From Micromonospora rhizosphaerae (GTDB taxonomy: Bacteria; Actinomycetota; Actinomycetes; Mycobacteriales; Micromonosporaceae): a stretch of DNA of 64,000 nucleotides. The stretch is from NCBI RefSeq assembly GCF_900091465.1, contig NZ_FMHV01000002.1, positions 2,542,001 through 2,606,000 on the forward strand. Reading direction: 5' to 3'. The notes below the pieces were generated by a model. The model searched no databases, was not told the DNA's origin, and worked only from the letters and a program-made list of their open reading frames with translations. Numbering within the stretch: position 1 is the first letter of the stretch; each line of letters begins with the position of its first letter. The position numbers were made by a program, and so were the translations under genes. Positions 1 through 64,000 of this stretch are shown here, one piece after another.

Positions 1-2
1 GT

Positions 3-1814
3 GTGGGTGTGGGACGTCCGGACACTGACCAACCAGTCGGCCTGACCGCCGCCCCGGCCGCCGACGCGTCCCGGCCCCGCCGCCGTTGGCCGGGGCGCCC
101 GGTCGACGCGCTGGTGGTCGCGGGCTACCTTGCCCTGGCCGTGCTGCTCACCGCCGACCAGTGGCGGCGCCCGGAGCGGCTCTTCCACCAGGCCGGCGAC
201 CAGATGCTCTTCGAGTGGATGTTGGCCCGGGCCGCGCGGGCGGTGACCGGGCCGGAGAACCCGCTGCACAGCACGGCCCTGAACGCCCCGGACGGGGTGA
301 ACATGATGGCCAACACCTCGGTGCTGGGGCTGGGTGTACCGCTGACCCCGGTGACGCTGCTGTTCGGCTCCCAGGCGGCCTTCCTGGTGGCGGTGATCTG
401 CTGCCTGGTCGGCACCGCCACCGCCTGGTACGCCCTGCTGGCCCGCAGGCTCGTCCGCTCCCGGGCCGCGGCGGCGGTCGGCGGTCTCTTCTGTGGCTTC
501 GCCCCGGGGATGGTCTCGCAGGCCGGGGCGCACCTGCACATGACCGCCCAGTTCCTGGTCCCGGTGATCCTCGGGCTGGTCTTCCGGCCCGGCACCGACC
601 GGGTGCGCCGGCACGGCGTCCTGCTCGGACTGACGGTGGCGTACCAGGTCTTCCTCGGCGAGGAGGCGCTGGTCTTCGTGGCCCTCGCCGCCGGGGTCTT
701 CGCCGTGGCGTACGCGCTGGCCGACCGGGAGGCCGCCCGCCGGCTGGCGCCCGCGGTGCTCGGCCGGATCGGCGTCGGCGCGCTGGTGGCGGGGGTGCTG
801 CTGGCGTACCCGCTCTGGTTCCAGTTCCGGGGTCCCGGGCACTACCAGGGGATGCCCTTCTTCGCGCAGGGCTTCCGGCTCGACGCCGCCTCGTTCACCG
901 CCGCCGCCCGGCAGAGCGTCGCCGGGGACGACCACCTGCCGGGGCTGCTGTCGCCGAACCCGACCGAGGAGAACTCCTTCTTCGGGCCCGGGCTGCCGCT
1001 GCTGGCCGTGCTGGTGGTGGCCCGGCTGTGGCGGCGCCCGCTGGTCCGCGCGCTGGCCGTCTGCGGCCTGCTCTTCGCCCTGCTCTCCCTCGGCACCGGG
1101 ATCCGGGTGAACCACCACGAGACCGGGTTGCCCGGGCCGTACCGGCTGGTCGCCGGGGTGCCGCTGCTCGACCTGGTGGTGCCGGCCCGGTTCGCGCTGG
1201 TCTGTGTACCGGTTCTGGGCGTGCTGCTCGCCCTCGCCCTGGACCGGGTGCACGCGCGGCCCGCGCCCGACCGGTCGGCGTCGCGGGCGGCACGGCTGCT
1301 CTGGACCGGGGCGGTGGCGGCCGCGCTGCTGCCGCTCGCCCCGACGCCGATCCGCACCGTGCCGGCCGCGCCGGTGCCGGCGTTCGTCGCCGAGGGCGGC
1401 TGGCGGGCGTACGTGCCGCCCGGGCGAACACTGGTGCCGGTGCCTCCGGTCACCGGCGCGGCGGTCAGCCCGGCCACCCTCTGGTCGGCCCGGACCGGGC
1501 TGGCCTTCACCGCGCCGGGCGGCTACTTCATCGGCCCCCGGGGCGCGGACGACCCGACCGCGCACTGGGGCGCCCCGGACCGCCCGACCTCGCTGCTGCT
1601 GCGCCGGGCCGCGGAGACCGGGCAGGTGCCCCCGATCACCGACGTCGACCGCCGCCAGGCCGTCGAGGATCTGCGCCACTGGCGCGCCGCCGTTCTGGTC
1701 CAGGCCGGGTCCGCCCCGGCCGACCCGGTCCGCGCGACGGTGGACGCGTTGCTCGGCCCCGGGCGGGACGTCGACGGCGCCCACATCTGGGACGTCCGCC
1801 CGCTGGTCGGCTGA
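3..1814 (+). CDS. Polytopic membrane protein, possible GT-C-type glycosyltransferase (5' end may be cut)
   Basis: About 603 residues. There are roughly ten hydrophobic segments from residue 35 to 450, then a soluble C-terminal part of about 150 residues. It is clearly paralogous to the convergent gene that follows: both carry a D-(Q/H)-x-x-FEW motif after the first membrane segment, then NAPDGVNMMANTS, a (G/N)EE loop motif, AYPLWFQF, GRTLVPVP and GGYFIGP. A long first extracytoplasmic loop with conserved acidic residues followed by a soluble tail resembles lipid-linked-sugar GT-C enzymes, but no family signature is certain. The GTG at base 3 gives an N-terminus of the same length as the paralogue, yet the real start could lie left of the window. 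Membrane location is seen; function is inferred. Confidence 0.75.
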   Translation: MGVGRPDTDQPVGLTAAPAADASRPRRRWPGRPVDALVVAGYLALAVLLTADQWRRPERLFHQAGDQMLFEWMLARAARAVTGPENPLHSTALNAPDGVNMMANTSVLGLGVPLTPVTLLFGSQAAFLVAVICCLVGTATAWYALLARRLVRSRAAAAVGGLFCGFAPGMVSQAGAHLHMTAQFLVPVILGLVFRPGTDRVRRHGVLLGLTVAYQVFLGEEALVFVALAAGVFAVAYALADREAARRLAPAVLGRIGVGALVAGVLLAYPLWFQFRGPGHYQGMPFFAQGFRLDAASFTAAARQSVAGDDHLPGLLSPNPTEENSFFGPGLPLLAVLVVARLWRRPLVRALAVCGLLFALLSLGTGIRVNHHETGLPGPYRLVAGVPLLDLVVPARFALVCVPVLGVLLALALDRVHARPAPDRSASRAARLLWTGAVAAALLPLAPTPIRTVPAAPVPAFVAEGGWRAYVPPGRTLVPVPPVTGAAVSPATLWSARTGLAFTAPGGYFIGPRGADDPTAHWGAPDRPTSLLLRRAAETGQVPPITDVDRRQAVEDLRHWRAAVLVQAGSAPADPVRATVDALLGPGRDVDGAHIWDVRPLVG

Positions 1815-1832
1815 GCGTGCCGCCGGGGGTGG

Positions 1833-1850
1833 ACCGGCGCCGGCGCCGGT
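1833..1850. terminator. Candidate bidirectional terminator between convergent genes
   Basis: A perfect 18-base palindrome of GCC/GGC units lies in the 50-base gap between two convergent genes. There is no T-run, which is common for actinobacterial terminators. Its GC-only composition makes this weak evidence. Confidence 0.35.
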
Positions 1851-1864
1851 GACCGGGCCTTTCG

Positions 1865-3730
1865 TCAGACCAGGCCGCGGACGTCCCAGAGCCAGACGTC
1901 GTCGACCCGCCGGGGCGGGCCGAGCAGGGCGGTCATCAGGTCGCGCAGGACCGTCTCGTCGGGGTTCGCGCCGAGCACCACCACCGAGGCCCGCCAGAAG
2001 CGTAGGTCCGCCACCGCCTGGCGGCGGTGCTCCGCGGTGATCGGCGGCAGCGTGCCGGCGTCCATGGTGGAGTAGATCAGCGTGCTGGTCGGCCGGTTCG
2101 GCGCGCCGAACATGCCCTGCTCCTCCGGCCCGGGGCCGATGAAGTAGCCGCCGGGAATCGGGAACGCCTGCCCGGTCAGCGCGCTCCAGCGCAGCGTGGG
2201 CAGGCCGTGCACGTTGCTCGGGATGGGCACCGGCACCAGCGTCCGGCCGGCCGGGACGTACGGGCGCCAGCCACCGGCGGTGATGAAGTGCGGCGGCGGG
2301 TCGACGTGCTGGGCGGGCAGCGGCCGGGGGAAGAGCGGCAGCAGCGCGAGCGTGACGGCGGCGTACCCGACCGGCCGCAGCCAGCGCCGGGGGGTCGGTG
2401 GCGTGACCGCGTCGTCGGCCCGCTCCGGGGCGGAGCGCGGGGCCGGCACCGGCGGACGGCCGCCGGCCAGCGCGTCCCAGGCCAGCGCGAGCAGGACCCC
2501 GACCGCGCCCGCGACCACCAGGGCCAACCGGGTCGGCATCATCATCTCGACCAGCGGCAGGTCGTCCGGGACGTACGCCCAGGGGCCGTCGATCGCGGTC
2601 TCCACGCCGTTGAACCGCACCTTCGGGCCGATCGCCGCGACGGTGAAGCCGACCACCAGCACGGCGACGATCCGGGCGGCCCGCGAACGGCGGACCAGCA
2701 GCGCCAGGGCGACCAGCGCGACCAGCGCCAGCGGCCAGCCGAACCAGCTGTTCTGCTCGGTCAGCCCGATGGTCTGCTCCACCGCCTCACTGCCGGCGAC
2801 GGTGTCCCGGGGGAAGGTGACGAACGCCGCCAGGTCCTCGCCCCAACTGTGGAAGACCCCGCCCTGCAGCCCCCGGTAGGACTGCGGACCGTTGAACTGG
2901 AACCAGAGCGGGTAGGCGGCCAGCAGCAGGGCCAGCCCGCCGCCGACGCCGAGCGCGGCCAGGAAGGTACCCGCCCGGGCCCACGCCGCCCGCGGCCGCT
3001 GCACCGCGTACGCCCCCACGATCACCAGGCAGGCCAGCGCGGTGAGCAGCAGCATCTCCTCGTTGATGAAGATCTGGTACGCCACCAGCAGGCCGAGGGC
3101 GATCCCGTTGCGCCGCCACCGGCCCGGCTCGCCGAGGCGCAGCACCCGCACCACGATCAGCGGGAGCAGGAAGTTGGAGACGAAGTTCGGCTGGCCGTTG
3201 GCGTGGTGCACGATGCCGGGGGCGAAGCCCAGGAAGGCGCCGCCGACGAAGGCCGCGCCCCGGGAGCGCACCAGGTGTCGGGAGAGCATCCAGTACGAGG
3301 TGCCGGCCGTCGCGCCGAGCGCCCCGCCCAGGTAGAGCGCGTACATCACCTGGGGGCCGAGGAGCAGGGTGAGCGGCGCCAGCGGCAGGGTGACCCCGAG
3401 CAGCGAGGTGTTCGCCATCATGTTCACGCCGTCGGGGGCGTTCTGCCGGGCGGTGAAGAGCGGGTTCTCCAGGTGGCGCACCGAGTAGGCGCCGTGCGCG
3501 AAGAGCCACTCGAACCAACTGTGGTCGGTCGGCAGGTGCGACGAGACGCGGTGCTGGACATCTCCCCAGTAGTTGAGGCAGACGAAAACGCCGAGCAACG
3601 CATAGGCTCCGATGGCCAGCACGTCGGCGCGGACCGGCCGGCGTCGGGGCCGGCGCGGCGGGTCGGCCACGACGGGCTCGACCGCGACGGACGCGGGGTT
3701 CAGCGAGGGGTCTACCACCGGCACAGCCAC
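1865..3730 (-). CDS. Polytopic membrane protein, paralogue of the gene at 3-1814
   Basis: About 621 residues from a GTG at 3730. There are roughly ten membrane segments and a soluble C-terminal domain of about 150 residues ending in WDVRGLV. The motif order is the same as in the convergent neighbour (FEW after the first segment, NAPDGVNMMANTS, NEE, AYPLWFQFNGP, GRTLVPVP, GGYFIGP), so the two arose by duplication and inversion. The start is uncertain: an upstream ATG at 3844 would overlap the divergent propeller gene. The GTG at 3730 gives an N-terminal tail of about 39 residues that matches the paralogue. A GT-C-like enzyme is the best guess, with low certainty; YfhO-like or other multi-spanning proteins cannot be excluded. 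Confidence 0.75.
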   Translation of the reverse strand: MAVPVVDPSLNPASVAVEPVVADPPRRPRRRPVRADVLAIGAYALLGVFVCLNYWGDVQHRVSSHLPTDHSWFEWLFAHGAYSVRHLENPLFTARQNAPDGVNMMANTSLLGVTLPLAPLTLLLGPQVMYALYLGGALGATAGTSYWMLSRHLVRSRGAAFVGGAFLGFAPGIVHHANGQPNFVSNFLLPLIVVRVLRLGEPGRWRRNGIALGLLVAYQIFINEEMLLLTALACLVIVGAYAVQRPRAAWARAGTFLAALGVGGGLALLLAAYPLWFQFNGPQSYRGLQGGVFHSWGEDLAAFVTFPRDTVAGSEAVEQTIGLTEQNSWFGWPLALVALVALALLVRRSRAARIVAVLVVGFTVAAIGPKVRFNGVETAIDGPWAYVPDDLPLVEMMMPTRLALVVAGAVGVLLALAWDALAGGRPPVPAPRSAPERADDAVTPPTPRRWLRPVGYAAVTLALLPLFPRPLPAQHVDPPPHFITAGGWRPYVPAGRTLVPVPIPSNVHGLPTLRWSALTGQAFPIPGGYFIGPGPEEQGMFGAPNRPTSTLIYSTMDAGTLPPITAEHRRQAVADLRFWRASVVVLGANPDETVLRDLMTALLGPPRRVDDVWLWDVRGLV

Positions 3731-3833
3731 GACGGGCCATCGTACAGGCGGAGCGGCGTCGCTCCGGCCCGCCCGGAGCGGCCCCCCGGCGGCCGCTCGG
3801 GGCGCCCCGGCGGCTGGCCGGGGAGGGGTGGTA

Positions 3834-5114
3834 GTGACGGTCATCGATCTAGGTGAGCTCCGTGACGAGGCCGCCCCCGGCCCGTCGCCCCGCCGGCCGC
3901 GTTCCGCCACCCGGCTGTACCGCTGTCTGGCGGTGCTGGTGGTCGCCCTGGTCACGCTCGCCGGCGCCGCGCCGGTGCCCGGTCGCACCGGGGCCATCGT
4001 GCCGGGTGGACCCGGCGCCGAGGCGTTCCTCGTCGGGGACCGGCTCTACGTGCTGGAAGTGGCGCACCCGGGGGGCGGGGCCTGGCGGCGGCAGCTGGTC
4101 GCGTACCGGCTCACGCCGGGCCACCAGCTCCCGGTGCTGTGGCGAACGTCGCTGCCGGACGGAGGCAACGACGTCGGGCTGCTGGAGCGAGACGGGACGG
4201 TGCTGCTCACCGGGCGGTCGGCCGAGAACACCGGGTACGAGACGTCCACGGTGGACACCCGGACCGGCCGGCCGGGCTGGCGGCAACCCGGTGTCGCCGT
4301 CGTGGGCCACGACGCCGTGCTCGTCCAGTCCGTCGAGGACGAGGGAATGACCGCGATCCGCCGGGTGGATCCGTCGACCGGTCGGACCCTCTGGTCGGTC
4401 CCGATCCCCGCGACCGGCACCCACCTGCGCTTCGGACCGGAGGGGATCGACCGAATCGTGCTGGCCCGCCCGTCCGGCGACGTCGAGGTCTTCGACGCCT
4501 CCTCCGGCGCCCGGCTGATCGCCCGCAACATCCGCCCCGGTGAGCTGCCGACCTGGCAGCGCACCCAGGTGGTGGACGAGCTGCTGCTGGTGATCCGGGA
4601 CAACGGCGGCTCGGTGACGGCGTACGGCCTGGACGGGCTGGAGTTGCGGTGGACGGCCCGGCTCTCGCTGGTCGGTTACGTGGAGGTCTGCGGCGAGCTG
4701 CTCTGCGCGTACCGGCAGACCGGCGGGATGTGGGCGCTCGACCCGGCGACGGGCAGCACCTGGTGGACCGACCCGCGCTCGCAGTCCGTGCTGCGGGTGA
4801 CCGGTGGTCGGTTCCTGGTCGACCGGGCCGACGCCACCGGATCGCGGTACGCGGTGGTGGAGGCGGCCACCGGCCGGCTGCTGGCCGACCTCGGGACCTG
4901 GGAAGTGGCGAGGTGGGCGGACCCGGCGGACCCGGTGATCGGAATCCGGCGCGGCCGGGACGGGCGGTTGCTCGTCGCCGAGCTGGACGTAGCGGCCGGC
5001 CGAGCCAGGGTGCGGGACGCGCTGCCGGACGTGCTCGGGGACTGCCGGTTCGGCGGGGACGTGTTGGTCTGCCGCCGGATTGACGGCCGGCTCGGGCTGT
5101 GGCGGCTGCCGTGA
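3834..5114 (+). CDS. Membrane-anchored PQQ-type beta-propeller protein
   Basis: 426 residues. A short cytoplasmic N-terminus (about 30 residues) is followed by one hydrophobic segment (about 31-46), then an extracytoplasmic region built of repeated blades of the type 'VDPSTGRTLWSV', 'LDPATGSTWW' and 'VVEAATGRLLADL'. These D-x-x-TG-x-x-xW turns are typical of PQQ/BamB-like propellers. No dehydrogenase active site is visible, so a binding or scaffold role is more likely than catalysis. The GTG start has a strong GGGAGGGG box just upstream. The stop overlaps the start of the next gene (GTGA), and that gene is a clear tandem duplicate, so the two should be co-transcribed. Confidence 0.85.
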   Translation: MTVIDLGELRDEAAPGPSPRRPRSATRLYRCLAVLVVALVTLAGAAPVPGRTGAIVPGGPGAEAFLVGDRLYVLEVAHPGGGAWRRQLVAYRLTPGHQLPVLWRTSLPDGGNDVGLLERDGTVLLTGRSAENTGYETSTVDTRTGRPGWRQPGVAVVGHDAVLVQSVEDEGMTAIRRVDPSTGRTLWSVPIPATGTHLRFGPEGIDRIVLARPSGDVEVFDASSGARLIARNIRPGELPTWQRTQVVDELLLVIRDNGGSVTAYGLDGLELRWTARLSLVGYVEVCGELLCAYRQTGGMWALDPATGSTWWTDPRSQSVLRVTGGRFLVDRADATGSRYAVVEAATGRLLADLGTWEVARWADPADPVIGIRRGRDGRLLVAELDVAAGRARVRDALPDVLGDCRFGGDVLVCRRIDGRLGLWRLP

Positions 5115-6397
5115 CCCCGACGATCGAGCTGGGCGAGATGCGCCACGGCGAGGAGGTCGGCCCGCCGCCCGATCCGCCTCGGCCATCGAGCCGGTCGCTG
5201 CGGATCGCCGCGCTCTGCTCGGTCGTGCTGCTCACCCTGGCCGGGGCCGCGCCCACCCCGGTTTGGCCCCGGCCGGTGCTGGTGCCCGCCCCGCAGGGCG
5301 CCACCTTCCTCGTCGTCGGGGACCGGCTGGTCGTCGCGGACGGGCCAAACACCGTCGGCGGGGATGGACGGCTGGTGGCCGCGTACCGGCTGCCCGGCGG
5401 CGAGCCGCTGTGGCGGCTCGGAATGCCCGGCGGTGACCACGTGCTGGGAGTCGGCATGGTGGCCGGGACGCTGCTGGTGTCCAGCAGCCCCGCCGGCGCC
5501 GGCGACCCGACTTCGACCGCGGTGGACATCGACACCGGACGCGTGCGATGGCGGGAGCCCGGCTACCCGCTACCCACCCAGGACGGCCGGCTGCTCTTCG
5601 CGAGGTCCCGACCGGACGGGACCTGGACGCTGCGGTTGGTCGACCCGGCCTCGGGATCATCGCGCTGGTCACTGCCGATGCCGAGCAACGGGGCGGAGTA
5701 CCGCTTCGGTGACCGGGGGGTGGCAGAGATCGTGCTGCTGACCGTCGATGGCCGGGTGGAGATCCGGGATCCCGGATCGGGCGGCCTGCTGCGGGCCGGG
5801 CGGGTGCCGTCGGCCGCCGACGGCGTGTCGTACCGGTTCAACCAGGTCGTCGGCGACCTGCTGCTGCTCGACGACGGCGCGGGTTGGATCAGCGGCTACG
5901 GCCTCGAGCGGCTCGATCGGCGGTGGACCATCCCGGTGGACCTCCGGACGGCTGCCTACTTCCAGGACTGCGGGCATGTGATCTGCCTGCGGGACCGCGA
6001 CGCGCGGCTGCGCCTGATCGACCCGGCCACCGGGCGCTCGCGGTGGACCGGAGAGCGGTGGTTCGCCGTCTTCCCGGTCGGCGATCGGTTGCTCGCCGCC
6101 GAGGCGGGGGTAGGCCCGGAGCCCGAGTTGGTGGCGCTCGACCCGGCCACCGGACGAAGGGTTGGCCGGCTCGGCCGCTGGCAGCTCGCCGGGCCGGAGC
6201 TGTCCGGCCAGCCGCTGATCGGGCTGCGCCGGCTGCCCGGCGACCGTGAACTGGTCGCCGAGCTCGACGTGGCGGCCGGGCAGGTGCGCGTCCGCGACGT
6301 GCTGCCCGGCGCCTGGAACGACTGCGCGGTCGTCAGCGCGACCATGGTCTGCCAGCGGCCGGCCGGTGGCCTGGCCGTGTGGCGGCTCGACCATTGA
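5111..6397 (+). CDS. Membrane-anchored PQQ-type beta-propeller protein, tandem paralogue
   Basis: 428 residues, starting at a GTG that overlaps the stop of the upstream paralogue by four bases. It has the same architecture: a similar opening (PTIELGEM versus VIDLGEL in the neighbour), one membrane segment at about 31-46 ending LTLAGAAP, then propeller blades with D-x-x-TG turns ('VDIDTGRVRW', 'IDPATGRSRW', 'LDPATGRRVG'). Both proteins share the ending pattern 'VAELDVAAG-x-x-RVRD-x-LP' near the C-terminus, and each has two cysteines in the last 30 residues that could form a disulphide. Function is unknown; sensing or an assembly scaffold at the outer membrane face is an inference. Confidence 0.85.
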   Translation: MTPTIELGEMRHGEEVGPPPDPPRPSSRSLRIAALCSVVLLTLAGAAPTPVWPRPVLVPAPQGATFLVVGDRLVVADGPNTVGGDGRLVAAYRLPGGEPLWRLGMPGGDHVLGVGMVAGTLLVSSSPAGAGDPTSTAVDIDTGRVRWREPGYPLPTQDGRLLFARSRPDGTWTLRLVDPASGSSRWSLPMPSNGAEYRFGDRGVAEIVLLTVDGRVEIRDPGSGGLLRAGRVPSAADGVSYRFNQVVGDLLLLDDGAGWISGYGLERLDRRWTIPVDLRTAAYFQDCGHVICLRDRDARLRLIDPATGRSRWTGERWFAVFPVGDRLLAAEAGVGPEPELVALDPATGRRVGRLGRWQLAGPELSGQPLIGLRRLPGDRELVAELDVAAGQVRVRDVLPGAWNDCAVVSATMVCQRPAGGLAVWRLDH

Positions 6398-6426
6398 TCA
6401 ACCTGATGCGGTGGCGGGACGGCCGG

Positions 6427-7611
6427 TCACCAGTTGGCCTGCGCGGGGGCCGGCGGCAGCGGTACGGACGCCGGCCGGATGACGTACGCCACGCCGCCGC
6501 TGCCGGCCTGCCAGGCCGCCTCGAACCGGTCCCGGTCAACGGTCCGCCGGACCGCGTCGTCGTCCGGGGCGTACGGGTCGTTCAGCACCGGGTCGCCGTC
6601 CACGGTGAAGCCGACCAGCACCATCAGGTGCCCCCGGGTGTCGTAGTCCAGCCCGGGCATCTCGCCGGCCCGGAAGGCGGCCGAGACGATCAGCGGCACG
6701 CCGGCGGCGACGAACTCCTCCGCCTCGGCCAGGGACCGCAGCCGGGTGACGAAGGCGTCCATCCCGTGCAGCCCCGCGTACGCGGTGTTGAACGGCCAGT
6801 TCCCCGCGCCCGCGTACGCGTGGTCATAGCAGTGCCGGGCGGCGTGCACCACCACCGGCCGGGGGCCGGGGGGCGTCACCCAGGCGTACCGGTCCGGCGC
6901 CGGCCCGGCGGCCCAGAAGTCCAGCACCATGGAGACGCAGGTGGGGCTGCACCAGGAGTCCCCGCCGCCGCCCCAGCGCGTCTCCCCATCGGCGTGCCGG
7001 CGCTGCGAGAACCGGGGCACCTCGATCACCCGGCCGTGCCCGGCCCGCCCGGGGAGGGCCCGGTGGGCGCCGATGGTCGGTGGCTCGTGCCGGCCGGAGG
7101 CGACCGCGCCGACCGTGCGCAGCACCGGCGTGGCGTCGCCGCCGGCCGGCCGGAGCAGGGTCACCCGCGCCTGCCAGCCGGTCACCGTCGCGTCCGCCAC
7201 GACCAGGGTGTCCGTCTCCACCCGCGCGTCGCCGTCGCGCTGACCTGGCACCGAGGTACGCGGCAGGGTGGCGTCGTCGGCCGCCCAGTCCGCGAGGACG
7301 TACCAGCCGGTGGTCGGGGCGCCGGCGTGCCAGCCGCGCAGCTCGACCCGGAGCCAGCAGCCGGGCGGGGTGTCCGCGGTCCAGGAGGGGATGACCTCCC
7401 GTACCGGGAAGCCGGTCTCCACGGGCGGGGAGGTCCAGCTCGCCGCGTCGTACCGGATGGCGGGGTCGCCGTGGTCGAGCTGCCGGGCCGGGGTGGCCAC
7501 CGTCCCGCCGCCGTCGCCCGGGGCCACCCCGTCGGCGGCGCCGAGGCCGAGGTCGGCCGGCAGGCGGAAACCGCGGTAGGCGATGTCCCGCCCGGTGGGC
7601 GCTCCGGTCAT
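6427..7611 (-). CDS. C39-like cysteine peptidase
   Basis: 394 residues from an ATG at 7611 preceded by a GGAG box; the longer open frame beyond it has no supporting ribosome site. The N-terminal half (about 1-210) looks like a beta-rich binding region. The C-terminal half (about 220-390) has the papain-like C39 pattern: a cysteine in WCSPTCVSMVLDFW, a histidine in RGHLMVLVGF and the aspartate of VLNDPYA. No convincing signal peptide is present at this start. It is divergent from the two-component system, so regulation by that system is possible. Substrate is unknown; 'peptidase C39 family protein' is the expected family name. Confidence 0.85.
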   Translation of the reverse strand: MTGAPTGRDIAYRGFRLPADLGLGAADGVAPGDGGGTVATPARQLDHGDPAIRYDAASWTSPPVETGFPVREVIPSWTADTPPGCWLRVELRGWHAGAPTTGWYVLADWAADDATLPRTSVPGQRDGDARVETDTLVVADATVTGWQARVTLLRPAGGDATPVLRTVGAVASGRHEPPTIGAHRALPGRAGHGRVIEVPRFSQRRHADGETRWGGGGDSWCSPTCVSMVLDFWAAGPAPDRYAWVTPPGPRPVVVHAARHCYDHAYAGAGNWPFNTAYAGLHGMDAFVTRLRSLAEAEEFVAAGVPLIVSAAFRAGEMPGLDYDTRGHLMVLVGFTVDGDPVLNDPYAPDDDAVRRTVDRDRFEAAWQAGSGGVAYVIRPASVPLPPAPAQANW

Positions 7612-7781
7612 GGCAGCTCCGTCCGCTCGTCGCCCGTCGACCTGGCCGCGCCCGCCCCGGGCACCTGTCGCTCGGCATCGGGAAGGATCGCGTACCCGAA
7701 AGTTTTTTGCAACGGCGGCGAGGGACGCTGGTTTGGTGGCCGGCACTAGGTTGTCGGGAGGTCACGAGGGGAGGATCGAAG

Positions 7782-8450
7782 ATGCGGGTACTGGTGGTGG
7801 AGGACGAGCGCAACCTCGCCGACGCGATCGCGCGCGGGCTGCGCAATCGCGGCATGGCCGTGGACGTCGCGTACGACGGCACGACCGGCCACGAGGCCGC
7901 CTTCGTCACCCGGTACGACGTGGTGATCCTGGACCGGGACCTGCCCGGCGTGCACGGCGACCGGATCTGCGCCGACCTGGCCGCCTCCGGCACCCTGACC
8001 CGGGTGCTGATGCTCACCGCGAGCGGCACGGTCGCGGACAAGGTCGAGGGGTTGCAGCTCGGCGCCGACGACTACCTGCCCAAGCCGTTCGCCTTCGACG
8101 AGCTGGTGGCCCGGGTGCAGGCGCTCGGCCGGCGGGCCACCCCGGCCGCCCCGCCGGTGCTGGAGGTCGCCGACCTGGTGCTCGACCCGGCCCGGCGGGT
8201 GGTCACCCGGGGCGGCGTGCCGGTCGACCTGACCAACAAGGAGTTCGGCGTCCTCTGCGAGCTGCTCAAGGCGCGCGGCGCGGTGGTCTCCAGCGAGGAG
8301 CTGCTGGAACGGGTCTGGGACGCCAACACGGACCCGTTCACCACCATCGTCCGGGTCACCGTGATGACGCTGCGGCGCAAGCTCGGCGACCCACCGCTGA
8401 TCGAGACGGTGGTCGGCGCCGGCTACCGGACCGCCGAGGTTTCGGCGTGA
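7782..8450 (+). CDS. OmpR-family response regulator
   Basis: 222 residues. The receiver domain (about 1-115) has the acidic pair E7/D8, phospho-acceptor D51 in ILDRDLPG, T79 and K101 in LPKPF. A C-terminal winged-helix DNA-binding domain (about 125-220) carries the NKEFGVLCELL and RVTVMTLRRKLGDP segments typical of OmpR/PhoB regulators. The ATG has a strong GAGGGGAGGA box upstream. The stop overlaps the start of the histidine kinase (GTGA), making a two-gene operon. It lies divergent from the C39-like peptidase with about 170 bases between starts, which is a natural place for its operator. The signal sensed is not evident. Confidence 0.95.
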   Translation: MRVLVVEDERNLADAIARGLRNRGMAVDVAYDGTTGHEAAFVTRYDVVILDRDLPGVHGDRICADLAASGTLTRVLMLTASGTVADKVEGLQLGADDYLPKPFAFDELVARVQALGRRATPAAPPVLEVADLVLDPARRVVTRGGVPVDLTNKEFGVLCELLKARGAVVSSEELLERVWDANTDPFTTIVRVTVMTLRRKLGDPPLIETVVGAGYRTAEVSA

Positions 8451-9607
8451 TCGGCCGGCTGCGGCTGCGCCCCACCCTGCGGCTGCGGCTCACCGTGCTC
8501 AACGGGGTGCTGCTGGTCGGGGCCGGGGCGATCCTGGTGCTGCTGGCCTGGCTGCTGGTGCGCGACGCGCTGCGGCCGACCGACGAGCTGCTGCCCGGCA
8601 CCACGGTGGTGCTCGCCGACGGCCGCTCGCTGGACGCCGGGCAGTGGCAGCGGCAGCTCGTCGACGCCGCGTCGGCGGAGTTGCTGGTCGAGGGCCTGGT
8701 CGCGCTGCTGGTGGTCGGCGTGGTCGGGGTCGCCGGCGCGTACGTGGTGGCCGGCCGGGCGCTGCGCCCGCTGCACCAGGTCACCGCCACCGCACGGCGG
8801 CTCGGCGAGGCCACCCTGGACCAGCGGATCCGCTGGTCCGGGGCGGACGACGAGGTGGCCGAGCTGGCCAGGACCTTCGACGCGATGCTGGACCGGATCG
8901 CCGCCGCGTTCGAAGCGCAGAAACGCTTCGTCGCCAACGCCTCGCACGAGCTGCGTACGCCGCTCGCGGTGATGCGGACCGAGATCGACGTGACGCTCAG
9001 CGACGACGGGGCGGACACCGCCGAGTACCGCCGGATGGCCACCGTGGTCCGGGACGCCTCCGAACGGGCCAACGGGCTGGTCGACGCCCTGCTGGTGCTG
9101 GCCCGCAGCGAGGCCCAGGCCGGTCGCCGGCTCGGCCGCCGCGCCGAGTGCGACCTCGCCGTCGGCACCGCCAACGCGCTCTCCGCGGTCGCCGGGGAGG
9201 TGGAGCGGATCGGGCTGCGGGTGGACACCTCGCTGCGGCCGGCGCCGGTGGTCGGCGACCCGGGGCTGCTCGACCGGCTGGCCGGCAACCTGGTGGAGAA
9301 CGCGGTCCGCTACAACCACCTGCACGGCCGGATCTGGGTGCGTACCGACTCCGACGGCCAGCGCTCGTGGCTGGTGGTGGGGAACACCGGCTTCGAGGTC
9401 AACCAGGCCGACGTGCCCGGGCTGTTCGAGCCGTTCCGGCGCGGCGGTCAGGAGCGGACCGGGGCGCGCGGCTCCGGCCTCGGGCTCTCCATCGTCCGGG
9501 CGGTCTGCGAGGCGCACGGCGGCACCGTGAAGGCGGTCGCCCAGCCGGGCGGCGGCCTGGAGGTGAGCGTCACGCTGCCCTCCGCCGATGCCCCCTGGCC
9601 CGGCTGA
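8447..9607 (+). CDS. Sensor histidine kinase
   Basis: 386 residues, GTG start overlapping the response regulator stop. Two membrane segments (about 17-37 and 82-102) enclose a short extracytoplasmic loop of about 45 residues. A HAMP linker (about 103-155) leads into a HisKA domain with the phospho-accepting H167 in ASHELRTPLAV. The ATPase domain has an N-box (NLVENAVRYN), a G1-like loop that here reads VVGNTGF instead of DNG, and a G2 box GSGLGLSIV. It should phosphorylate the regulator encoded just upstream. The replacement of the usual D-x-G in the G1 box by N-T-G is worth noting, since that aspartate normally contacts adenine. Confidence 0.93.
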   Translation: MIGRLRLRPTLRLRLTVLNGVLLVGAGAILVLLAWLLVRDALRPTDELLPGTTVVLADGRSLDAGQWQRQLVDAASAELLVEGLVALLVVGVVGVAGAYVVAGRALRPLHQVTATARRLGEATLDQRIRWSGADDEVAELARTFDAMLDRIAAAFEAQKRFVANASHELRTPLAVMRTEIDVTLSDDGADTAEYRRMATVVRDASERANGLVDALLVLARSEAQAGRRLGRRAECDLAVGTANALSAVAGEVERIGLRVDTSLRPAPVVGDPGLLDRLAGNLVENAVRYNHLHGRIWVRTDSDGQRSWLVVGNTGFEVNQADVPGLFEPFRRGGQERTGARGSGLGLSIVRAVCEAHGGTVKAVAQPGGGLEVSVTLPSADAPWPG

Positions 9608-9644
9608 GCGCCCGTCCGCCGAACCACCATCCACGATCACCTTT

Positions 9645-9714
9645 TCGTGTGGTCCGGCCGGCCGTCCCGACCGATCGACGTCGTGTGGTCGGGCGGACGC
9701 GTCGTGTGGTCGGG
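9645..9714 (+). repeat. Three direct copies of TCGTGTGGTC(C/G)GG
   Basis: A 13-base box occurs at 9645-9657, 9681-9693 and 9702-9714, the last two exactly identical and the first with one change. Spacings are 36 and 21 bases, the second being two helical turns. They lie in the gap between the histidine kinase and the secreted malectin protein. A regulator-binding array is an inference. Confidence 0.5.
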
Positions 9715-9872
9715 CAGAAGGCGCGGCGCCCGCTGGACGGCCGGTGCCCGATGCAGCAGGGTGGGCAGTGCTCCATGTCACACCCGCCGCGCCGCGGCGA
9801 CCCGACGCGGGCCGCACGCCCTCGGCGCCGGACGAGCGGCGGTCCCATCCGCGCGTCCAACCGGAGCTGCCA

Positions 9873-12413
9873 GTGACCCGTCCCTCGGCCCTGAGCCGCC
9901 GTCTCCTCGCGGCACTCGCCGCCGTCGCCATCACCGCCGCCGGCCTGGCCCCGACCGGCGCCGCCAGCGCCGCGCCCGACCACACCACCGTGGTCAAGCC
10001 GGTCCCGTCCACCGCCTCGCCGGACATCATGGACGGCACCGTGTACGCGATCCACGACGCCGGCACGAAGATCATCGCAGCGGGCTCCTTCACCCGGGTG
10101 CAGAACCGCGGGTCCGACGTGGACATCACCCGCAACTACGTCCTCGCCTTCGACAAGGCCACCGGCACGGTGGACACCGCCTTCGCCCCGACCGTCGACA
10201 ACCAGGTCTACGCCGTGGTTGCCGGGCCCACCGCCGGCACCGTCTTCCTGGCCGGCAAGTTCAACACCGTCAACGGGGTCACCCGGCGCAAGGTGGCCCT
10301 GCTCAACGTGGCGACCGGCGCGGTGGTCACCAGCTTCGCCGGCCCGGCGTTCAACGGGCTGGTCAACGACGTCGCGCTGGTCGGCAACCGGCTCCTGGTG
10401 GGCGGCATCTTCACCACCGCCGGCAACACCAACCCGCGCGGTGGCCTCGCCTCGCTGAGCGCCAGCACCGGCGCGCTGGACAGCTACCTGACCACCACCC
10501 TCACCGAGCACCACAACTACGACGGGGTCAGCGGCGCCAACGCGGGGGTCGGCGCCGGCAAGCTGGCCGTCTCCCCGGACGGCCGGCAGCTCGTCGTGAT
10601 CGGCAACTTCAAGCAGGCCGACGGGGTGCTGCACGACCAGATCGTCAAGCTCGACCTGGGTGCCGGCGCGGCGACCATCGCCGACTGGAACACCAGCCGG
10701 TACACCCCGCGCTGCGCCTGGTGGGCGTTCGACACGTACATGCGGGACGTGGCGTACGCGCCGGACGGCAGCTACTTCGTGGTGGTGACCACCGGCGCCC
10801 CGAACGCGGGCACGCTCTGCGACTCCGCCGCCCGCTGGGAGACCGACGCGACCGGCACGGAACTCCAGCCCACCTGGGCCGACTACTCCGGCGGGGACAC
10901 CTTCCTGTCCGTCGGGATCAGCGAGCAGGCCGTCTACGTGGGCGGGCACATCCGCTGGCTCAACAACAGCTTCGGCGGGGACTCCGCCCAGGCGGGCGCG
11001 GTCGGCCGGGCCAGCATCGCCGCCCTGGACCCGCGCAACGGGCTGCCGATGTCCTGGAACCCGGGCCGGCACCCGCGCGGCGTCGGTGTCTCCGAGCTGC
11101 TGGTCACCCCCGCCGGGCTCTGGCTCGGCTCCGACACCTCCTGGATCGGCAACTTCCAGTACCGCCGGGAGCGGATCGCGTTCTTCCCGCTCACCGGCGG
11201 GGCCGCCCCGCACCCGACCACCACGGCCGGGCTACCCGGCAAGGTCTACCGGGCCGGCGTGCCGGTGCCGACCAACGTGCTCTACCGGGTGAACGCCGGC
11301 GGGCCGCTGGTCGCCGCGACGGACAGCGGACCGGACTGGGCGGCCGACGACGCCGCTGACCCGAGCCCGTACCACAACGACGGCAGCAGCACCGCCGGGT
11401 TCGGCCCGGTGGGCAGCGTCGACGCCACCGTGCCGGCCGGCACCCCGTCGGCCCTCTACAGCGACGAGCGGTGGGACTCCGGCGGCGACCCGGAGATGCA
11501 GTGGCAGCTCCCGGTGCCCGCCGGCACCGAGATCGAGGTCCGGCTCTACCTGGCCGACCGGTACGACGGCACCTCGACGCCCGGGTCACGGGTCTTCGAC
11601 GTGGCGCTGGACGGGGTGACGGTCCTCGACGACCTGGACCTCTCCGGCACGGTCGGGCACAACGTGGGCACCATGCGCTCCTTCGCCATCGTCAGCGACG
11701 GCTCGGTCGATCTCGACTTCGGGCACGTGGTGGAGAACCCGCTGGTCGACGGCATCGAGATCGTCAAGACCGGGCCGCCGCCCGCGGGCAACGGAGAAGA
11801 GGTGCAGGTCCGGTCGTACGACGGGGCCAGCGCGGTCGGCGCGAGCAGCGTGCTGGCCAACCCGGACAACACCGCCTGGTCCACCGCCCGAGGCGGCTTC
11901 TGGGTGGGCGGCACCCTCTTCTACGGGATGAACGGCGCGCTGTACCGGCGCTCGTTCGACGGCACCACGTTCGGCACGCCGAGCCTGGTCGACCCGTACC
12001 ACGACGCGTACTGGGACACCGTGGAGACGGATTCCGGCCCGGACGGCCAGACGTACGCCGGGGTGACCACGAACTTCTACGCCGAGATCCCGAACGTGAC
12101 CGGCATGTTCTACACCGCTGGCCGGCTCTACTACACCCTCGCCGGCCAGGGTGAGCTCCACTGGCGCTGGTTCACCCCGGACAGCGGCGTGGTCGGGGCG
12201 GACAGGTTCACCGTGGCCGGGGTGACCGGCTTCGCCGACGCCGGCGGCATCTTCCTCGGCGGCGACACCCTCTACAAGGTCGACCGGAGCACCGGCGACC
12301 TCTCCTCGACCGACTGGGCGGGCGGCGCGCCGACCGGGGCGTTCACCGTGCGCAGCGGGCCGGCCGCGGACGGCAACGACTGGCGGGCCAGGGCGGTCTT
12401 CGTCGGGCCGTAA
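9873..12413 (+). CDS. Secreted beta-propeller protein with malectin-like carbohydrate-binding domain
   Basis: 846 residues from a GTG with a GGAG box. A clear Sec signal peptide (about 1-38, cleavage near ASAA) leads to a propeller-like region (about 45-460) with repeats such as 'VFLAGKFNTVNG', 'LLVGGIFTTAGN' and 'VYVGGHIRWLNN', which resemble delta-60/Kelch-like blades. A malectin-like domain (about 470-632) follows, with features such as YLADRYDG, DVALDGV and FGHVVENPLVDGIEI. The last 210 residues repeat propeller-like motifs. The protein is probably exported and binds carbohydrate at or beyond the wall; no catalytic residues are recognised. A strong terminator follows at once, so it is likely transcribed alone. 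Confidence 0.85.
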   Translation: MTRPSALSRRLLAALAAVAITAAGLAPTGAASAAPDHTTVVKPVPSTASPDIMDGTVYAIHDAGTKIIAAGSFTRVQNRGSDVDITRNYVLAFDKATGTVDTAFAPTVDNQVYAVVAGPTAGTVFLAGKFNTVNGVTRRKVALLNVATGAVVTSFAGPAFNGLVNDVALVGNRLLVGGIFTTAGNTNPRGGLASLSASTGALDSYLTTTLTEHHNYDGVSGANAGVGAGKLAVSPDGRQLVVIGNFKQADGVLHDQIVKLDLGAGAATIADWNTSRYTPRCAWWAFDTYMRDVAYAPDGSYFVVVTTGAPNAGTLCDSAARWETDATGTELQPTWADYSGGDTFLSVGISEQAVYVGGHIRWLNNSFGGDSAQAGAVGRASIAALDPRNGLPMSWNPGRHPRGVGVSELLVTPAGLWLGSDTSWIGNFQYRRERIAFFPLTGGAAPHPTTTAGLPGKVYRAGVPVPTNVLYRVNAGGPLVAATDSGPDWAADDAADPSPYHNDGSSTAGFGPVGSVDATVPAGTPSALYSDERWDSGGDPEMQWQLPVPAGTEIEVRLYLADRYDGTSTPGSRVFDVALDGVTVLDDLDLSGTVGHNVGTMRSFAIVSDGSVDLDFGHVVENPLVDGIEIVKTGPPPAGNGEEVQVRSYDGASAVGASSVLANPDNTAWSTARGGFWVGGTLFYGMNGALYRRSFDGTTFGTPSLVDPYHDAYWDTVETDSGPDGQTYAGVTTNFYAEIPNVTGMFYTAGRLYYTLAGQGELHWRWFTPDSGVVGADRFTVAGVTGFADAGGIFLGGDTLYKVDRSTGDLSSTDWAGGAPTGAFTVRSGPAADGNDWRARAVFVGP

Positions 12414-12427
12414 CCCGTACCACCGCA

Positions 12428-12469
12428 GGGCGCCCGGCCCGGTCCCGTCGGGGGCCGGGCCGGGCGCCC
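12428..12469 (+). terminator. Strong intrinsic terminator
   Basis: A perfect 15-base-pair stem (12428-12442 with 12455-12469) and a 12-base loop begin 14 bases after the malectin protein stop. No T-run follows, as is usual in this group. Confidence 0.8.
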
Positions 12470-12637
12470 GAACCGGGTTGTGCCCCGGGGCGTCCGGTGA
12501 CATGATCAGCCGCGTCAGCCCGACTCGTGGGGGAGGGGGTGCCGTCGATGTCCACCGTGAACAGTCCCGCGCCCCGCCCCGGTCACCGCTGACACCATCC
12601 ACCCCGCGGGGCGCACTCCATCAGGGGAGAAGTCACC

Positions 12638-13024
12638 GTGAGTGCATTGATCCACTGCGTCACCGTCGAGTCCGACGACCCGTACGCCCTGGCCAGCTGG
12701 TGGGCGGGCGTGCTCGACCGCCGGCTGCACGACGACGACCACCCGGGCGACCCGGAGGCGGTCCTGGTCGCGCCCGACGGGCACGGCCCCGACCTGCTCT
12801 TCGTCGAGGTCGGGGAGCGGCACGGCAAGGGCGCGTTCCACATCGACCTGCATCCCGCCGACCGAACCCGGGACGCCGAGGTCGAGCGGCTGCTCGGGCT
12901 CGGTGCCGCACTGGTCGCGGACCGCCGCCGGCCGGACGGCACCGGCTGGGTGGTGCTCGCCGACCCGGAGGGCAACGAGTTCTGCGTCTGCCGGAGCGCG
13001 GCCGAACGGGCCGTGTCGGCCTAG
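12638..13024 (+). CDS. VOC/glyoxalase-like protein
   Basis: 128 residues, GTG start with an AGGGGAGAAG box. The fold signature is a paired beta-alpha-beta-beta-beta unit: it starts with LIHCVTVESDDPYALASWWAGVL and ends in WVVLADPEGNEFCVC, typical of the actinobacterial 'glyoxalase-like domain' proteins. Candidate metal ligands are the early H6, the H of GAFHIDL and the E of PEGNEF. Substrate is unknown; members of this group include both enzymes and resistance binding proteins. It is bounded by terminators on both sides and so appears monocistronic. Confidence 0.88.
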   Translation: MSALIHCVTVESDDPYALASWWAGVLDRRLHDDDHPGDPEAVLVAPDGHGPDLLFVEVGERHGKGAFHIDLHPADRTRDAEVERLLGLGAALVADRRRPDGTGWVVLADPEGNEFCVCRSAAERAVSA

Positions 13025-13038
13025 GGTCGGAAACGGAA

Positions 13039-13071
13039 GGGGCTCCTGCCACCCGCGGTGGCAGGAGCCCC
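13039..13071. terminator. Bidirectional terminator between convergent genes
   Basis: A perfect 15-base-pair stem (13039-13053 with 13057-13071) and a CGC loop sit between the VOC gene and the convergent proline-rich membrane protein gene. Confidence 0.85.
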
Positions 13072-13090
13072 GGTCAGGTCACCGGCTGAC

Positions 13091-13936
13091 TCAGGAGCGC
13101 TGCTCGATCTGGCCGCGCATGGTGACGAACTCCGACTGCAGGGCCGCGGCGGACTTGAAGTAGATAATGATCATGCCGAGGCTGCCCCGGTCGGCCCAGA
13201 CGCAGACGCCGATGGCGACGTCGTCCGCCTTGCCGTCCCCGCACTTGGCGTCGCCGCCCAGCGGACCGGCCTCGATCGTCTTGAACTCCTTCACCCCGAG
13301 CTCGGTGGAGAGGCCCTTGGTGGCGTCCTCCAACTCCTTCCTCGGGTCGGCCAGCAATCCGGACGCACCGGCGATCATCACCAGGTCCTCTTTGGCCGGA
13401 TTGCCGTAGAAGCCACCGACGGTGCTGGTGGCATCCGGGACGTCCTTCTTCATCTCCGATTTCATCTGCTCGGCGGTGGCCTGCAGCTGCGGATCCGCCA
13501 CCTTGGGGCGGCCGGCGAGCGTCTCGGGCGCCACCAGGCGGGTCTTGGTGGCGTCGACCACGTCGCCGACCTCGTCCTTTGCGGCGAAGAAGAGGACGGC
13601 GGCGCCGCCCACGCAGAGCACCACCACGACGGCGAGGGTGATCAGCAGGATCCGGCCGACATTTGACTTCTTCTTCGGCGGCGGGCCGGCCGGGGCGCCC
13701 TGGGGCTGGCCGGTCTCCAGGTAGCTGCCGTACTGCTGAGGCGGCTGCTGGCTCGGGTACCCGCCGTACTGCGGGCCGGGCGGCTGGGGCGGCGGGTAGC
13801 CGCCGTACTGGGGACCGGGCTGCTGCGGCGGGTAGCCGCCGTACTGGGGGCCGGGCTGCTGCGGCGGGTAGCCGCCGGGCTGCTCGTGTGGCGGCGGGTA
13901 GGAACCGGGATAGGGGTTGGACGGCGGCTGGGACAT
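13091..13936 (-). CDS. Proline-rich single-pass membrane protein
   Basis: 281 residues. The cytoplasmic N-terminus (about 1-85) is a Pro/Gln/Tyr/Gly tail with near-tandem copies of GGYPPQQPGPQY, followed by a basic stretch KKKSNVGR, one membrane segment (about 92-117) and an extracytoplasmic domain of about 160 residues. Two cysteines in that domain (CGDGKADDVAIGVC) could form a disulphide. The tandem tail repeats are visible in the DNA as about 30-base units and come from coding sequence. Such architecture is common in actinobacteria, but no function is known. It is transcribed alone, with terminators beyond its stop. Confidence 0.85.
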   Translation of the reverse strand: MSQPPSNPYPGSYPPPHEQPGGYPPQQPGPQYGGYPPQQPGPQYGGYPPPQPPGPQYGGYPSQQPPQQYGSYLETGQPQGAPAGPPPKKKSNVGRILLITLAVVVVLCVGGAAVLFFAAKDEVGDVVDATKTRLVAPETLAGRPKVADPQLQATAEQMKSEMKKDVPDATSTVGGFYGNPAKEDLVMIAGASGLLADPRKELEDATKGLSTELGVKEFKTIEAGPLGGDAKCGDGKADDVAIGVCVWADRGSLGMIIIYFKSAAALQSEFVTMRGQIEQRS

Positions 13937-14121
13937 GGGGCAGCTCCAGGTGAAGAACGGGCCGGCCGATCCTAGCCAGGCCGACCGACATGCCGCTGTC
14001 CGCCCGGCGACGGAGTGACGGAACCGGGACCGGCTCGTGACCAGGCCCGCCGGTCCGCGCGGGGACGCGACCCGGGGCGCCTTTCGGCCTCGGGAGGGTG
14101 CGGGCCGGGAGCCCGAGATGA

Positions 14122-14171
14122 CGATCGCGGTGGCCGGCCCGCCCGGAGAGGACGGTCGGCCACCGCGATCG
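14122..14171 (-). terminator. Likely terminator of the fadA-fadB operon
   Basis: A perfect 15-base-pair stem (14122-14136 with 14157-14171) lies downstream of fadB in its direction of transcription. There is no T-run. Confidence 0.6.
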
Positions 14172-14234
14172 CGGGGGGGCGGGGGTGGGTCAGGCTGACG
14201 GCTCCAGGTCGCAGCGCGGCGTCAGACCTGCCCT

Positions 14235-14283
14235 CATTCGGTCCGGAGCGCTGCCTGGCGGCGCGGAGGCCGAATTATGGCCG
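14235..14283 (+). repeat. 49-bp inverted repeat, copy A (3' side of fadA-fadB)
   Basis: This stretch matches the reverse complement of 17634-17682 at 46 of 49 positions, differing only at positions 7, 12 and 18. It contains a GCCTGGCGGCG core and ends in GGAGGCCGAATTATGGCCG. It starts inward-facing 21 bases beyond the fadB stop. Confidence 0.9.
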
Positions 14284-14303
14284 CGCCGGCCGAGCTGGAG
14301 TTG

Positions 14304-16370
14304 TCACAGCAGGCTGGCGACCCCGCCCGGCAGGAACCGCCGGCCGGCGACCCGCTCGGCGGTGCCGGTCCGGTCCAGGTACGGCGTGACGCCGCCCAGG
14401 TGGAACGGCCAGCCGGCGCCGAGGATCATGCACAGGTCGATGTCCTGCGCCTCGGCGACGACGCCCTCGTCGAGCATCAGCCAGATCTCCTGCGCCAGTG
14501 CGTCGAGCGCGTTCTGCCGGACCTGCTCGGCGGTCAGCGGCTGGTCGCCGACCACGAGCAGCTTGGCGGCCTCCTCGTTGACCTGGTCGTCGATCACGAT
14601 CGGCTGGCCCGAGTCGGCGATCCGCTTGAGGTTCTCGCTGACTTTGAACCGGTCCGGGAACGCGGCGTGCAGGGTGCCGCCCACGTGGTACGCGACGGCC
14701 GGCCCGACCAGCTGGAGCAGGGTGAGCGGACGCATCGGCAGGCCCAGCGGGTCGAGCGCGCTGTTCGCCACGTCCAGCGGGGTGCCCTGGTCGACGGCGG
14801 CGAAGACCGTGCCGAGGAATCGGGTGAGCAGCCGGTTGACCACGAACGCCGGGGCGTCCTTGACCAGCACCGAGGACTTCTTCAGCTGCTTGCCGACGGC
14901 GAACGCGGTGGCGAGGGTGGCGTCGTCGGTCCGCTCGCCGCGGACGATCTCCAGCAGCGGCATCATGGCGACCGGGTTGAAGAAGTGGAAGCCGACCACC
15001 CGCTCCGGGTGCTCCAGCTCCTCGGCCATCGCGGTCACCGACAGCGAGCTCGTGTTCGTCGCCAGCACCGCCTCCGGCTTGACGATCTTCTCCAGCTCGG
15101 CCCAGACCTGCTTCTTGACGTTCAGGTCCTCGAAGACCGCCTCGATGACGAAGTCGGCATCCGCGAAGACGGACTTGTCGACCGAACCGCTGACCAGGCC
15201 GTACAGCTTGGCGGCCGTGCCCTTGTCCATCCGGCCCTTGGTGACCGACTTCTCGATCTGGGTGTGCACGTACGCCACGCCCTTGTCCACCCGGGCCTGG
15301 TCCAGGTCGGTCAGCACGACCGGCACCTGGAGGCGGCGGGCGAACAGCAGGGCGAGCTGGCTGGCCATCAGGCCGGCGCCGACGATGCCCACCTTGGTGA
15401 CCGGGCGGGCGAGGCCCTTGTCCGGCGCGCCGGCTGGCCGCTTGGCCCGCCGCTGGACCAGGTCGAAGGCGTACAGGCCGCTGCGCAGCTCCTCGGAGAA
15501 GATGAGGTCGGCCAGGGCCTCGTCCTCGGCGGCGGTGCCGGCGGCGAAGCCCGCGTCCTTCGCCGTCTCCAGCAGGTCCAGCGCCTTGTACGCGGCCGGG
15601 ACCGCGCCGTGCAGCCGCTGGTCCAGGGTCTGCCGGGCGAAGTAGAGCACCCCGGCCCACATGTCCCGGTCGACCTCGGGTCGGGTCACGGTGACCTCGC
15701 CCCGGACCACGCCGGCGGCCCACTCCAGGGACCGCTCCAGGAAGTCGGCCGGCTCCAGCAGCACGTCCGCGATGCCCATCTCGGCCGCCTGCTTCGGCTT
15801 GAGCATCTTGTTCTGCATCAGCGGATTCTGGATGATCACCTGGGTGGCGGCCGGGATGCCGATCAGGTTCGGCAGCAGCTGGGTGCCGCCCCAGCCCGGG
15901 ACCAGGCCGAGCGAGACCTCGGGCAGGGCGAGGGCCGCCGCGCCACCGGAGAGCGTCCGGTAGTGGCAGTGCAGGGCCAGCTCCAGGCCGCCGCCCATCG
16001 CCGCGCCGTTGACGAAGGCGAAGGTCGGGATCTCGCTGTCCTTTAGCCGGGCGAAGACCCGGTGGCCGAGCCGGCCGATCTCCAGCGCCTGCTCGCGGTC
16101 CGCGAGCAGCGGCAGGCCGGTGATGTCCGCGCCGACGCAGAAGATGTACGGCTTGCCGGTGACCGCGATGAACGCCGGGTTCGCCGCCAGCGCGGCGGTG
16201 ATCGCCTCGTCCAGGCTGGCCAGGCCGGCCGGGCCGAAGGTGTTCGGCTTGGTGTGGTCGAAGCCGTTGTCCAGGGTGATCAGGGCGGCCGGACGGTCCA
16301 GCCCCGGCACGTTGACCTGGCGCAGCAGCGCCTTGGTGACGACCTCGTTCGGTGCGGCGAGCGCGCTCAC
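14304..16370 (-). CDS. fadB: Fatty-acid oxidation multifunctional protein (enoyl-CoA hydratase / 3-hydroxyacyl-CoA dehydrogenase)
   Basis: 688 residues, GTG start with a perfect AGGAGG box. The N-terminal crotonase half (about 1-290) shows FCVGADITG, NGAAMGGGLELAL and the PEVSLGLVPGWGGTQLLP segment with both catalytic acidic positions. The C-terminal half holds a Rossmann NAD-binding domain beginning VTKVGIVGAGLMASQLALLFARR and the dehydrogenase signature GFHFFNPVAMMPLLEIV with the catalytic histidine, then the all-helical C-terminal domains. It hydrates enoyl-CoA and oxidises 3-hydroxyacyl-CoA in beta-oxidation. It is 55 bases downstream of fadA in one operon; the partner thiolase completes the cycle. 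Confidence 0.95.
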   Translation of the reverse strand: MSALAAPNEVVTKALLRQVNVPGLDRPAALITLDNGFDHTKPNTFGPAGLASLDEAITAALAANPAFIAVTGKPYIFCVGADITGLPLLADREQALEIGRLGHRVFARLKDSEIPTFAFVNGAAMGGGLELALHCHYRTLSGGAAALALPEVSLGLVPGWGGTQLLPNLIGIPAATQVIIQNPLMQNKMLKPKQAAEMGIADVLLEPADFLERSLEWAAGVVRGEVTVTRPEVDRDMWAGVLYFARQTLDQRLHGAVPAAYKALDLLETAKDAGFAAGTAAEDEALADLIFSEELRSGLYAFDLVQRRAKRPAGAPDKGLARPVTKVGIVGAGLMASQLALLFARRLQVPVVLTDLDQARVDKGVAYVHTQIEKSVTKGRMDKGTAAKLYGLVSGSVDKSVFADADFVIEAVFEDLNVKKQVWAELEKIVKPEAVLATNTSSLSVTAMAEELEHPERVVGFHFFNPVAMMPLLEIVRGERTDDATLATAFAVGKQLKKSSVLVKDAPAFVVNRLLTRFLGTVFAAVDQGTPLDVANSALDPLGLPMRPLTLLQLVGPAVAYHVGGTLHAAFPDRFKVSENLKRIADSGQPIVIDDQVNEEAAKLLVVGDQPLTAEQVRQNALDALAQEIWLMLDEGVVAEAQDIDLCMILGAGWPFHLGGVTPYLDRTGTAERVAGRRFLPGGVASLL

Positions 16371-16425
16371 TGCGCCTCCTTCGTTCGCGACTGCGGGACT
16401 CGCAGGCCCGGCTCATTCCTCGCGC

Positions 16426-17619
16426 TCACTTGTTGCCCTCCCAGTGGGGGTTCTCCCAGATCACGGTGCCGCCCATGCCGATGCCGATGCACATGGCAGT
16501 GAGGCCGTAGCGGACCTCGGGGTGCTCGGCGAACTGCCGGGCGAGCTGGGTCATCAGCCGCACGCCCGAGGAGGCGAGCGGGTGACCGATGGCGATCGCG
16601 CCGCCCCACGGGTTGACCCGCGGGTCGTCGTCGGCGATGCCGAAGTGGTCGAGGAAGGCGAGCACCTGCACGGCGAACGCCTCGTTCAGCTCGAACAGGC
16701 CGATGTCGTCGATGGTCAGGCCGGCGATCCGCAGCGCCTTCTCGGTCGACGGGATCGGGCCGACGCCCATCACCTCGGGCTCGACGCCGACGAAGCCGTA
16801 CGACACCAGCCGCATCGCGACCGGGAGGCCCAGCTCGCGGGCGGTCTCCTCGGCGGCGAGCAGGCTGGCCGTGGCGCCGTCGTTCAGGCCGGCCGCGTTG
16901 CCCGCGGTGACCTTGCCGTGCGGGCGGAACGGGGTCTTCAGGGAGGCGAGCTTCTCCATCGAGGTGTCCCGGGGAGCCTCGTCCACCGTGGCCAGGCCCC
17001 AGCCGCTCTCCGGGTCGCGCACCGCAACCGGTACCAGGTCGCCCTGGAGCTTGCCGTTGGCGTACGCCTTGGCGGTCTTCTGCTGCGAGGCGAGCGCGAA
17101 CGCGTCGGTGCGCTCCTTGGTGATGTGCGGGACCAGGTCGTGCAGGTTCTCCGCGGTGGCGCCCATGACCAGGGCGGACGGGTCGACCAGCCGCTCCGCG
17201 ATGATCCGCGGGTTGGGGTCCACGCCCTCGCCCATCGGGTGGCGGCCCATGTGCTCGACGCCGCCGGCGATGGCGATGTCGTACGCGCCCACGGCGATGC
17301 CGCTGGCGACGGTGGTGACGGCGGTCATCGCGCCGGCGCACATCCGGTCGATCGCGAAGCCGGGGACCGTCTTGGGCAGGCCGGCCAGCAGGGCGGCGGT
17401 GCGGCCGATGGTGAGGCCCTGGTCGCCGATCTGCGTGGTGGCGGCGATGGCGACCTCCTCGACCCGCTCCGGCGGCAGCTGCGGGTTACGGCGCAGCAGC
17501 TCGCGGATGCAGCGGATCACCAGGTCGTCGGCGCGGGTGTTGGCATACATGCCACCCGCCTTGCCGAAGGGGGTACGGACGCCGTCGACGAAGACGACAT
17601 CCCGAACTTCACGGGGCAC
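16426..17619 (-). CDS. fadA: Acetyl-CoA acyltransferase (thiolase)
   Basis: 397 residues from a GTG at 17619 with AAGGAGG at the right spacing. An ATG at 17640 also has a GGAGG box, but both of those lie inside the 49-bp repeat, so the GTG is preferred. Thiolase signatures are complete: nucleophilic cysteine in DRMCAGAMTAV, the GNAAGLNDGA segment, NEAFA and HPLASSG, and the second cysteine in TAMCIGIGMGG. It cleaves 3-ketoacyl-CoA with CoA to release acetyl-CoA. Co-directional with fadB downstream. Confidence 0.95.
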   Translation of the reverse strand: MPREVRDVVFVDGVRTPFGKAGGMYANTRADDLVIRCIRELLRRNPQLPPERVEEVAIAATTQIGDQGLTIGRTAALLAGLPKTVPGFAIDRMCAGAMTAVTTVASGIAVGAYDIAIAGGVEHMGRHPMGEGVDPNPRIIAERLVDPSALVMGATAENLHDLVPHITKERTDAFALASQQKTAKAYANGKLQGDLVPVAVRDPESGWGLATVDEAPRDTSMEKLASLKTPFRPHGKVTAGNAAGLNDGATASLLAAEETARELGLPVAMRLVSYGFVGVEPEVMGVGPIPSTEKALRIAGLTIDDIGLFELNEAFAVQVLAFLDHFGIADDDPRVNPWGGAIAIGHPLASSGVRLMTQLARQFAEHPEVRYGLTAMCIGIGMGGTVIWENPHWEGNK

Positions 17620-17633
17620 TTGAGCCTCCTTTT

Positions 17634-17682
17634 CGGCCATAATTCGGCCTCCGCGCCGCCAGGCGGCGCTACGGATCGAATG
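17634..17682 (-). repeat. 49-bp inverted repeat, copy B (5' side of fadA)
   Basis: The minus-strand reading matches copy A at 46 of 49 bases. Here the GCCGCCTGGCGGC core is a perfect inverted repeat. The copy points into fadA and supplies an apparent GGAGG box and ATG in frame with that gene. Confidence 0.9.
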
Positions 17683-17791
17683 AAGGCCGCCGGCACGGGC
17701 GATTTCCCTCGGATGCTACTCGCCAGTAACCAACCCCGACAGCACCCCCCATGTGGCCCACCCCACATCCCACCGGTCCCGCCCACTGGCG

Positions 17792-17833
17792 CGTTGATCA
17801 TCGGGTCGCCGGCCGCCAACTCCATGATCAACG
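17792..17833. repeat. Hairpin with TTGATCAT arms
   Basis: A perfect 10-base inverted repeat (CGTTGATCAT at 17792-17801 with ATGATCAACG at 17824-17833) around a GC-rich loop lies between fadA and the RNase D stop. It shares the GTTGATCAT core with the larger hairpin at 38866-38946. It sits just after the RNase D stop in the minus-strand direction only on its upstream side, so its role may be structural rather than termination. Confidence 0.6.
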
Positions 17834-17847
17834 GCGGGGGCAGCGGG

Positions 17848-19176
17848 TCAGGGGGCCGGTTGGGGGCCCGTGAGGGCCTCGGTGAGGGCGGGGAGGAGGA
17901 GGGCGATCTGCCATTCCCGGGCGTTGAAGCCGCGGAGGATCTCCGCCACCGCGTCGTCGGTGATCTCCTCGGGCGGGACCCAGGCCAGACGGCGGATCGA
18001 GTCGGGGGCGATCAGGTTCTCCGGGGGCAGGGTGTGCTCGCCGGCGATCCGGACCACCACCTCCCGGCAGCGGGCCAGCCGGGCGGCGGCCACCGGGTCC
18101 CGCTCCGCCCAGCGGTGCGGCGGCGGCGGACCCTCGACGGCCGGGGCCACCGGCAGCGCGTCCTCCGGCAGTTTGCGGGCGTCGTCCAGGGCCGCCAGCC
18201 AGGTGCGGGCGAGCCGCCGTACCGAGCGTCCGCCGAAGCCGGGGAGGGTCAGCAGGCTTTTCTCGTCCCTCGGGTCCAGCTCGGCGGCGGCCACGATCGC
18301 CGAGTCGGGCAGCACCCGGCCCGGGGCGGCGTCTCGCCGAGCGGCGATCTGGTCGCGGGCGTACCAGAGGGACCGGACCCGGGCCTGCGCCCGCGCGCCC
18401 CGGACCCGGTGGATGCCGGAGGTCCGGCGCCACGGCTCGGCGCGTACCCGGGGCGGGCGGGCGCCGGAGCGGACCAGGTTGGCGAACTCCTCCGCCGCCC
18501 ACGCCGACTTGCCCTGCCGGGTCAGCTCCTCGTCGAGGGCGTCGCGCAGGTCGACCAGCATCTCGACGTCGAGCGCGGCGTAGGTCAGCCAGGACTCGGG
18601 CAGCGGCCGGCTGGACCAGTCCGCCGCCGAATGGTGCTTCTCCAGGGTGTAGCCGAGCAGCTGCTCGGTCAGCGCGGCCAGGCCGACCCGCTCGAATCCG
18701 GCCAGCCGGGCGGCCAGTTCGGTGTCGAAGAGGCGGCGCGGGCGCAGCCCCAGCTCGGCCAGGCAGGCCAGATCCTGGCTGGCGGCGTGGAGCACCCACT
18801 CGGCCTCGCCGATCACCACGTCCAGGGCGGCGAGGTCGGGCAGCGGCAGCGGGTCGATCAGCGCCGTGCCGGAGCCGGCCCGGCGCAGCTGCACCAGGTA
18901 CGCCCGCTGGCTGTAGCGGTAGCCCGAGGCTCGTTCGGCGTCCAGGGCCACCGGCCCGATGCCGGCCGCGAAACGGGCCACGACCTCATCCAGCTCGCTC
19001 GGTGTGGCCACCGGCGCGGGAGTGCCCTCGCGCGGGGCGGTCAGCGGGACGGGCCCGCCGGCGGTGGGTTCGGTCGCCGCGTCCGCCGGCTCCGGCGTGG
19101 CCGATGGCGGCTGCTGCGGCGCCTCTTCCGCACGGCTCTCGGCGGCCCGACGGCGCAGGGGTGGTTCGTCGGTCAC
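17848..19176 (-). CDS. rnd: RNase D-like 3'-5' exonuclease with HRDC domain
   Basis: 442 residues, GTG start. A variable Pro/Ala/Glu-rich N-terminus (1-60) is followed by a DEDDy exonuclease domain: D79 and E81 in VALDAERAS, D135 in AASQDLACL, and Y199/D203 in YAALDVEML. An HRDC-type domain (about 255-335) includes LPGFGGRSVRRLARTW. The protein should trim RNA 3' ends, for example tRNA precursors. All catalytic positions are present. It is transcribed away from the HtrA-like protease. In actinobacteria this gene commonly lies near DUF3000 and hemE, as it does here. Confidence 0.9.
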   Translation of the reverse strand: MTDEPPLRRRAAESRAEEAPQQPPSATPEPADAATEPTAGGPVPLTAPREGTPAPVATPSELDEVVARFAAGIGPVALDAERASGYRYSQRAYLVQLRRAGSGTALIDPLPLPDLAALDVVIGEAEWVLHAASQDLACLAELGLRPRRLFDTELAARLAGFERVGLAALTEQLLGYTLEKHHSAADWSSRPLPESWLTYAALDVEMLVDLRDALDEELTRQGKSAWAAEEFANLVRSGARPPRVRAEPWRRTSGIHRVRGARAQARVRSLWYARDQIAARRDAAPGRVLPDSAIVAAAELDPRDEKSLLTLPGFGGRSVRRLARTWLAALDDARKLPEDALPVAPAVEGPPPPHRWAERDPVAAARLARCREVVVRIAGEHTLPPENLIAPDSIRRLAWVPPEEITDDAVAEILRGFNAREWQIALLLPALTEALTGPQPAP

Positions 19177-19405
19177 CTGACAACCCTAGTGCGCGACCGG
19201 ATCCGGCGTGCGCAGCCTGGTCCGGCGCGTGTCGACCCGGCGACCGAGGGATGTCGTGGCAGGGTCGGGTGGTGCTGACGTGGCAGCCTCGGACATCGGG
19301 GGAGACAAACCCCGTTCGCGCCGGTACGGTCCATCGAGCCACCGCCGGGTCGCGGACCGGAGGGGGCGTCGCACCGGGGGCGTCAACGGGGAGGACGTGG
19401 CGATC

Positions 19406-20755
19406 ATGACCGCTGGGTACGGGTCGGGCGACGGGACGCCGGGACAGGGTGCCGGCGAGGCCGCCGACGACCGCTGGCCGGAGCGTCCCGAGGCAAGCCG
19501 GCCGGGCCCCCTGCCGCCCCGGTTCGAGCCGCCCGCCCTCGGCCACCCGCCGACCGCCCCCGGCCAGCCGACGCCGCCCGCTACCGGCTTCCCGGCCACC
19601 CCCATCCAGCCGGCCGCACCGACTCCCGGGTTCGGGTCGGCCCTGCCCGCCCCGCCGGGTGCGCCGGTCGCCGGCATGCCCATGCCGGGCCAGCCCGCCG
19701 TTCCCAGCGCGAGGACCACCTGGTCCCCACCCGCCACCGGCGGCCAGTGGGGGAGCGGTCCCGCGCCCGGCGCCGAGCCGGGTCAGGGCGGGTGGTCACC
19801 CGGCGAGCCCGCAGCCGGGCCGGTGCCCGGGCAGTCGCCCGCCGCCCAGCACCCGATGCCGGGCCCGTCCACGGGCCAGCCCGTCGCCGGCCCGGCGTAT
19901 CCCGGGCAGCCGGCCGGGCCCGCGTACCCGGGCGGACAGCCCGGCTGGCCGGCGGCGCCCCCCGCTGGGCCGGCCTCGCCCACCCGCCGGCGCCGGCTGG
20001 CCGTCGCGGCGCTCGCCGCCGTGCTGGCCGTGGTCGCCGGGGTGCAGGCGTACCAGATCCACCGGCTGGGCGACCGGCTCGCCGCCACCGACCGGCGGCT
20101 GGCCGAGGCGCAGAACGCCGACGGCGCCCGGTTCGACGGCCTGGAGAAGCGGGCGGAGGCGCTGGAAAAGGAGGTTGGCGCGGCCTTCAACCCGGAGGCG
20201 GTGGCGGCCGCCGTGCTGCCCAGCGTCTTCCGGGTGCGCGCCGGCGAGTTCACCGGGACGGCGTTCGCGATCGGCAAGCCGGCCTCCGGTGGCGGGGCGA
20301 ACCTGCTCACCAACTTCCACGTGGTGGAGTCGGTCTGGGATGGCGGCGGCCGGCAGGTCTTCCTGGAGCGGACCGACCAGCGCTTCCCGGCCACCATCGT
20401 CAAGGTCGACAAGGCCAAGGACATCGCCCAGCTGCGGACCACCGCCAAGTTCGCCGGGCTGGTCGCCGCCCGCACGCCGGTCAAGTCCGGGCAGCAGATC
20501 GTGGTGGTCGGCGCCCCGCTCGGCCTGCAGGACAGCGTGACCACCGGGGTGGTGAGCGCCTTCCGCAAGGACGAGGGCGGCTCCGGCCCGGTCATCCAGT
20601 TCGACGCGCCGATCAACCCCGGCAACTCGGGCGGGCCGGTGATCAACGGCTCGAAGGAGGTCGTCGGCATCGCCACCGCCAAGGCGCGGGACGCCGAGGG
20701 GATCGGCCTCGCGGTGCCGATCAAGACGGCCTGCGACGCCTTCAAGCTCTGTTGA
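19406..20755 (+). CDS. Membrane-anchored trypsin-like serine protease (HtrA/S1C-like, no PDZ)
   Basis: 449 residues from an ATG at 19406; a GTG at 19397 is an alternative sharing the same GGGGAGGA box. A cytoplasmic Pro/Gly/Ala-rich tail of about 190 residues precedes one membrane segment (about 198-214), a short coiled stretch, and an extracytoplasmic protease domain with the triad H305 (TNFHVV), D339 (AKDIAQL) and S408 (NPGNSGGPV). The sequence stops directly after the protease domain, so the PDZ domain usual in DegP is missing. It is likely a wall-side stress or processing protease. Confidence 0.9.
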   Translation: MTAGYGSGDGTPGQGAGEAADDRWPERPEASRPGPLPPRFEPPALGHPPTAPGQPTPPATGFPATPIQPAAPTPGFGSALPAPPGAPVAGMPMPGQPAVPSARTTWSPPATGGQWGSGPAPGAEPGQGGWSPGEPAAGPVPGQSPAAQHPMPGPSTGQPVAGPAYPGQPAGPAYPGGQPGWPAAPPAGPASPTRRRRLAVAALAAVLAVVAGVQAYQIHRLGDRLAATDRRLAEAQNADGARFDGLEKRAEALEKEVGAAFNPEAVAAAVLPSVFRVRAGEFTGTAFAIGKPASGGGANLLTNFHVVESVWDGGGRQVFLERTDQRFPATIVKVDKAKDIAQLRTTAKFAGLVAARTPVKSGQQIVVVGAPLGLQDSVTTGVVSAFRKDEGGSGPVIQFDAPINPGNSGGPVINGSKEVVGIATAKARDAEGIGLAVPIKTACDAFKLC

Positions 20756-20885
20756 CCGGTCGGCCCGCCGCCCGCATTGACTTCATCCCTCACCGTCGAA
20801 CACGTAGCGCCGACCAGGTCGGCCGTCGACCGCCAGACCCCGGCCTTCGGGCCACCCCACGGGGGACCAGTAATTGGAGGAAGAC

Positions 20886-21656
20886 ATGTCCCAGCCACCG
20901 ACCGGGCCGGAGGGCTTCCCGCCGGCCTACCCACCGCAGCCGCCGCCCGGTCCGCAGCCCGCGGGCGGCACCGTGTACGGCAGTCCCTACGGCGCCGGGC
21001 AGCCCGAGCCGCCGCGGTACGGCCCGGCGCAGCCCGATCCCACCCTGCCCCAGCCCGCTGCGCCCCCGTCCGCCCCACCGGTGCCCGGCCAGTTCACGCC
21101 GGGCTCCGCCGCCCCGGTCTCCGGTCCGTCGTACACCCAGCCGATGTCGGCGCCGCCGATGTCCGCCCCGCCGGTCTCCGGTCCGGGCTTCGGGCAGCCG
21201 ATGTCCGCCCCGCCCGGCCCGAACGTTTCGTACGGGGCGCCCGCGCCGGGTGCCCGCAAGAGCCGGGCCACGCTGATCCTCGCCCTCGTCGCCGGGCTGC
21301 TCTTCGTCCTCGGCGGCGTGATGACCGGCCTGTTCGTCACCACGAACAATGAGCTGCACCGCACCGAGAAGCAGGTCAGTCAGCGGGACGGCACCATCAC
21401 GGCGAACAAGCAGGAGATCGACAAGCTCAAGGCCGACCTGCAGACCGTGCAGGACAAGCTGGCCGACACCGAGCAGGACCTGACCGGCACCAAGAACGAC
21501 CGGGACGAGCAGGCCCGGCAGAAGAAGGTCATCGCCACCTGCCTGGACAAGCTGACCACCGCCATCGCGGCGGCGTCGGCCGGCGACCGGGCCGCCTTCG
21601 ACAAGGCCAACAAGGGCCTGGACAAGGTCTGCGACGAGGCCGAGAACTACCTCTGA
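20886..21656 (+). CDS. Proline-rich single-pass membrane protein with coiled coil
   Basis: 256 residues, ATG with a perfect GGAGG box. The cytoplasmic N-terminus (about 1-120) is Pro/Gly/Ser-rich with repeated 'QPMSAPP' units. One membrane segment (about 126-149) is followed by an extracytoplasmic heptad-rich coiled coil (about 150-205, e.g. KLKADLQTVQDKLADTEQDL) and a small C-terminal helical part with two cysteines. It is 130 bases after the HtrA-like protease in the same direction and may share its transcript. No enzymatic signature was found; a scaffold role is possible. Confidence 0.82.
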   Translation: MSQPPTGPEGFPPAYPPQPPPGPQPAGGTVYGSPYGAGQPEPPRYGPAQPDPTLPQPAAPPSAPPVPGQFTPGSAAPVSGPSYTQPMSAPPMSAPPVSGPGFGQPMSAPPGPNVSYGAPAPGARKSRATLILALVAGLLFVLGGVMTGLFVTTNNELHRTEKQVSQRDGTITANKQEIDKLKADLQTVQDKLADTEQDLTGTKNDRDEQARQKKVIATCLDKLTTAIAAASAGDRAAFDKANKGLDKVCDEAENYL

Positions 21657-21674
21657 TCCACGAGGCCAGCCGTA

Positions 21675-21703
21675 CGGGCCGCCCCGGTCACCGGGGCGGC
21701 CCG
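21675..21703. terminator. Bidirectional terminator
   Basis: A GC-only stem of 13-14 base pairs (21675-21688 with 21690-21703) lies between the proline-rich gene and the convergent DUF3000 gene. Confidence 0.75.
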
Positions 21704-21786
21704 TCGGCCTTCGTCGGCCCGCCCGGGCGCGCCGGTGATCGACCGTTCGGAGGCAGGGCGGACCGGCGGGCGGGGAGCGGGTCGGG

Positions 21787-22359
21787 TCAGGCGGCGCCGG
21801 CCGGGCGGCGGGACGGCAGGGGCGTGACGCCGGGCGGCGGGAGACCGGCCGTGGAGGACAGCAGCGCGCACCAGCCGAGCAGGTGCGGGGCCAGGTCGAC
21901 GCCGCGCGGCGTCCACGAGGCGCGGATCTCGATGTCCCCGGCCGCGGGCGGCCCGGCCAGCTCGCCGAACCGGGTCGACAGGGTCTGGGTGACCGTGCCG
22001 CCGATCGCCCGGTACCGGGCGTCCTGCGCGTCCAGCGCGTCGGTCAGCCACGTCCAGCCCACCCCGGGCAGCAGCGGATCGGCGGCCAGATCCACCTCCA
22101 GCTCGGCGGTCACGTAGGTGACCAGCCGCAGCGTGCCCTGCCACGCCTCGTGCCCGGCCGGGTCGTGCAGCAGGATCAACCGCCCGGTGGCCACCTCGTC
22201 GCCGTCCCGCAGCACGGCGGCGGAGAGGGCGAACGCGTACGGGGCCAGGCGCTGGGGCGCGCCGACCTCCTCGAGCACGATCTCCGAGCGGGGGGTGACC
22301 GACCGCAGCCCGGCGACCGCGCGAGCGAAGGTTTCCGGGAGCGCGATCGGGGGGGCCAT
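21787..22359 (-). CDS. DUF3000 family protein
   Basis: 190 residues. It begins [18 protein letters not shown] and contains [28 protein letters not shown] sequence, the pattern of actinobacterial DUF3000 proteins. These are nearly always next to hemE and close to the RNase D gene, as seen here. It has no membrane segment or signal peptide. Function is unknown. It is divergent from hemE with a 190-base shared upstream region. Confidence 0.9.
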
Positions 22360-22430
22360 GTCGGCAGCCTATGCCGCTGCCCGCCCGGTGAGCCGTACGG
22401 CGCGCCGACGCGCCGCCGCGTCGGCGGGGT

Positions 22431-22480
22431 CAAGAGGGGACCCCTGCCATCCCGGATGCGTTGCCAAGGGGCCCTCCTTT
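22431..22480. repeat. GGGG/CCCC-rich interspersed element in the DUF3000-hemE promoter region
   Basis: Two related arms, CAAGAGGGGACCCCTGCCA (22431-22449) and TGCCAAGGGGCCCTCCTTT (22462-22480), flank a short centre. The first contains the palindrome AGGGGACCCCT. The style matches repetitive intergenic elements of related genomes, from memory, but only one copy is visible here. Confidence 0.45.
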
Positions 22481-22555
22481 CCCGCCCGGCGGGCCCGGTC
22501 ACAAAAGGTGACGGTGCCCGTCGGGGCCGCCTCGGCCCGTGGCACGATGGCCGCG

Positions 22556-23647
22556 ATGACCACCGACACCACGGGCACTGTCGCCCGACACGGAGAACCC
22601 CGCCGCGGCGGGCCGGCCGACTCGCCCTTCGTCCGGGCCTGCCGCCGCGAGCCCGGCCCGCACACCCCGGTCTGGTTCATGCGTCAGGCCGGCCGGTCGC
22701 TGCCGGAGTACCGCGAGATCCGGGCGAACGTGCCGATGCTGGAGTCCTGCCGCCGCCCGGACCTGGTCGCCGAGATCACCCTCCAGCCGGTCCGCCGGCA
22801 CGGGGTCGACGCGGCGATCCTGTTCAGCGACATCGTGGTCCCGGTGGCCGCGGCCGGGGTCGACCTGGACATCGTGCCCGGCACCGGGCCGGTGGTCGCC
22901 GAGCCGGTGCGCACCGCCGACGACGTCGAGCGGATCCGCCCGATCGGCCGGGACGACGTGTCCTACGTGGACGAGGCGGTCCGGCTGCTCGTGGCCGAGC
23001 TGGGCGACATCCCGCTGATCGGCTTCGCCGGCGCCCCGTTCACGCTGGCCAGCTACCTGGTCGAGGGCGGCCCGTCGCGGACCCACGCGAAGACCAAGGC
23101 GCTGATGTACGGCGAGCCGGAGCTCTGGCACGCACTCTGCGCCCGGCTGGCCGAGGTGACGCTCTCCTTCCTGCGGGTGCAGGTCGACGCCGGGGTCTCC
23201 GCGGTGCAGCTCTTCGACTCCTGGGCCGGCGCGCTGTCCGAGGCCGACTACCGCCGCTACGTGCTGCCGCACTCGACGGCCGTGCTCTCCGGGCTGGCCG
23301 ACGCGGGCGTGCCGCGGATCCACTTCGGGGTGGGCACCGGCGAGCTGCTCGGCGCGATGGGCGAGGCCGGCGCGGACGTGGTCGGCGTGGACTGGCGTAC
23401 CCCCTTGGACGTGGCGACCCGCCGGATCGGCCCGGACAAGGCGGTCCAGGGCAACCTCGACCCGTGCGTGCTGCTCGCCCCCTGGCCGGTGGTGGAGACC
23501 GAGGTGCGACGGATCCTCGACCAGGGGCGGGCCGTTCCCGGTCACGTGTTCAACCTCGGCCACGGCGTCCTGCCGGAGACCGACCCCGACGTGCTGACCC
23601 GGGTTGTCGCGCTGGTGCACGAGCTCTCCGCGCGACCGGTGGAGTAG
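22556..23647 (+). CDS. hemE: Uroporphyrinogen decarboxylase
   Basis: 363 residues from the ATG at 22556; an ATG at 22547 is equally possible and neither has a strong ribosome site. Hallmarks are [17 protein letters not shown] near the N-terminus with the conserved arginines, the FSDIVVP segment with the catalytic aspartate, [12 protein letters not shown], and [12 protein letters not shown] near the C-terminus. It decarboxylates uroporphyrinogen III to coproporphyrinogen III. It is first in the hemE-hemY-hemQ operon, with the next start four bases after its stop. Confidence 0.95.
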
Positions 23648-23650
23648 GGA

Positions 23651-25066
23651 GTGACCGTGCGGCAACCGTGGCGGGTGGCGATCGTCGGTGGCGGGATCAC
23701 CGGGCTGGCCGCCGCCGTCCGGTTGCGCGACCGCGCTCCCGCGGGCACCGAGATCACCGTGTACGAGCAGTCCGGCGCCCTCGGCGGCAAGCTGCGCACC
23801 GGTGAGCTGGCCGGCCAGGCCGTCGAGCTCGGCGCCGAGAAGTTCCTGATGCGTGACCCGGCCGGCGGGGATTCCGCCGCGGTTGCGCTGGTCCGCCGGC
23901 TCGGGCTGGCCGACGCGATCGTGCACCCCACCGTCGGGCAGGCCGCGCTCGCCGTCGACGGCGGGCTGCGCCCGATCCCGGGCGGGACGCTGGTGGGCGT
24001 ACCGGGGGATCTCGAGAAGGCGGCCACGGTCGCGCGGCCGGCGGCGGACGCCGATCGGGACGGCGGCCGGCCCTTGCTCGGTCCGGACGAGGACGTGGCG
24101 GTCGGCGCGCTGGTCCGCGACCGGCTCGGCGACGAGGTGGTGGACCGGCTGGTCGACCCGATGCTCGGCGGCGTCTACGCCGGGCGGGCCGACAACCTCT
24201 CCCTGGTCACCACCATGCCGGCGCTGGCCCGGGCGGCCCGCGTCGAGCACACCCTGGTCGACGCGGTCCGGGCCGCGCAGGCCGCCGCACCGCGCCCTTC
24301 CGGCACCCCGGTCTTCGGCACCCTGGCCGGCGGGCTCAGCCGGTTGGTCGAGGCGGCGGCGGCCGCCAGCGGCGCGACCATCCGCCGGGACGCGACCGTC
24401 CGCGAGCTGCACCCGACCGCGACCGGCTGGCGGCTGGTGGTCGGCCCGACCCGCGACCCGGAGCTGGTGGAGGCCGACGCGGTGGTGCTCGCCGTGCCGG
24501 CGCGAACGGCCGCCCGGCTGCTCGCCGGCCCGGCCCCCGAAGTGGCCGCGGCCGTCGGCGGGCTCGACTACGCCAGCGTCGCGCTGGTCACCCTGGCCCT
24601 GCCCGAGCCGGAACTGCCCGAGCTTTCCGGGTTCCTGGTGCCGGCCACCGAGGGGCTGCTGATCAAGGCGTCGACCTTCTTCACCACCAAGTGGGGGCAC
24701 CTGCGCCGCTCCGACGGCATGGCGCTGGTCCGCGCCTCGGTCGGCCGGTACGGCGACGAGACGGCGCTCCAGCTCACCGACGACGCCCTGGTCGCCGCCG
24801 TGCACCGGGAGCTGTCGAAGGTGCTGGGCAACCCGCTGCCCACCCCGGTCGCGAGCCACGTCCAGCGGTGGGGCGGGGCGCTGCCGCAGTACGCCCCGGG
24901 TCACGCCGAGCGGGTGGCGGCGGCCCGGACGGCGCTGCGCGCCGCCCACCCCACGCTGGTCCTGGCCGGCGCCGGGTACGACGGCGTCGGCATCCCGGTC
25001 TGCGTCCGCTCCGGCGAGACGGCGGCCGAAGAGATCATCACAGCACTGGGAGGATCGGGATCATGA
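23651..25066 (+). CDS. hemY: Coproporphyrinogen III / protoporphyrinogen oxidase
   Basis: 471 residues, GTG start with a GGAGTAGGGA box. The N-terminal FAD-binding motif is [19 protein letters not shown]; the C-terminal FAD-contacting segment reads [20 protein letters not shown]. In Gram-positive bacteria this flavoenzyme oxidises coproporphyrinogen III to coproporphyrin III with oxygen (also called cgoX or hemG). Being flanked by hemE and hemQ supports the coproporphyrin-dependent route. Its stop overlaps the hemQ start (ATGA). Confidence 0.94.
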
Positions 25067-25764
25067 CCGAGCAGACCAACGCGGCCCGGCTGCGGGAGCT
25101 GAACGCCAGCATCCGCTACACGATGTGGTCGGTGTACCGGGCGACCAGCCCCCTCCCGTCCCTGCGCGAGAACGTCATCGACGAGGTCACGGCCCTCTTC
25201 GAGGAGCTGGCCGGCAAGGACGTGACGATCCGTGGCACGTACGACGTGGCCGGCCTGCGCGCCGACGCCGACCTGATGATCTGGTGGCACTCCTCCTCCA
25301 GCGACGCCCTCCAGGACGCCTACCTGCGGTTCCGGCGCACCACCCTGGGCCGGGCGCTGACCCCGGTCTGGTCCCAGATGGCGCTGCACCGGCCGGCGGA
25401 GTTCAACAAGAGCCACATCCCGGCGTTCCTGGCCGGCGAGGAGGCCCGGGCCTACATGTGCGTGTACCCGTTCGTCCGCTCCTACGAGTGGTACCTGCTG
25501 CCGGACGCCGAGCGGCGCGAGATGCTCGCCGAGCACGGCCGGATGGCCCGCGGTTACCCGGACGTGCGGGCCAACACGGTTGCCTCGTTCGCCCTCGGCG
25601 ACTACGAGTGGATGCTCGCCTTCGAGGCGGACGAGCTGCATCGGATCGTCGACCTGATGCGGGATCTGCGGGCCGCCGGCGCGCGGCGGCACGTCCGGGA
25701 GGAGATCCCGTTCTACACCGGCCGTCGGCGGCCGATCGCCGACATCGTCACCTGCCTGGTCTGA
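25063..25764 (+). CDS. hemQ: Coprohaem decarboxylase (HemQ, chlorite-dismutase family)
   Basis: 233 residues from an ATG overlapping the hemY stop, with a GGGAGGA box. It has the family pattern: [12 protein letters not shown] with the catalytic tyrosine, then [14 protein letters not shown] with the proximal haem histidine, and [17 protein letters not shown]. It uses hydrogen peroxide to decarboxylate coprohaem III to haem b, also known as chdC. The ferrochelatase (hemH/cpfC) is not in the window. A strong hairpin follows the stop. Confidence 0.95.
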
Positions 25765-25778
25765 CCCGCCCGGTCAGC

Positions 25779-25816
25779 GCAACGGGCCCCGGAGGATCTC
25801 CTCCGGGGCCCGTTGC
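25779..25816. terminator. Strong bidirectional terminator
   Basis: A perfect 18-base-pair stem (25779-25796 with 25799-25816) with a two-base loop begins 14 bases after hemQ. It lies eight bases from the stop of the convergent amidase gene and can serve both. Confidence 0.9.
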
Positions 25817-25824
25817 CGCCCGCG

Positions 25825-28122
25825 TCAGCGGACGTAGACGAGGCCGTCCGTGATGACCCGCGGGCGGCCCGACGTGCCGGCCACCACGATCTTCACGGTG
25901 TGCCGGCCGCTGCCGGTCCAGCTCTTCGCCCAGACCACCTGCCGGTACTTGACGGTGCTGGAGTAGAGGTCCACCGTGCTGACCTTCACGCCGTCGACGT
26001 AGATGTGCGCCTGGCCGGAGGTGGACGTCTTGGTGGCGACGAAGGACACCGAGCGGCCGGTGAAGACCCAGCTCAGCGACGCCCCGCCGGCGGTCGCCGT
26101 GAGCGCCGACCCGCCGAGGTAGTTGCTGCTCGTGTAGGTGCCCCAGGTGCCGGTGCGGGTGGCCTTGGCCTCCGGGATGAAGACCGGCGTCCAGCTCGCC
26201 GAGGAGGTGGCGGTGTTACCCGACCAGTCCTGCGCCCGCATCGACCAGGCGGTGGTGACACCCGGCTTGGTGGTGGTGCCGTAGCTGCCGCTCGCCGCGA
26301 AGGTACCCGTGGTCGGCGCGGTCAGCGCGACCGACCGGACGGCCACGTTGTCCGCCGACCGCCAGCCCAGCGTCACCGGCACGACCGTGCTGCTCACCCC
26401 GCCGGTACGCAGCGACAGGGTGGGCACCTGCGAGAAGGTCGGCGCGGTGGTGTCGGCGACGACCGTCTGCGCGGGGGTCGTCGCGGTACGGCCGAGCGTG
26501 TGCACGCCGCGCACCTGGACGGTGTGCGTGCCCTGGGCCAGCGTGAGCGCCGCCGAGCGGGCGGTGCCCGCCGTGGTCGCGACGACCGACCCGTCCACCA
26601 GCACCTCGAACCGGGAGATGAGGGCGCTCGGCGTGCTCACCGACCAGGAGGCGGTGGTCGTGGTCTTGGTGTAGTAGGTGGTGCCGTTCTTCGTGCCGGT
26701 CAGGCCGGTCAGGGCCAGGCCGTACACGCTGGCGGCCTTGCTGCGGATGACCCCGAGCTGGCCGTAGAGCGCGTCGCCGGGACACTCGGTGGCCACCGCG
26801 TCCCGGTGCCCGCCGATCCGGTTGAAGGTCACCTGCTGGCCCAGGGCGTACTTGCCGTCCACCCCGGAGGTCAGGGTGACCTTGCCGAGCGGGTCGTTGC
26901 CGTACTGGCCGAGCTTGTAGGCGGCGACCTGCGCGATGGCGTCCTGCGTCGCGGCGGGGATACCGGTGCTGATGTACGTCCCGAGCACGGCGATCGCCGA
27001 GGTGTCGGTGTTGAAGCCGTAGGTGTGGGCGCCGATCACCGGCTTGTCGATGCCACCCTTGCGGCCCTCGAAGACGACGCCGCACTTGTCGACCAGGAAG
27101 TTGTAGCCGATGTCGTTCCAGCCGTTGCTCTTGACGTGGTAGACCTCGATGCCCCGGACGATGGCGGCCGAGTCGGCGCAGCTGTAGGTGTTGGTGCCGG
27201 CCGTGTGGTGCACCCAGAACGCCTTGACCGTGGTGCCGTACGACGGCGGTTCGGTGACGATGGACTCGTCGGCCTTCCACTCGGCGCGGGTGACCACCTT
27301 CGGGGTGGGGACCGGGCTCGTGGGGGCGGGGGCGGGAGCCGCGGAGGTCGAGGTGGTGGCGGTGGGCGCCGGGGCCGAGGTGGTGGTCGGCGCGGGGGCG
27401 GTGGTCTCGGCCGGTGGCGGGGCGGTGGTCTCGGTGGGGGCCGGCGCGGTCGTGCTGGTCTCGGTCGGCGCCGGCGCGGTCGTCGTGGTGTCCGTCGGCG
27501 CCGGGTCGGTCGGGGTGGGCTCCAGCGCCCGCACCTCGGCGACCGGCTGGAAGCGCTCCGGCCGCGCCTGGCCGACGCCCGCCGCGGCGACCTTGCGGCG
27601 CTTCGGCTGGCCCGGGTCGACCAGTTCCAGGCGCAGACCGGCGGGGATCCGGTCGCTCACCCGGCCGCTGGCCGTCACGGCGCGCACCTCGACCCCGTCG
27701 GAGAAGCCGACCCAGAGCGGGTCGGTGCCGCCCCGCGCCTTGCCTGCGGTCGCCGCAGAGCCGGTCTCGGGTCCGAAGTGGCCGTCGATTTCGAGCGGCC
27801 GCCAGTCCGACCAGCCGCCGCCGACCGCCCTGGTGCGGACGGAGATCGTGCCCTTGAAGTCGAGCTTCGGGTTGGTCCAGGTCACCCCGACCATGGCGAA
27901 GCGGTCCGTGTCCCGCTGCGGGATGCTCACCTCGCGGCCGTTCGCGGCCGGGAAGTCCACGGTGTGCAGGGCGGTGGTGACCGGTCCGTCCGCAACCCAC
28001 TTGGCCGCGTCGTCGCCGAAGCCCACCGCGACGATGCCCGCGGTGCCGGCGACGGCGGTGGCCACTATCGCGGCCCCGATACCGGCCGTCCGGCCGCTCC
28101 AGCGTATCCCCGTCAATTTCAC
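25825..28122 (-). CDS. Secreted N-acetylmuramoyl-L-alanine amidase (PGRP domain)
   Basis: 765 residues from a GTG with a perfect GGAGGGA box; the longer frame to 28158 lacks one. A signal or anchor segment (about 15-45) is followed by a beta-rich domain (about 50-195), a Pro/Thr/Ala linker (about 205-285) with repeated APAPTET units, and a PGRP/Amidase_2 domain (about 290-460) with zinc ligands H305/H306 (VHHTAG), H439 (GHRD) and C447 (TECPG). Ig-like modules and a final carbohydrate-binding-like domain (about 640-765) follow. It should cleave the stem peptide from MurNAc outside the cell, in wall turnover or attack on other bacteria. Confidence 0.92.
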   Translation of the reverse strand: MKLTGIRWSGRTAGIGAAIVATAVAGTAGIVAVGFGDDAAKWVADGPVTTALHTVDFPAANGREVSIPQRDTDRFAMVGVTWTNPKLDFKGTISVRTRAVGGGWSDWRPLEIDGHFGPETGSAATAGKARGGTDPLWVGFSDGVEVRAVTASGRVSDRIPAGLRLELVDPGQPKRRKVAAAGVGQARPERFQPVAEVRALEPTPTDPAPTDTTTTAPAPTETSTTAPAPTETTAPPPAETTAPAPTTTSAPAPTATTSTSAAPAPAPTSPVPTPKVVTRAEWKADESIVTEPPSYGTTVKAFWVHHTAGTNTYSCADSAAIVRGIEVYHVKSNGWNDIGYNFLVDKCGVVFEGRKGGIDKPVIGAHTYGFNTDTSAIAVLGTYISTGIPAATQDAIAQVAAYKLGQYGNDPLGKVTLTSGVDGKYALGQQVTFNRIGGHRDAVATECPGDALYGQLGVIRSKAASVYGLALTGLTGTKNGTTYYTKTTTTASWSVSTPSALISRFEVLVDGSVVATTAGTARSAALTLAQGTHTVQVRGVHTLGRTATTPAQTVVADTTAPTFSQVPTLSLRTGGVSSTVVPVTLGWRSADNVAVRSVALTAPTTGTFAASGSYGTTTKPGVTTAWSMRAQDWSGNTATSSASWTPVFIPEAKATRTGTWGTYTSSNYLGGSALTATAGGASLSWVFTGRSVSFVATKTSTSGQAHIYVDGVKVSTVDLYSSTVKYRQVVWAKSWTGSGRHTVKIVVAGTSGRPRVITDGLVYVR

Positions 28123-28230
28123 AGTTGAGTCCCTCCGAATGATCTCACCGGAGGGCACAGCGTAATCAATGTCTGAGGCGTTACATCGCGGCCCGTCGCC
28201 GCGGCCTGCCGCCGGGTCTCCCGCAGGGCA

Positions 28231-28677
28231 TCAGGTGCCCCGGCGCATCGGGGTGTGCGGGATGCCGTCCTCGACGTACTCGGCGCCGCTGACCGTGAAG
28301 CCGTGCCCGGCGTAGAAGTCGACCAGGTACGTCTGCGCCTCGAGCACGCACGGCCGGTCGCCGATCAGGGCCAGGGCCTCGGTCATCAGCCGGCCGGCCA
28401 GCCCGCCACCGCGGGCGGCCGGAGCGACCACGACCCGGCCGATCCGGGCCACGCCGCCCGGGTCGGCCAGGATCCGGAGGTACGCGACGATCTCCCCGTC
28501 GCGGGTCAGCCAGAGGTGCCGGGTGCCGGGTTCGACGTCCCGGCCGTCCAGTTCCGGGTACGGGCACGCCTGCTCCACCACGAACACGTCGATGCGCAGC
28601 CGGAGCAGGTCGTGGAAGGTACGGGCGTCCAGGTCGGCGAACGCGGCGACCCGGACCTCGATGGTCTGCGGCGGCAT
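28231..28677 (-). CDS. ElaA-like GNAT acetyltransferase
   Basis: 148 residues, ATG at 28677. The ElaA pattern is clear: FHDLLRLRIDVFVVEQACPYPELDGRD near the N-terminus in outline, then acetyl-CoA loop residues RIGRVVVAPAARGGGLAGRLM, and the end LVDFYAGHGFTVSGAEYVEDGIPHTPM. It transfers an acetyl group from acetyl-CoA to an unidentified amine. No strong ribosome site is present, so translation may be weak or leaderless. Confidence 0.9.
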   Translation of the reverse strand: MPPQTIEVRVAAFADLDARTFHDLLRLRIDVFVVEQACPYPELDGRDVEPGTRHLWLTRDGEIVAYLRILADPGGVARIGRVVVAPAARGGGLAGRLMTEALALIGDRPCVLEAQTYLVDFYAGHGFTVSGAEYVEDGIPHTPMRRGT

Positions 28678-28758
28678 CCCGCGATCGTAGGCGGTCAGTC
28701 GGGGCCCGCTGGAGGGCGTCGGGGGCGGCGCCCGTCGCCCGTGCGGAGGACAACACCA

Positions 28759-28815
28759 CGGGGAGCGACATGCCTCTTCGGCAGATTCACTGCCTCCCAG
28801 GCATATCGCTCCCCG
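28759..28815 (-). terminator. Long hairpin, probable terminator of the Cys-rich gene
   Basis: Arms at 28759-28775 and 28799-28815 pair over 16 of 17 positions around a 23-base loop that contains two copies of TGCCTC. It is about 50 bases beyond the stop of the leftward Cys-rich gene and upstream of the acetyltransferase gene. Confidence 0.6.
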
Positions 28816-28868
28816 GGTATGTGCCGGGGCGGCGCGACCCCTGGCGTCGAGTGTGGGCCCGGTGCTGG

Positions 28869-29129
28869 TCAGGCCGGGCGGGCGCCGACGGCGTCGCGGA
28901 CCTCGGCACCCTGGGCGCCCTCCACCGCCCGGGCACAGTGCGCGCAGCAGAAGAAGCGCCCGGACACCTCGACGCCGTGGCCGACGATCTTGATCTGGCA
29001 GTGCTCGCAGATCGGCGCCATCCGGTGGATCGCGCACTCGAAGCTGTCGAAGGTGTGCACCGCCCCGCTGGCCGTGCGGACCTCGAACGCCCCCCAGTAG
29101 TCGTTACCGCATACCTCGCAGGTAGCCAT
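28869..29129 (-). CDS. Small Cys-rich zinc-ribbon-like protein
   Basis: 86 residues. Eight cysteines and three histidines form metal-binding-like clusters: CEVCGNDYW, FECAIHRMAPICEHCQIK and FCCAHCARAVEG. The layout resembles a double zinc ribbon or TRASH-like domain. It has no membrane segment. Starts at an ATG after a GGGGGG run. It is divergent from the CBM48-like gene. The function is unknown; metal binding is inferred from the cysteines only. Confidence 0.82.
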   Translation of the reverse strand: MATCEVCGNDYWGAFEVRTASGAVHTFDSFECAIHRMAPICEHCQIKIVGHGVEVSGRFFCCAHCARAVEGAQGAEVRDAVGARPA

Positions 29130-29286
29130 TACAAAACCCCCCGATATGGACACGTCACCCCAGCGTCGAGCAGCCGACACATCCGGGCAACCGAAACCGG
29201 CGAACCTGAACCCGCTCGACGGCGAGTCGCCCCCGGCGTGTCGCGCGTTAGGCCTGGTGACCGCCCCGACACCCCCGGAGGAACAC

Positions 29287-29562
29287 GTGATCAAGCGGAG
29301 CAAGCTCTTCGGCAACCGGATTCGGGTCACCTTCTGCCTGCCGCGGGACACCCCGCCCGGCACGGTGAGCGTGGTGGGCTGCTTCAACCACTGGGAGCCC
29401 GGTCGGCACGAGCTGGTGGCCCGCCGCAACGGCACCCGCACGGTGACCGTCAACCTCGGCCCGGGCGAGTACCACTTCCGCTACCTGGCCAGCGGCGGGG
29501 TGTGGCTGGACGACGACTCCGCCGACGAGGTCGACGGGCAGGGCAGCCGACTGCTGCTCTGA
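29287..29562 (+). CDS. Small CBM48 / AMPK-beta-like glycogen-binding protein
   Basis: 91 residues, GTG with a perfect GGAGG box. The sequence is a single early-set Ig-like domain: VTFCLPRDTPPGTVSVVGCFNHWEPG-type strands with the W of the glycogen-binding site, then YHFRYLASGGVWLDDDSADE. Stand-alone copies of this isoamylase N-terminal domain occur in actinobacteria. It probably binds alpha-glucan; there is no catalytic module. Confidence 0.88.
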   Translation: MIKRSKLFGNRIRVTFCLPRDTPPGTVSVVGCFNHWEPGRHELVARRNGTRTVTVNLGPGEYHFRYLASGGVWLDDDSADEVDGQGSRLLL

Positions 29563-29602
29563 CCACCGGGCGCCACCGGGGCGACGGCGCCCGGCGCCCC
29601 GG

Positions 29603-30013
29603 TCAGCCCTCCCTCGGCTCCAGCCGCAGGGAGATCGAGTTCACGCAGTGCCGGGTGTCCTTCGGGGTGAAGCCCTCACCCTTGAAGACGTGTCCCAGGT
29701 GGCTGTCGCACCGCGCGCAGCGGATCTCCGTACGGACCATGCCGAGGCTGCGGTCCTCGATCTCCTTCACCGCGCCGGGGATGGCGTCGTCGAAGCTCGG
29801 CCAGCCGCACTGCGAGTCGAACTTGGTGTCGCTGCGGAAGAGTTCCGCGCCGCAGGCCCGGCAGTGGTAGACGCCGCGCGTCTTGGTGTCGACGTACTCG
29901 CCGGTCCACGGCGACTCGGTGCCGGCTTCGCGGAGCACCCGGAACTCCTCGGGGCTCAGCCGGACCCGCCACTCTTCCTCGGTACGGGGCAGTTCGCTCT
30001 CGGAAAGACTCAC
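29603..30013 (-). CDS. msrB: Peptide-methionine (R)-S-oxide reductase
   Basis: 136 residues, GTG start. All MsrB features are seen: zinc ligands C51/C54 and C99/C102, the CGWPSF motif with a possible resolving C69, and catalytic C123 in RHCVNSISL. It reduces methionine-R-sulfoxide in proteins. It is divergent from the LigD-type polymerase gene with only 47 bases between the starts, so both promoters overlap. Confidence 0.96.
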   Translation of the reverse strand: MSLSESELPRTEEEWRVRLSPEEFRVLREAGTESPWTGEYVDTKTRGVYHCRACGAELFRSDTKFDSQCGWPSFDDAIPGAVKEIEDRSLGMVRTEIRCARCDSHLGHVFKGEGFTPKDTRHCVNSISLRLEPREG

Positions 30014-30060
30014 CGCTCAACGGTACGCCGGGCGTCGGTGGCATCGCATATCGTCGCCGA

Positions 30061-31089
30061 ATGGGTGGCACCAAGGCAGCAGTCGAGGAGATCGAGGTCG
30101 CCGGGCACACCGTACGGCTGAGCAGCCCGGACCGACTGATCTTCCCGCAGCGCGGCTTCACCAAGGCGGACGTCTTCCACTACTACCTGTCGGTCGGCGA
30201 GGGGATCATGCGCGCCCTGCGGGACCGGCCCACCACGCTGCAGCGCTTCCCCCAGGGCATCGAGGGGGAGATGTTCTTCCAGAAGCGGGTGCCGGCCCGG
30301 GGCGTCCCCCCGTGGATCCGCACTGCGGAGATCAGCTTCCCAAGCGGCCGGACGGCCGCGGAGCTCTGCCCCGCCGACCTGGCGCACGTCGCCTGGGCCG
30401 CCCAGATGGGCACGGTGGTGTTCCACCCCTGGCCGGTCCGCGCCGCCGACGTGGACCGCCCCGACGAGCTGCGGATCGACCTGGACCCGCAGCCCGGCAC
30501 CGACTTCGCCGACGCGGCGGCCGCCGCCGGCGAGCTGCGCGGGCTGCTGGCCGAGCTGGGCGCCATCGGCTGGCCGAAGACCTCCGGCGGCCGGGGCGTG
30601 CACGTCTACCTGCGCATCCACCCGCAGTGGACGTTCGTCGAGGCGCGCCGGGCGACGATCGCGCTGGCCCGGGAGCTGGAACGCCGCCGTCCCGACCTGG
30701 TCACCACCGCCTGGTGGAAGGAGCAGCGGGGCAGCCGGGTGTTCGTGGACTTCAACCAGATGGCCCGGGACCGGACGATCGCCTGCGCGTACTCGCTGCG
30801 GGCCAACGCCCGGGCCACGGTCTCCACCCCGGTCGACTGGGACGAGCTGACCGAGGTCGATCCGGACGACTTCGACCTGGGCAGCGTGCCGGCCCGGCTG
30901 GCCGAGCGGGGCGACCCGCACGCCGGCATCGACGACGCCCCGTGGGACATCACCCCGCTGCTGGAGTGGGCCGAGCGGGACGCCGCCGCCGGCCAGGGCG
31001 ACCTGCCGTACCCGCCGGACCATCCGAAGATGCCCGGCGAGCCGAAGCGGGTGCAGCCCTCCAAGGACCGCGACCGGCCCCGGGGCTGA
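30061..31089 (+). CDS. LigD-type polymerase/primase domain protein (NHEJ)
   Basis: 342 residues. It is the stand-alone polymerase domain of bacterial NHEJ: RLIFPQRGFTKADVFHYY near the start, catalytic D140 and D142 in LRIDLDPQPG, H181 in SGGRGVHVYL and D230 in VFVDFNQ. There is no ligase or nuclease module; an ATP-dependent ligase lies separately at 43628-44740. No ribosome site precedes the ATG, and a TATCGT -10-like box ends 6 bases before it, so the mRNA may be leaderless. No Ku gene is in the window. Confidence 0.93.
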   Translation: MGGTKAAVEEIEVAGHTVRLSSPDRLIFPQRGFTKADVFHYYLSVGEGIMRALRDRPTTLQRFPQGIEGEMFFQKRVPARGVPPWIRTAEISFPSGRTAAELCPADLAHVAWAAQMGTVVFHPWPVRAADVDRPDELRIDLDPQPGTDFADAAAAAGELRGLLAELGAIGWPKTSGGRGVHVYLRIHPQWTFVEARRATIALARELERRRPDLVTTAWWKEQRGSRVFVDFNQMARDRTIACAYSLRANARATVSTPVDWDELTEVDPDDFDLGSVPARLAERGDPHAGIDDAPWDITPLLEWAERDAAAGQGDLPYPPDHPKMPGEPKRVQPSKDRDRPRG

Positions 31090-31187
31090 GCAGCCTGGAA
31101 TAACGATCATGTAACGGGCGCGAACCTTTCCTGACCCGTCGCCGCTTTCTCTGGTCGTCGGCCCGACGGGGGCCAGGGGAGGGCCGG

Positions 31188-34100
31188 ATGAGACTGGTGT
31201 GGAGGCGGGCCAGCGCGGCGCGCGGACTGCTGCTGGCCGCGGTCGCCGCGGCCCTGGTCGCGGTCGCGTTGGTCACCGGGCTCACCGACTACAACCGCCG
31301 GGCGGTGGAGGCCGGCCAGCGGGCGCTGCTCGCCGGCGCCCCACTGGAGGAGCGCAGCCTGTTGGTGACCGGTTCCGGCGGTCGGGACGCCGCCGAGCTG
31401 GCCACCCGGGACCGGGCGGTCCGCGACGGATTCGCCCACGGACTCGGCGGCGTGCCGGTCACCGTGAACGGCGCGCGGTACGGCGGTGGCCGGGAACTGA
31501 CCGGAGACCTCGGCCCGAAGGTCCGAGCCGACGACGACCCCGTCTTCGCCAACCTCGCGGCCTTGGACGACCTGCCCGCGCACGCCGAACTGGCCGGCGG
31601 TGCCTGGCCCTCCGCCGGGGCGAGCCCACTGCAGGTGACGCTGCCGGAGAGGGTCGCCGCCGCGCTGGGGATGACCGTCGGTGAGCGGGTGCCGATGCTG
31701 GACCGCAGCACCGAGCGGGCCAGCGAGGTGGTGCTCGCCGGGACGTGGCGGCCGCGTGACCCGGCCGAGCCGTACTGGCGGTTGGCGCCCGGGGTGGGAG
31801 CGGGCAGCGCGGCGGAGTCCGACACCTCGTACGGGCCGTTCGTGCTGGACCCGGCGGACTTCGCCGCGACCTTCCCGGGCTCGGTCTCGGCCTGGTGGGT
31901 GGTGGAGCCGGATCTCACGGCGGCGGCCCGGGACGGCGGGCTGCTCGACGTCCGGCAGGCCTTCGCCGACGCCGTCAACGAGGTGCCCGAGGCGGCCGGG
32001 CTCGGCTCCTCCGCCCAGGTCGTCAACTCGATGGACCGGTTGCTGAACCGGATCGCCCGGGCCGATCTGGTGGGGCGGTCCTCGTTGGCCACCCCGGTGC
32101 TGCTGATCGTGGTCCTCGGCGGGTACGCGTTGGTGCTCGTCGCCGCGCTGCTGCACGAGGACCGGCGGAACCAGACCGCCCTGCTGCGGGCGCGGGGTGC
32201 CGCGCGGCGGCAGTTGGCCGGGCTCGCCGCCCGGGAGGCGACCCTCGTCGTCCTGCCGGCCGCGGTGCTCGGGCCGCTGCTCGCCGGTGAGGCGCTGCGG
32301 CACGTGGGCGGCCGACCGTCCGGCCCGGCGCTCGCCGCCGACAGCACCACGCTGCTCTGGGCGGTGGCGTTGGCTGCCGCCGCCGGCTGTCTGGTGGCGA
32401 TGGTCGCCCCGACGTTTCGCGGGGCCGGGACGTACGTGGCCGACCTGGCGGCGCGGTCCCGACCCGACCGGTCCGCCACCGTGCAGCGGGCCAGCCTCGA
32501 CCTGGTGCTGGTCGGGTTCGCGGTGCTGGCCTGGACGCAGCTGCGTCAGTACTCCTCGCCGGTGACCGGCGCCGCCGGGCGGCTCGGGGTGGACCCGCTG
32601 CTGGTCGCCGCGCCGACTCTGGGCGTGCTGGCCGGCGCGGTGGTGGCGCTGCGGCTGCTCCCACCCGCGACCCGGTTCGCCGAACGCTTCGTCGACCGGC
32701 GGCTCTGGACGGCGACCATCCTCGGCATGTGGCAGGCGGGTCGCCGCCCGCACGCCGGGCCGGTGCTGCTGCTCGCCCTCGCGGTCGGCGGCAGCACCCT
32801 GGCCTGGTCGCTGGTCGCCACCGGCGAGCGGTCCCTGGTCGACCAGGCCAACCACACCGTCGGCGCCGACCTGCGGCTCACGGAGCGCGACGGAGTCGCC
32901 CCGATCGGCCGGGCCGGGGAACTGGCGGCGCTGGCCGGGGTGGACCGGGCGCTGCCGGCCTGGCGGGACGAGATCCGGGTCGGCCGCGCCGACCTGCCCG
33001 CCACCGTGGTGAGTCTCGACGCGGCGGCCGCGGCCGAGGTGGTGCGGCTCGACGAGCGGCTGGCCGGCGAGCCGGTGCCGGCGCTGTTCGACCGGCTGGT
33101 CCGGGCGCGGAGCGCGCCGGCCGGGGTCGACCTGCCCGCCGGCACGCGGTCGGTCACCGGCACCGTCCGCACCCCGGTGCGCGACGCCGTGCGCCCGCAT
33201 CGGATCGCCGTGTCGATGCTGTTGACCCGGGCGGACGGGCTGGCCTTCCGGCTGCCGGTGGCCAGCACGGGCAGCGACGGCCGGCCGGCGCCGTTCACCG
33301 TGGCGCTGCCCGACGCCGGGAGCCTGCGGCTGGCCGGATTCGAGGTCGACGGTGGTGACGTGGCCGGCCGGGCGTACCGGCTGGAGGTGACCGACCTGCG
33401 TGTGGTCGGCGCCGACGGGACGGCCCGACCGGCGCAGCTCGGCGACGCGTGGGCGGGGATCAGCGCTGACCCGAACGGTGGTGAGGTGACCACCTCGGCC
33501 ACGGCGACGGCGCTGTCGGCCGAGAACAAGGTGACGTTCCTGCCCGGCGGCCAGTTCGCGTTCCAGGATTCCTCCCGCTTCGCCGTGGTGCCCGCCGGCG
33601 ATAACCGGCCGGTGCCGGCGCTGATGACCCCCGGGGTACGCAAGGCGCTGAGCCTGCGCGACGGGGACACCGTCACCCTCTCGCTCTCCGGCGTGTCACT
33701 GGCGGTCACGCTGGTCGGCGAGGTGGCTGCGGTGCCGGCCACCACCGGGGAGGGCGTGCTGGTGGACCTGCCGGCGGCGACGGACTGGCTGGTCCGGGAC
33801 CAGGGCACGGTCCGGCCGGTGCAGGAGTGGTGGCTGAGCACGGACGACGGTGGGTATCCCGCGGCGGCCCGCGCGGCGGCGGCCCTGCCCGGCACCACGA
33901 TGCTGGACCGGCGGGAGCTGGCCGAGCGCGCCGCGGGAGACCCGTACTGGCGGGGCGCCCGGACCGGGCTGCTCGCGGCCGCGATCGGTTCGGTGCTGCT
34001 GGCCCTCGTCGGGTTGATGGTCGACGTGTGGGCGACGGTCCGGCACCGGTTGGGGGAGTTCGCCGTGTTGCACACGCTCGGCGCCAGCCCACGGCTGTTG

Positions 34101-34382
34101 GCCCGGGCGCTGCTGGCCGAGCAGACCTTCCTGGCCGGGATCGGGGTCGGGGTCGGGTTGCTGCTGGGCGCGGTCGTGGGCGTGACGATGGCCCCGCTGG
34201 TCATCCTCACCCCGTCGGCCAGCCGGCCGGTGCCCGAGGCGGCCTTCGTGCTGCCCTGGGGGCCGATCGGGCTGACCGCGCTCGGCCTGTTGCTGGCGGC
34301 GCTGGCCTTCAGCGCGTTCATCGCCCTCGGCATCCGGCAGCGGGTGGCGGCGGCGCAGCTGCGGATCGGGGGAGACCGGTGA
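31188..34382 (+). CDS. ABC transporter permease, large FtsX-like
   Basis: 1064 residues with an AGGGGAGGG box. One N-terminal membrane helix (about 10-30), an extracytoplasmic domain, a first FtsX core (about 290-420), further helices near 430-550, a second large extracytoplasmic domain (about 560-910) and a C-terminal FtsX core (about 920-1050). This duplicated MacB/LolE-like arrangement is typical of actinobacterial exporters. It opens a four-gene operon: the second permease begins 44 bases after this stop, and two ATPases follow. Substrate is unknown; lipoprotein, peptide or antibiotic export are possibilities. Confidence 0.9.
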   Translation: MRLVWRRASAARGLLLAAVAAALVAVALVTGLTDYNRRAVEAGQRALLAGAPLEERSLLVTGSGGRDAAELATRDRAVRDGFAHGLGGVPVTVNGARYGGGRELTGDLGPKVRADDDPVFANLAALDDLPAHAELAGGAWPSAGASPLQVTLPERVAAALGMTVGERVPMLDRSTERASEVVLAGTWRPRDPAEPYWRLAPGVGAGSAAESDTSYGPFVLDPADFAATFPGSVSAWWVVEPDLTAAARDGGLLDVRQAFADAVNEVPEAAGLGSSAQVVNSMDRLLNRIARADLVGRSSLATPVLLIVVLGGYALVLVAALLHEDRRNQTALLRARGAARRQLAGLAAREATLVVLPAAVLGPLLAGEALRHVGGRPSGPALAADSTTLLWAVALAAAAGCLVAMVAPTFRGAGTYVADLAARSRPDRSATVQRASLDLVLVGFAVLAWTQLRQYSSPVTGAAGRLGVDPLLVAAPTLGVLAGAVVALRLLPPATRFAERFVDRRLWTATILGMWQAGRRPHAGPVLLLALAVGGSTLAWSLVATGERSLVDQANHTVGADLRLTERDGVAPIGRAGELAALAGVDRALPAWRDEIRVGRADLPATVVSLDAAAAAEVVRLDERLAGEPVPALFDRLVRARSAPAGVDLPAGTRSVTGTVRTPVRDAVRPHRIAVSMLLTRADGLAFRLPVASTGSDGRPAPFTVALPDAGSLRLAGFEVDGGDVAGRAYRLEVTDLRVVGADGTARPAQLGDAWAGISADPNGGEVTTSATATALSAENKVTFLPGGQFAFQDSSRFAVVPAGDNRPVPALMTPGVRKALSLRDGDTVTLSLSGVSLAVTLVGEVAAVPATTGEGVLVDLPAATDWLVRDQGTVRPVQEWWLSTDDGGYPAAARAAAALPGTTMLDRRELAERAAGDPYWRGARTGLLAAAIGSVLLALVGLMVDVWATVRHRLGEFAVLHTLGASPRLLARALLAEQTFLAGIGVGVGLLLGAVVGVTMAPLVILTPSASRPVPEAAFVLPWGPIGLTALGLLLAALAFSAFIALGIRQRVAAAQLRIGGDR

Positions 34383-34425
34383 CCGGGTGGAGCGGAGCGA
34401 CAACCAGGAGCGCGGAGGCGGCGAA

Positions 34426-37140
34426 GTGAGCATCGGCGCGGTCGCCCGCCGGATCCGGGTGTACGGCGGACAGTTCCTGCTGCTCGCGGCGCTGACGATG
34501 GTCGTCACGCTGTTGATCAGCGGCGTCCCGCGGCTGGTGAACTGGCGTGCCGAGCAGGGCCTGCGGACGTTCCTGGCCAGTCAGCCGGCCGAGCGGCGGG
34601 ACGTGACGTACTCGACCGAGCCGCTGTTCAACGCCGGCAACGGCACCTCGTTGCTGACGGCGTACGAGGCTGATCTGGAACGGCTGCAGGCCGGGATGCC
34701 GCCGGACGTGCGCCGGATGGTCGACCAGCGGTGGTTCACCGCGGAGACCGAGCCCGGGCGGGTCAGGGGCCGGGACCTGGCGGCGAAGAACCTCCTGGTC
34801 GACCTCGGCCTGCGGAGCATGCCGGGAATCGCGGAGGCCGGCACGCTGACCGAGGGGCGCTGGCCGGACCAGGGGGCGCTGGCCGATCAGCCGGTGCAGG
34901 TGGCGCTGGCCGCTGACGTTGCCCGAAAGCTGAACCTGCGGGCCGGCAGCCAGCTGACCCTCGCCGCGCCTCAGGCGGCGACCCCGGAGGGCGCCCCGGA
35001 TCCCGTCCGGATCTCCGTGGTGGGCGTCTTCGAGCCTCGCCAGCGCGCGGACGGCATCTGGCAGGGCCTGCCCCAGATCCTGCGGGTGATCGAGCCGCAG
35101 GGGGACGGCCAGCCGTTCGTCGCCCTCGGCGTCGTCGACGGCGCGGCGCTGGACCGCCTCTCCGCCGACGGCTGGGGTCTGCGATTCAGTTGGCGCTACC
35201 GGCTCGGCGCCGACAGCATCGAAATTGCCGCCCTGGACCGACTCATCGACAGCATCCAGCTGATGGGCCGGCAGGCGCAGGGCCGCATCTTCGTCCAGGG
35301 CCTCGACATCCCGCTGCGGGAGTTCAAGGCCGAGCTGGCCGCCGCCCGCACGGTCCTCGTGGTGATCGCCACCGGGGTGCTGGCGGCCCTGGCCGGGCTG
35401 GTGGTGCTGGCCGCCGGCCTGACCGTCCGGCGGCGCCGTACCGAGTTCACCCTGCTGAGGGCCCGGGGCGGCACGGCCACCATCGGAGCCCGCCGCAGCC
35501 TGGCCGAGTCGTTCCTGGTGGTGCTGCCCGCCGCTGCGTTCGGGTGGCTGCTCGGAAACCTGGCGCCCGGGTCGCCCGGCGACACCGCGGCGTTCGCCGC
35601 GGTCGCGGCAATCCTTGTCACGCTGGCGCTGCCGGTGGCGACGCTGGTCGCGCCGACCGGTGTCGCCGTCCGCCGCGACCTGATCAAGCTGCGACCCTCC
35701 GCGCGTCGGATCACCGTGGAGGCGAGCCTGTTGCTGCTCGCCGTGCTCGCGGTCGTGCTGCTGCGGCGCCGCGGTCTCATCCTCGGTGAGGTCGATCCGC
35801 TGCTGGTCTCGGTCCCGATGCTGCTCGCCGTCGCCGCGGCGGTGCTGGCCGTACGGCTCTACCCGTGGCCGCTGCGGCTGCTCAGCCGGCTCGCCGCCCG
35901 GACCCGGGGCAGTGTCGCCTTCCTGGGCACCGCCCGGGCCGGCCGTGCCGTGGTCACCACCCCCCTGGTGGTCGTCGTGCTGGCCGTCGCGACCGCGGCG
36001 TTCTGCGCGGTCGTCGCCGGCGGCATCGAGGCGAGCCGGGACGGCGCGGCCAGCCGGCAGGTGCCCGCCGACGCGTTGATCCAGGGGGAGCGGCTCGCCC
36101 CGGAGACCGGTGCCGAGCTGGAACGGCTGCCCGGGGTGCGGGCGGCCTCCCCGGTGCTGAACGAGGCGGGCCAGCGCATCACGAAGGACGCGATCGGCAC
36201 CGACCCCCGACTCGGTACGGTCAGCGTGGTGCTGGTCGACGGGCCGGCCCTGGCCAGCATGGTCCGGGAGACCGGCGTCCGCGTGAGCGTGCCCTCGGCG
36301 CTGCTCACCCGGGGCGCGCAGCCCGGCCCGCTGCCCGCGGTGGTCTCCCCGGCCGTCGCCGCCGAGCTGGCCGCCGCCGGCCTGGACCGGTCCGCCTTCG
36401 TCGCCGTGCAGGGCCAGCGGTACGAGTTCCGGGTGGCCGGGCGGGCGGAGAGCTTCCCGATGCTCCGGGCGGACAACAGCCGATTCGTCATCCTGCCCTG
36501 GCAGTCCCTGCCCCGGCGGGAGTACGCCGCCCTGCCGACCGGCTTCCTGGTGGCCGGCGACGATCTCGACGTCGAGGAGTTGCGCCGGGTGGGTAACGAG
36601 GGCCAGTCCCGCTTCCAGCAGGGCGGGACGGTCACCGGGCGGGAGCGACCGCTCGAGGTGGAGGTCCGCACCTGGGCGGAGATCCGCCGGCAGTTGGGCG
36701 AGGGCAGGGCGAACGGAGTTCTGGTCTTCGGCTTCGTCGCCGGCGCCGCTGCCGGGACGGCGCTGGGTCTGCTGGCCATCGCGTTCGTGGTGCTGGCCGG
36801 CGCCCGGGCCCGCGGTCAGGTGCTGTCCCGGCTGCGCACCCTCGGCCTGTCCCGCCGGCAGTGGCGGGGACTGCTGCTGGTGGAGCTGGGCCCGCTGGTC
36901 GGCGTGTCGGTGCTCACCGGCGCGCTGGTCGGGGCGCTGCTGCCGCTGCTGCTCACCCCGGTGCTCGGCCTGTCGGCCTTCACCAACGGCGCCCCCGTCC
37001 GGGTGCCGTTCGAGCCCCGCCTGGTCGCCGGGATCGTCGCGCTCGGGGCGGTCGCCCTCGGCTTCGCGGTCGCCGTCGAGGCCCTGAACAACCGCCGGAT
37101 GCGCCTCGGCGAGGTGCTCCGGCTCGGAGAGGAGAGCTGA
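34426..37140 (+). CDS. ABC transporter permease, large FtsX-like (second)
   Basis: 904 residues from a GTG with a GGAGG box; an in-frame GTG at 34387 would add 13 residues but has no ribosome site. One N-terminal helix (about 16-36), an extracytoplasmic domain, an FtsX core (about 310-480), more helices (about 490-545), a second external domain and a last FtsX core (about 755-900) ending NNRRMRLGEVLRLGEES. It has the same plan as the preceding permease and probably forms a heterodimer with it. The first ATPase starts two bases after the stop. Confidence 0.9.
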   Translation: MSIGAVARRIRVYGGQFLLLAALTMVVTLLISGVPRLVNWRAEQGLRTFLASQPAERRDVTYSTEPLFNAGNGTSLLTAYEADLERLQAGMPPDVRRMVDQRWFTAETEPGRVRGRDLAAKNLLVDLGLRSMPGIAEAGTLTEGRWPDQGALADQPVQVALAADVARKLNLRAGSQLTLAAPQAATPEGAPDPVRISVVGVFEPRQRADGIWQGLPQILRVIEPQGDGQPFVALGVVDGAALDRLSADGWGLRFSWRYRLGADSIEIAALDRLIDSIQLMGRQAQGRIFVQGLDIPLREFKAELAAARTVLVVIATGVLAALAGLVVLAAGLTVRRRRTEFTLLRARGGTATIGARRSLAESFLVVLPAAAFGWLLGNLAPGSPGDTAAFAAVAAILVTLALPVATLVAPTGVAVRRDLIKLRPSARRITVEASLLLLAVLAVVLLRRRGLILGEVDPLLVSVPMLLAVAAAVLAVRLYPWPLRLLSRLAARTRGSVAFLGTARAGRAVVTTPLVVVVLAVATAAFCAVVAGGIEASRDGAASRQVPADALIQGERLAPETGAELERLPGVRAASPVLNEAGQRITKDAIGTDPRLGTVSVVLVDGPALASMVRETGVRVSVPSALLTRGAQPGPLPAVVSPAVAAELAAAGLDRSAFVAVQGQRYEFRVAGRAESFPMLRADNSRFVILPWQSLPRREYAALPTGFLVAGDDLDVEELRRVGNEGQSRFQQGGTVTGRERPLEVEVRTWAEIRRQLGEGRANGVLVFGFVAGAAAGTALGLLAIAFVVLAGARARGQVLSRLRTLGLSRRQWRGLLLVELGPLVGVSVLTGALVGALLPLLLTPVLGLSAFTNGAPVRVPFEPRLVAGIVALGAVALGFAVAVEALNNRRMRLGEVLRLGEES

Positions 37141-37141
37141 G

Positions 37142-38137
37142 ATGACAGCCACCGCCGAGGTGTCCGCCGTGCCGGACCTGGCCACGCTGCAGGAGCGCGC
37201 CGCGCGGCGCGCGGCCGAGCGGGCCGGCGGCCAGGACCGGCTGCGCGGACACATCGTCTGCGACGGACTGGTCCGCATCTTCAAGACCGAGGGGGTGGAG
37301 GTGGTCGCCCTGCAGGGGCTCGACCTGGTCATCGACCGGGGCGAGCTGGTGGCGATCGTCGGCGCCTCCGGGTCCGGCAAGTCCACCCTGCTGAACATCC
37401 TCTCCGGGCTCGACACCCCGACCGCCGGCATCGCCCGGGTCGCGGAGTACGACCTGCTCAACCTCTCCGCGCGGCGGCGGCTGAGCTACCGACGGGAGAT
37501 GGTCGGCTTCGTCTGGCAGCAGACCGGCCGCAACCTGCTGCCCTACCTGACCGCGCTGGAGAACGTCGAGCTGCCGATGCACCTGGCGGGCCGCGGCGGC
37601 GGTCGCCGAACCCGTCGGCAACGGGCCCGGGAGCTGCTGGACCTGGTCGGCGTCGGGTACTGCGCCGACCGGCGGCCCGGCCAGATGAGCGGCGGCGAGC
37701 AGCAGCGCTGCGCGGTGGCGGTGGCGGTGGCCAACGACCCCGAGGTGCTCTTCGCCGACGAGCCCACCGGCGAGCTGGACGAGGCGACCGGCGCGGAGGT
37801 CTTCGCCGCGCTGCGCACCATCAACGCGGAGCTGGGCGTCACCATCGTGGTGGTCACCCACGACCACGCCGTCGCGACCCAGGTCCGCCGGACCGTCGCG
37901 ATCCGCGACGGCCGGACCGCCTCCGAGGTACGCCGCACCGCGCGGGTCGCCGCCGACGGCAGCACCGAGCTGGTCAGCGAGGAGTACGCGGTGCTCGACC
38001 GGACCGGCCGGATGCAGCTGCCGGCGTCCTTCGTCGACGCCCTGTCCCTGCGCGACCGGGTCCGACTCAACCTGGAACCCGACCACGTCGAGGTGCGCCC
38101 CGGCGACCGGAACCGCGCCGAACGGAGTGACGCATGA
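37142..38137 (+). CDS. ABC transporter ATPase with C-terminal AbrB-like domain
   Basis: 331 residues. Walker A is GASGSGKST (74-82), the Q-loop is VWQQ, the signature MSGGEQQRC begins at 182, and Walker B is VLFADEP followed by the H-loop THDH. After the usual end of a MacB-type ATPase there are about 85 more residues; the part from about 280 to 322 (YAVLDRTGRMQLPASFVDAL, then VRLNLEPDHVEVRP) has the spacing of a SpoVT/AbrB swapped-hairpin domain. Its stop overlaps the next ATPase start (ATGA). Confidence 0.9.
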   Translation: MTATAEVSAVPDLATLQERAARRAAERAGGQDRLRGHIVCDGLVRIFKTEGVEVVALQGLDLVIDRGELVAIVGASGSGKSTLLNILSGLDTPTAGIARVAEYDLLNLSARRRLSYRREMVGFVWQQTGRNLLPYLTALENVELPMHLAGRGGGRRTRRQRARELLDLVGVGYCADRRPGQMSGGEQQRCAVAVAVANDPEVLFADEPTGELDEATGAEVFAALRTINAELGVTIVVVTHDHAVATQVRRTVAIRDGRTASEVRRTARVAADGSTELVSEEYAVLDRTGRMQLPASFVDALSLRDRVRLNLEPDHVEVRPGDRNRAERSDA

Positions 38138-38853
38138 GCGAGCAGTTGTACCGGGGGTCCGTCGCCGCGGTCACCACCGAGGAGGTGGTCCGGGTCGAGG
38201 GGGTGAGCCGGACCTTCGGGCGGGGCGAGCACGCCGTGCACGCGGTCCGGGACGTCTCCTTCTCCGCCGGCCGCGGCGAGCTGGTGGCGGTGCGCGGCCG
38301 TTCGGGCGCCGGCAAGACCACCCTGCTCAACCTGGTCGGCGGGCTGGACCGGCCGGACTCGGGCCGGGTGCGGGTGGCCGGGCGCGACGTGACCGGCGCC
38401 GGCGAGCGGGAGCTGCTGGAGATGCGCCGGGGCACGGTCGGTTTCGTCTTCCAGACCTTCGGCCTCGTCCCGATCCTCTCCGCGGCCGAGAACGTCGGGG
38501 TGCCGCTGCGGCTCGCCCGGGTGCCGGCGGCCGAGCGGGAGCAGCGGGTGGCAGTGCTGCTGGAGCTGGTCGGGCTGGGCGGGCACGCCGCGCAGCGCCC
38601 GTACGAGCTCTCCGGCGGGCAGCAGCAGCGGGTCGCGGTGGCCCGGGCGCTGGCGAACGAGCCGGACCTGCTGATCGCCGACGAGCCGACCGGCCAGCTC
38701 GACTCCGAGACCGGGCGATCCATCATGGACCTGCTCCGCGCGGTGGTCCACGCGCGCGGCATGACGGCGCTGGTGGCCACCCACGACCCGGCCCTGATCG
38801 AGCTGGCCGACCGCACCCTGACCCTGCGCGACGGCCGCCTGGTCGACGACTGA
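38134..38853 (+). CDS. ABC transporter ATPase (MacB/LolD-like)
   Basis: 239 residues. Walker A is GRSGAGKTT (55-63), with Q-loop VFQTFGLVP, signature LSGGQQQRVAVARAL, Walker B LLIADEP and H-loop ATHDP. It has the standard length, with no extra domain, unlike the preceding ATPase. Having two different ATPases with two different permeases suggests an asymmetric exporter. A large hairpin 13 bases beyond the stop ends the operon. Confidence 0.94.
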   Translation: MSEQLYRGSVAAVTTEEVVRVEGVSRTFGRGEHAVHAVRDVSFSAGRGELVAVRGRSGAGKTTLLNLVGGLDRPDSGRVRVAGRDVTGAGERELLEMRRGTVGFVFQTFGLVPILSAAENVGVPLRLARVPAAEREQRVAVLLELVGLGGHAAQRPYELSGGQQQRVAVARALANEPDLLIADEPTGQLDSETGRSIMDLLRAVVHARGMTALVATHDPALIELADRTLTLRDGRLVDD

Positions 38854-38865
38854 CCCCGCGCAGCC

Positions 38866-38946
38866 CACAGCTGCGTTGATCATGAAGTTGTTGTCTCGAC
38901 GCGCCGCGCCGGCCGACAACAACTTCATGATCGACCCTGAGCTGTG
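38866..38946. terminator. Large TTGATCAT-type hairpin between convergent genes
   Basis: Inner arms 38875-38895 and 38915-38935 pair over 21 positions with a single G-T wobble; outer arms CACAGCT/AGCTGTG (38866-38872 with 38940-38946) extend it. The GTTGATCAT start is shared with the hairpin at 17792-17833. It lies between the ABC operon and a convergent membrane gene and is suited to terminate both. Confidence 0.8.
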
Positions 38947-38978
38947 CGGGCGGACAGGGCGGCAGTTGCGGTCGGGCG

Positions 38979-39518
38979 TCAGTCGCGGCAGCGGCGGCGG
39001 TGGTAGGCGGCGGTGACCGAGAGCAGCAACGGGCCCCAGAGCAGCAGCGGGGCGTAGCAGGCGACCAGCAGCGCGAAGCCGGCCGGGGAGAAGCCCATGA
39101 CGTTGCCCTGGACGATGATGCCCCAGGCGGCGTACCCCCAGATCAGGGTGACCGCGACGCCGCCGGCGGTGGCGGCGATCTCGGCGAACAGCGGCGGCAC
39201 GCGGCGGCCACCGACGACCGGCAGCCAGTGGGGGAAGACCTCGCCCCACGGCTGGACGAGGCCGAGCGCGAGCAGCGCGAGCGCCTCGGCGACCAGGCTC
39301 AGCGAGACGATGTAGACACTCTGCCAGCCGTGCGTGCGGACCGGCTCTCCGTGCTCGAACGCGCCCAGCGGCACCCCGGCGACCAGGGCGATCCGCCACA
39401 GCCCGGACGGCAGGGTGACCAGCGGGATCAGCCGGGCGGCGCGGATCGCCCAGGCCGGGGCGGGTCGCCCGTCCCGCGGGTGGACTGTGCGGCTGGTCGG
39501 CGCGGTGCTGGTGGGCAT
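38979..39518 (-). CDS. Small integral membrane protein
   Basis: 179 residues from an ATG with a GGGAG box. Four hydrophobic segments are seen at about 28-52, 68-90, 112-132 and 145-170, with a basic tail HRRRCRD. No recognised family motif. It is convergent with the ABC operon and about 30 bases from its hairpin. Function unknown. Confidence 0.78.
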   Translation of the reverse strand: MPTSTAPTSRTVHPRDGRPAPAWAIRAARLIPLVTLPSGLWRIALVAGVPLGAFEHGEPVRTHGWQSVYIVSLSLVAEALALLALGLVQPWGEVFPHWLPVVGGRRVPPLFAEIAATAGGVAVTLIWGYAAWGIIVQGNVMGFSPAGFALLVACYAPLLLWGPLLLSVTAAYHRRRCRD

Positions 39519-39751
39519 GGTGGCTCCCCGTTCTGTCGGCTGCCCGTCCAGCCTGATCCGGGCAGAGGCGGCGACCATCCCGCCGGGGTGGGGAATCGGC
39601 TCCCCGATGCGGGGGAGGGTGGGCCCCGAACGGTCCCGGGACCCGGGGCAGCGATCCGGCCCGTCCGCGTCGGTCGGTCCGAAGAGCGGCTCGGCCGACG
39701 CCCGGCGGCCAGCGGGGGGAGAGGCAGTCGAGTTGCCCTCCGGCGCCGGCG

Positions 39752-40204
39752 TCAGAACGCGAGCTTCATCCCCTCGTGGCTGGCCACGAAGCCGAGGTTG
39801 CGGTAGAAGCGGTGCGCGTCGGCGCGGGTCTTGTCGGTGGTGAGCTGTACCAGCGCGCAGCCCCGCTGCCGGGCCTGGTCGATGGCCCAGGTCATCATCT
39901 CCCGCCCGAGCCCCCGGCCGCGCAGGTCCGAGCGGACCCGGACCGACTCGATCAGCGAACGCTCCGCGCCGTGCCGGCCCAGGCCCGGGATGTAGGTGAG
40001 CTGCATGCAGCCGACCAGCTCGCCGCCCTGCTCGGCGACGATCAGGTGGTTGCGCGGGTCGGCGGTGATGTCCGCGAACGCCTTCTCGTACGCGTCGTCG
40101 ACCTCGGTGAAGTCGCGGGCCTTGCCCAGCACGTCGTCGGCGAGCAGGGCGATGACGGCGGGCAGATCCGCCCGGACGGCTTCCCGGAAGGTCACGTCGC
40201 TCAT
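39752..40204 (-). CDS. GNAT-family N-acetyltransferase
   Basis: 150 residues, ATG at 40204. The fold landmarks are FREAVRADLPAVIALLADD at the start, IESVRVRSDLRGRGLGREMM with the acetyl-CoA Q/RxxGxG/A loop, and a final FYRNLGF. The substrate is not predictable. Its upstream region is now only about 36 bases before the left end of the IS110-family element, so the native promoter has probably been displaced. Confidence 0.92.
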   Translation of the reverse strand: MSDVTFREAVRADLPAVIALLADDVLGKARDFTEVDDAYEKAFADITADPRNHLIVAEQGGELVGCMQLTYIPGLGRHGAERSLIESVRVRSDLRGRGLGREMMTWAIDQARQRGCALVQLTTDKTRADAHRFYRNLGFVASHEGMKLAF

Positions 40205-40328
40205 GCCGGCAGCCTGACACAGCGACCCCCGGCGATAGAAAGACGTTCTGCGTGTCGATGCAGGACGTAGGAACGTCCCCCTGATGCGCTTGTCGGGCTT
40301 GGTGTCCCATCGCAGGAGGAGGACGTTC

Positions 40329-41681
40329 ATGGGTAACGGTAGCGGCGTGTCCCGGGGTGACCGCAACCGCAACGCGCGGCTTGCTCGGTTGCGGGTGCTG
40401 GTCCCGGCCACGAACGCGATCGTCGGCATTGATCTGGCAGATAAGAAGCAGATGGTCGTGGTTACCGATCATGACTCGAAGGTGTTGGCGCGCAAGACGT
40501 TCAGGTGTCGGGCGTGGGATCTGGGTGCGGCGTTGGACTGGGCCGCTGAGCGGGCCGCGGTGAAAGGCTGGGCGGGGGTGACGGTGGCGTGCGAGCCGAC
40601 CGGGCACCGGTGGCGGGTGCTCGGGCAGCTGGCCGCGGACCGGGCGATGCCGTTCGTGTGCGTGCAGCCGATGCTGACGTCGTGGGCGCGGCGCAGTGAG
40701 GACCTGACCTCGGACAAGACCGATGAGAAGGATGCGGTGCTGATCGCCCGGCTGACCGCGCAGCTGCGCTGCTACGTACCCGAGCCGGTCGATGAGACCT
40801 GGGGCCGGCTGCGGCATCTGGGCGCCCGCCGCGAACAGCTCGTCATCGAGATGGTCAGCCAAATCCAGCAGATCCGCGCGCTGCTGGAGTGCGTCTGGCC
40901 CGCCGCGCTCGATACCGCCAAGCAGCCGTTCCGCTCCCGCACCTGGGCGGCGGCGATGACGGTGATCTGCGATCGTGACGGCGGTGACCTCGCCCGCACC
41001 CGACGCCTCGGCGCGGCCCGGTTCGAGCAGGCGGTGCGCCGTGAGATCACCCGCCGGGGTGGGTGCAAGCCCTCGCTGCGCATCCTGCGGCACCTGTTCA
41101 CCGCGTTGACCGACCCCACCGGGGTGACCGCCCACCGGCCCGGCGCGCTGGAGCGGGTCGCGTTCCTGCTGCAGGACTGGCAGGCCGCCGCCGACAAGCT
41201 CGCCGACACCGAGACCCGGATGACCGACGTCCTCGACGAGCTCAAGCTGACCGAACTGGTCACCTCCATCCCCGGCCTATCGGCCGTCGGCGCCGCGGCG
41301 ATCCTCGCCGAGACCGGTGACCCGAACCGGTTCGCCACCGCCCGTGCCCTGGTCAAGCACGCCGGCCTCGCGCCGCGGGAGAAGCTGTCGGGCACGTTCG
41401 TTGGTCGCACCAAACTCACCGGCCAGGGCCGGCCCGCGCTGCGTCTGGCCGCCTGGCGGGCGGTCTGGGGCGCCCAGCGCGGCAACGCCGTTTACGCGGC
41501 CCGCTACCACCATCTGACGACGCGGGAGACCAACAGGCTCACCGCAACCCAAGCCCAGACCGTGATCGCCGCGGCGATCCTGCGCCAGTTGCACGCCGTG
41601 ATCACCACCGGCCAGGCCTGGGATCCCCACATCGCAACTCACGGTGCAAACGGCCGCCGGCAGCTGGCTCTGGCCGCCTGA
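40329..41681 (+). CDS. IS110-family transposase (DEDD)
   Basis: 450 residues, ATG with an AGGAGGAGGA box. The N-terminal RuvC-like domain carries the DEDD set: D35 (GIDLADKK), E89 (ACEPTGH), D132 and D135 (DKTDEKDA). The C-terminal Transposase_20 domain (about 315-405) reads SIPGLSAVGAAAILAETGD, then KHAGLAPREKLSGTF with the candidate catalytic serine, and GRPALRLAAWRAVW. The frame is complete, so the element may be active. Enzymes of this family are guided by an element-encoded bridge RNA. Confidence 0.95.
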   Translation: MGNGSGVSRGDRNRNARLARLRVLVPATNAIVGIDLADKKQMVVVTDHDSKVLARKTFRCRAWDLGAALDWAAERAAVKGWAGVTVACEPTGHRWRVLGQLAADRAMPFVCVQPMLTSWARRSEDLTSDKTDEKDAVLIARLTAQLRCYVPEPVDETWGRLRHLGARREQLVIEMVSQIQQIRALLECVWPAALDTAKQPFRSRTWAAAMTVICDRDGGDLARTRRLGAARFEQAVRREITRRGGCKPSLRILRHLFTALTDPTGVTAHRPGALERVAFLLQDWQAAADKLADTETRMTDVLDELKLTELVTSIPGLSAVGAAAILAETGDPNRFATARALVKHAGLAPREKLSGTFVGRTKLTGQGRPALRLAAWRAVWGAQRGNAVYAARYHHLTTRETNRLTATQAQTVIAAAILRQLHAVITTGQAWDPHIATHGANGRRQLALAA

Positions 41682-41868
41682 CTCTGCCGTGCGGCGTTCA
41701 AGCCGACGGTCGGGGCGAGCCCTACGCGGCATTGAGACACAACCTGATCTCGACGCACATCATGGGCAGCCCCGGCCCGTCGTCCCATCAACCCGATTAC
41801 ACGTTGCTGGGGACCAACCCCATCACCGCTATGCAGGGACAGACGACGGCCGAGGCACCGACCAGAAG
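41682..41868 (+). ncRNA. Candidate bridge RNA region of the IS110-family element
   Basis: The 187 bases between the transposase stop and the right repeat have no supported gene. IS110-family elements encode a structured bridge RNA of about 170-200 bases in a non-coding end; in the IS1111 group it lies downstream of the transposase. This position and length fit, but I cannot fold it here. Confidence 0.35.
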
Positions 41869-41886
41869 CTTGACACAAAACGACTT

Positions 41887-42015
41887 ACGCTGATGTACGG
41901 GCGTCGGTTGGCCGCAGCGGGCAGCATGTGCGCATGGAACGCCTGCTGCTGGCCTTCCGCTGGATCTGCCGGGGGCAGGGCGTCGCCGTACCCGAGCCGG
42001 AGCCGCGCGAGCCGG
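41887..42015. other. Non-coding gap between the IS and the TAP-like hydrolase gene
   Basis: About 130 bases after the proposed IS right end, reaching the stop of the leftward hydrolase gene. It would hold that gene's terminator; no clear hairpin or other feature was seen. Confidence 0.4.
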
Positions 42016-43593
42016 TCAGCGGGCCGGGCAGCGCAGCCCCTCTCTGGGAACGGTCAGCGAGATCAGGTAAGCGTCGACGGCGGCGCTGATGCAGGCGGTC
42101 TGCGGGTAGGCGGTGTGCCCCTCGCCCTCCCAGGTCAACACCCGCCCGACGCCGAGCATCGAGGCCAGCGCCGCGGTCTGCTCGTACGGCGTGGCCGGGT
42201 CGCCCGTGGTGCCCACCACCACGACCGGCGGCGCACCCACCGCCTTGCCCGTCGGGTACGGGTCCCGCTGACCGGGCCACTCCACGCAGCCCAGCATGCC
42301 GACCGCCAAGGCCGGGCCGAACAGCGGGTACTTCTCCCGCCACTGGGACTGGAGCTGACGGATCCGCTCCCTGGTCGGCTTCTCGGTCTCGTCCGCGCAG
42401 TTGACCGCGAGGTTGGCGTCGAAGAGGTTGGAGTATGTCCCGTCGTCCTCGCGGCCCGCGTACGCGTCGGCGAGCTTGAACACGTCCGTCGGGTCGCCGC
42501 CCTGCAACCGGTCGATCGCCCGGGCCAGCTCCTGCCACCCCGACTCCGTATAGAGCGAGGAGATGACCGCGTAGAAGACCCAGCCCGAGGTGGCCTCCCG
42601 CCCGCCCGTGCCGCGTACCGGGGAGACCCTCGCCTTGTCGATGGCCGAGGTGACCGCGCCCCGGGCGTCGGGCGCGATGGGGCAGCGGCCCGCGTTGGCC
42701 GCGCACCACCGGTTGAAGTTGTCGAATGCCCGCTCGAAGCCCTTGGCCTGGCTCTCCGAGCCGGCGATCAGCTTCTGCTGCGGGTCGACCGCGCCGTCGA
42801 GCACCAGGGCCCGCACCCGCTGGGGGTAGAGCTGAGCGTAGGTCGCGCCGAGCAGGGTGCCGTAGGAGTAGCCCAGGTAGGTGAGTTTCTCGTCGCCGAC
42901 CGCCGCCCGGACCGCGTCCATGTCCCGGGCCGCCTGTTCGGTGGCGTAGAGCGGCAACTGGTTGCCGTACCGGTGGCCGCAGCTCTGCCCGATCCGCCGG
43001 TTGAGCGCGACGAACTCGTCGAAGGATGCCTGGCTCTCCGGGTCGGGGTCGTAGCCGAAGCTGGCGTCCAGGTCGGCGTCGGAGATGCACTTGACCGGGC
43101 TGGATCGGGACACCCCGCGCGGGTCGAAGCCGACGATGTCGAAGCGGTCGGTCACCTTGGCCGGCAACCCGCCGAACGCCGGCCCGAAGGAGAGGTAGAC
43201 GGCGGTGTCCACACCGGAGGCGCCCGGCCCGCCGGGGTTGATCACCAGCGAGCCGATCCGGTCGTGCTGCTTGTTCGAGCGGGCCCGGATCAGCGCGATC
43301 TCGAACCTCTCCCCGGCGCCCGGCCCGGCGGTGGCGCCGGTCGCGGTGCCCCTGTTGCGCGGTACGGCGATCCGGGCGCACTCGTAGCGCATGCCCGGCG
43401 CGCCCCGGCCGACCAGCTCGTTGGGGACCTCCGGACAGTCATGCCAGCTCGGCGTGGTGCCCGGGGCGGCTGCCTCGCCCTCCGTCCGCGGCGCGAACGC
43501 CGGCAGCGTGCAGCCGGCGGTGACCACCACCGCCGCGGCGAACCCGGCCAGGGTGAGCCGGGCCCGGCGGATCCGGTCGGAGAAGCGGGTCAC
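42016..43593 (-). CDS. Secreted alpha/beta-hydrolase lipoprotein (TAP-like tripeptidyl aminopeptidase)
   Basis: 525 residues. A lipoprotein signal peptide ends at VVVTAGC with C28 as the lipid site. The hydrolase domain has NPGGPGASG (oxyanion region), the nucleophile S243 in GYSYGT, an aspartate in TTGDPATPYE and a histidine in EGEGHTAY within a C-terminal TAP-like domain (about 430-520). The family (SlpD/SlpE-like, Streptomyces tripeptidyl aminopeptidase) removes N-terminal tripeptides from exported proteins. Starts at a GTG; 34 bases from the DNA ligase stop upstream, so possibly co-transcribed with it. Confidence 0.92.
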   Translation of the reverse strand: MTRFSDRIRRARLTLAGFAAAVVVTAGCTLPAFAPRTEGEAAAPGTTPSWHDCPEVPNELVGRGAPGMRYECARIAVPRNRGTATGATAGPGAGERFEIALIRARSNKQHDRIGSLVINPGGPGASGVDTAVYLSFGPAFGGLPAKVTDRFDIVGFDPRGVSRSSPVKCISDADLDASFGYDPDPESQASFDEFVALNRRIGQSCGHRYGNQLPLYATEQAARDMDAVRAAVGDEKLTYLGYSYGTLLGATYAQLYPQRVRALVLDGAVDPQQKLIAGSESQAKGFERAFDNFNRWCAANAGRCPIAPDARGAVTSAIDKARVSPVRGTGGREATSGWVFYAVISSLYTESGWQELARAIDRLQGGDPTDVFKLADAYAGREDDGTYSNLFDANLAVNCADETEKPTRERIRQLQSQWREKYPLFGPALAVGMLGCVEWPGQRDPYPTGKAVGAPPVVVVGTTGDPATPYEQTAALASMLGVGRVLTWEGEGHTAYPQTACISAAVDAYLISLTVPREGLRCPAR

Positions 43594-43627
43594 GTGCGAG
43601 CCTTCCGTGATCGGGTCGACGGCCAGG

Positions 43628-44740
43628 CTACGCCGGGCCCGGTGCGCTGCCGGCGGCCGCCGCCGGATCCCCGCGCAGCACCTGGTCCACGTCGAAGCGG
43701 ATCGGGCGGTCGAGCTGGTCGTAGCGGCAGGAGCGGGGATCGCGGTCCGGACGCCAGCGGACGAACTGGGCGGTGTGCCGGAGCCGGTCGCCCTCCATCG
43801 CGTCGTAGCCGACCTCGGCCACCAGCTCCGGGCGCAGCGGCTCCCACTCGAGGTTCTTCGTGCCGGTCCACCGGCTCACCCCGCCGGGGATGCGCTGGCC
43901 GCGCTCGTGGTCGCCGTGCACCCACGGGTGGTCGCCGCCGACGTCGCGGTACGGCGCCAGCTCCGCCAGCAGCTCCTTGCGGCGGGCCGCGGTGAACGAC
44001 GAGCTGACGCCGATGTGGTGCAGCACCCCGGCGTCGTCGTAGAGGCCGAGCAGCAGCGAGCCGACCACCGGGCCGGACTTGTGCCAGCGGAAGCCGGCCA
44101 CCACCACGTCGGCGGTGCGGGCGTGCTTGACCTTGAACATCAGCCGCTTGCCCGGCTCGTACGGCAGGTCGGCCGGCTTGACGATCAGGCCGTCCAGCCC
44201 GGCGCCTTCGAAGACCTCGAACCAGCGGCGGGCGGTCTGCGGATCCGTGGTGATCTGGGTGACGTGCACCGGCGGGCGGACCTTGGCCAGCGCCTCCTCC
44301 AGGCGGGCCCGGCGCTGCGGGTAGGGCTGGTCCAGCAGCGCCTCGTCGTCGATGGCGAGCAGGTCGAAGGCGACGAAGTCGGCCGGGGTGGTCTCGGCGA
44401 GCAGCTTGATCCGGGAGGCGGCCGGGTGGATCCGCTGGGCGAGCAGCTCGAAGTCGAGCCGGGGCTGGCCGCCCGGGCCGTCGCGGCGGATCACGATCAG
44501 CTCGCCGTCGACCGCGCACCGGGACGGCAACTGGCTGCGCGCCTGCTCGACCACCTCGGGGAAGTAGCGGGTCATCATCTTGCCGCCCCGGCTGGCCAGC
44601 TCGACCTCGTCACCGTCGCGGAAGATGATGCAGCGGAAGCCGTCCCACTTCGGCTCGTACGTCATGCCGGCGGCGGTGGGGAGCTGGGGCACGCTCTTGG
44701 CCAGCATCGGCTCGACCGGCGGGTTGATCGGCAGGTCCAC
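43628..44740 (-). CDS. ATP-dependent DNA ligase
   Basis: 370 residues, GTG start. Motif I is EPKWDGFR with the adenylated K31, followed by RGG (motif Ia region), a VDGEL motif III, FDLLAID, motif IV DGLIVKP and motif V FKVKH. An OB-fold domain follows (about 215-330), including GGVSRWTGTKNLEWEPLRPELVAEV in outline. It matches LigC/LigD ligase modules. The separate LigD-type polymerase at 30061-31089 could be its partner in end joining. No polymerase or phosphoesterase domain is fused. Confidence 0.93.
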   Translation of the reverse strand: MDLPINPPVEPMLAKSVPQLPTAAGMTYEPKWDGFRCIIFRDGDEVELASRGGKMMTRYFPEVVEQARSQLPSRCAVDGELIVIRRDGPGGQPRLDFELLAQRIHPAASRIKLLAETTPADFVAFDLLAIDDEALLDQPYPQRRARLEEALAKVRPPVHVTQITTDPQTARRWFEVFEGAGLDGLIVKPADLPYEPGKRLMFKVKHARTADVVVAGFRWHKSGPVVGSLLLGLYDDAGVLHHIGVSSSFTAARRKELLAELAPYRDVGGDHPWVHGDHERGQRIPGGVSRWTGTKNLEWEPLRPELVAEVGYDAMEGDRLRHTAQFVRWRPDRDPRSCRYDQLDRPIRFDVDQVLRGDPAAAAGSAPGPA

Positions 44741-44875
44741 GGCGACCAGTCAATCAGACGGCACCGACAGTCGTGAGGCGGATCACCGGCGGTGCCGGGC
44801 GGCGTGTCCCGCCTCGGCCCCGTTCGTCCCCCTCGGGCGGATGATGAAACCGCAGGTCAGAGCTACTTTCGCCGG

Positions 44876-45088
44876 GTGCGGGAGTGGGTCTGTGGCTGCT
44901 GCGGGCGCTGGCGGGTCAGCGTGGAGCTGATCCGCGGTCGGTACCGCTACCGTCTGGTGCACCGCTACCGGCCGGAGTTCGGCGGCGGCAACAACGTCAT
45001 CGGGGAGGTCTCCTCGGTGGCCGAGCTGGAGGAACTGCTGCGCAGCCGCAGCCCGCTCGGCCTGGCCGACCTGCACGAGGCCGCCTGA
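44876..45088 (+). CDS. Small conserved-looking hypothetical protein
   Basis: About 70 residues from a GTG at 44876; an earlier GTG at 44792 would give 98. A TACTTT -10-like box ends six bases before the 44876 start, which suits a leaderless mRNA. The N-terminus has a Cys cluster (CGCCGRW) and the rest is basic then acidic (RYRYRLVHRYRPEFGGGNN, AELEELLRSR). No family recognised. Codon third-position bias fits a real gene. Confidence 0.6.
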   Translation: MREWVCGCCGRWRVSVELIRGRYRYRLVHRYRPEFGGGNNVIGEVSSVAELEELLRSRSPLGLADLHEAA

Positions 45089-45164
45089 AACCCGGCCCGG
45101 CCGGGGATCACCCGCCGCCGATCCCCGGCGTAGCCTGAACCCGTCGCCAGGCTGAGGGGGCTTC

Positions 45165-45587
45165 ATGCGGTTCGAAAAGACGACGGAGATCGCCGCCGAT
45201 CCGGACCTGGTCTGGGCGGTGCAGAGCGACATCGACCGCTGGCCGGAGTGGACGCCCTCGGTGCGCCGGGCGCAGCGGCTTGAGCCGGGCCCGCTCGCCG
45301 TGGGGTCGACCGCCCGGTTGGAGCAGCCCCGGCTGCGCCCGACCGTCTGGCGGGTCACCGAGCTGGAGGCCGGGCGGGGCTTCGTCTGGGTGTCCCGCAG
45401 CCCAGGGGTCCGCAGCACGGGTGAGCACTGGATCGTGCCGCTGCCCGACGGCGGCGTCCGGGTGGAGCTGGCCCTCGATCTCTCGGGTCCGCTGGGGCCC
45501 CTGCTGGGCTGGCTCTACGGCGATCTGGTCCGGCGCTACATCGGCATGGAGGCCGACGGGCTCAAACGTCGGTGTGAACGGGGCTGA
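45165..45587 (+). CDS. SRPBCC (polyketide cyclase/START-like) protein
   Basis: 140 residues with a GAGGGGG box. The fold is indicated by FEKTTEIAADPDLVWAVQSDIDRWPEW at the N-terminus in outline, VGSTARLEQPRLRPTVWRVTE in the middle and a long C-terminal helix LLGWLYGDLVRRYIGMEADGLK. These small helix-grip proteins bind hydrophobic ligands. The stop is one base before the start of the DUF1990 gene, so the two are co-transcribed. Confidence 0.9.
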   Translation: MRFEKTTEIAADPDLVWAVQSDIDRWPEWTPSVRRAQRLEPGPLAVGSTARLEQPRLRPTVWRVTELEAGRGFVWVSRSPGVRSTGEHWIVPLPDGGVRVELALDLSGPLGPLLGWLYGDLVRRYIGMEADGLKRRCERG

Positions 45588-45588
45588 C

Positions 45589-46092
45589 GTGCCCGAGCTG
45601 ACGTACCCCGAGGCCGGGGCGACCCGCGCCGGCCGACTGCCGGCGGGCTACCACCACCTGCGGCATCGGGTGCGGCTCCCGGACGGCTGTCTCCCCGCGG
45701 CCGGGGACGCGGTGCTGAGCTGGCGGATGCACCGCGCCGCAGGCGTGCGGATGCGGACGGACGCGCCCCGCGCCGAGGCGGGTGTGCGGGTCACGCCGGG
45801 CCTCGGCGTCGGCCCGCTGCGGCTCTGGGCTCCCACCGAGGTGGTCTGGGCGGAGGACGGGCCGGACCGGGCCGGGTTCGGCTACGGCACCCTGCCCGGG
45901 CACCCGGAGCGGGGCGAGGAGGCCTTCCTGGTCACCCGGGACGACTCCGGCGCGGTCTGGTTCGAGGTGCTGGCCTTCAGCCGGCCGGATCGCTGGTTCG
46001 TCCGCGCCGCCGGGCCGCTCGTCCGGGCCTTCCAGCACGGGTACGCGTGGTGGCTCGGCCGCACCCTGCGCCGCCTCTGCGCCCCCGGCTGA
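45589..46092 (+). CDS. DUF1990 family protein
   Basis: 167 residues, GTG start right after the SRPBCC gene. The pattern LTYPEAGATR, LPAGYHHLRHRVRL, LSWRMHRAAGVRM and GFGYGTLPGHPERGEEAF is diagnostic for DUF1990. It ends with ARTFQHGYAW-like residues (FQHGYAWWLGRTLRRL). Structure is expected to be START-like. Function unknown; pairing with another lipid-binding-type protein hints at lipid-related binding. Confidence 0.92.
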   Translation: MPELTYPEAGATRAGRLPAGYHHLRHRVRLPDGCLPAAGDAVLSWRMHRAAGVRMRTDAPRAEAGVRVTPGLGVGPLRLWAPTEVVWAEDGPDRAGFGYGTLPGHPERGEEAFLVTRDDSGAVWFEVLAFSRPDRWFVRAAGPLVRAFQHGYAWWLGRTLRRLCAPG

Positions 46093-46111
46093 CCGGCCGG
46101 ACGGCGGACGG

Positions 46112-47032
46112 TCAGAAGCGGGCGAAGGAACGGATGGGGGCGCGTGGGCCGTACCTCGGCGCCTGGATGCCGGCCGCCTCCAGCAGGACGCAGACCCGGC
46201 CACGGTGGCCCCGGAACGGCTCCAGCAGCGCCAGCATCCGGGCGTCGTCGCCGCGCGGCTCACCGGCCAGCGCCCAAGCCACCGTGTTCGGGATGTGGTA
46301 GTCGCCGACGCTGACCGCGTCCGGGTCGCCGTACGCGATCCGCACCACCTCGGCGGCGGTCCACGGGCCGATGCCGGCGATGGCGGTCAGCCGGCGGGTG
46401 GCCTCGGCGGCGTCCACGCAGCGTTCCAGCCGGTCCGCGGCGGCGGCCGCGCGGCGCAGCGTCTCGGCCCGCCGCTGCTCCACGCCGAACGGGTGGAAGA
46501 CCCAGTACGGCGTGACGGCCACCGCGGCCGGCTCGGGCGGCAGCAGCAGCGGCGGCAACGGCCCCGGCGCCGGCTCCCGGAAGTGTCTGACCGTCGCCGC
46601 GTACGCCCGGTAGGCCTCCTTGCCGGTGACCTTCTGCTCGAAGACCGCCCGGAGCAGCCGAGGGAAGATCTGCCCGGTGGCCGGCATCCGCAGCCCGCGG
46701 TGCTGGGCGGCCAGCCGGGCCACCACCGGGTGCGCGGTGGCGAGGTCGGCGAACCCGGTCAGGTCGTCGCGCAGGCCGGCCACCGCGTCCGCCCGCTCCA
46801 CCACCCAGTCGGCCCCGGGGCCGTAGCCCTCGGCGACCAGCTCACCACCCGCCGGGCGGAGGGCGAGGGTGGCCGGCCCGGCCGGGGTGCGGGTGGCCCA
46901 CCAGAACGTGCCCGCGGCGAGCCGGGCGCACGGGTCGTACGGGCTGAAGGTGAGTGCCCGGACCGAGGCGGCCAGTCGGTAGTCGGCCGGCGGGTGCAGG
47001 GTCCGGCTGGCGGCGGGTCCGGATGGGGTCAC
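46112..47032 (-). CDS. AlkA-like DNA-3-methyladenine glycosylase (HhH-GPD)
   Basis: 306 residues from the GTG at 47032. An AlkA-like N-terminal domain (about 18-100) precedes the helical HhH-GPD domain. The helix-hairpin-helix is LTAIAGIGPWTAAEVV (215-230) and the catalytic aspartate is D244 in SVGDYHIPN. It excises alkylated bases. The frame continues upstream to 47203 without a ribosome site, and that extension lacks family similarity. It is convergent with the DUF1990 gene. Confidence 0.9.
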   Translation of the reverse strand: MTPSGPAASRTLHPPADYRLAASVRALTFSPYDPCARLAAGTFWWATRTPAGPATLALRPAGGELVAEGYGPGADWVVERADAVAGLRDDLTGFADLATAHPVVARLAAQHRGLRMPATGQIFPRLLRAVFEQKVTGKEAYRAYAATVRHFREPAPGPLPPLLLPPEPAAVAVTPYWVFHPFGVEQRRAETLRRAAAAADRLERCVDAAEATRRLTAIAGIGPWTAAEVVRIAYGDPDAVSVGDYHIPNTVAWALAGEPRGDDARMLALLEPFRGHRGRVCVLLEAAGIQAPRYGPRAPIRSFARF

Positions 47033-47512
47033 CCCGACACTCTGCCACTCGGCCTGGGCCTGGCAGCGGGCCTGGGGGCCGGGGGCGCCTCGGCCGGCTG
47101 GGGAACTGCGACGCGCGGATGGGTGGCGGTCAGCCGAATCGGCAGTCGCCGCTCCTCCGGAAGGACCTACTTGTCGGACGTGAAACATGTGTGCTGCGCG
47201 CAAAGCCCCTTAACGGCCAATAGGTCGTTCGCTACGAGGTGAACGGCTGATGTACCTGCTTCGAATCCGCTGTTAATGTCTCGCGTGCCGCTCCCCGTGT
47301 TGGCGGTCCTCTCCTACCGGCGCGCAGCGCCGCGGCCCGGTGGAAGGGATCTCCGGGGGCGGCCAACGGGGAAGCAAGTCAGAAGGGCGATCAGCGATGC
47401 GTGCTCGTTCAGCGTGTCACGACGTACCGGACCCGGCTCTGCCGGCATCGCCCCGCCGGCCCTGACCGATGGCGGGGACAGCCGCGGTCGTCAGCTCTGA
47501 CGGGCCGCTACC
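47033..47512. other. 480-base upstream region of the Stealth cluster
   Basis: A gene-poor region with a distinctly lower GC patch at about 47165-47285, including CTTCGAATCCGCTGTTAATG, the most promoter-like stretch before the five-gene cluster. A 22-codon reading frame (47397-47465) with an AAGGG box is discussed separately. No RNA gene was recognised. Confidence 0.45.
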
Positions 47513-49444
47513 ATGATCGCGCTCAAGCTCTACCGCACCCTGCCGCAGGGGATGCGGCGCCGACTGATCGCGGTGCTGCCCCAGCACCGCCGGCTCAGCC
47601 TGGTGCGCACCCTCACCCGGCCGAGCGGCGGCGACACCGTGCGTGTGATCGGTTCGCGGGTGACCGTCAGCGACGGCGGCGCGCGGACCGAGGCCGAGGT
47701 GGTCGCCGCCGCAACGCCGCTGCAGATGTGGCACCGCAACCTCACCGCAGTGACCACCGCCCTGGCGGCGGCCGGGATCGACCACCACTGCCTGCGCAAC
47801 GACGACTACCTGCGCAGCTCGGTGGCGGTGCTCGAGGACCGGCGGGCCGAGGTGCTCCGGCTGGTCCGCTCCGCCCCGGCGCTGTCCGGCGCGCATGTCC
47901 GCGTGGTCGAGGTACGGCCCGGGCGGAACCAGCCCGACCTGACGCCCACCGAGGTGATCCAGGTGTGGTTCCCGGTGACCGACGTCCGGGCGGGCGTGGT
48001 CCTGGGCGTCCAGTTCGCCTGCGAGATCGAGTTCTGGACGCGGGTGGGCGACGTCGTTCGCGCGCCCCGGCACAACGCGGTGGTCGACGAGGCGCCGGCC
48101 TGGGCGGAGCCGGTCCGGGTGGCGGCCGCGCTGATCAGCCACTTCGTCCCGGAGGCGGACGACCGCACCTACCGCACCCGCCGAGACCTCACCGTGCGCG
48201 CCCCCGACCGGGTGGGCTTCCCGATCGACGCCGTCTTCACCTGGGTGGACGGCTCGGATCCGGAGTGGCTGCGCCGGAAGGAGGCCGCGCTCGGCACCCC
48301 CGGCGGCCTGCTGCACGCCGTCGCGGCGAACACCTCCCGCTACCACAACCGCGACGAACTGCGGTACGCGATGCGCTCGCTGCACAGCTTCGCGCCCTGG
48401 CTGCGCCGGATCTTCCTGGTCACCGACAGTCAGCTGCCCAGTTGGCTCGACCCCAATCACCCGATGGTCACCGTCGTGACCCACGCCGAACTCTTCGCCG
48501 ACCTCGGCGGGCGGTCGTCGTTCAACTCGCACGCGATCGAGTCCCGGCTGCACCGGATCGAGGGCCTCGCGGAGCACTTCCTCTACTTCAATGACGACGT
48601 CTTCCTGGGCCGACCGCTGCTGCCCACCCACTTCTTCCACGCCAATGGGATCGCGAAGTTCTTCCTCTCCCCGGCCCAGTTCGGCCTCGGGGAGGCGAAG
48701 CCGAGCGACCCGCCGGTGAACGCTGCCGGGAAGAACAACCGCTGGCACATCCAGCGGCAGTTCGGCGTCACCATCACGCAGAAGATGAAGCACACCCCGT
48801 TCGCGCTGCGGCGCAGCATCATGTACCAGATCGAGCAGGTGCTGCAGTCGGACGTGATGGCGACGGCGCGGCACCAGTTCCGGCACCACGGCGACCTCTC
48901 CATCCCGTCGTCGCTGTACCAGTACTGGGCCTACCTGACCGGTCAGGCTGTGCCGGGCGACATCGAGTACGAGTACGCCGACCTCGGCCACCCCTCGACG
49001 CCCGCCCGCCTCGCCGAACTCCTGGCCCGCCGGCACCGCGACGTCTTCTGCCTCAACGACACCGACTCCGACCCGGAGGTCTTCACGGAGCAGGAGAGCA
49101 TGCTGGCCGACTTCCTGCCCCGATACCTGCCCTTCCCCGCACCGTTCGAGCTGCCCGACCACGTGGTCGCCGAGCGCCGGAAGCTGGGGGCGACCGCCCT
49201 GTGGCGGCAGGCCCGAAGCGGCGACCGGCACGGCAGGCAGGTGGACGCGGCGACGACTCCCTCGCTCCGGGTCGGCAGGCAGGTGGACGCGGCGACCGCG
49301 GCTAGAGTGCGGGTCAGCCCCCGGCTGGACGCGCCCACCTTGCCCTCGGTCCGCATCGCTGCCGCCCGCGCCGTCGACCACGACAAGGCCGCGCCACCCG
49401 GAGCCGGACCTTCCACCGCGTTAGGAGAGGCGCGAGATGCCTGA
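47513..49444 (+). CDS. Stealth-family sugar-phosphate transferase, copy 1
   Basis: 643 residues. An N-terminal domain shared with the other two copies (about 60-215; VTTALAAAGIDHHCLR, CEIEFWTR) precedes the four Stealth regions: CR1 at about 238 (IDAVFTWVDGSDPEW), CR2 (NRDELRYAMRSLHSFAPW, then IFLVTDSQ), CR3 ([12 protein letters not shown]) and CR4 (DVFCLNDTDSD). Stealth enzymes move hexose-1-phosphate onto a growing polymer. The C-terminal tail of about 95 residues contains two GRQVDAAT repeats and looks disordered. The start ATG lacks a good ribosome site. The next gene overlaps its end by eight bases. Confidence 0.93.
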   Translation: MIALKLYRTLPQGMRRRLIAVLPQHRRLSLVRTLTRPSGGDTVRVIGSRVTVSDGGARTEAEVVAAATPLQMWHRNLTAVTTALAAAGIDHHCLRNDDYLRSSVAVLEDRRAEVLRLVRSAPALSGAHVRVVEVRPGRNQPDLTPTEVIQVWFPVTDVRAGVVLGVQFACEIEFWTRVGDVVRAPRHNAVVDEAPAWAEPVRVAAALISHFVPEADDRTYRTRRDLTVRAPDRVGFPIDAVFTWVDGSDPEWLRRKEAALGTPGGLLHAVAANTSRYHNRDELRYAMRSLHSFAPWLRRIFLVTDSQLPSWLDPNHPMVTVVTHAELFADLGGRSSFNSHAIESRLHRIEGLAEHFLYFNDDVFLGRPLLPTHFFHANGIAKFFLSPAQFGLGEAKPSDPPVNAAGKNNRWHIQRQFGVTITQKMKHTPFALRRSIMYQIEQVLQSDVMATARHQFRHHGDLSIPSSLYQYWAYLTGQAVPGDIEYEYADLGHPSTPARLAELLARRHRDVFCLNDTDSDPEVFTEQESMLADFLPRYLPFPAPFELPDHVVAERRKLGATALWRQARSGDRHGRQVDAATTPSLRVGRQVDAATAARVRVSPRLDAPTLPSVRIAAARAVDHDKAAPPGAGPSTALGEARDA

Positions 49445-51500
49445 TCACCTGGAGTGGGTCGAGCCGGTGCTCGCGCTCGCCCGTCGGGCCGCCCGGTTGC
49501 CGCGCGGTGCCCGGACGCCGTTCGCGCCCGTCGGGCGGCCGCGGTCGATGGCCGTCATGGCGCACCAGGACGACGACCTCTACTTCCTCAACCCGCTGCT
49601 GGTGAGCCAGCTGCACAGCAGCGAGGAACACCTGACCGTCTGCCTGACCGCGGGCGAGGGCGACGGCCGCAACGCGCCGGGCGGCACCAGGGAACACGCC
49701 GCCGCGCCGGTCGACTTCGAGGCCTTCGCGGCTGCCCGGTTCAACGGGCTGCGCTGCGCGTACGCCGACATGGTGCTGGGTGACCGGGACGCCAAGTGGC
49801 GCCGCGAGGTGACCACCCTGGCCGGCGGGGCCGAGGCCGACGTGTCGGTTCTGGTCGACGCGCCGCACGTCCGGCTGGTCGCGCTCAATCTCTGGTGCGC
49901 GCCCCCGCCGGACGCGGCTCCCGGCTCCGGTCCGCTGACCCGGCTCTGGACGGGCGAGGCCACCTCGACGCCGACGATGGTTCCGCTCGGGTCCCCGGTC
50001 ACGGGGACCCACAGCTATTCCCGGGACAGCCTGGTCGAGTCCCTCGTGGAGCTGATGCGGCGCTTCGAGCCCACCCTGCTGTGGACGATGGACCCGGATC
50101 CCGACCTGCAGGTGCACGACCGGGCCAACCCGCGGTACGCGGACACCGGGGACTACTCGGACCACATCTTCCACACGATCACCGGCCTCTTCGCCCACGA
50201 GGCCGCCGCCCGGTGGTTCGCGGAGGGGGGCGGTCGCCGCACGTCGGTCGAGGCGTTCCGCGGCTACTACGTCCGGCGCTGGCCGTCCAATCTCAGCCCG
50301 GAGGCGCGCGCCCGGAAGCAGCGGTACAAGGACGTGTACGGGTGGGCCGACCGCCGCCCGAGCGGCGATCCCGCCGGCCTGGGCGACCGGAAGGTCGGCG
50401 GCGACCTGATCGCCGGCGGCAACGCCTCCGGCACCACGCTGCGCTATCCCGGCTCGCGATCCTGGGCCGGTCCCGGGGCCGACGGCCGGCTCTCCGCCTT
50501 CGCGGTCCGGGGCGGACAGGTCGTGCACTGGCGGGAGGATCGCCCCGGCGAGTTCGCCGGGAGTCGGCGGGTGCCGGGGCGCAAGCTGCTGCCGCACGTG
50601 GACGCCGTGCCGACCGCGGACGGCGGCTGGCGCCTGTTCGCCGTGCGGCAGGGGCTGACCGCCGACCCGGCCCAGCACGTCCGCGACCTGTGGACGATCC
50701 TCCTGCCGGCCTCCGGCGACTACCGGGACGTGCGGTGGGAGTCGCTGGGCAACCCCAACGCGCAGAGCGGGCCCGCGAAGCGGCGCAACATCGGCATGCC
50801 GCAGGCCGTTTCGCTCCCCGGTGGCCGACTGCTCGTCCTCACCAGAAACGCCGGCAAGGGGCTGAGCGGTCGGCTGCACGACGGCGCCACCTGGACGCCC
50901 TGGCGGGACCTCGGCGGTGGGGACACCCAGGAGGGCCTGACCGCGGTCGCCCTGGACGACGGGTCGGTCGAGGTGCTCGCCGCGGGCCGCAACGGCATCG
51001 CCCGCTGGCTGGTCTCCACGGCGGGGGAGCTCACCGCCAAGTTCTCGGTGGTGCGCACCGAGGCGCCCGCGGGGCCGCCCACCGTGGTGCGGTTGCCCGA
51101 CGGCAGCCGGATGATGTTCTGCCGGTGCCGGGACTCGGCGTCGGTCGTGTCCTTCCGCACCCGCGGCGACGGCCAGGTCTGGGACCCGTCCAGTCTCGTC
51201 GACCTCGGCGGTCATGGCGGGCCCGGTCCGATCGCCGCCCGGTTCGTCCCGGACAGGCGCGAAGTGCTGGTCGCCGTCCGGGACGATGCCTCGGCGACGA
51301 GCGTGCTCCGGGTGGGGCCCGACGGCCGGGCCCGCGGCACCTGGCTGCGGGAGGCCACCCCGGTCGCCGGCAGTCACGCGGTGTCGGTCGACTCCTCCGG
51401 GCGGCCCGTCGTGCTGGCGGTCTCCGCCGGCGGCGGGTTGCTCACCCTGCCGGTGACGCCCTCGACGTCGTCGGTCAGCTCGATGAAGGAAGTTCCGTGA
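49437..51500 (+). CDS. PIG-L deacetylase fused to a beta-propeller
   Basis: 687 residues. The N-terminal domain (about 35-300) is PIG-L/LmbE-like: the metal motif reads AHQDDD (42-47) instead of AHPDD(E), and the third ligand region is SDHIFH (H243, H246). The rest (about 330-685) has repeated units such as VHWREDRPGEFAG, WTPWRDLGGGD and GIARWLVSTAGEL, typical of a sialidase- or lectin-like propeller. Zinc-dependent removal of N-acetyl from a sugar is expected, in line with polymer modification. The gene starts within the upstream Stealth gene and ends at the start of the next (GTGA). Confidence 0.9.
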   Translation: MPDHLEWVEPVLALARRAARLPRGARTPFAPVGRPRSMAVMAHQDDDLYFLNPLLVSQLHSSEEHLTVCLTAGEGDGRNAPGGTREHAAAPVDFEAFAAARFNGLRCAYADMVLGDRDAKWRREVTTLAGGAEADVSVLVDAPHVRLVALNLWCAPPPDAAPGSGPLTRLWTGEATSTPTMVPLGSPVTGTHSYSRDSLVESLVELMRRFEPTLLWTMDPDPDLQVHDRANPRYADTGDYSDHIFHTITGLFAHEAAARWFAEGGGRRTSVEAFRGYYVRRWPSNLSPEARARKQRYKDVYGWADRRPSGDPAGLGDRKVGGDLIAGGNASGTTLRYPGSRSWAGPGADGRLSAFAVRGGQVVHWREDRPGEFAGSRRVPGRKLLPHVDAVPTADGGWRLFAVRQGLTADPAQHVRDLWTILLPASGDYRDVRWESLGNPNAQSGPAKRRNIGMPQAVSLPGGRLLVLTRNAGKGLSGRLHDGATWTPWRDLGGGDTQEGLTAVALDDGSVEVLAAGRNGIARWLVSTAGELTAKFSVVRTEAPAGPPTVVRLPDGSRMMFCRCRDSASVVSFRTRGDGQVWDPSSLVDLGGHGGPGPIAARFVPDRREVLVAVRDDASATSVLRVGPDGRARGTWLREATPVAGSHAVSVDSSGRPVVLAVSAGGGLLTLPVTPSTSSVSSMKEVP

Positions 51501-53143
51501 ACGACGCCCTCCCCGGTCCGCAGACGCTCCCGACCCCGGCGGTCTCCGCGCCGGCCGGGTGGCCGGCGCCGGCCACGCCGGCCGGTGAGCCGGACGACAT
51601 CCGCGAGGTGCTGGTCGACGGGGGACGCCGCCGCGCCCACATGCACGCCGACCTCAGCCCGCTGCGGGGCCGTCAGCTCAACGTCGCCGCGGTGGCCGGC
51701 GCGCTCGAGGCGCACGGCGTGGACCACTTCCTCGTCCGGGGCATGGACGACCGGACGCCGGTGATCGGCGTCAACGAGGAGGACCGGGTCGCCGCCCTCG
51801 GCGCCCTGGAGAAGCTCGGCGCGGCCGGCCCCTGCTACGTGAGCCAGGTGCTGCCGAAACCGCCGATCGTCAGCGCGCTGCGGGACGCCGCCGATCCGGC
51901 CGCCTGGGTCGACCTGCACCGGGCGCGGGCGCTCAAGATGACCTGGTTCCGGATCGACCCGACCGAGAAGCTGGTCCTCGGCGCCGCGTACGGGTGCGAG
52001 ATCGAGTTCTGGCGGCCGGACCGGAAGGCCGACGTGCTGCGCGCGCCGCGCCGCAACCGGATGATGCCGGCGGTGTCGATGGCCGGCGTGCCGGTGGAGG
52101 TCGGCGAGCACCGGTTCACCCGGCTCGCCGCGGCCACCAAGCCGGGCCCGCGCTTCCGCACCCGGCCGGAGTTCGATCACTCGCTCCCGGACGACATCGA
52201 CTTCCCGATCGACGTCGTCTACACCTGGGTGGACGGCGCGGACCCGGAGTGGCAGCGCCGCCGGGCCGAGGTCAAGGGCGAGGCGTTCCACGCCGAGGCC
52301 GCCAGCGAGTCGCGGTACATCAACCGGGACGAGCTGAAGTACTCGCTGCGGTCACTGCACCTCAACGCGCCCTGGGTACGCAACATCTACATCGTGACCG
52401 ACCGGCAGCGGCCGGCCTGGCTCGACCTGAGCGCCGGCAACATCTTCCTGGTCAACCACGAGGACATCTTCCCCGACCGGAGCGCGCTGCCGACGTTCAA
52501 CTCGTGCGCGATCGAGAGCCAGCTGCACAACATCGACGGCCTCGCCGAGCACTTCCTCTACCTGAACGACGACATGTTCTTCGGCCGGCCGCTGGCGCCC
52601 CAGACCTTCTTCCTCGCCAACGGCAACACCAAGTTCTTCCTGTCCCAGAACCGGATCCCGATCGGCCCGATCACCAGTCTCGACAGCCCGGTCGACGCGA
52701 TGATCAAGAACAACCGGCGGCTGATCGAGGAACGGTTCGGCCGGACCCTGACCCAGGGCAGCCAGCACGTGCCGTACCCGCTGCGGCGGAGCATCCTGGC
52801 GGAGATCGAGCGCGAGTTCCCGGCGGAGCACGCCCGCACGGTGCGGAGCAGGTTCCGCAGTGCCACCGATCTCACCATCACCTACTCCCTGCACCACTAC
52901 TACTCCTTCCTGACCGGGCGGGCGCTGCCCGGCCACGTCAACTACGGCTATGTCCAGCTGGCGGTGCCGGATCTGGCCGCCCGACTGAAGCGGGCCGAGG
53001 CGCGTCGGGACTGGGACACCTTCTGCATCAACGACGCGTTCTCGACGTACGCCCAGCTCCAGCAGCAGATGGCCATCCTGGAACCGTTCCTGGAGGCGTA
53101 CTTCCCGGTGCCCAGCCCGTACGAGTCGGCAGGCCAGCGGTGA
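51497..53143 (+). CDS. Stealth-family sugar-phosphate transferase, copy 2
   Basis: 548 residues from a GTG overlapping the PIG-L stop. A Pro/Ala-rich start (1-35) is followed by the shared N-terminal domain (VAGALEAHGVDHFLVRG, GCEIEFWRPDRKADV) and Stealth CR1 at about 236 ([17 protein letters not shown]), CR2 (NRDELKYSLRSLHLNAPW), CR3 (HFLYLNDDMFFG) and CR4 (DTFCINDAFS). It lacks the long C-terminal tail of copy 1. Its stop overlaps the start of the GT4 gene (GTGA), so translation is coupled. Confidence 0.93.
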   Translation: MNDALPGPQTLPTPAVSAPAGWPAPATPAGEPDDIREVLVDGGRRRAHMHADLSPLRGRQLNVAAVAGALEAHGVDHFLVRGMDDRTPVIGVNEEDRVAALGALEKLGAAGPCYVSQVLPKPPIVSALRDAADPAAWVDLHRARALKMTWFRIDPTEKLVLGAAYGCEIEFWRPDRKADVLRAPRRNRMMPAVSMAGVPVEVGEHRFTRLAAATKPGPRFRTRPEFDHSLPDDIDFPIDVVYTWVDGADPEWQRRRAEVKGEAFHAEAASESRYINRDELKYSLRSLHLNAPWVRNIYIVTDRQRPAWLDLSAGNIFLVNHEDIFPDRSALPTFNSCAIESQLHNIDGLAEHFLYLNDDMFFGRPLAPQTFFLANGNTKFFLSQNRIPIGPITSLDSPVDAMIKNNRRLIEERFGRTLTQGSQHVPYPLRRSILAEIEREFPAEHARTVRSRFRSATDLTITYSLHHYYSFLTGRALPGHVNYGYVQLAVPDLAARLKRAEARRDWDTFCINDAFSTYAQLQQQMAILEPFLEAYFPVPSPYESAGQR

Positions 53144-55380
53144 AGTACTCCTTCCTCATCCACAACTTCTACGGCGTGGGTGGCACCAATCGGGCGGTGC
53201 TGAACCTGGCCACCGCGCTGCTGGAGGGCGGACACCAGGTCGAGGTCGCGTCGGTGTTCCGCCGGCTCGATCGGACCATGTTCGACGTCGACGAGCGGAT
53301 CACCGTCGTACCACTGGTCGACACCAGGCCACGGCGGCCGGACCGGTCCAATCCGCGGCACCGGGAACCCTCGACACTGATCCCCGAGACCGAGGAGTTC
53401 CACCTGCACTACAGCCGGCTGACGGATGAGCGGATCGTCCGCTACCTCCGGTCCACCGACGCGGATGTCGTCGTGGGCACCCGGCCGGGGCTCAACCTCG
53501 CCGTGGCCCGGCATGCCCCGGAGCATGCCGTGCGCGTCGCGCAGGAGCACATGACGCAGGACCTGATCGACGACGCGGTGAAGGCCGAGATCCGCCGGTA
53601 CTACCCGCGCATCGACCTGGCGTACACCGTCACGAGCGCGGACGCGGCCGCCTTCCGCGCCGGCAACCCGGTGCCGGGCACCCGGATCGAGGTGCTGCCC
53701 AACAGTTCGCCACCACCCGGCGTCCCGCCCGCCGACGGGCGGAGCAGGATCGTGGTGGCGGCCGGGCGGCTCGACCCGATCAAGCGGTACGACCGACTGA
53801 TCACCGCCTTCGCCCGGGCGGCGGTGGACTGTCCCGGTTGGACCCTGCGGATCTACGGCGACGGCGAGCAGCGGCAGGCGCTCGCCGCGCTGATCCGGGA
53901 GCTGGGCGTCTATGACCAGGTCCAGCTGATGGGCCGCCGCGATGACATGTCGACGGAGTGGGTGAAGGGGGCCATCGCCGCCGTCTCCTCGGAGCGCGAG
54001 TCGTTCGGCATGACGATCGTCGAGGCCATGCGGCTCGGCCTGCCGGTGGTCAGCACCGACTGCCCGGTGGGTCCGCGCGAGATCATCGACGACGGTGAGG
54101 ACGGTCTGCTGGTCCCGAGCGACGACCTCGACGCGTACACCGGCGCGCTGCTGACGCTGATGCGGGACGACGAGGTGCGTGCCCGGATGGGCAAGGTGGC
54201 TCTGGCCAACTCCGCTCGCTTCGATCCGGCCCACCTGGCCGCCCAGTTCGCTCGCGACTGCGAAGAGGTGCTGACCGTCCGGCGCGCGGAGCCGCCCCGG
54301 CGCCCGCGGGCCGGGCGCCGGGTGCCGAGGAGCGGGTTGACCCGGTCGGTCCTCGCCCGGGGCGGCGAGCTGCTCCGGGAGCCGGACCTGGTCCGGACGC
54401 TGGCCGATCCGGTGCTGCGCGGGATCGCGGGGAACGACCTCGCTCGACGGGCGAGCATGGGGGCGCTCGTGCGGCTGGCGCGGGTCCGGCGGGTGCGGGG
54501 CACCAGCACGCGGCTGCAGCAGGCGATCCGGCGGCGAGTCTCGGCCCCGACCGACGGTCCGATCGTGGACTGCCTGGTGCTGCCCGACTTCGGACTGCAG
54601 TGGTCCGTCGACGCGGCGACCTGCGCTGGCGAGGCGTCGGTCGTGCTGCGCAACCGCGACACCCGCGAGGTCGTCCAGGTGGCCCTCGCCCCGGCGGTCG
54701 ACGGCCTCCGGCACGTCGGCACGCTGGCCGCGGCCGCCCTGCCCGAGGGTCGGTGGAATGTCTATCTGATGGACGGGCAGGGAGTCCGGCGCCGGGTGCG
54801 CCCGCAGCGGCTCGACAGCCGGTTCCTCGCCGGCGGGCCGGACGACGGACCCGCCGGGGGGCTGTCGGGGGTGCGGGCGCACGTGCCCTACCGCACCGCC
54901 GACGGCTTCCTCGCGGTGCGCAGCTGGGTGCGCGCCGCCCACGCCGAGGTTCGCCGGATCGCGCTCGACGGCGAGGACGTCACGATCGCGTTCACGTGGC
55001 ACGGACCGGGCATCCCGGACGGCGCGGTGCTCCGTCGCCGGGGCGACCGACCGGAGTCGCTCGCCGTGTCGACCGCGTCGGCGACCGACGGGACGATGAC
55101 CATGCTGGTGCCCCTGGCGCCGCTGACCGACCTCCGGCTGGGCCGCTACGAGGACTGGGACATCTTTCTCCGGCAGCCCGGCGGCCTCGACGAGGTCCGG
55201 CTGGGGCGGTTCGTCGACGACGTGGTCGACAAGAAGCGCACCTACAACTATCCGGAGATCCATCTGGCCCAGGAGGTGGAACTGGACCTGGTCGAGGAGG
55301 ACCCGGCGCCGACGCTGCGGGTGCGCCCCTACTACACGATCGACAGTGAGCTGTCGATCGTCGTCATCGACCGGCCGTAG
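53140..55380 (+). CDS. GT4 glycosyltransferase with long C-terminal extension
   Basis: 746 residues. The N-terminal 380 residues form a GT-B enzyme: [20 protein letters not shown] at the start, [15 protein letters not shown], and the donor-site E-x7-E in [20 protein letters not shown] followed by CPVGPREII. This resembles retaining transferases of wall teichoic acid type. The last 360 residues (from about 54280) begin with a basic linker and then show beta-rich, Ig-like stretches ([15 protein letters not shown], ending [13 protein letters not shown]) that recall the accessory domains of some wall-polymer polymerases. Membrane segments are absent. Confidence 0.9.
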
Positions 55381-55405
55381 CCCTGACCCGAAGGAGAGGA
55401 CCGCG

Positions 55406-57172
55406 GTGAGCGAGCCGAGGCAAGGGCGGTCGGACACCCCCCGGGCCGTCGCCGAGCCGACGAGGTTCGTCGACACCTACCGTCGGGTGCTCAGCCCGCA
55501 GGCCCGCCGGGCCATCGCCAAGCGGTTGAGCCCGCAGACCCGTCACCAGGTCAAGCAGTGGGTGGCCCAGGTGACCGGCGACCAGCAGCCGTCCGTGCGG
55601 CGGGGGGAGCGGCTGGCCCGCCGCCAGCCGGAGCTCCTGGCCGGCGGCGACCGCGTGCTCGTCACGGTGGATCGGCGGGCCCGGGTCGCTCTGGTCCGCC
55701 CGGAGGTGTCGCCCTGGTCGGCCCGGGCCGCCAACCTCGCCGCGGTCACGGCGGCGCTCGCCGAGGCCGGGGTGGAGCACTTCTGCGTACGCGGCCGCTC
55801 CGACCGCAACGCGGTGGTCGCCGTCGACGCCGCCGACCGCGACCGGGTGTACGCGGCGCTGGCCGAGGCCTGCCGCCGACTGCCCGGGTACGTCTCCGAG
55901 GTGACCGGCGATCAGCCGCGGTCGTCCGCGCCGGGCTTCGAGCCGCACGCGTGGCGACGGCTGCGCGACGCCAACGTGCTCCGGATGACCTGGTACTGGA
56001 CCGACCCCCGGCACCGGCTGGTGCTCGGTGTGCCGTACGGCTGCGACGTGGAGCTCTGGACCCGGCGGGAGGACCGGCTGGTCGCCCCCCGCCGGAACCT
56101 GGTGACGGAATCGGTGCCGGTGGTGGGTGCCGTGGTCCACGCGCCCGCCGACCTGTTCACCGTGCTGGGGCCGACCACTCCGGCGGTGACGGTCCGGACC
56201 CGTCCGGAGTTCGCGATCCGGCTCCCCGGGGACGTGACGTTCCCGGTCGACGTCGTCTACACCTGGGTGGACGGCACCGATCCGGAGTGGCTGCGCCGGC
56301 GCGCCGAGGTGGCCGGTACGCCGTATCACGCTGAGTCGGCGAGCGCCGCGCGGTTCCTCAGCCGGGACGAGCTGCGCTACTCACTGCGCTCGCTGCACAC
56401 CTACGCCCCCTGGGTGCGTACCGTCTACCTGGTCACCGACGACCAGGTGCCGCCCTGGTTGGACCGTTCGGCCCCGGGCCTGCGAGTGGTCAGCCACCGG
56501 GAGATCTTCCGCGATCCGTCCATGCTGCCGACGTTCAACTCGCACGCCATCGAGAGCCAGCTGCACCACATCGAGGAGTTGTCCGAGCACTTCCTCTACT
56601 TCAACGACGACGTCTTCCTCGGCTGCGAGGTCACCCCGAAGGACTTCTTCCTGGCCAACGGCATCACGAAGTTCTTCCCCTCGCCGGCGCTGGTGCCACC
56701 AGGGCCGCCGTCGGCGGACGACATCCCGGCCTCAGCCGCCGGCAAGAACAACCGACGGCTGATCGCGGAGCGCTTCGGCACGGTGCTGACGCAGAAGATG
56801 AAGCACATGCCGCACGTGCTGCGGCGCAGCGTGCTGTACGAGATCGAGGAGACGTTCCCGGCCCAGCACCGGGGCACCGCCGGCAACCGCTTGCGCAGCA
56901 TGGCCGACATCTCGATCGCCTCGTCGCTGCACCACTACTACGCTTTCCACACCGGTCGCGCGGTGCCGGGGGAGCTGGAATACACCATCGCCGAGCTGTC
57001 CCATCCCGACACGCCCGCGCGCCTCGCGCACCTGCTCGCGCGACGGGACCGGCACGTCTTCTGCCTCAACGACGCCTTCTCCACGGAGGAGGACATGGCC
57101 GCCCAGCTGTCGATCCTCACGCCCTTCCTGGACACCTACTTCCCCGTGCCGAGCCCCTGGGAGAAGAGCTGA
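55406..57172 (+). CDS. Stealth-family sugar-phosphate transferase, copy 3
   Basis: 588 residues, GTG with an AAGGAGAGGA box. The shared N-terminal domain (about 100-240; [35 protein letters not shown]) is followed by CR1 at about 279 ([17 protein letters not shown]), CR2 ([18 protein letters not shown]), CR3 ([12 protein letters not shown]) and CR4 ([10 protein letters not shown]). The FNDD and LND acidic residues are intact in this copy as in the others. Last gene of the cluster, 25 bases after the GT4 gene. A small inverted repeat follows its stop. Confidence 0.93.
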
Positions 57173-57207
57173 GGCCGGCCCCAACGCGGCCCCGCAACGC
57201 CGGCCTC
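57171..57207 (+). terminator. Weak terminator candidate after the Stealth cluster
   Basis: A 9-base inverted repeat (57171-57179 with 57199-57207) with a 19-base loop begins at the stop codon of the last cluster gene. It is short and GC-rich, so evidence is limited. Confidence 0.35.
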
Positions 57208-57326
57208 GAGCGGGCCGGCGCCGCAGCCGGGACGCGAAGCGCTGCCGGTACGCGTCCCCTGCACGACGGTGACCGGCCGCGCCCTCCCCGGCTGCGACCG
57301 GCCACCGTGTCCAGGTGTGGCGCGGT

Positions 57327-57980
57327 TCAGTACGAGTAACCCGAGCTGCCGCCGTCGGAACTGCCCGAGTCGCCCGACGACGGCGGGGCGACCGGCTTCG
57401 GGGTGCCGGTGGGCAGGCAGGTCAGGTTCTTCTTGCCGTTCCGGTCGACCACGAACCAGGTGCCGCCGACACCCTGGCCCTTCCACTGGCCGGGCTTCTT
57501 GTCGCCGATGTACCGGTAGACCGGCCAGCCGCCGATGGTGATCTGCCGGGTGCCGTCCTGCCGGGTGACCGTGCCGACCTTGTCGTCGGAGACGCCCTGA
57601 AGCTCCGGGTTGCCGTCGGTCAGCGCGGGCGGCCAGACCTTGGCGCACTTGTCCACGCAGTTGGACGACGGCGGGTCCGCCGAGTCCTTGTCGAAGCGGT
57701 AGAGGATCCAGCCGTCCTGGTCGGTCACCACGTTGCCCATCCGGGCGACCTTCTTGCCGATCAGCCGTTCGGTGAGCCGGACGTCGGCCGGCGGCGCCTG
57801 GTCGTCGGTGGCCTCCGCGCTCGCGGTGGCTTCCGGTTCGGCCGTCGCGGTGGGTTCGGCCGCGGCGACGGCGACCGGCTCGGCCGCGCTCGAGTTCGCC
57901 CCGTCGTAACCCGCGGGAGCGCAGGCCGTTAGTGCAACCATCGCGCTCGCGGCGATGACGGTCCGCTTCATCTGTGCCAC
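57327..57980 (-). CDS. Lipoprotein with two YxFxxD-type secreted repeats
   Basis: 217 residues from a GTG with an AGGAGG box; an ATG at 57971 is the alternative. The lipobox is VALTAC with C20. An Ala/Glu/Thr/Pro-rich linker (25-65) leads to the PF03640-type 'secreted repeat' domain with LYRFDKD (Y94-D99) and VYRYIGD (Y155-D160) and two cysteines at C108/C112. A Ser/Gly tail ends in YSY. It lies downstream of the sigma/anti-sigma pair on the same strand, with 200 bases between, and may belong to its regulon. Biochemical role is unknown. Confidence 0.88.
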   Translation of the reverse strand: MAQMKRTVIAASAMVALTACAPAGYDGANSSAAEPVAVAAAEPTATAEPEATASAEATDDQAPPADVRLTERLIGKKVARMGNVVTDQDGWILYRFDKDSADPPSSNCVDKCAKVWPPALTDGNPELQGVSDDKVGTVTRQDGTRQITIGGWPVYRYIGDKKPGQWKGQGVGGTWFVVDRNGKKNLTCLPTGTPKPVAPPSSGDSGSSDGGSSGYSY

Positions 57981-58180
57981 GTGCCCTCCTCATGCTTGGC
58001 AGTTCACGGGGTAGTACGGCCCGTTCTCTGTCAAGGTTGAAGGCGAAAGCGTGCTGCATTTCACAGTGGATCCGTTGAACCGTTCCGGGGCCCGGCAAGT
58101 GACCGAGCACGTCGGCTCCTCCTCCGCCGGGCACGCCGAAGCGGCGCCGGGGCACTGCCCGGCGCCGACGTCGTGGCGGG

Positions 58181-58966
58181 TCAGAGGTCGGCCACCGTCA
58201 CCAGCGGGCTGGCCACCCCCTTCGCGTCGATCGACTGCACCTGGATCTTCTCGATGTCGTCCCGTCCGGCGGAGGTGGACGCGGTCAGCTCCAGCGGGAG
58301 CTGATTGCTGTTGGTCCCGTAGCCGCCGCCCGGCACGGCCCAGGTCGAGATCACCTCGGTGGTGGAGTTCTTCCGGATCACCACCAGTCGGCAGGTGCGC
58401 GGCCCGGGCAGCTTGGCGAGCTGAAGGTCGATCCTGGTGCCGTACTCCTTCGAGGTGAGCCACATCGTCGTCTTCACCCCGGTGGTCGGATCGGTGGCGT
58501 CGTGCTGCTCGCCCTCCTGCTCATTACCGCCGATGTTCGGGTCGTTGGGGTCGGCCGGGACATCGCTCGGCGGGGCGGTGACCGGCGTGGTCAGGGTCGG
58601 CTCCGCGTACGGGACCCGCTCGTCGCCGATGCCCGCGATGCCGGCGATGCCGACGCCGCTGACGCCGCCGAAGACCACCACGGCCGCCGCCGTGGCGAGC
58701 AGCTGGCGGAACCGGGCGCGCCGCCGGTCGAGCCGCACCGCCATCAGGGTCCGGTCCAGCAGGGCGGGATCGGTGTGGGTCTGCTCCAGGGCGGTCATGG
58801 TCTCCCCGTCGATCCCGGAGAGCAGCCCCACCACCGGCACCATGGTCTCCAGCTCCGCCGCGCACGCCCAGCAGGTGGCGAGGTGCTCCTCGAACCGCTC
58901 GGTGTCCTGTTGATCCAGCACGCCCAGCGCATACGCGGCCACGTCCAGGTGATCTGCCCGGCTCAT
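58181..58966 (-). CDS. Anti-sigma factor with zinc-binding motif (RskA-like)
   Basis: 261 residues. The cytoplasmic N-terminus has the ZAS motif H28-x3-C32-x2-C35 (EEHLATCWAC). One membrane segment (about 88-112) is followed by an Asp/Pro-rich linker and an RskA-like extracytoplasmic domain with MWLTSKEYGTRIDLQL and TWAVPGGGYGTN. Its ATG overlaps the sigma factor stop, so they are made together and should bind each other. The sensed signal is unknown. Confidence 0.93.
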   Translation of the reverse strand: MSRADHLDVAAYALGVLDQQDTERFEEHLATCWACAAELETMVPVVGLLSGIDGETMTALEQTHTDPALLDRTLMAVRLDRRRARFRQLLATAAAVVVFGGVSGVGIAGIAGIGDERVPYAEPTLTTPVTAPPSDVPADPNDPNIGGNEQEGEQHDATDPTTGVKTTMWLTSKEYGTRIDLQLAKLPGPRTCRLVVIRKNSTTEVISTWAVPGGGYGTNSNQLPLELTASTSAGRDDIEKIQVQSIDAKGVASPLVTVADL

Positions 58967-59523
58967 TCCGTCACCCCCCGCTCCTGGAGAGCCGTGCGCA
59001 GCGCGCGCAGCGCGTAGTAGACCCGCGACTTGGCGGTGCCGAGCGGAAGGCCCAGCTCCGCGGCCGCCTCCGGCACCGTCCGCCCCCGGAAGTACGTCGC
59101 CACCAGGATCTCCCGGTGCGACTGGCTCAGCGTACGCAGCGCGTCCGCCACCGTCATCGTCCGCAGGACCCGGTCCGTGCTGTCCGCCTCGGCGAACGCG
59201 GTCAGGTCCCGGTCGTACGTCTCGGTCGGGCGGGCCTGTTCGCTGCGGTGCTCGTCGATGGCGATCCGCCGGGCGACGGTGACCAGCCAGGGTCGCAGCG
59301 ACCCCTGCCCCTGCGTGCCCAGCCGGTGCGCGTTGCGCCAGGCGCGCAGCAGCGTCTCCTGGACGATGTCCTCGGCGCGCTGCCGGTCGCCGCCGGTCAG
59401 TCGCATCACGAACATCAGCAGCGGGCCGGCGTGCTCGGCGTAGAGCAGCCGGATCAGCTGGTCGGAATGACTGACCTCAGTGGAGGCTGCCTGGTGGCGT
59501 CCGGGCACCGGTCGCGGCGTCAC
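58963..59523 (-). CDS. ECF-family RNA polymerase sigma factor
   Basis: 186 residues from the GTG at 59523. Region 2 (about 30-95) contains AEDIVQETLLRAWRNAHRL; region 4 (about 130-180) contains LRTLSQSHREILVATYFRGRT and the helix-turn-helix VPEAAAELGLPLGTAKSRVYYALRAL. An ATG at 59658 has a good CGGAGG box and would add 45 unusual residues; the GTG is preferred because the product then has normal ECF length. The stop overlaps the anti-sigma gene. SigK-like by pairing, but the exact group is not certain. Confidence 0.93.
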   Translation of the reverse strand: MTPRPVPGRHQAASTEVSHSDQLIRLLYAEHAGPLLMFVMRLTGGDRQRAEDIVQETLLRAWRNAHRLGTQGQGSLRPWLVTVARRIAIDEHRSEQARPTETYDRDLTAFAEADSTDRVLRTMTVADALRTLSQSHREILVATYFRGRTVPEAAAELGLPLGTAKSRVYYALRALRTALQERGVTE

Positions 59524-59740
59524 CGGGCCATTCTGGCGATCGCCGGGACACCCGTCGACCCCATGGCCCGACCCCGACGCGCGCGACGGCTGGGCCCGGG
59601 CGAACATCCACTCGGGCCTTGCCATGTCGCCCTGCCAGCCGGCCGCCACCGCATGCATGCAGACCTCCGGGTGTCCAATGACATCAGCCGGCCCCCACGG
59701 GCATGGCCGCCCGGTGATACGGAGTGACCCGCCGAGCGGA

Positions 59741-60598
59741 TCAACGGCGCACGGAGAAAATTCCGGGCGGGGGTGGGGTGGAGGCGGTGGCGTCCGCGTC
59801 GTGCACCACCGGGGCGCCGCCGGCGAACCGCTCCAGTTCGTCGCCGGCCAGCACCCGCCCGGGGAACCAGTCGCCGGCCGCCCGTCGGGTCAGCTCCGGC
59901 ACCGGCGGCTCGACCCGCCCCGCCACCAGCACCAGGTTTCCGTAGCGCCGGCCACGCAGCACCGCCGCGTCGCCGACCACGCAGGCCCGCGGCAGCACCG
60001 ACCGGACCGTGGCGACCTGGGCGCGGGCGTGCCGCAGCGGCGGCCCGTCGGCGATGTTGGCGAGGTACCAGCCGTCCGGGCGGAGCACCCGGGCCACCTC
60101 GGCGACGTACTCCACCGAGGTCAGGTGGGCCGGGGTGCGGGCGCCGGCGAAGACGTCCGCCACCACCACGTCGTAGCTGCCGTCCCGGCTGGCGGTCAGG
60201 GTCGCCCGGGCGTCGGCCACCCGGACCCGCAGCCGGGGGTCGGTGGGCCAGGGCAGGACCCGGCGGACCAGCTCGACCAGGGCGCCGTCCACCTCGGACA
60301 CCCGCTGGCTCGACCCCGGTCGGGTGGCGGTGACGTAGCGGGGCAGGGTCAGCGCGCCGCCGCCGAGGTGCAGCACGCGCAGCGGCGCACCGGCCGGGGC
60401 GATCAGGTCGATCGCGGCGGCGAGCCGCCGGACGTACTCGAACTCGAGGTGGGTCGGGTCGGCCAGGTCCACATGCGACTGCGGGGCGCCGCCGAGGAGC
60501 AGCGTCCACGAGCCGGCCCGGGCCGGGTCCGGCACCAGCTCGGCCTGCCCGGTGTCGACCTGCTCGATCACCCGGTCGGCGCGGCGTCGGCGGCCCAT
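59741..60598 (-). CDS. Spermidine-synthase-like methyltransferase-fold protein
   Basis: 285 residues. The nucleotide-binding motif VLHLGGGALTLPRY (about 74-87) and the following acidic strand RVSEVDGALVELVRRVLP match spermidine synthase, as does DVVVADVFAGARTP. It is soluble and lacks the membrane half found in fused forms. Whether it makes polyamine is uncertain; many actinobacterial homologues are of unknown activity. Its ATG shares one base with the stop of the NurA-like gene (TGATG). Confidence 0.85.
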   Translation of the reverse strand: MGRRRRADRVIEQVDTGQAELVPDPARAGSWTLLLGGAPQSHVDLADPTHLEFEYVRRLAAAIDLIAPAGAPLRVLHLGGGALTLPRYVTATRPGSSQRVSEVDGALVELVRRVLPWPTDPRLRVRVADARATLTASRDGSYDVVVADVFAGARTPAHLTSVEYVAEVARVLRPDGWYLANIADGPPLRHARAQVATVRSVLPRACVVGDAAVLRGRRYGNLVLVAGRVEPPVPELTRRAAGDWFPGRVLAGDELERFAGGAPVVHDADATASTPPPPGIFSVRR

Positions 60599-61560
60599 CA
60601 GCGCCGGATTCCCCGGGCGGCCGCGGTCAGCACCCGGTGCAGCAGGCGGGCGTCACCGAGCAGGCCGCGCAGCCGGCGTTCCAGCCCGGCGATGGGGACG
60701 AGGTTCTGCGGGGCGCGCGGGTCCTTGTACGGCGTGGAGGCGAACCGGGGGAGGGTGACCAGGGAGAGGTCGGCCAGCTTGATCGCCTCGGCCGGGGTCA
60801 GCTCGGCCGAGCACTCCACCCGCACGATGCCGGCCCAGGGCGCGCCACTTGCCACCGGCAGCCGGAGATACCAGGAGTAGCCGCCCCAGGCGGTGCCGAG
60901 CCGGAACACCGGCGAGCGCTGGCCCGGCACCAGCCCGGTCACCACCGCGGTCAGCCGGGCGTCCAGGTACTGACTGTGCTGGGTCTTGATGTAGCCCAGG
61001 GTGCGCGGCAGTTGCCGACGGCTGCGCAGCGGACCGTCCACCACCAGCAGGTCGCCGTCGACCCGCGCGGCGTTGGAGACCTCCACCTCCAGCGCGGTCA
61101 GCGGACCCTGCACCGCCGCCGGGAGCTTGCTCAGCTCGCCGGTGCCACCCACCCGGTGCACCGGGTAGCGAATCTGGCCGGCCACCACGTCCGCCACGGA
61201 CGGGCTGGCGGTGAAGAGACCCCGGCCGACCCGGGCGCCGGCCAGCTCCGCCGCGCCGCGCTCCAGGTCGCAGCGGACCACCCCGGCGGCGTACGAGGCG
61301 GCGAGGCCGGGGAAGGAGCCGCCGTCGTCCTCGGCCGTCCAGAGGCTGGCGTCGATCCGGCGTACCCCGTCGACCAGCAGCACCACGTCCGGGGCGAGCA
61401 CGTCCCGCCGGACGCCGATCGCCCGCCAGTCCACCGCCGGCAGCTCGACGTCCGCGTCGACCTGGGCGCTGCTCGGCGCCGCCGGCCCAGCCGCCGACGC
61501 CTCGAACGAGGCCCCGTACGCCGGATCCCACGCGTCGACGAAGAACCGCGGTCGCGTCAC
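60598..61560 (-). CDS. NurA-like nuclease
   Basis: 320 residues from a GTG. Motifs in order are LLVDGVRRIDASLW (D64), LLVVDGPLRSRR (D175), LGYIKTQHSQYL (K192), which resemble the metal-binding core of NurA nucleases (RNase H-like fold). NurA works with DNA-end resection machines. The gene starts 13 bases after the sbcC stop, which supports a DNA-end role. No HerA ATPase gene is in view. I infer the family from motif order only; annotation pipelines may call it hypothetical. Confidence 0.7.
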   Translation of the reverse strand: MTRPRFFVDAWDPAYGASFEASAAGPAAPSSAQVDADVELPAVDWRAIGVRRDVLAPDVVLLVDGVRRIDASLWTAEDDGGSFPGLAASYAAGVVRCDLERGAAELAGARVGRGLFTASPSVADVVAGQIRYPVHRVGGTGELSKLPAAVQGPLTALEVEVSNAARVDGDLLVVDGPLRSRRQLPRTLGYIKTQHSQYLDARLTAVVTGLVPGQRSPVFRLGTAWGGYSWYLRLPVASGAPWAGIVRVECSAELTPAEAIKLADLSLVTLPRFASTPYKDPRAPQNLVPIAGLERRLRGLLGDARLLHRVLTAAARGIRR

Positions 61561-61573
61561 GCCGCCCCCGTAT

Positions 61574-64000
61574 TCACAGGCCGGTCCGTTCTACCCGGGC
61601 CGTGCGGGCGTCCTTGCGGACCTCGAAGCGGACCGGGATCCGCTCGGCCAGCGCCGGCACGTGGGTGACCACGCCGACCATCCGGTCGCCACGGGCCGCG
61701 AGATTTTCCAGGGTGGCGGCGACGGTGTCCAGGGTGGCCGCGTCCAGCGTGCCGAAGCCCTCGTCCAGCACGATCGACTCCAGGCTCGCCGCGGTGGTCG
61801 ACATCCCAGCCAGCTGCTCGGAGAGGGCCAGCGCCAGCGCCAGCGAGGCCTGGAAGGTCTCCCCGCCGGAGAGGGTCCGCACCCCCCGGCGCAGCCCGGC
61901 GTCGTGGTGGTCGACGACGAAGAACTCCCCCTTGTCGTGCACCAGGTCGTACTGGCCGTTGGAGAGCTCGCGCAGGATCCGCGACGCGCCGTCGACCAGC
62001 AGGTCCAGCGCCTCGGCCAGCAGCCAGCGCTCGAAGTTGTTGGCCCGCAGGTGCCCGGCGAGGGCCCGGGCCACCCGGGCCTCCCGCTCGTGGCCGGCCC
62101 GCTGCTCGCGCAGCCCGGCGGCCTGTTCGCGCCGCTCGACCAGCCGGCGCAGCTCGGCCTCGGCGCGTTCCACCGCCACGGCAGCGGCCCGGACCGGGTC
62201 GTCCGGGACGTCCAGCCCGGCGTCGGTGAAGAGGCCTCCGATCCGCTCGTCGACCGCCCCGGCGGCCGTCCGGGCCTCGGTGACCGAGGCGGCCAGCCCG
62301 ACCCGCTCGGCGCGCCGCCGGTCGGCCTGCTCACCAGCCCACGCGGCCAGGGCGGCCCACGCGGCGGCCACGTCGTCGCGTTCCGCGGTCGGCGGGCCGA
62401 ACCGGGCCAGCCCGTCCCGGGTGGTGTCGAAGTCCCGCCACGCCGTGCGCAGCCGCTCCTCGGCGCCGTCGAGCGCCCCACGGGCCCGTCGGGCGGCGTC
62501 CCGGCCGGCGCGCACGGCGGCCGCCGCCTCCTCCAGCGCCCGCCGCAGCCGGGCATGCTCGTCGAGATCCCGGCGCAGCGCCGCCGGGGTGGCCGCACCG
62601 GAGAGCTGCTCGTCCAGCTCGGCCAGCCGGTCCCGGAACTGATCGTGCTGGGCGCGGGCCCGCAGCAGCACCCGCTCCAGGTCGCGGGCGGCGGCATCGC
62701 GCTCCTGCACCACCCGCTTCGCCGCCTCGGTGGCGGCGCGGGCCGCCTTCCCGGCGGCGGTGGCCCGGGCCACCGCCGACCCGGCGGGCACCGCCGGCAC
62801 CCGGGTCACCACCTGCTCGCACACCGGGCAGGGCGCGCCGTCGACCAGGTGCGCGCGGAGCGCGACGGCCTGGTCGGTGGCCTTCGCCGCCTCGTGCGCG
62901 CGGAACGCCGCCTCCAGCTCCGCGTCGGCGCGCTCGGCCGCCACGCGGGCCGCGGCCAGGGCCTGGGCCGCCGCGTCGTGCTCCGCCTGCGCCGCGGTCA
63001 CCGCTACCCGCACGGCCGCGGCCTCGCCGGTCAGCCGGTCCCGGTCCGCGTGCGCCTTCAGCAGCAGGCGCAGCGCGCTCTCGTCGCCGGCCCCGGCCAG
63101 CTCGCCGCGCAGCTTCTCCTCCCGCTCCTCGGCCAGCGCCACCGCGGTGGCCGCCTCGTCGGCGGCGGCCCGGGCGGCGGTGACGGCCTGGGCCAGCTCG
63201 GCGATGCGGCCCGGCGCCCGCACCCCGGCCAGCACGGCCAGCTCGGCGTCGAGGGCGGCCAGCGCCGCCGTCGCCTCCCGCGCCGTCGCTCGGGCCCGCT
63301 CCAGCTCCGGTACGGCCACCGCGACCGCCCCGGCCAGCTCGCGCATCCGGCCCACCCGCTCCTCGGCCGTGGCCAGCGCCGCGTCGTCGACGTCGGTGAG
63401 CCCGCCCAGCACCCGGTCGACGGCCTCCAGCTTCGCCTCGGCCTGGCCGGCACGCTCGGTGGCCCGCTTCTGCACCTCCTCGTAAACGCCGAGGCCGAGC
63501 AGGTTGACCAGGATCTGCTGCCGGGTGGCGGGCTTGGCGTGCAGGAAGTCGGCGAACTGCCCCTGCGGCAGCAGCACGCAGCTGGTGAACTGCTCGTACG
63601 GCAGCCCGACCGCCGCCAGCACCGCCTGCTCCATCTCGGCGGGGGTGCCGGCGACCACCTGGCCGAGATCCTCCGGGCTGAGCCCGGTGTCGAGCTTGGT
63701 CACGTCGAAGCCGGCGGGCATGAGCTGCAACCCGGCATTGGCGGTCTTGACGGTGCCGCGGCCGTCCCGGCGGACCACCCGGGTCGCCACGTACCGGTCG
63801 CCGGCGGACTCGAAGACCAGCCGGACGCGGGCCTCGCTGGCCGAGGGGGCGAGCGCGTTGGCCAGGCCGCGGGCACCACCCCAGCGGGGCACGGTGCCGT
63901 AGAGGGCGAAGCAGATCGCGTCGAGCACCGTCGACTTGCCGGAGCCGGTCGGGCCGACCAGGGCGAAGAAGTCCGCGTCGGTGAAGTCGACCGTGGTCTC
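61574..64000 (-). CDS. sbcC: SbcC exonuclease ATPase subunit (5' end beyond window)
   Basis: 808 residues are visible; the true start is beyond base 64000. The Walker A motif GPTGSGKST lies at 63929-63955, so only about 40 residues are probably missing. Long coiled coils flank the zinc hook CPVC (near 62820). The ABC signature LSGGETFQASLALALALSEQ, Walker B VLDEGFGTLD and the final helices occupy the left part. With SbcD it cleaves hairpins and processes DNA ends. The sbcD gene would lie just right of the window. It opens an operon with the NurA-like and spermidine-synthase-like genes. Confidence 0.95.
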   Translation of the reverse strand, partial: ETTVDFTDADFFALVGPTGSGKSTVLDAICFALYGTVPRWGGARGLANALAPSASEARVRLVFESAGDRYVATRVVRRDGRGTVKTANAGLQLMPAGFDVTKLDTGLSPEDLGQVVAGTPAEMEQAVLAAVGLPYEQFTSCVLLPQGQFADFLHAKPATRQQILVNLLGLGVYEEVQKRATERAGQAEAKLEAVDRVLGGLTDVDDAALATAEERVGRMRELAGAVAVAVPELERARATAREATAALAALDAELAVLAGVRAPGRIAELAQAVTAARAAADEAATAVALAEEREEKLRGELAGAGDESALRLLLKAHADRDRLTGEAAAVRVAVTAAQAEHDAAAQALAAARVAAERADAELEAAFRAHEAAKATDQAVALRAHLVDGAPCPVCEQVVTRVPAVPAGSAVARATAAGKAARAATEAAKRVVQERDAAARDLERVLLRARAQHDQFRDRLAELDEQLSGAATPAALRRDLDEHARLRRALEEAAAAVRAGRDAARRARGALDGAEERLRTAWRDFDTTRDGLARFGPPTAERDDVAAAWAALAAWAGEQADRRRAERVGLAASVTEARTAAGAVDERIGGLFTDAGLDVPDDPVRAAAVAVERAEAELRRLVERREQAAGLREQRAGHEREARVARALAGHLRANNFERWLLAEALDLLVDGASRILRELSNGQYDLVHDKGEFFVVDHHDAGLRRGVRTLSGGETFQASLALALALSEQLAGMSTTAASLESIVLDEGFGTLDAATLDTVAATLENLAARGDRMVGVVTHVPALAERIPVRFEVRKDARTARVERTGL

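Follow-up and report, generated by a model that had tools for sequence, protein, structure and literature searches.

An exchangeable gene cassette with three Stealth paralogs in Micromonospora rhizosphaerae and its possible role in phosphodiester-linked glycopolymer assembly

Gene content and proteins of the cluster

The window analysed here is a 64,000-nt stretch of the Micromonospora rhizosphaerae genome (contig NZ_FMHV01000002.1, positions 2,542,001 to 2,606,000), and between its positions 47513 and 57172 lie five densely packed genes in the order Stealth1, PIG-L/propeller, Stealth2, GT4 and Stealth3 (Table 1). An earlier note on this DNA had described such a five-gene cluster, and its presence was confirmed. 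All five genes are on the + strand. With the starts chosen here, successive genes among the first four share 8, 4 and 4 nt, and a gap of 25 nt separates GT4 from Stealth3. Because a GAAGGAG ribosome-binding site lies upstream of Stealth3, the start at 55406 was preferred over the long-ORF start at 55346. A promoter scan found none, and a terminator scan returned two matches versus 1.8 in shuffles, both on the opposite strand and within genes. All five genes are under purifying selection, with dN/dS of 0.11-0.34 when compared with three relatives. In agreement with the note, a Pfam search of the five genes found no exporter, flippase or priming enzyme, so the cluster on its own falls short of a full locus for an ABC-exported polymer of wall or capsule; nor does it contain a nucleotide-sugar gene.

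Table 1. Features of the cluster and its borders (window coordinates)
Feature	Position	Strand	Remarks
Left border gene c5	46112-47032	-	~306 aa; c5 matches 46115-47032; border role from 40-genome comparison
Stealth1	47513-49444	+	643 aa; Stealth family phosphotransferase (predicted); CR1-CR4 above cut-off; catalytic E/N/D/R kept; own clade; first gene, constant left member of cassette
PIG-L/propeller	49437-51500	+	687 aa; PF02585 35.7 bits; PF26607 precomputed
Stealth2	51497-53143	+	548 aa; GTG start chosen; CR1-CR4; 4-nt overlap with each neighbour
GT4 glycosyltransferase	53140-55380	+	746 aa; Pfam and AF2 model
GT4 C-terminal domain	54460-55380	+	homologous (hhalign) to stand-alone c2 protein of fusion-type clusters
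Stealth3	55406-57172	+	588 aa; GTG start; CR1-CR4; constant right member of cassette
Right border gene, Lipoprotein_15	57327-57980	-	PF03640; served to locate site across genus

CR1, CR2, CR3 and CR4 all scored above the Pfam curated cut-offs in each of the three Stealth proteins, as the note had claimed, and the extra N-terminal domain that it attributed to all three is real. Four residues of Stealth3 (E383, N400, D402 and R497) are invariant in 46/46 aligned Stealth proteins, the window's three included, and have the same spacing as the four residues needed by CpsY, E305, N322, D324 and R419 (PMC10668966). The AF2 model of Stealth3 (pLDDT 89.9) matches CpsY/GNPTAB in its catalytic half. Stealth1, Stealth2 and Stealth3 are 41-52% identical to each other and fall in separate clades that are shared with other genera. 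Given these separate clades and the retention of the four CpsY residues, the three are old and probably active paralogs; a recent tandem triplication and the presence of one inactive copy were rejected on the same two grounds, respectively. At other loci the middle Stealth can be weaker, matching CR2 only in L087 and scoring low in L173 and L174.

As a candidate LicD/FKRP-like nucleotidyltransferase fold, the N-terminal domain of the Stealth proteins was compared with LicD (PF04991), and hhalign gave a probability of 0.4% with a shallow LicD alignment of 4 sequences. In this non-significant alignment the LicD aspartates are unmatched by conserved acids, the sole invariant acidic residue of the Stealth domain being a Glu, and PF04991 is absent from the families listed for 39 members. 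A PDB search with the domain alignment returned weak matches of mixed protein kinds, the best (E 0.015) being a deaminase-domain protein. An NCBIfam search gave no match for the Stealth and PIG-L proteins.

The proposed PIG-L/propeller fusion was upheld, with the PIG-L domain above its cut-off of 28.2 bits and the propeller indicated by a sub-threshold BNR_2 match (18.7 vs 31.4 bits) together with the PF26607 assignment precomputed for the window's own protein. AHxDD with a distal His is the metal-site motif of PIG-L deacetylases. The corresponding H43, D45 and D46 are present in 41/42 aligned sequences, and D242, H243 and H246 in all 42. Hydropathy revealed no apparent signal peptide or membrane helix, and a search by sequence for a resembling solved structure found none. 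Among 150 genomes, 52 contain a PIG-L relative at E up to 0.001, and Stealth occurs in 42 of these versus 25 of the other 98 (Fisher p 1e-10, kinship not corrected for). Of the 47 PIG-L places that were located, nine weaker ones having been left out, only 17 have a Stealth gene at a distance of up to 8 kb. One cassette (L158) has no PIG-L gene, and three loci (L058-L060) pair PIG-L with a single Stealth. PIG-L is associated with Stealth and is not obligate.

The GT4 protein has GT4 domains by Pfam and a GT-B fold, and residues 1-382 of its AF2 model are matched by known GT4 structures, among them those of BshA and of TarM, a wall teichoic acid alpha-GlcNAc transferase. The NCBIfam families matched were all below their own cut-offs (best 25 of 30). 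A further beta-rich domain of ~300 aa (about residues 440-746), unmentioned in the earlier note, forms the C-terminus. It has no Pfam match; hhalign aligned it to c2 with a probability of 99.5% (E 2.8e-22), which identifies c2 by profile as a stand-alone copy of this domain.

A variable site in Micromonospora

The 7.18-Mb genome contains exactly three Stealth_CR2 matches, all in this cluster within a span of <8.4 kb, and the cluster order and site are kept in 6/6 named Micromonospora loci, which were chosen by PIG-L. Chance neighbourhood, which the note had named as grounds for refuting its proposal, was therefore rejected, the genes being syntenic in relatives. To examine the site across the genus, 40 genomes were sampled, the site being located through the right border gene; the left border gene (c5) has no Pfam match. 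The site is empty in 31, with the border genes 132-494 bp apart, and the remaining nine carry six cassette layouts. In three of the layouts' loci (L142, L160 and L171), PIG-L, Stealth2 and GT4 are replaced by a 909-913-aa GT2-TagF-like protein between Stealth1 and Stealth3. Pfam identified GT2 and PF04464 in the replacement proteins of L142 (104 and 124 bits) and L171, and the L160 protein was assigned by length and start only. The site is thus a variable cassette. Gene calling relied on G+C at the third codon position; three genes of L170 with lower G+C escaped it and were recovered through gap lengths, the ORF list and profiles; loci not re-checked may hold further genes of this kind.

In other arrangements, GT4 was found fused to Stealth at 19 loci (9 of L041-L060, L105, L146, 7 of L173-L187, and L170), with c2 adjoining in 18 of them; since loci with clustered Stealth genes were picked on purpose, these counts are not frequencies. 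Twenty loci in other families were fetched through their GT4, and 18 have no Stealth within the 18 kb (L087 and L105 do); this suggests that a Stealth next door is frequently dispensable for a GT4 of this kind, and it counts against the polymerase pairing proposed below. The GT4 domains of nine fusions are only 33-39% identical to that of the window, and in the tree Stealth2 does not cluster with the Stealth domains of the fusions. Hence, the case for equating the Stealth2 plus GT4 pair with the GT4:Stealth fusion is one of organisation, not of orthology.

Proposed pathway and competing explanations

From gene content, conservation, paralogy, module swapping and fusion we infer a chemistry, order of steps, choice of sugars, location and export route as follows. 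The cluster would be an exchangeable cassette whose products assemble, in the cytoplasm, a cell-surface glycopolymer with phosphodiester linkages, either teichoic-acid-like or capsule-like, a reading to which we give a probability of about 0.55. Stealth2 and GT4 would form an exchangeable polymerase pair, with Stealth2 as the phosphotransferase half; addition of an alpha-linked sugar by GT4 would alternate with addition of sugar-1-phosphate by Stealth2 and yield a poly(glycosyl sugar-1-phosphate). The C-terminal beta domain of GT4 may be a structural or polymer-binding part of this polymerase. Stealth1 and Stealth3 would add sugar-phosphates to structures common to different polymers, such as a linker, chain end or side branch, and PIG-L/propeller would optionally N-deacetylate a sugar. 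One polymerase pair with two Stealths in constant, non-repeat roles is favoured because Stealth1 and Stealth3 also flank the GT2-TagF-like replacement and because GT4:Stealth fusions exist.

Export, as the note had supposed, and also attachment to the wall would depend on genes outside the cluster, for example a tagGH-type transporter and LCP ligases. A tagGH-tarIJ-tagF-like row (ABC-2 permease, ABC ATPase, IspD+SDR, TagF-like) was found ~270 kb from the cluster and might be its export partner, and the same genome has ten LCP matches. The teichoic-type genes next to the Stealth cluster of L045, listed below, also speak for this pathway.

More tentatively, the site may act as a polymer-type switch. 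Either of two polymerases, a Stealth+GT4 one for sugar-1-phosphate or a TagF-type one for polyol-phosphate, would be served by the same flanking Stealth1 and Stealth3. The two Stealths would then function as adaptors or end-capping transferases that link different phosphoglycans to a common carrier, under diversifying pressure from, for example, phage or toxin receptors. We know of no adaptor or end-capping role in the Stealth family.

A doubtful alternative is that the cluster makes no separate polymer and that its enzymes attach sugar-phosphate side groups to a teichoic or teichuronic polymer already present in the wall. The resemblance of the modelled GT4 fold to TarM is consistent with this. 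So is the genomic context at other loci: the L045 Stealth cluster adjoins two weakly matched TagF-like genes, an IspD, two CDP-alcohol transferase genes and an ABC gene, and GT4s sharing the C-terminal domain of the window's GT4 lie, in L093 and L095, beside IspD+SDR and weakly matched TagF-like genes with no Stealth nearby. However, the GT4:Stealth and GT2-TagF-like fusions resemble polymerases rather than single-sugar decorators, by analogy with the capsule polymerases described in PMC5974469.

The model of the earlier note, in which the three Stealths each contribute their own, different phosphodiester-linked unit to a single complex repeat and the deacetylase trims it, appears unlikely. 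It gains from three divergent, probably active paralogs occurring together in all six named loci, yet Stealth1 and Stealth3 persist when the centre is replaced, PIG-L can be absent, and single-Stealth plus PIG-L pairs occur. The note's interpretation was partly supported: of the possible classes a phosphodiester-glycan pathway is the likeliest one, and 'several different phosphodiester-linked units' has less support. A glycolipid, phosphoglycosylated protein or small molecule as product, which would suit a cluster without an exporter and the kinship of Stealth to the eukaryotic GlcNAc-1-phosphotransferase that acts on glycoproteins, is very improbable, as the TagF-like exchange of the centre and the cassette variation at one site fit polymer loci better.

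Relation to known systems

No description of this cluster was found in the literature searched, a search that left subscription papers mostly outside. The Stealth family exopolysaccharide phosphotransferase CpsY (PDB 8j2n) was studied as a single enzyme in the portion of the report available (PMC10668966), whereas here three paralogs accompany a GT4 and a PIG-L protein. In Gram-negative bifunctional capsule polymerases a glycosyltransferase is paired with a TagF-like phosphotransferase to make a teichoic-like polymer (PMC5974469), and the GT2-PF04464 protein that forms the alternative centre at this site resembles them. The phosphotransferase of the window differs in being a separately encoded Stealth, with a GT4 as glycosyltransferase; CslB, from which the bifunctional family was found, is described there as having no similarity to Stealth transferases. 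The proposed role of Stealth1 and Stealth3 would be comparable to that of the transition transferases priming capsule polymers, in that a variable polymer is joined to a constant anchor; those described in the available sections are TagF-like (CpsA) or LicD-family (CpsC), not Stealth (PMC11666461). Closer in taxonomy, the gsf cluster of Actinoplanes missouriensis is also a Micromonosporaceae surface-glycan cluster with a Stealth gene (AMIS_70380), and its whole deletion led to small sporangia (PMC13390465). It differs in that its lone Stealth is accompanied by GtrA- and GT2-type genes, and PIG-L is unmentioned in the accessible part of that report.

Actinomycetes have phosphate-containing wall glycopolymers whose chemistry is known, but to our knowledge few genes have been assigned to them. 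The chemically known Streptomyces poly(diglycosyl 1-phosphate), with its ligase PdtA, is a wall polymer of the kind that a GT4+Stealth pair could make, and no link to a Stealth gene was found in the part of PMC11481543 available. Between the same flanks, nature provides strain pairs with empty sites, Stealth+GT4 cassettes and GT2-TagF-like cassettes, and comparison of their polymers bears on the product of each module and on the role of the extra Stealths. The variability of the site suggests a species-specific surface chemistry, of the kind serving as receptor in antagonism; umbrella toxins, for instance, are described as binding variable Streptomyces wall polymers (PMC13274773).

The five-gene cluster and its conservation

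Gene calls give five genes in one row, and Pfam detects CR1-CR4 above cut-off in each of Stealth1, Stealth2 and Stealth3, a PIG-L domain above cut-off and GT4 domains in the glycosyltransferase, which confirms the Stealth/PIG-L/Stealth/GT4/Stealth cluster described in the earlier note. With the chosen starts, genes 1-4 overlap by 8, 4 and 4 nt; Stealth3, whose start was taken as 55406 and not 55346, begins 25 nt past the GT4 stop with a good ribosome-binding site upstream. In the sequence database the window's PIG-L protein is annotated with PF26607, and the wording "PLL-like beta propeller" is taken from a source's name for one relative listed with it. Exactly three Stealth_CR2 matches were found in the genome (7.18 Mb, 3 contigs), all inside the cluster.

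A comparison of gene neighbourhoods, proposed earlier, employed six Micromonospora loci from a PIG-L scan of named genomes (M. fulviviridis, veneta, globbae, craterilacus, parva and noduli). The five genes are syntenic, with identical order and flanks, in 6/6 loci, a set that cannot reveal layouts lacking PIG-L because it was picked by PIG-L. Lipoprotein_15, zf-HC2 and ECF sigma factor genes adjoin the cassette in all six. Each of the five genes has a dN/dS of 0.11-0.34 against three of these loci. Stealth_CR2 matches occur in 67 of 150 genomes of one family (read as Micromonosporaceae), with 3/19 for the window's genus, and in 45 of 150 of another (read as Streptomycetaceae), 41 of them over cut-off.

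On the left side, the IS110-family transposase gene is seen in the window alone of 47 compared site sequences, some of which stop short of the interval. About 12.5 kb separate the LigD-domain and ATP-dependent DNA ligase genes.

Features and site layouts (window positions, or positions within the named locus; L numbers are loci fetched from other genomes)
Source	Feature	Position	Remark
Window	Stealth1, PIG-L/propeller, Stealth2, GT4, Stealth3	47513-57172 (+)	
Window, left side	306-aa gene, DNA ligase, TAP-like hydrolase, IS110 transposase		306-aa gene without Pfam match
Window, right side	Lipoprotein_15, zf-HC2, ECF sigma factor	57327-59658	convergent with cluster
Window	IS110-family transposase	40284-41681	
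Window	LigD primase-polymerase domain gene	30061-31089	
Window	ATP-dependent DNA ligase	43628-44740	
L161, L168	full five genes		taken as same records as L065, L063
L158	Stealth1, Stealth2, GT4, Stealth3		PIG-L absent
L142	Stealth1, GT2/TagF-like (909-913 aa across L142, L160 and L171), Stealth3	3226-5967 (GT2/TagF-like)	
L160	as L142	3288-6029 (GT2/TagF-like)	assigned by length and start
L171	as L142	3223-5952 (GT2/TagF-like)	
L146	Stealth1, Stealth3, c2, GT4:Stealth		
L170	Stealth1 facing Stealth1', c2, GT4:Stealth		
L133	pieces of GT4 and CR4		deletion remnant
L066 (M. noduli)	single 1197-aa open reading frame, PIG-L + Stealth2	10013-13606	fusion or sequencing error possible
L105	lone GT4:Stealth fusion gene	8852-11620	no c2; different actinobacterial family
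L087	degenerate Stealth	5465-7090	
Window's genome, C2	ABC-2 permease, ABC ATPase, IspD+SDR, TagF-like	2,872-2,877 kb	in a row

A variable site with an optional PIG-L gene

What the chromosomal site of the cluster holds varies from genome to genome, as in a variable cassette. A search for the right-border protein located it in 56 of the 61 genomes of the genus (this count includes the window's genome), and the Lipoprotein_15 gene is also present at empty sites. The site was taken from 40 genus genomes, with 15 more left out (some matches weak or at contig ends). It is empty in 31/40, since the border genes lie just 132-494 bp apart there, and the nine occupied sites fall into six layouts (table). 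An additional genome carries Stealth1-Stealth3-PIG-L' on one contig and c2-GT4:Stealth by the right border on another.

PIG-L is missing at L158 and elsewhere is often unlinked, so the protein is best seen as a predicted modifier. Its metal-site residues are kept across the aligned sequences. No signal peptide or membrane helix was apparent in the window's protein by eye and hydropathy; some Streptomyces relatives start with a lipoprotein-like signal (by eye).

The exchanged centre and a predicted polymerase slot

At some sites a GT2-PF04464 protein takes the place of the entire centre, and Stealth1 and Stealth3 are retained; Pfam, run on two of these proteins, found GT2 and PF04464 at 104 and 124 bits in L142, and L171 was alike. 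In a comparison for which clustered-Stealth loci were deliberately selected, GT4 and Stealth share a single reading frame at 19 loci (9/20 of L041-L060, 1/20 of L087-L106, L146 of 40, 7/15 of L173-L187, plus L170), with GT4 and CR1-CR4 above cut-off in 4/4 fusions scanned (L041, L042, L105, L146). The c2 protein, in which Pfam found no match (two scanned), adjoins 18 of the 19 fusions, L105 being the exception. The window's GT4 carries a C-terminal domain of which c2 is, by profile comparison, a stand-alone copy (probability 99.5%, E 2.8e-22). The same three modules thus appear as Stealth2 plus GT4-Cterm in the window and as c2 plus GT4:Stealth elsewhere.

This gene organisation suggests that the centre would be a single slot for a polymerase, and that Stealth1 and Stealth3 would work on any polymer that the slot's occupant makes. 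Two observations count against such a slot. When 20 loci of other families were retrieved because their GT4 resembles the window's (L087-L106), 18 had no Stealth in the 18-kb stretch; the GT4 C-terminal domain is mostly fused or next door, so such GT4s also work in other settings. In addition, Stealth2, judged from the Stealth tree, is not an ortholog of the fusion Stealth.

The polymerase-slot reading refines the earlier interpretation, a polymer of several different phosphodiester-linked units: a phosphoglycan surface polymer stays the likely class, and from the swaps the centre is now read as one exchangeable slot. The full mechanism, an exchangeable cassette in which Stealth2 and GT4 would polymerise, Stealth1 and Stealth3 would act on shared structures and PIG-L would be an optional modifier, is given a confidence of 0.55; assignment to a phosphoglycan surface-polymer locus is considerably safer. 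Two published reports present Stealth transferases as the enzymes that polymerise phosphodiester-bridged capsules (PMC5974469, PMC10299916), and a third reports that the gsf cluster of A. missouriensis contains a Stealth gene (PMC13390465). A literature search, with most subscription papers outside its reach, found no description of a Stealth/GT4/PIG-L cluster.

Stealth paralogs and candidate partners

When 105 Stealth catalytic domains are placed in one tree (FastTree, midpoint rooting), Stealth1, Stealth2 and Stealth3 occupy separate clades. Stealth1 clusters with sequences of other genera of its family, Stealth2 and Stealth3 sit in a region that also holds Streptomycetaceae-type sequences, and most fusion Stealth domains form their own clade, with L105 apart. 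The window's Stealths are pairwise 41-52% identical, and four residues important to CpsY (PMC10668966) are unchanged in 46/46 aligned Stealths.

The L087 paralog has CR2 as its sole match and seems to have lost both CR1 and the NDD motif. Such degenerate Stealths (also L173, L174) lie between two intact ones or, where the contig ends, next to a single intact one, and are likely pseudoenzyme partners. Divergent tandem Stealth pairs at L176, L177, L178 and L186, with best matches 36-40% identical to the window's, fall into two separate clades that hold no other Stealths; a profile scan of the fetched stretch detected neither GT4 nor PIG-L.

In another genus, a Stealth-Stealth-GT4-PIG-L cluster (L045) adjoins teichoic-type genes: a pair of TagF-like genes that score 24 and 30 bits (cut-off 22), a pair of CDP-alcohol transferase genes, a single IspD gene and an ABC ATPase, with an ABC-2 permease ~3 kb further on. 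At L093 and L095 a GT4 with the same C-terminal domain adjoins IspD+SDR and TagF-like (25 bits) genes, and no Stealth was seen near it at either locus. In the window's genome the ABC-2 permease/ABC ATPase/IspD+SDR/TagF-like row on C2 lies ~270 kb away from the cluster, and LCP matches number ten; this row and the LCPs may be partners of the cluster.
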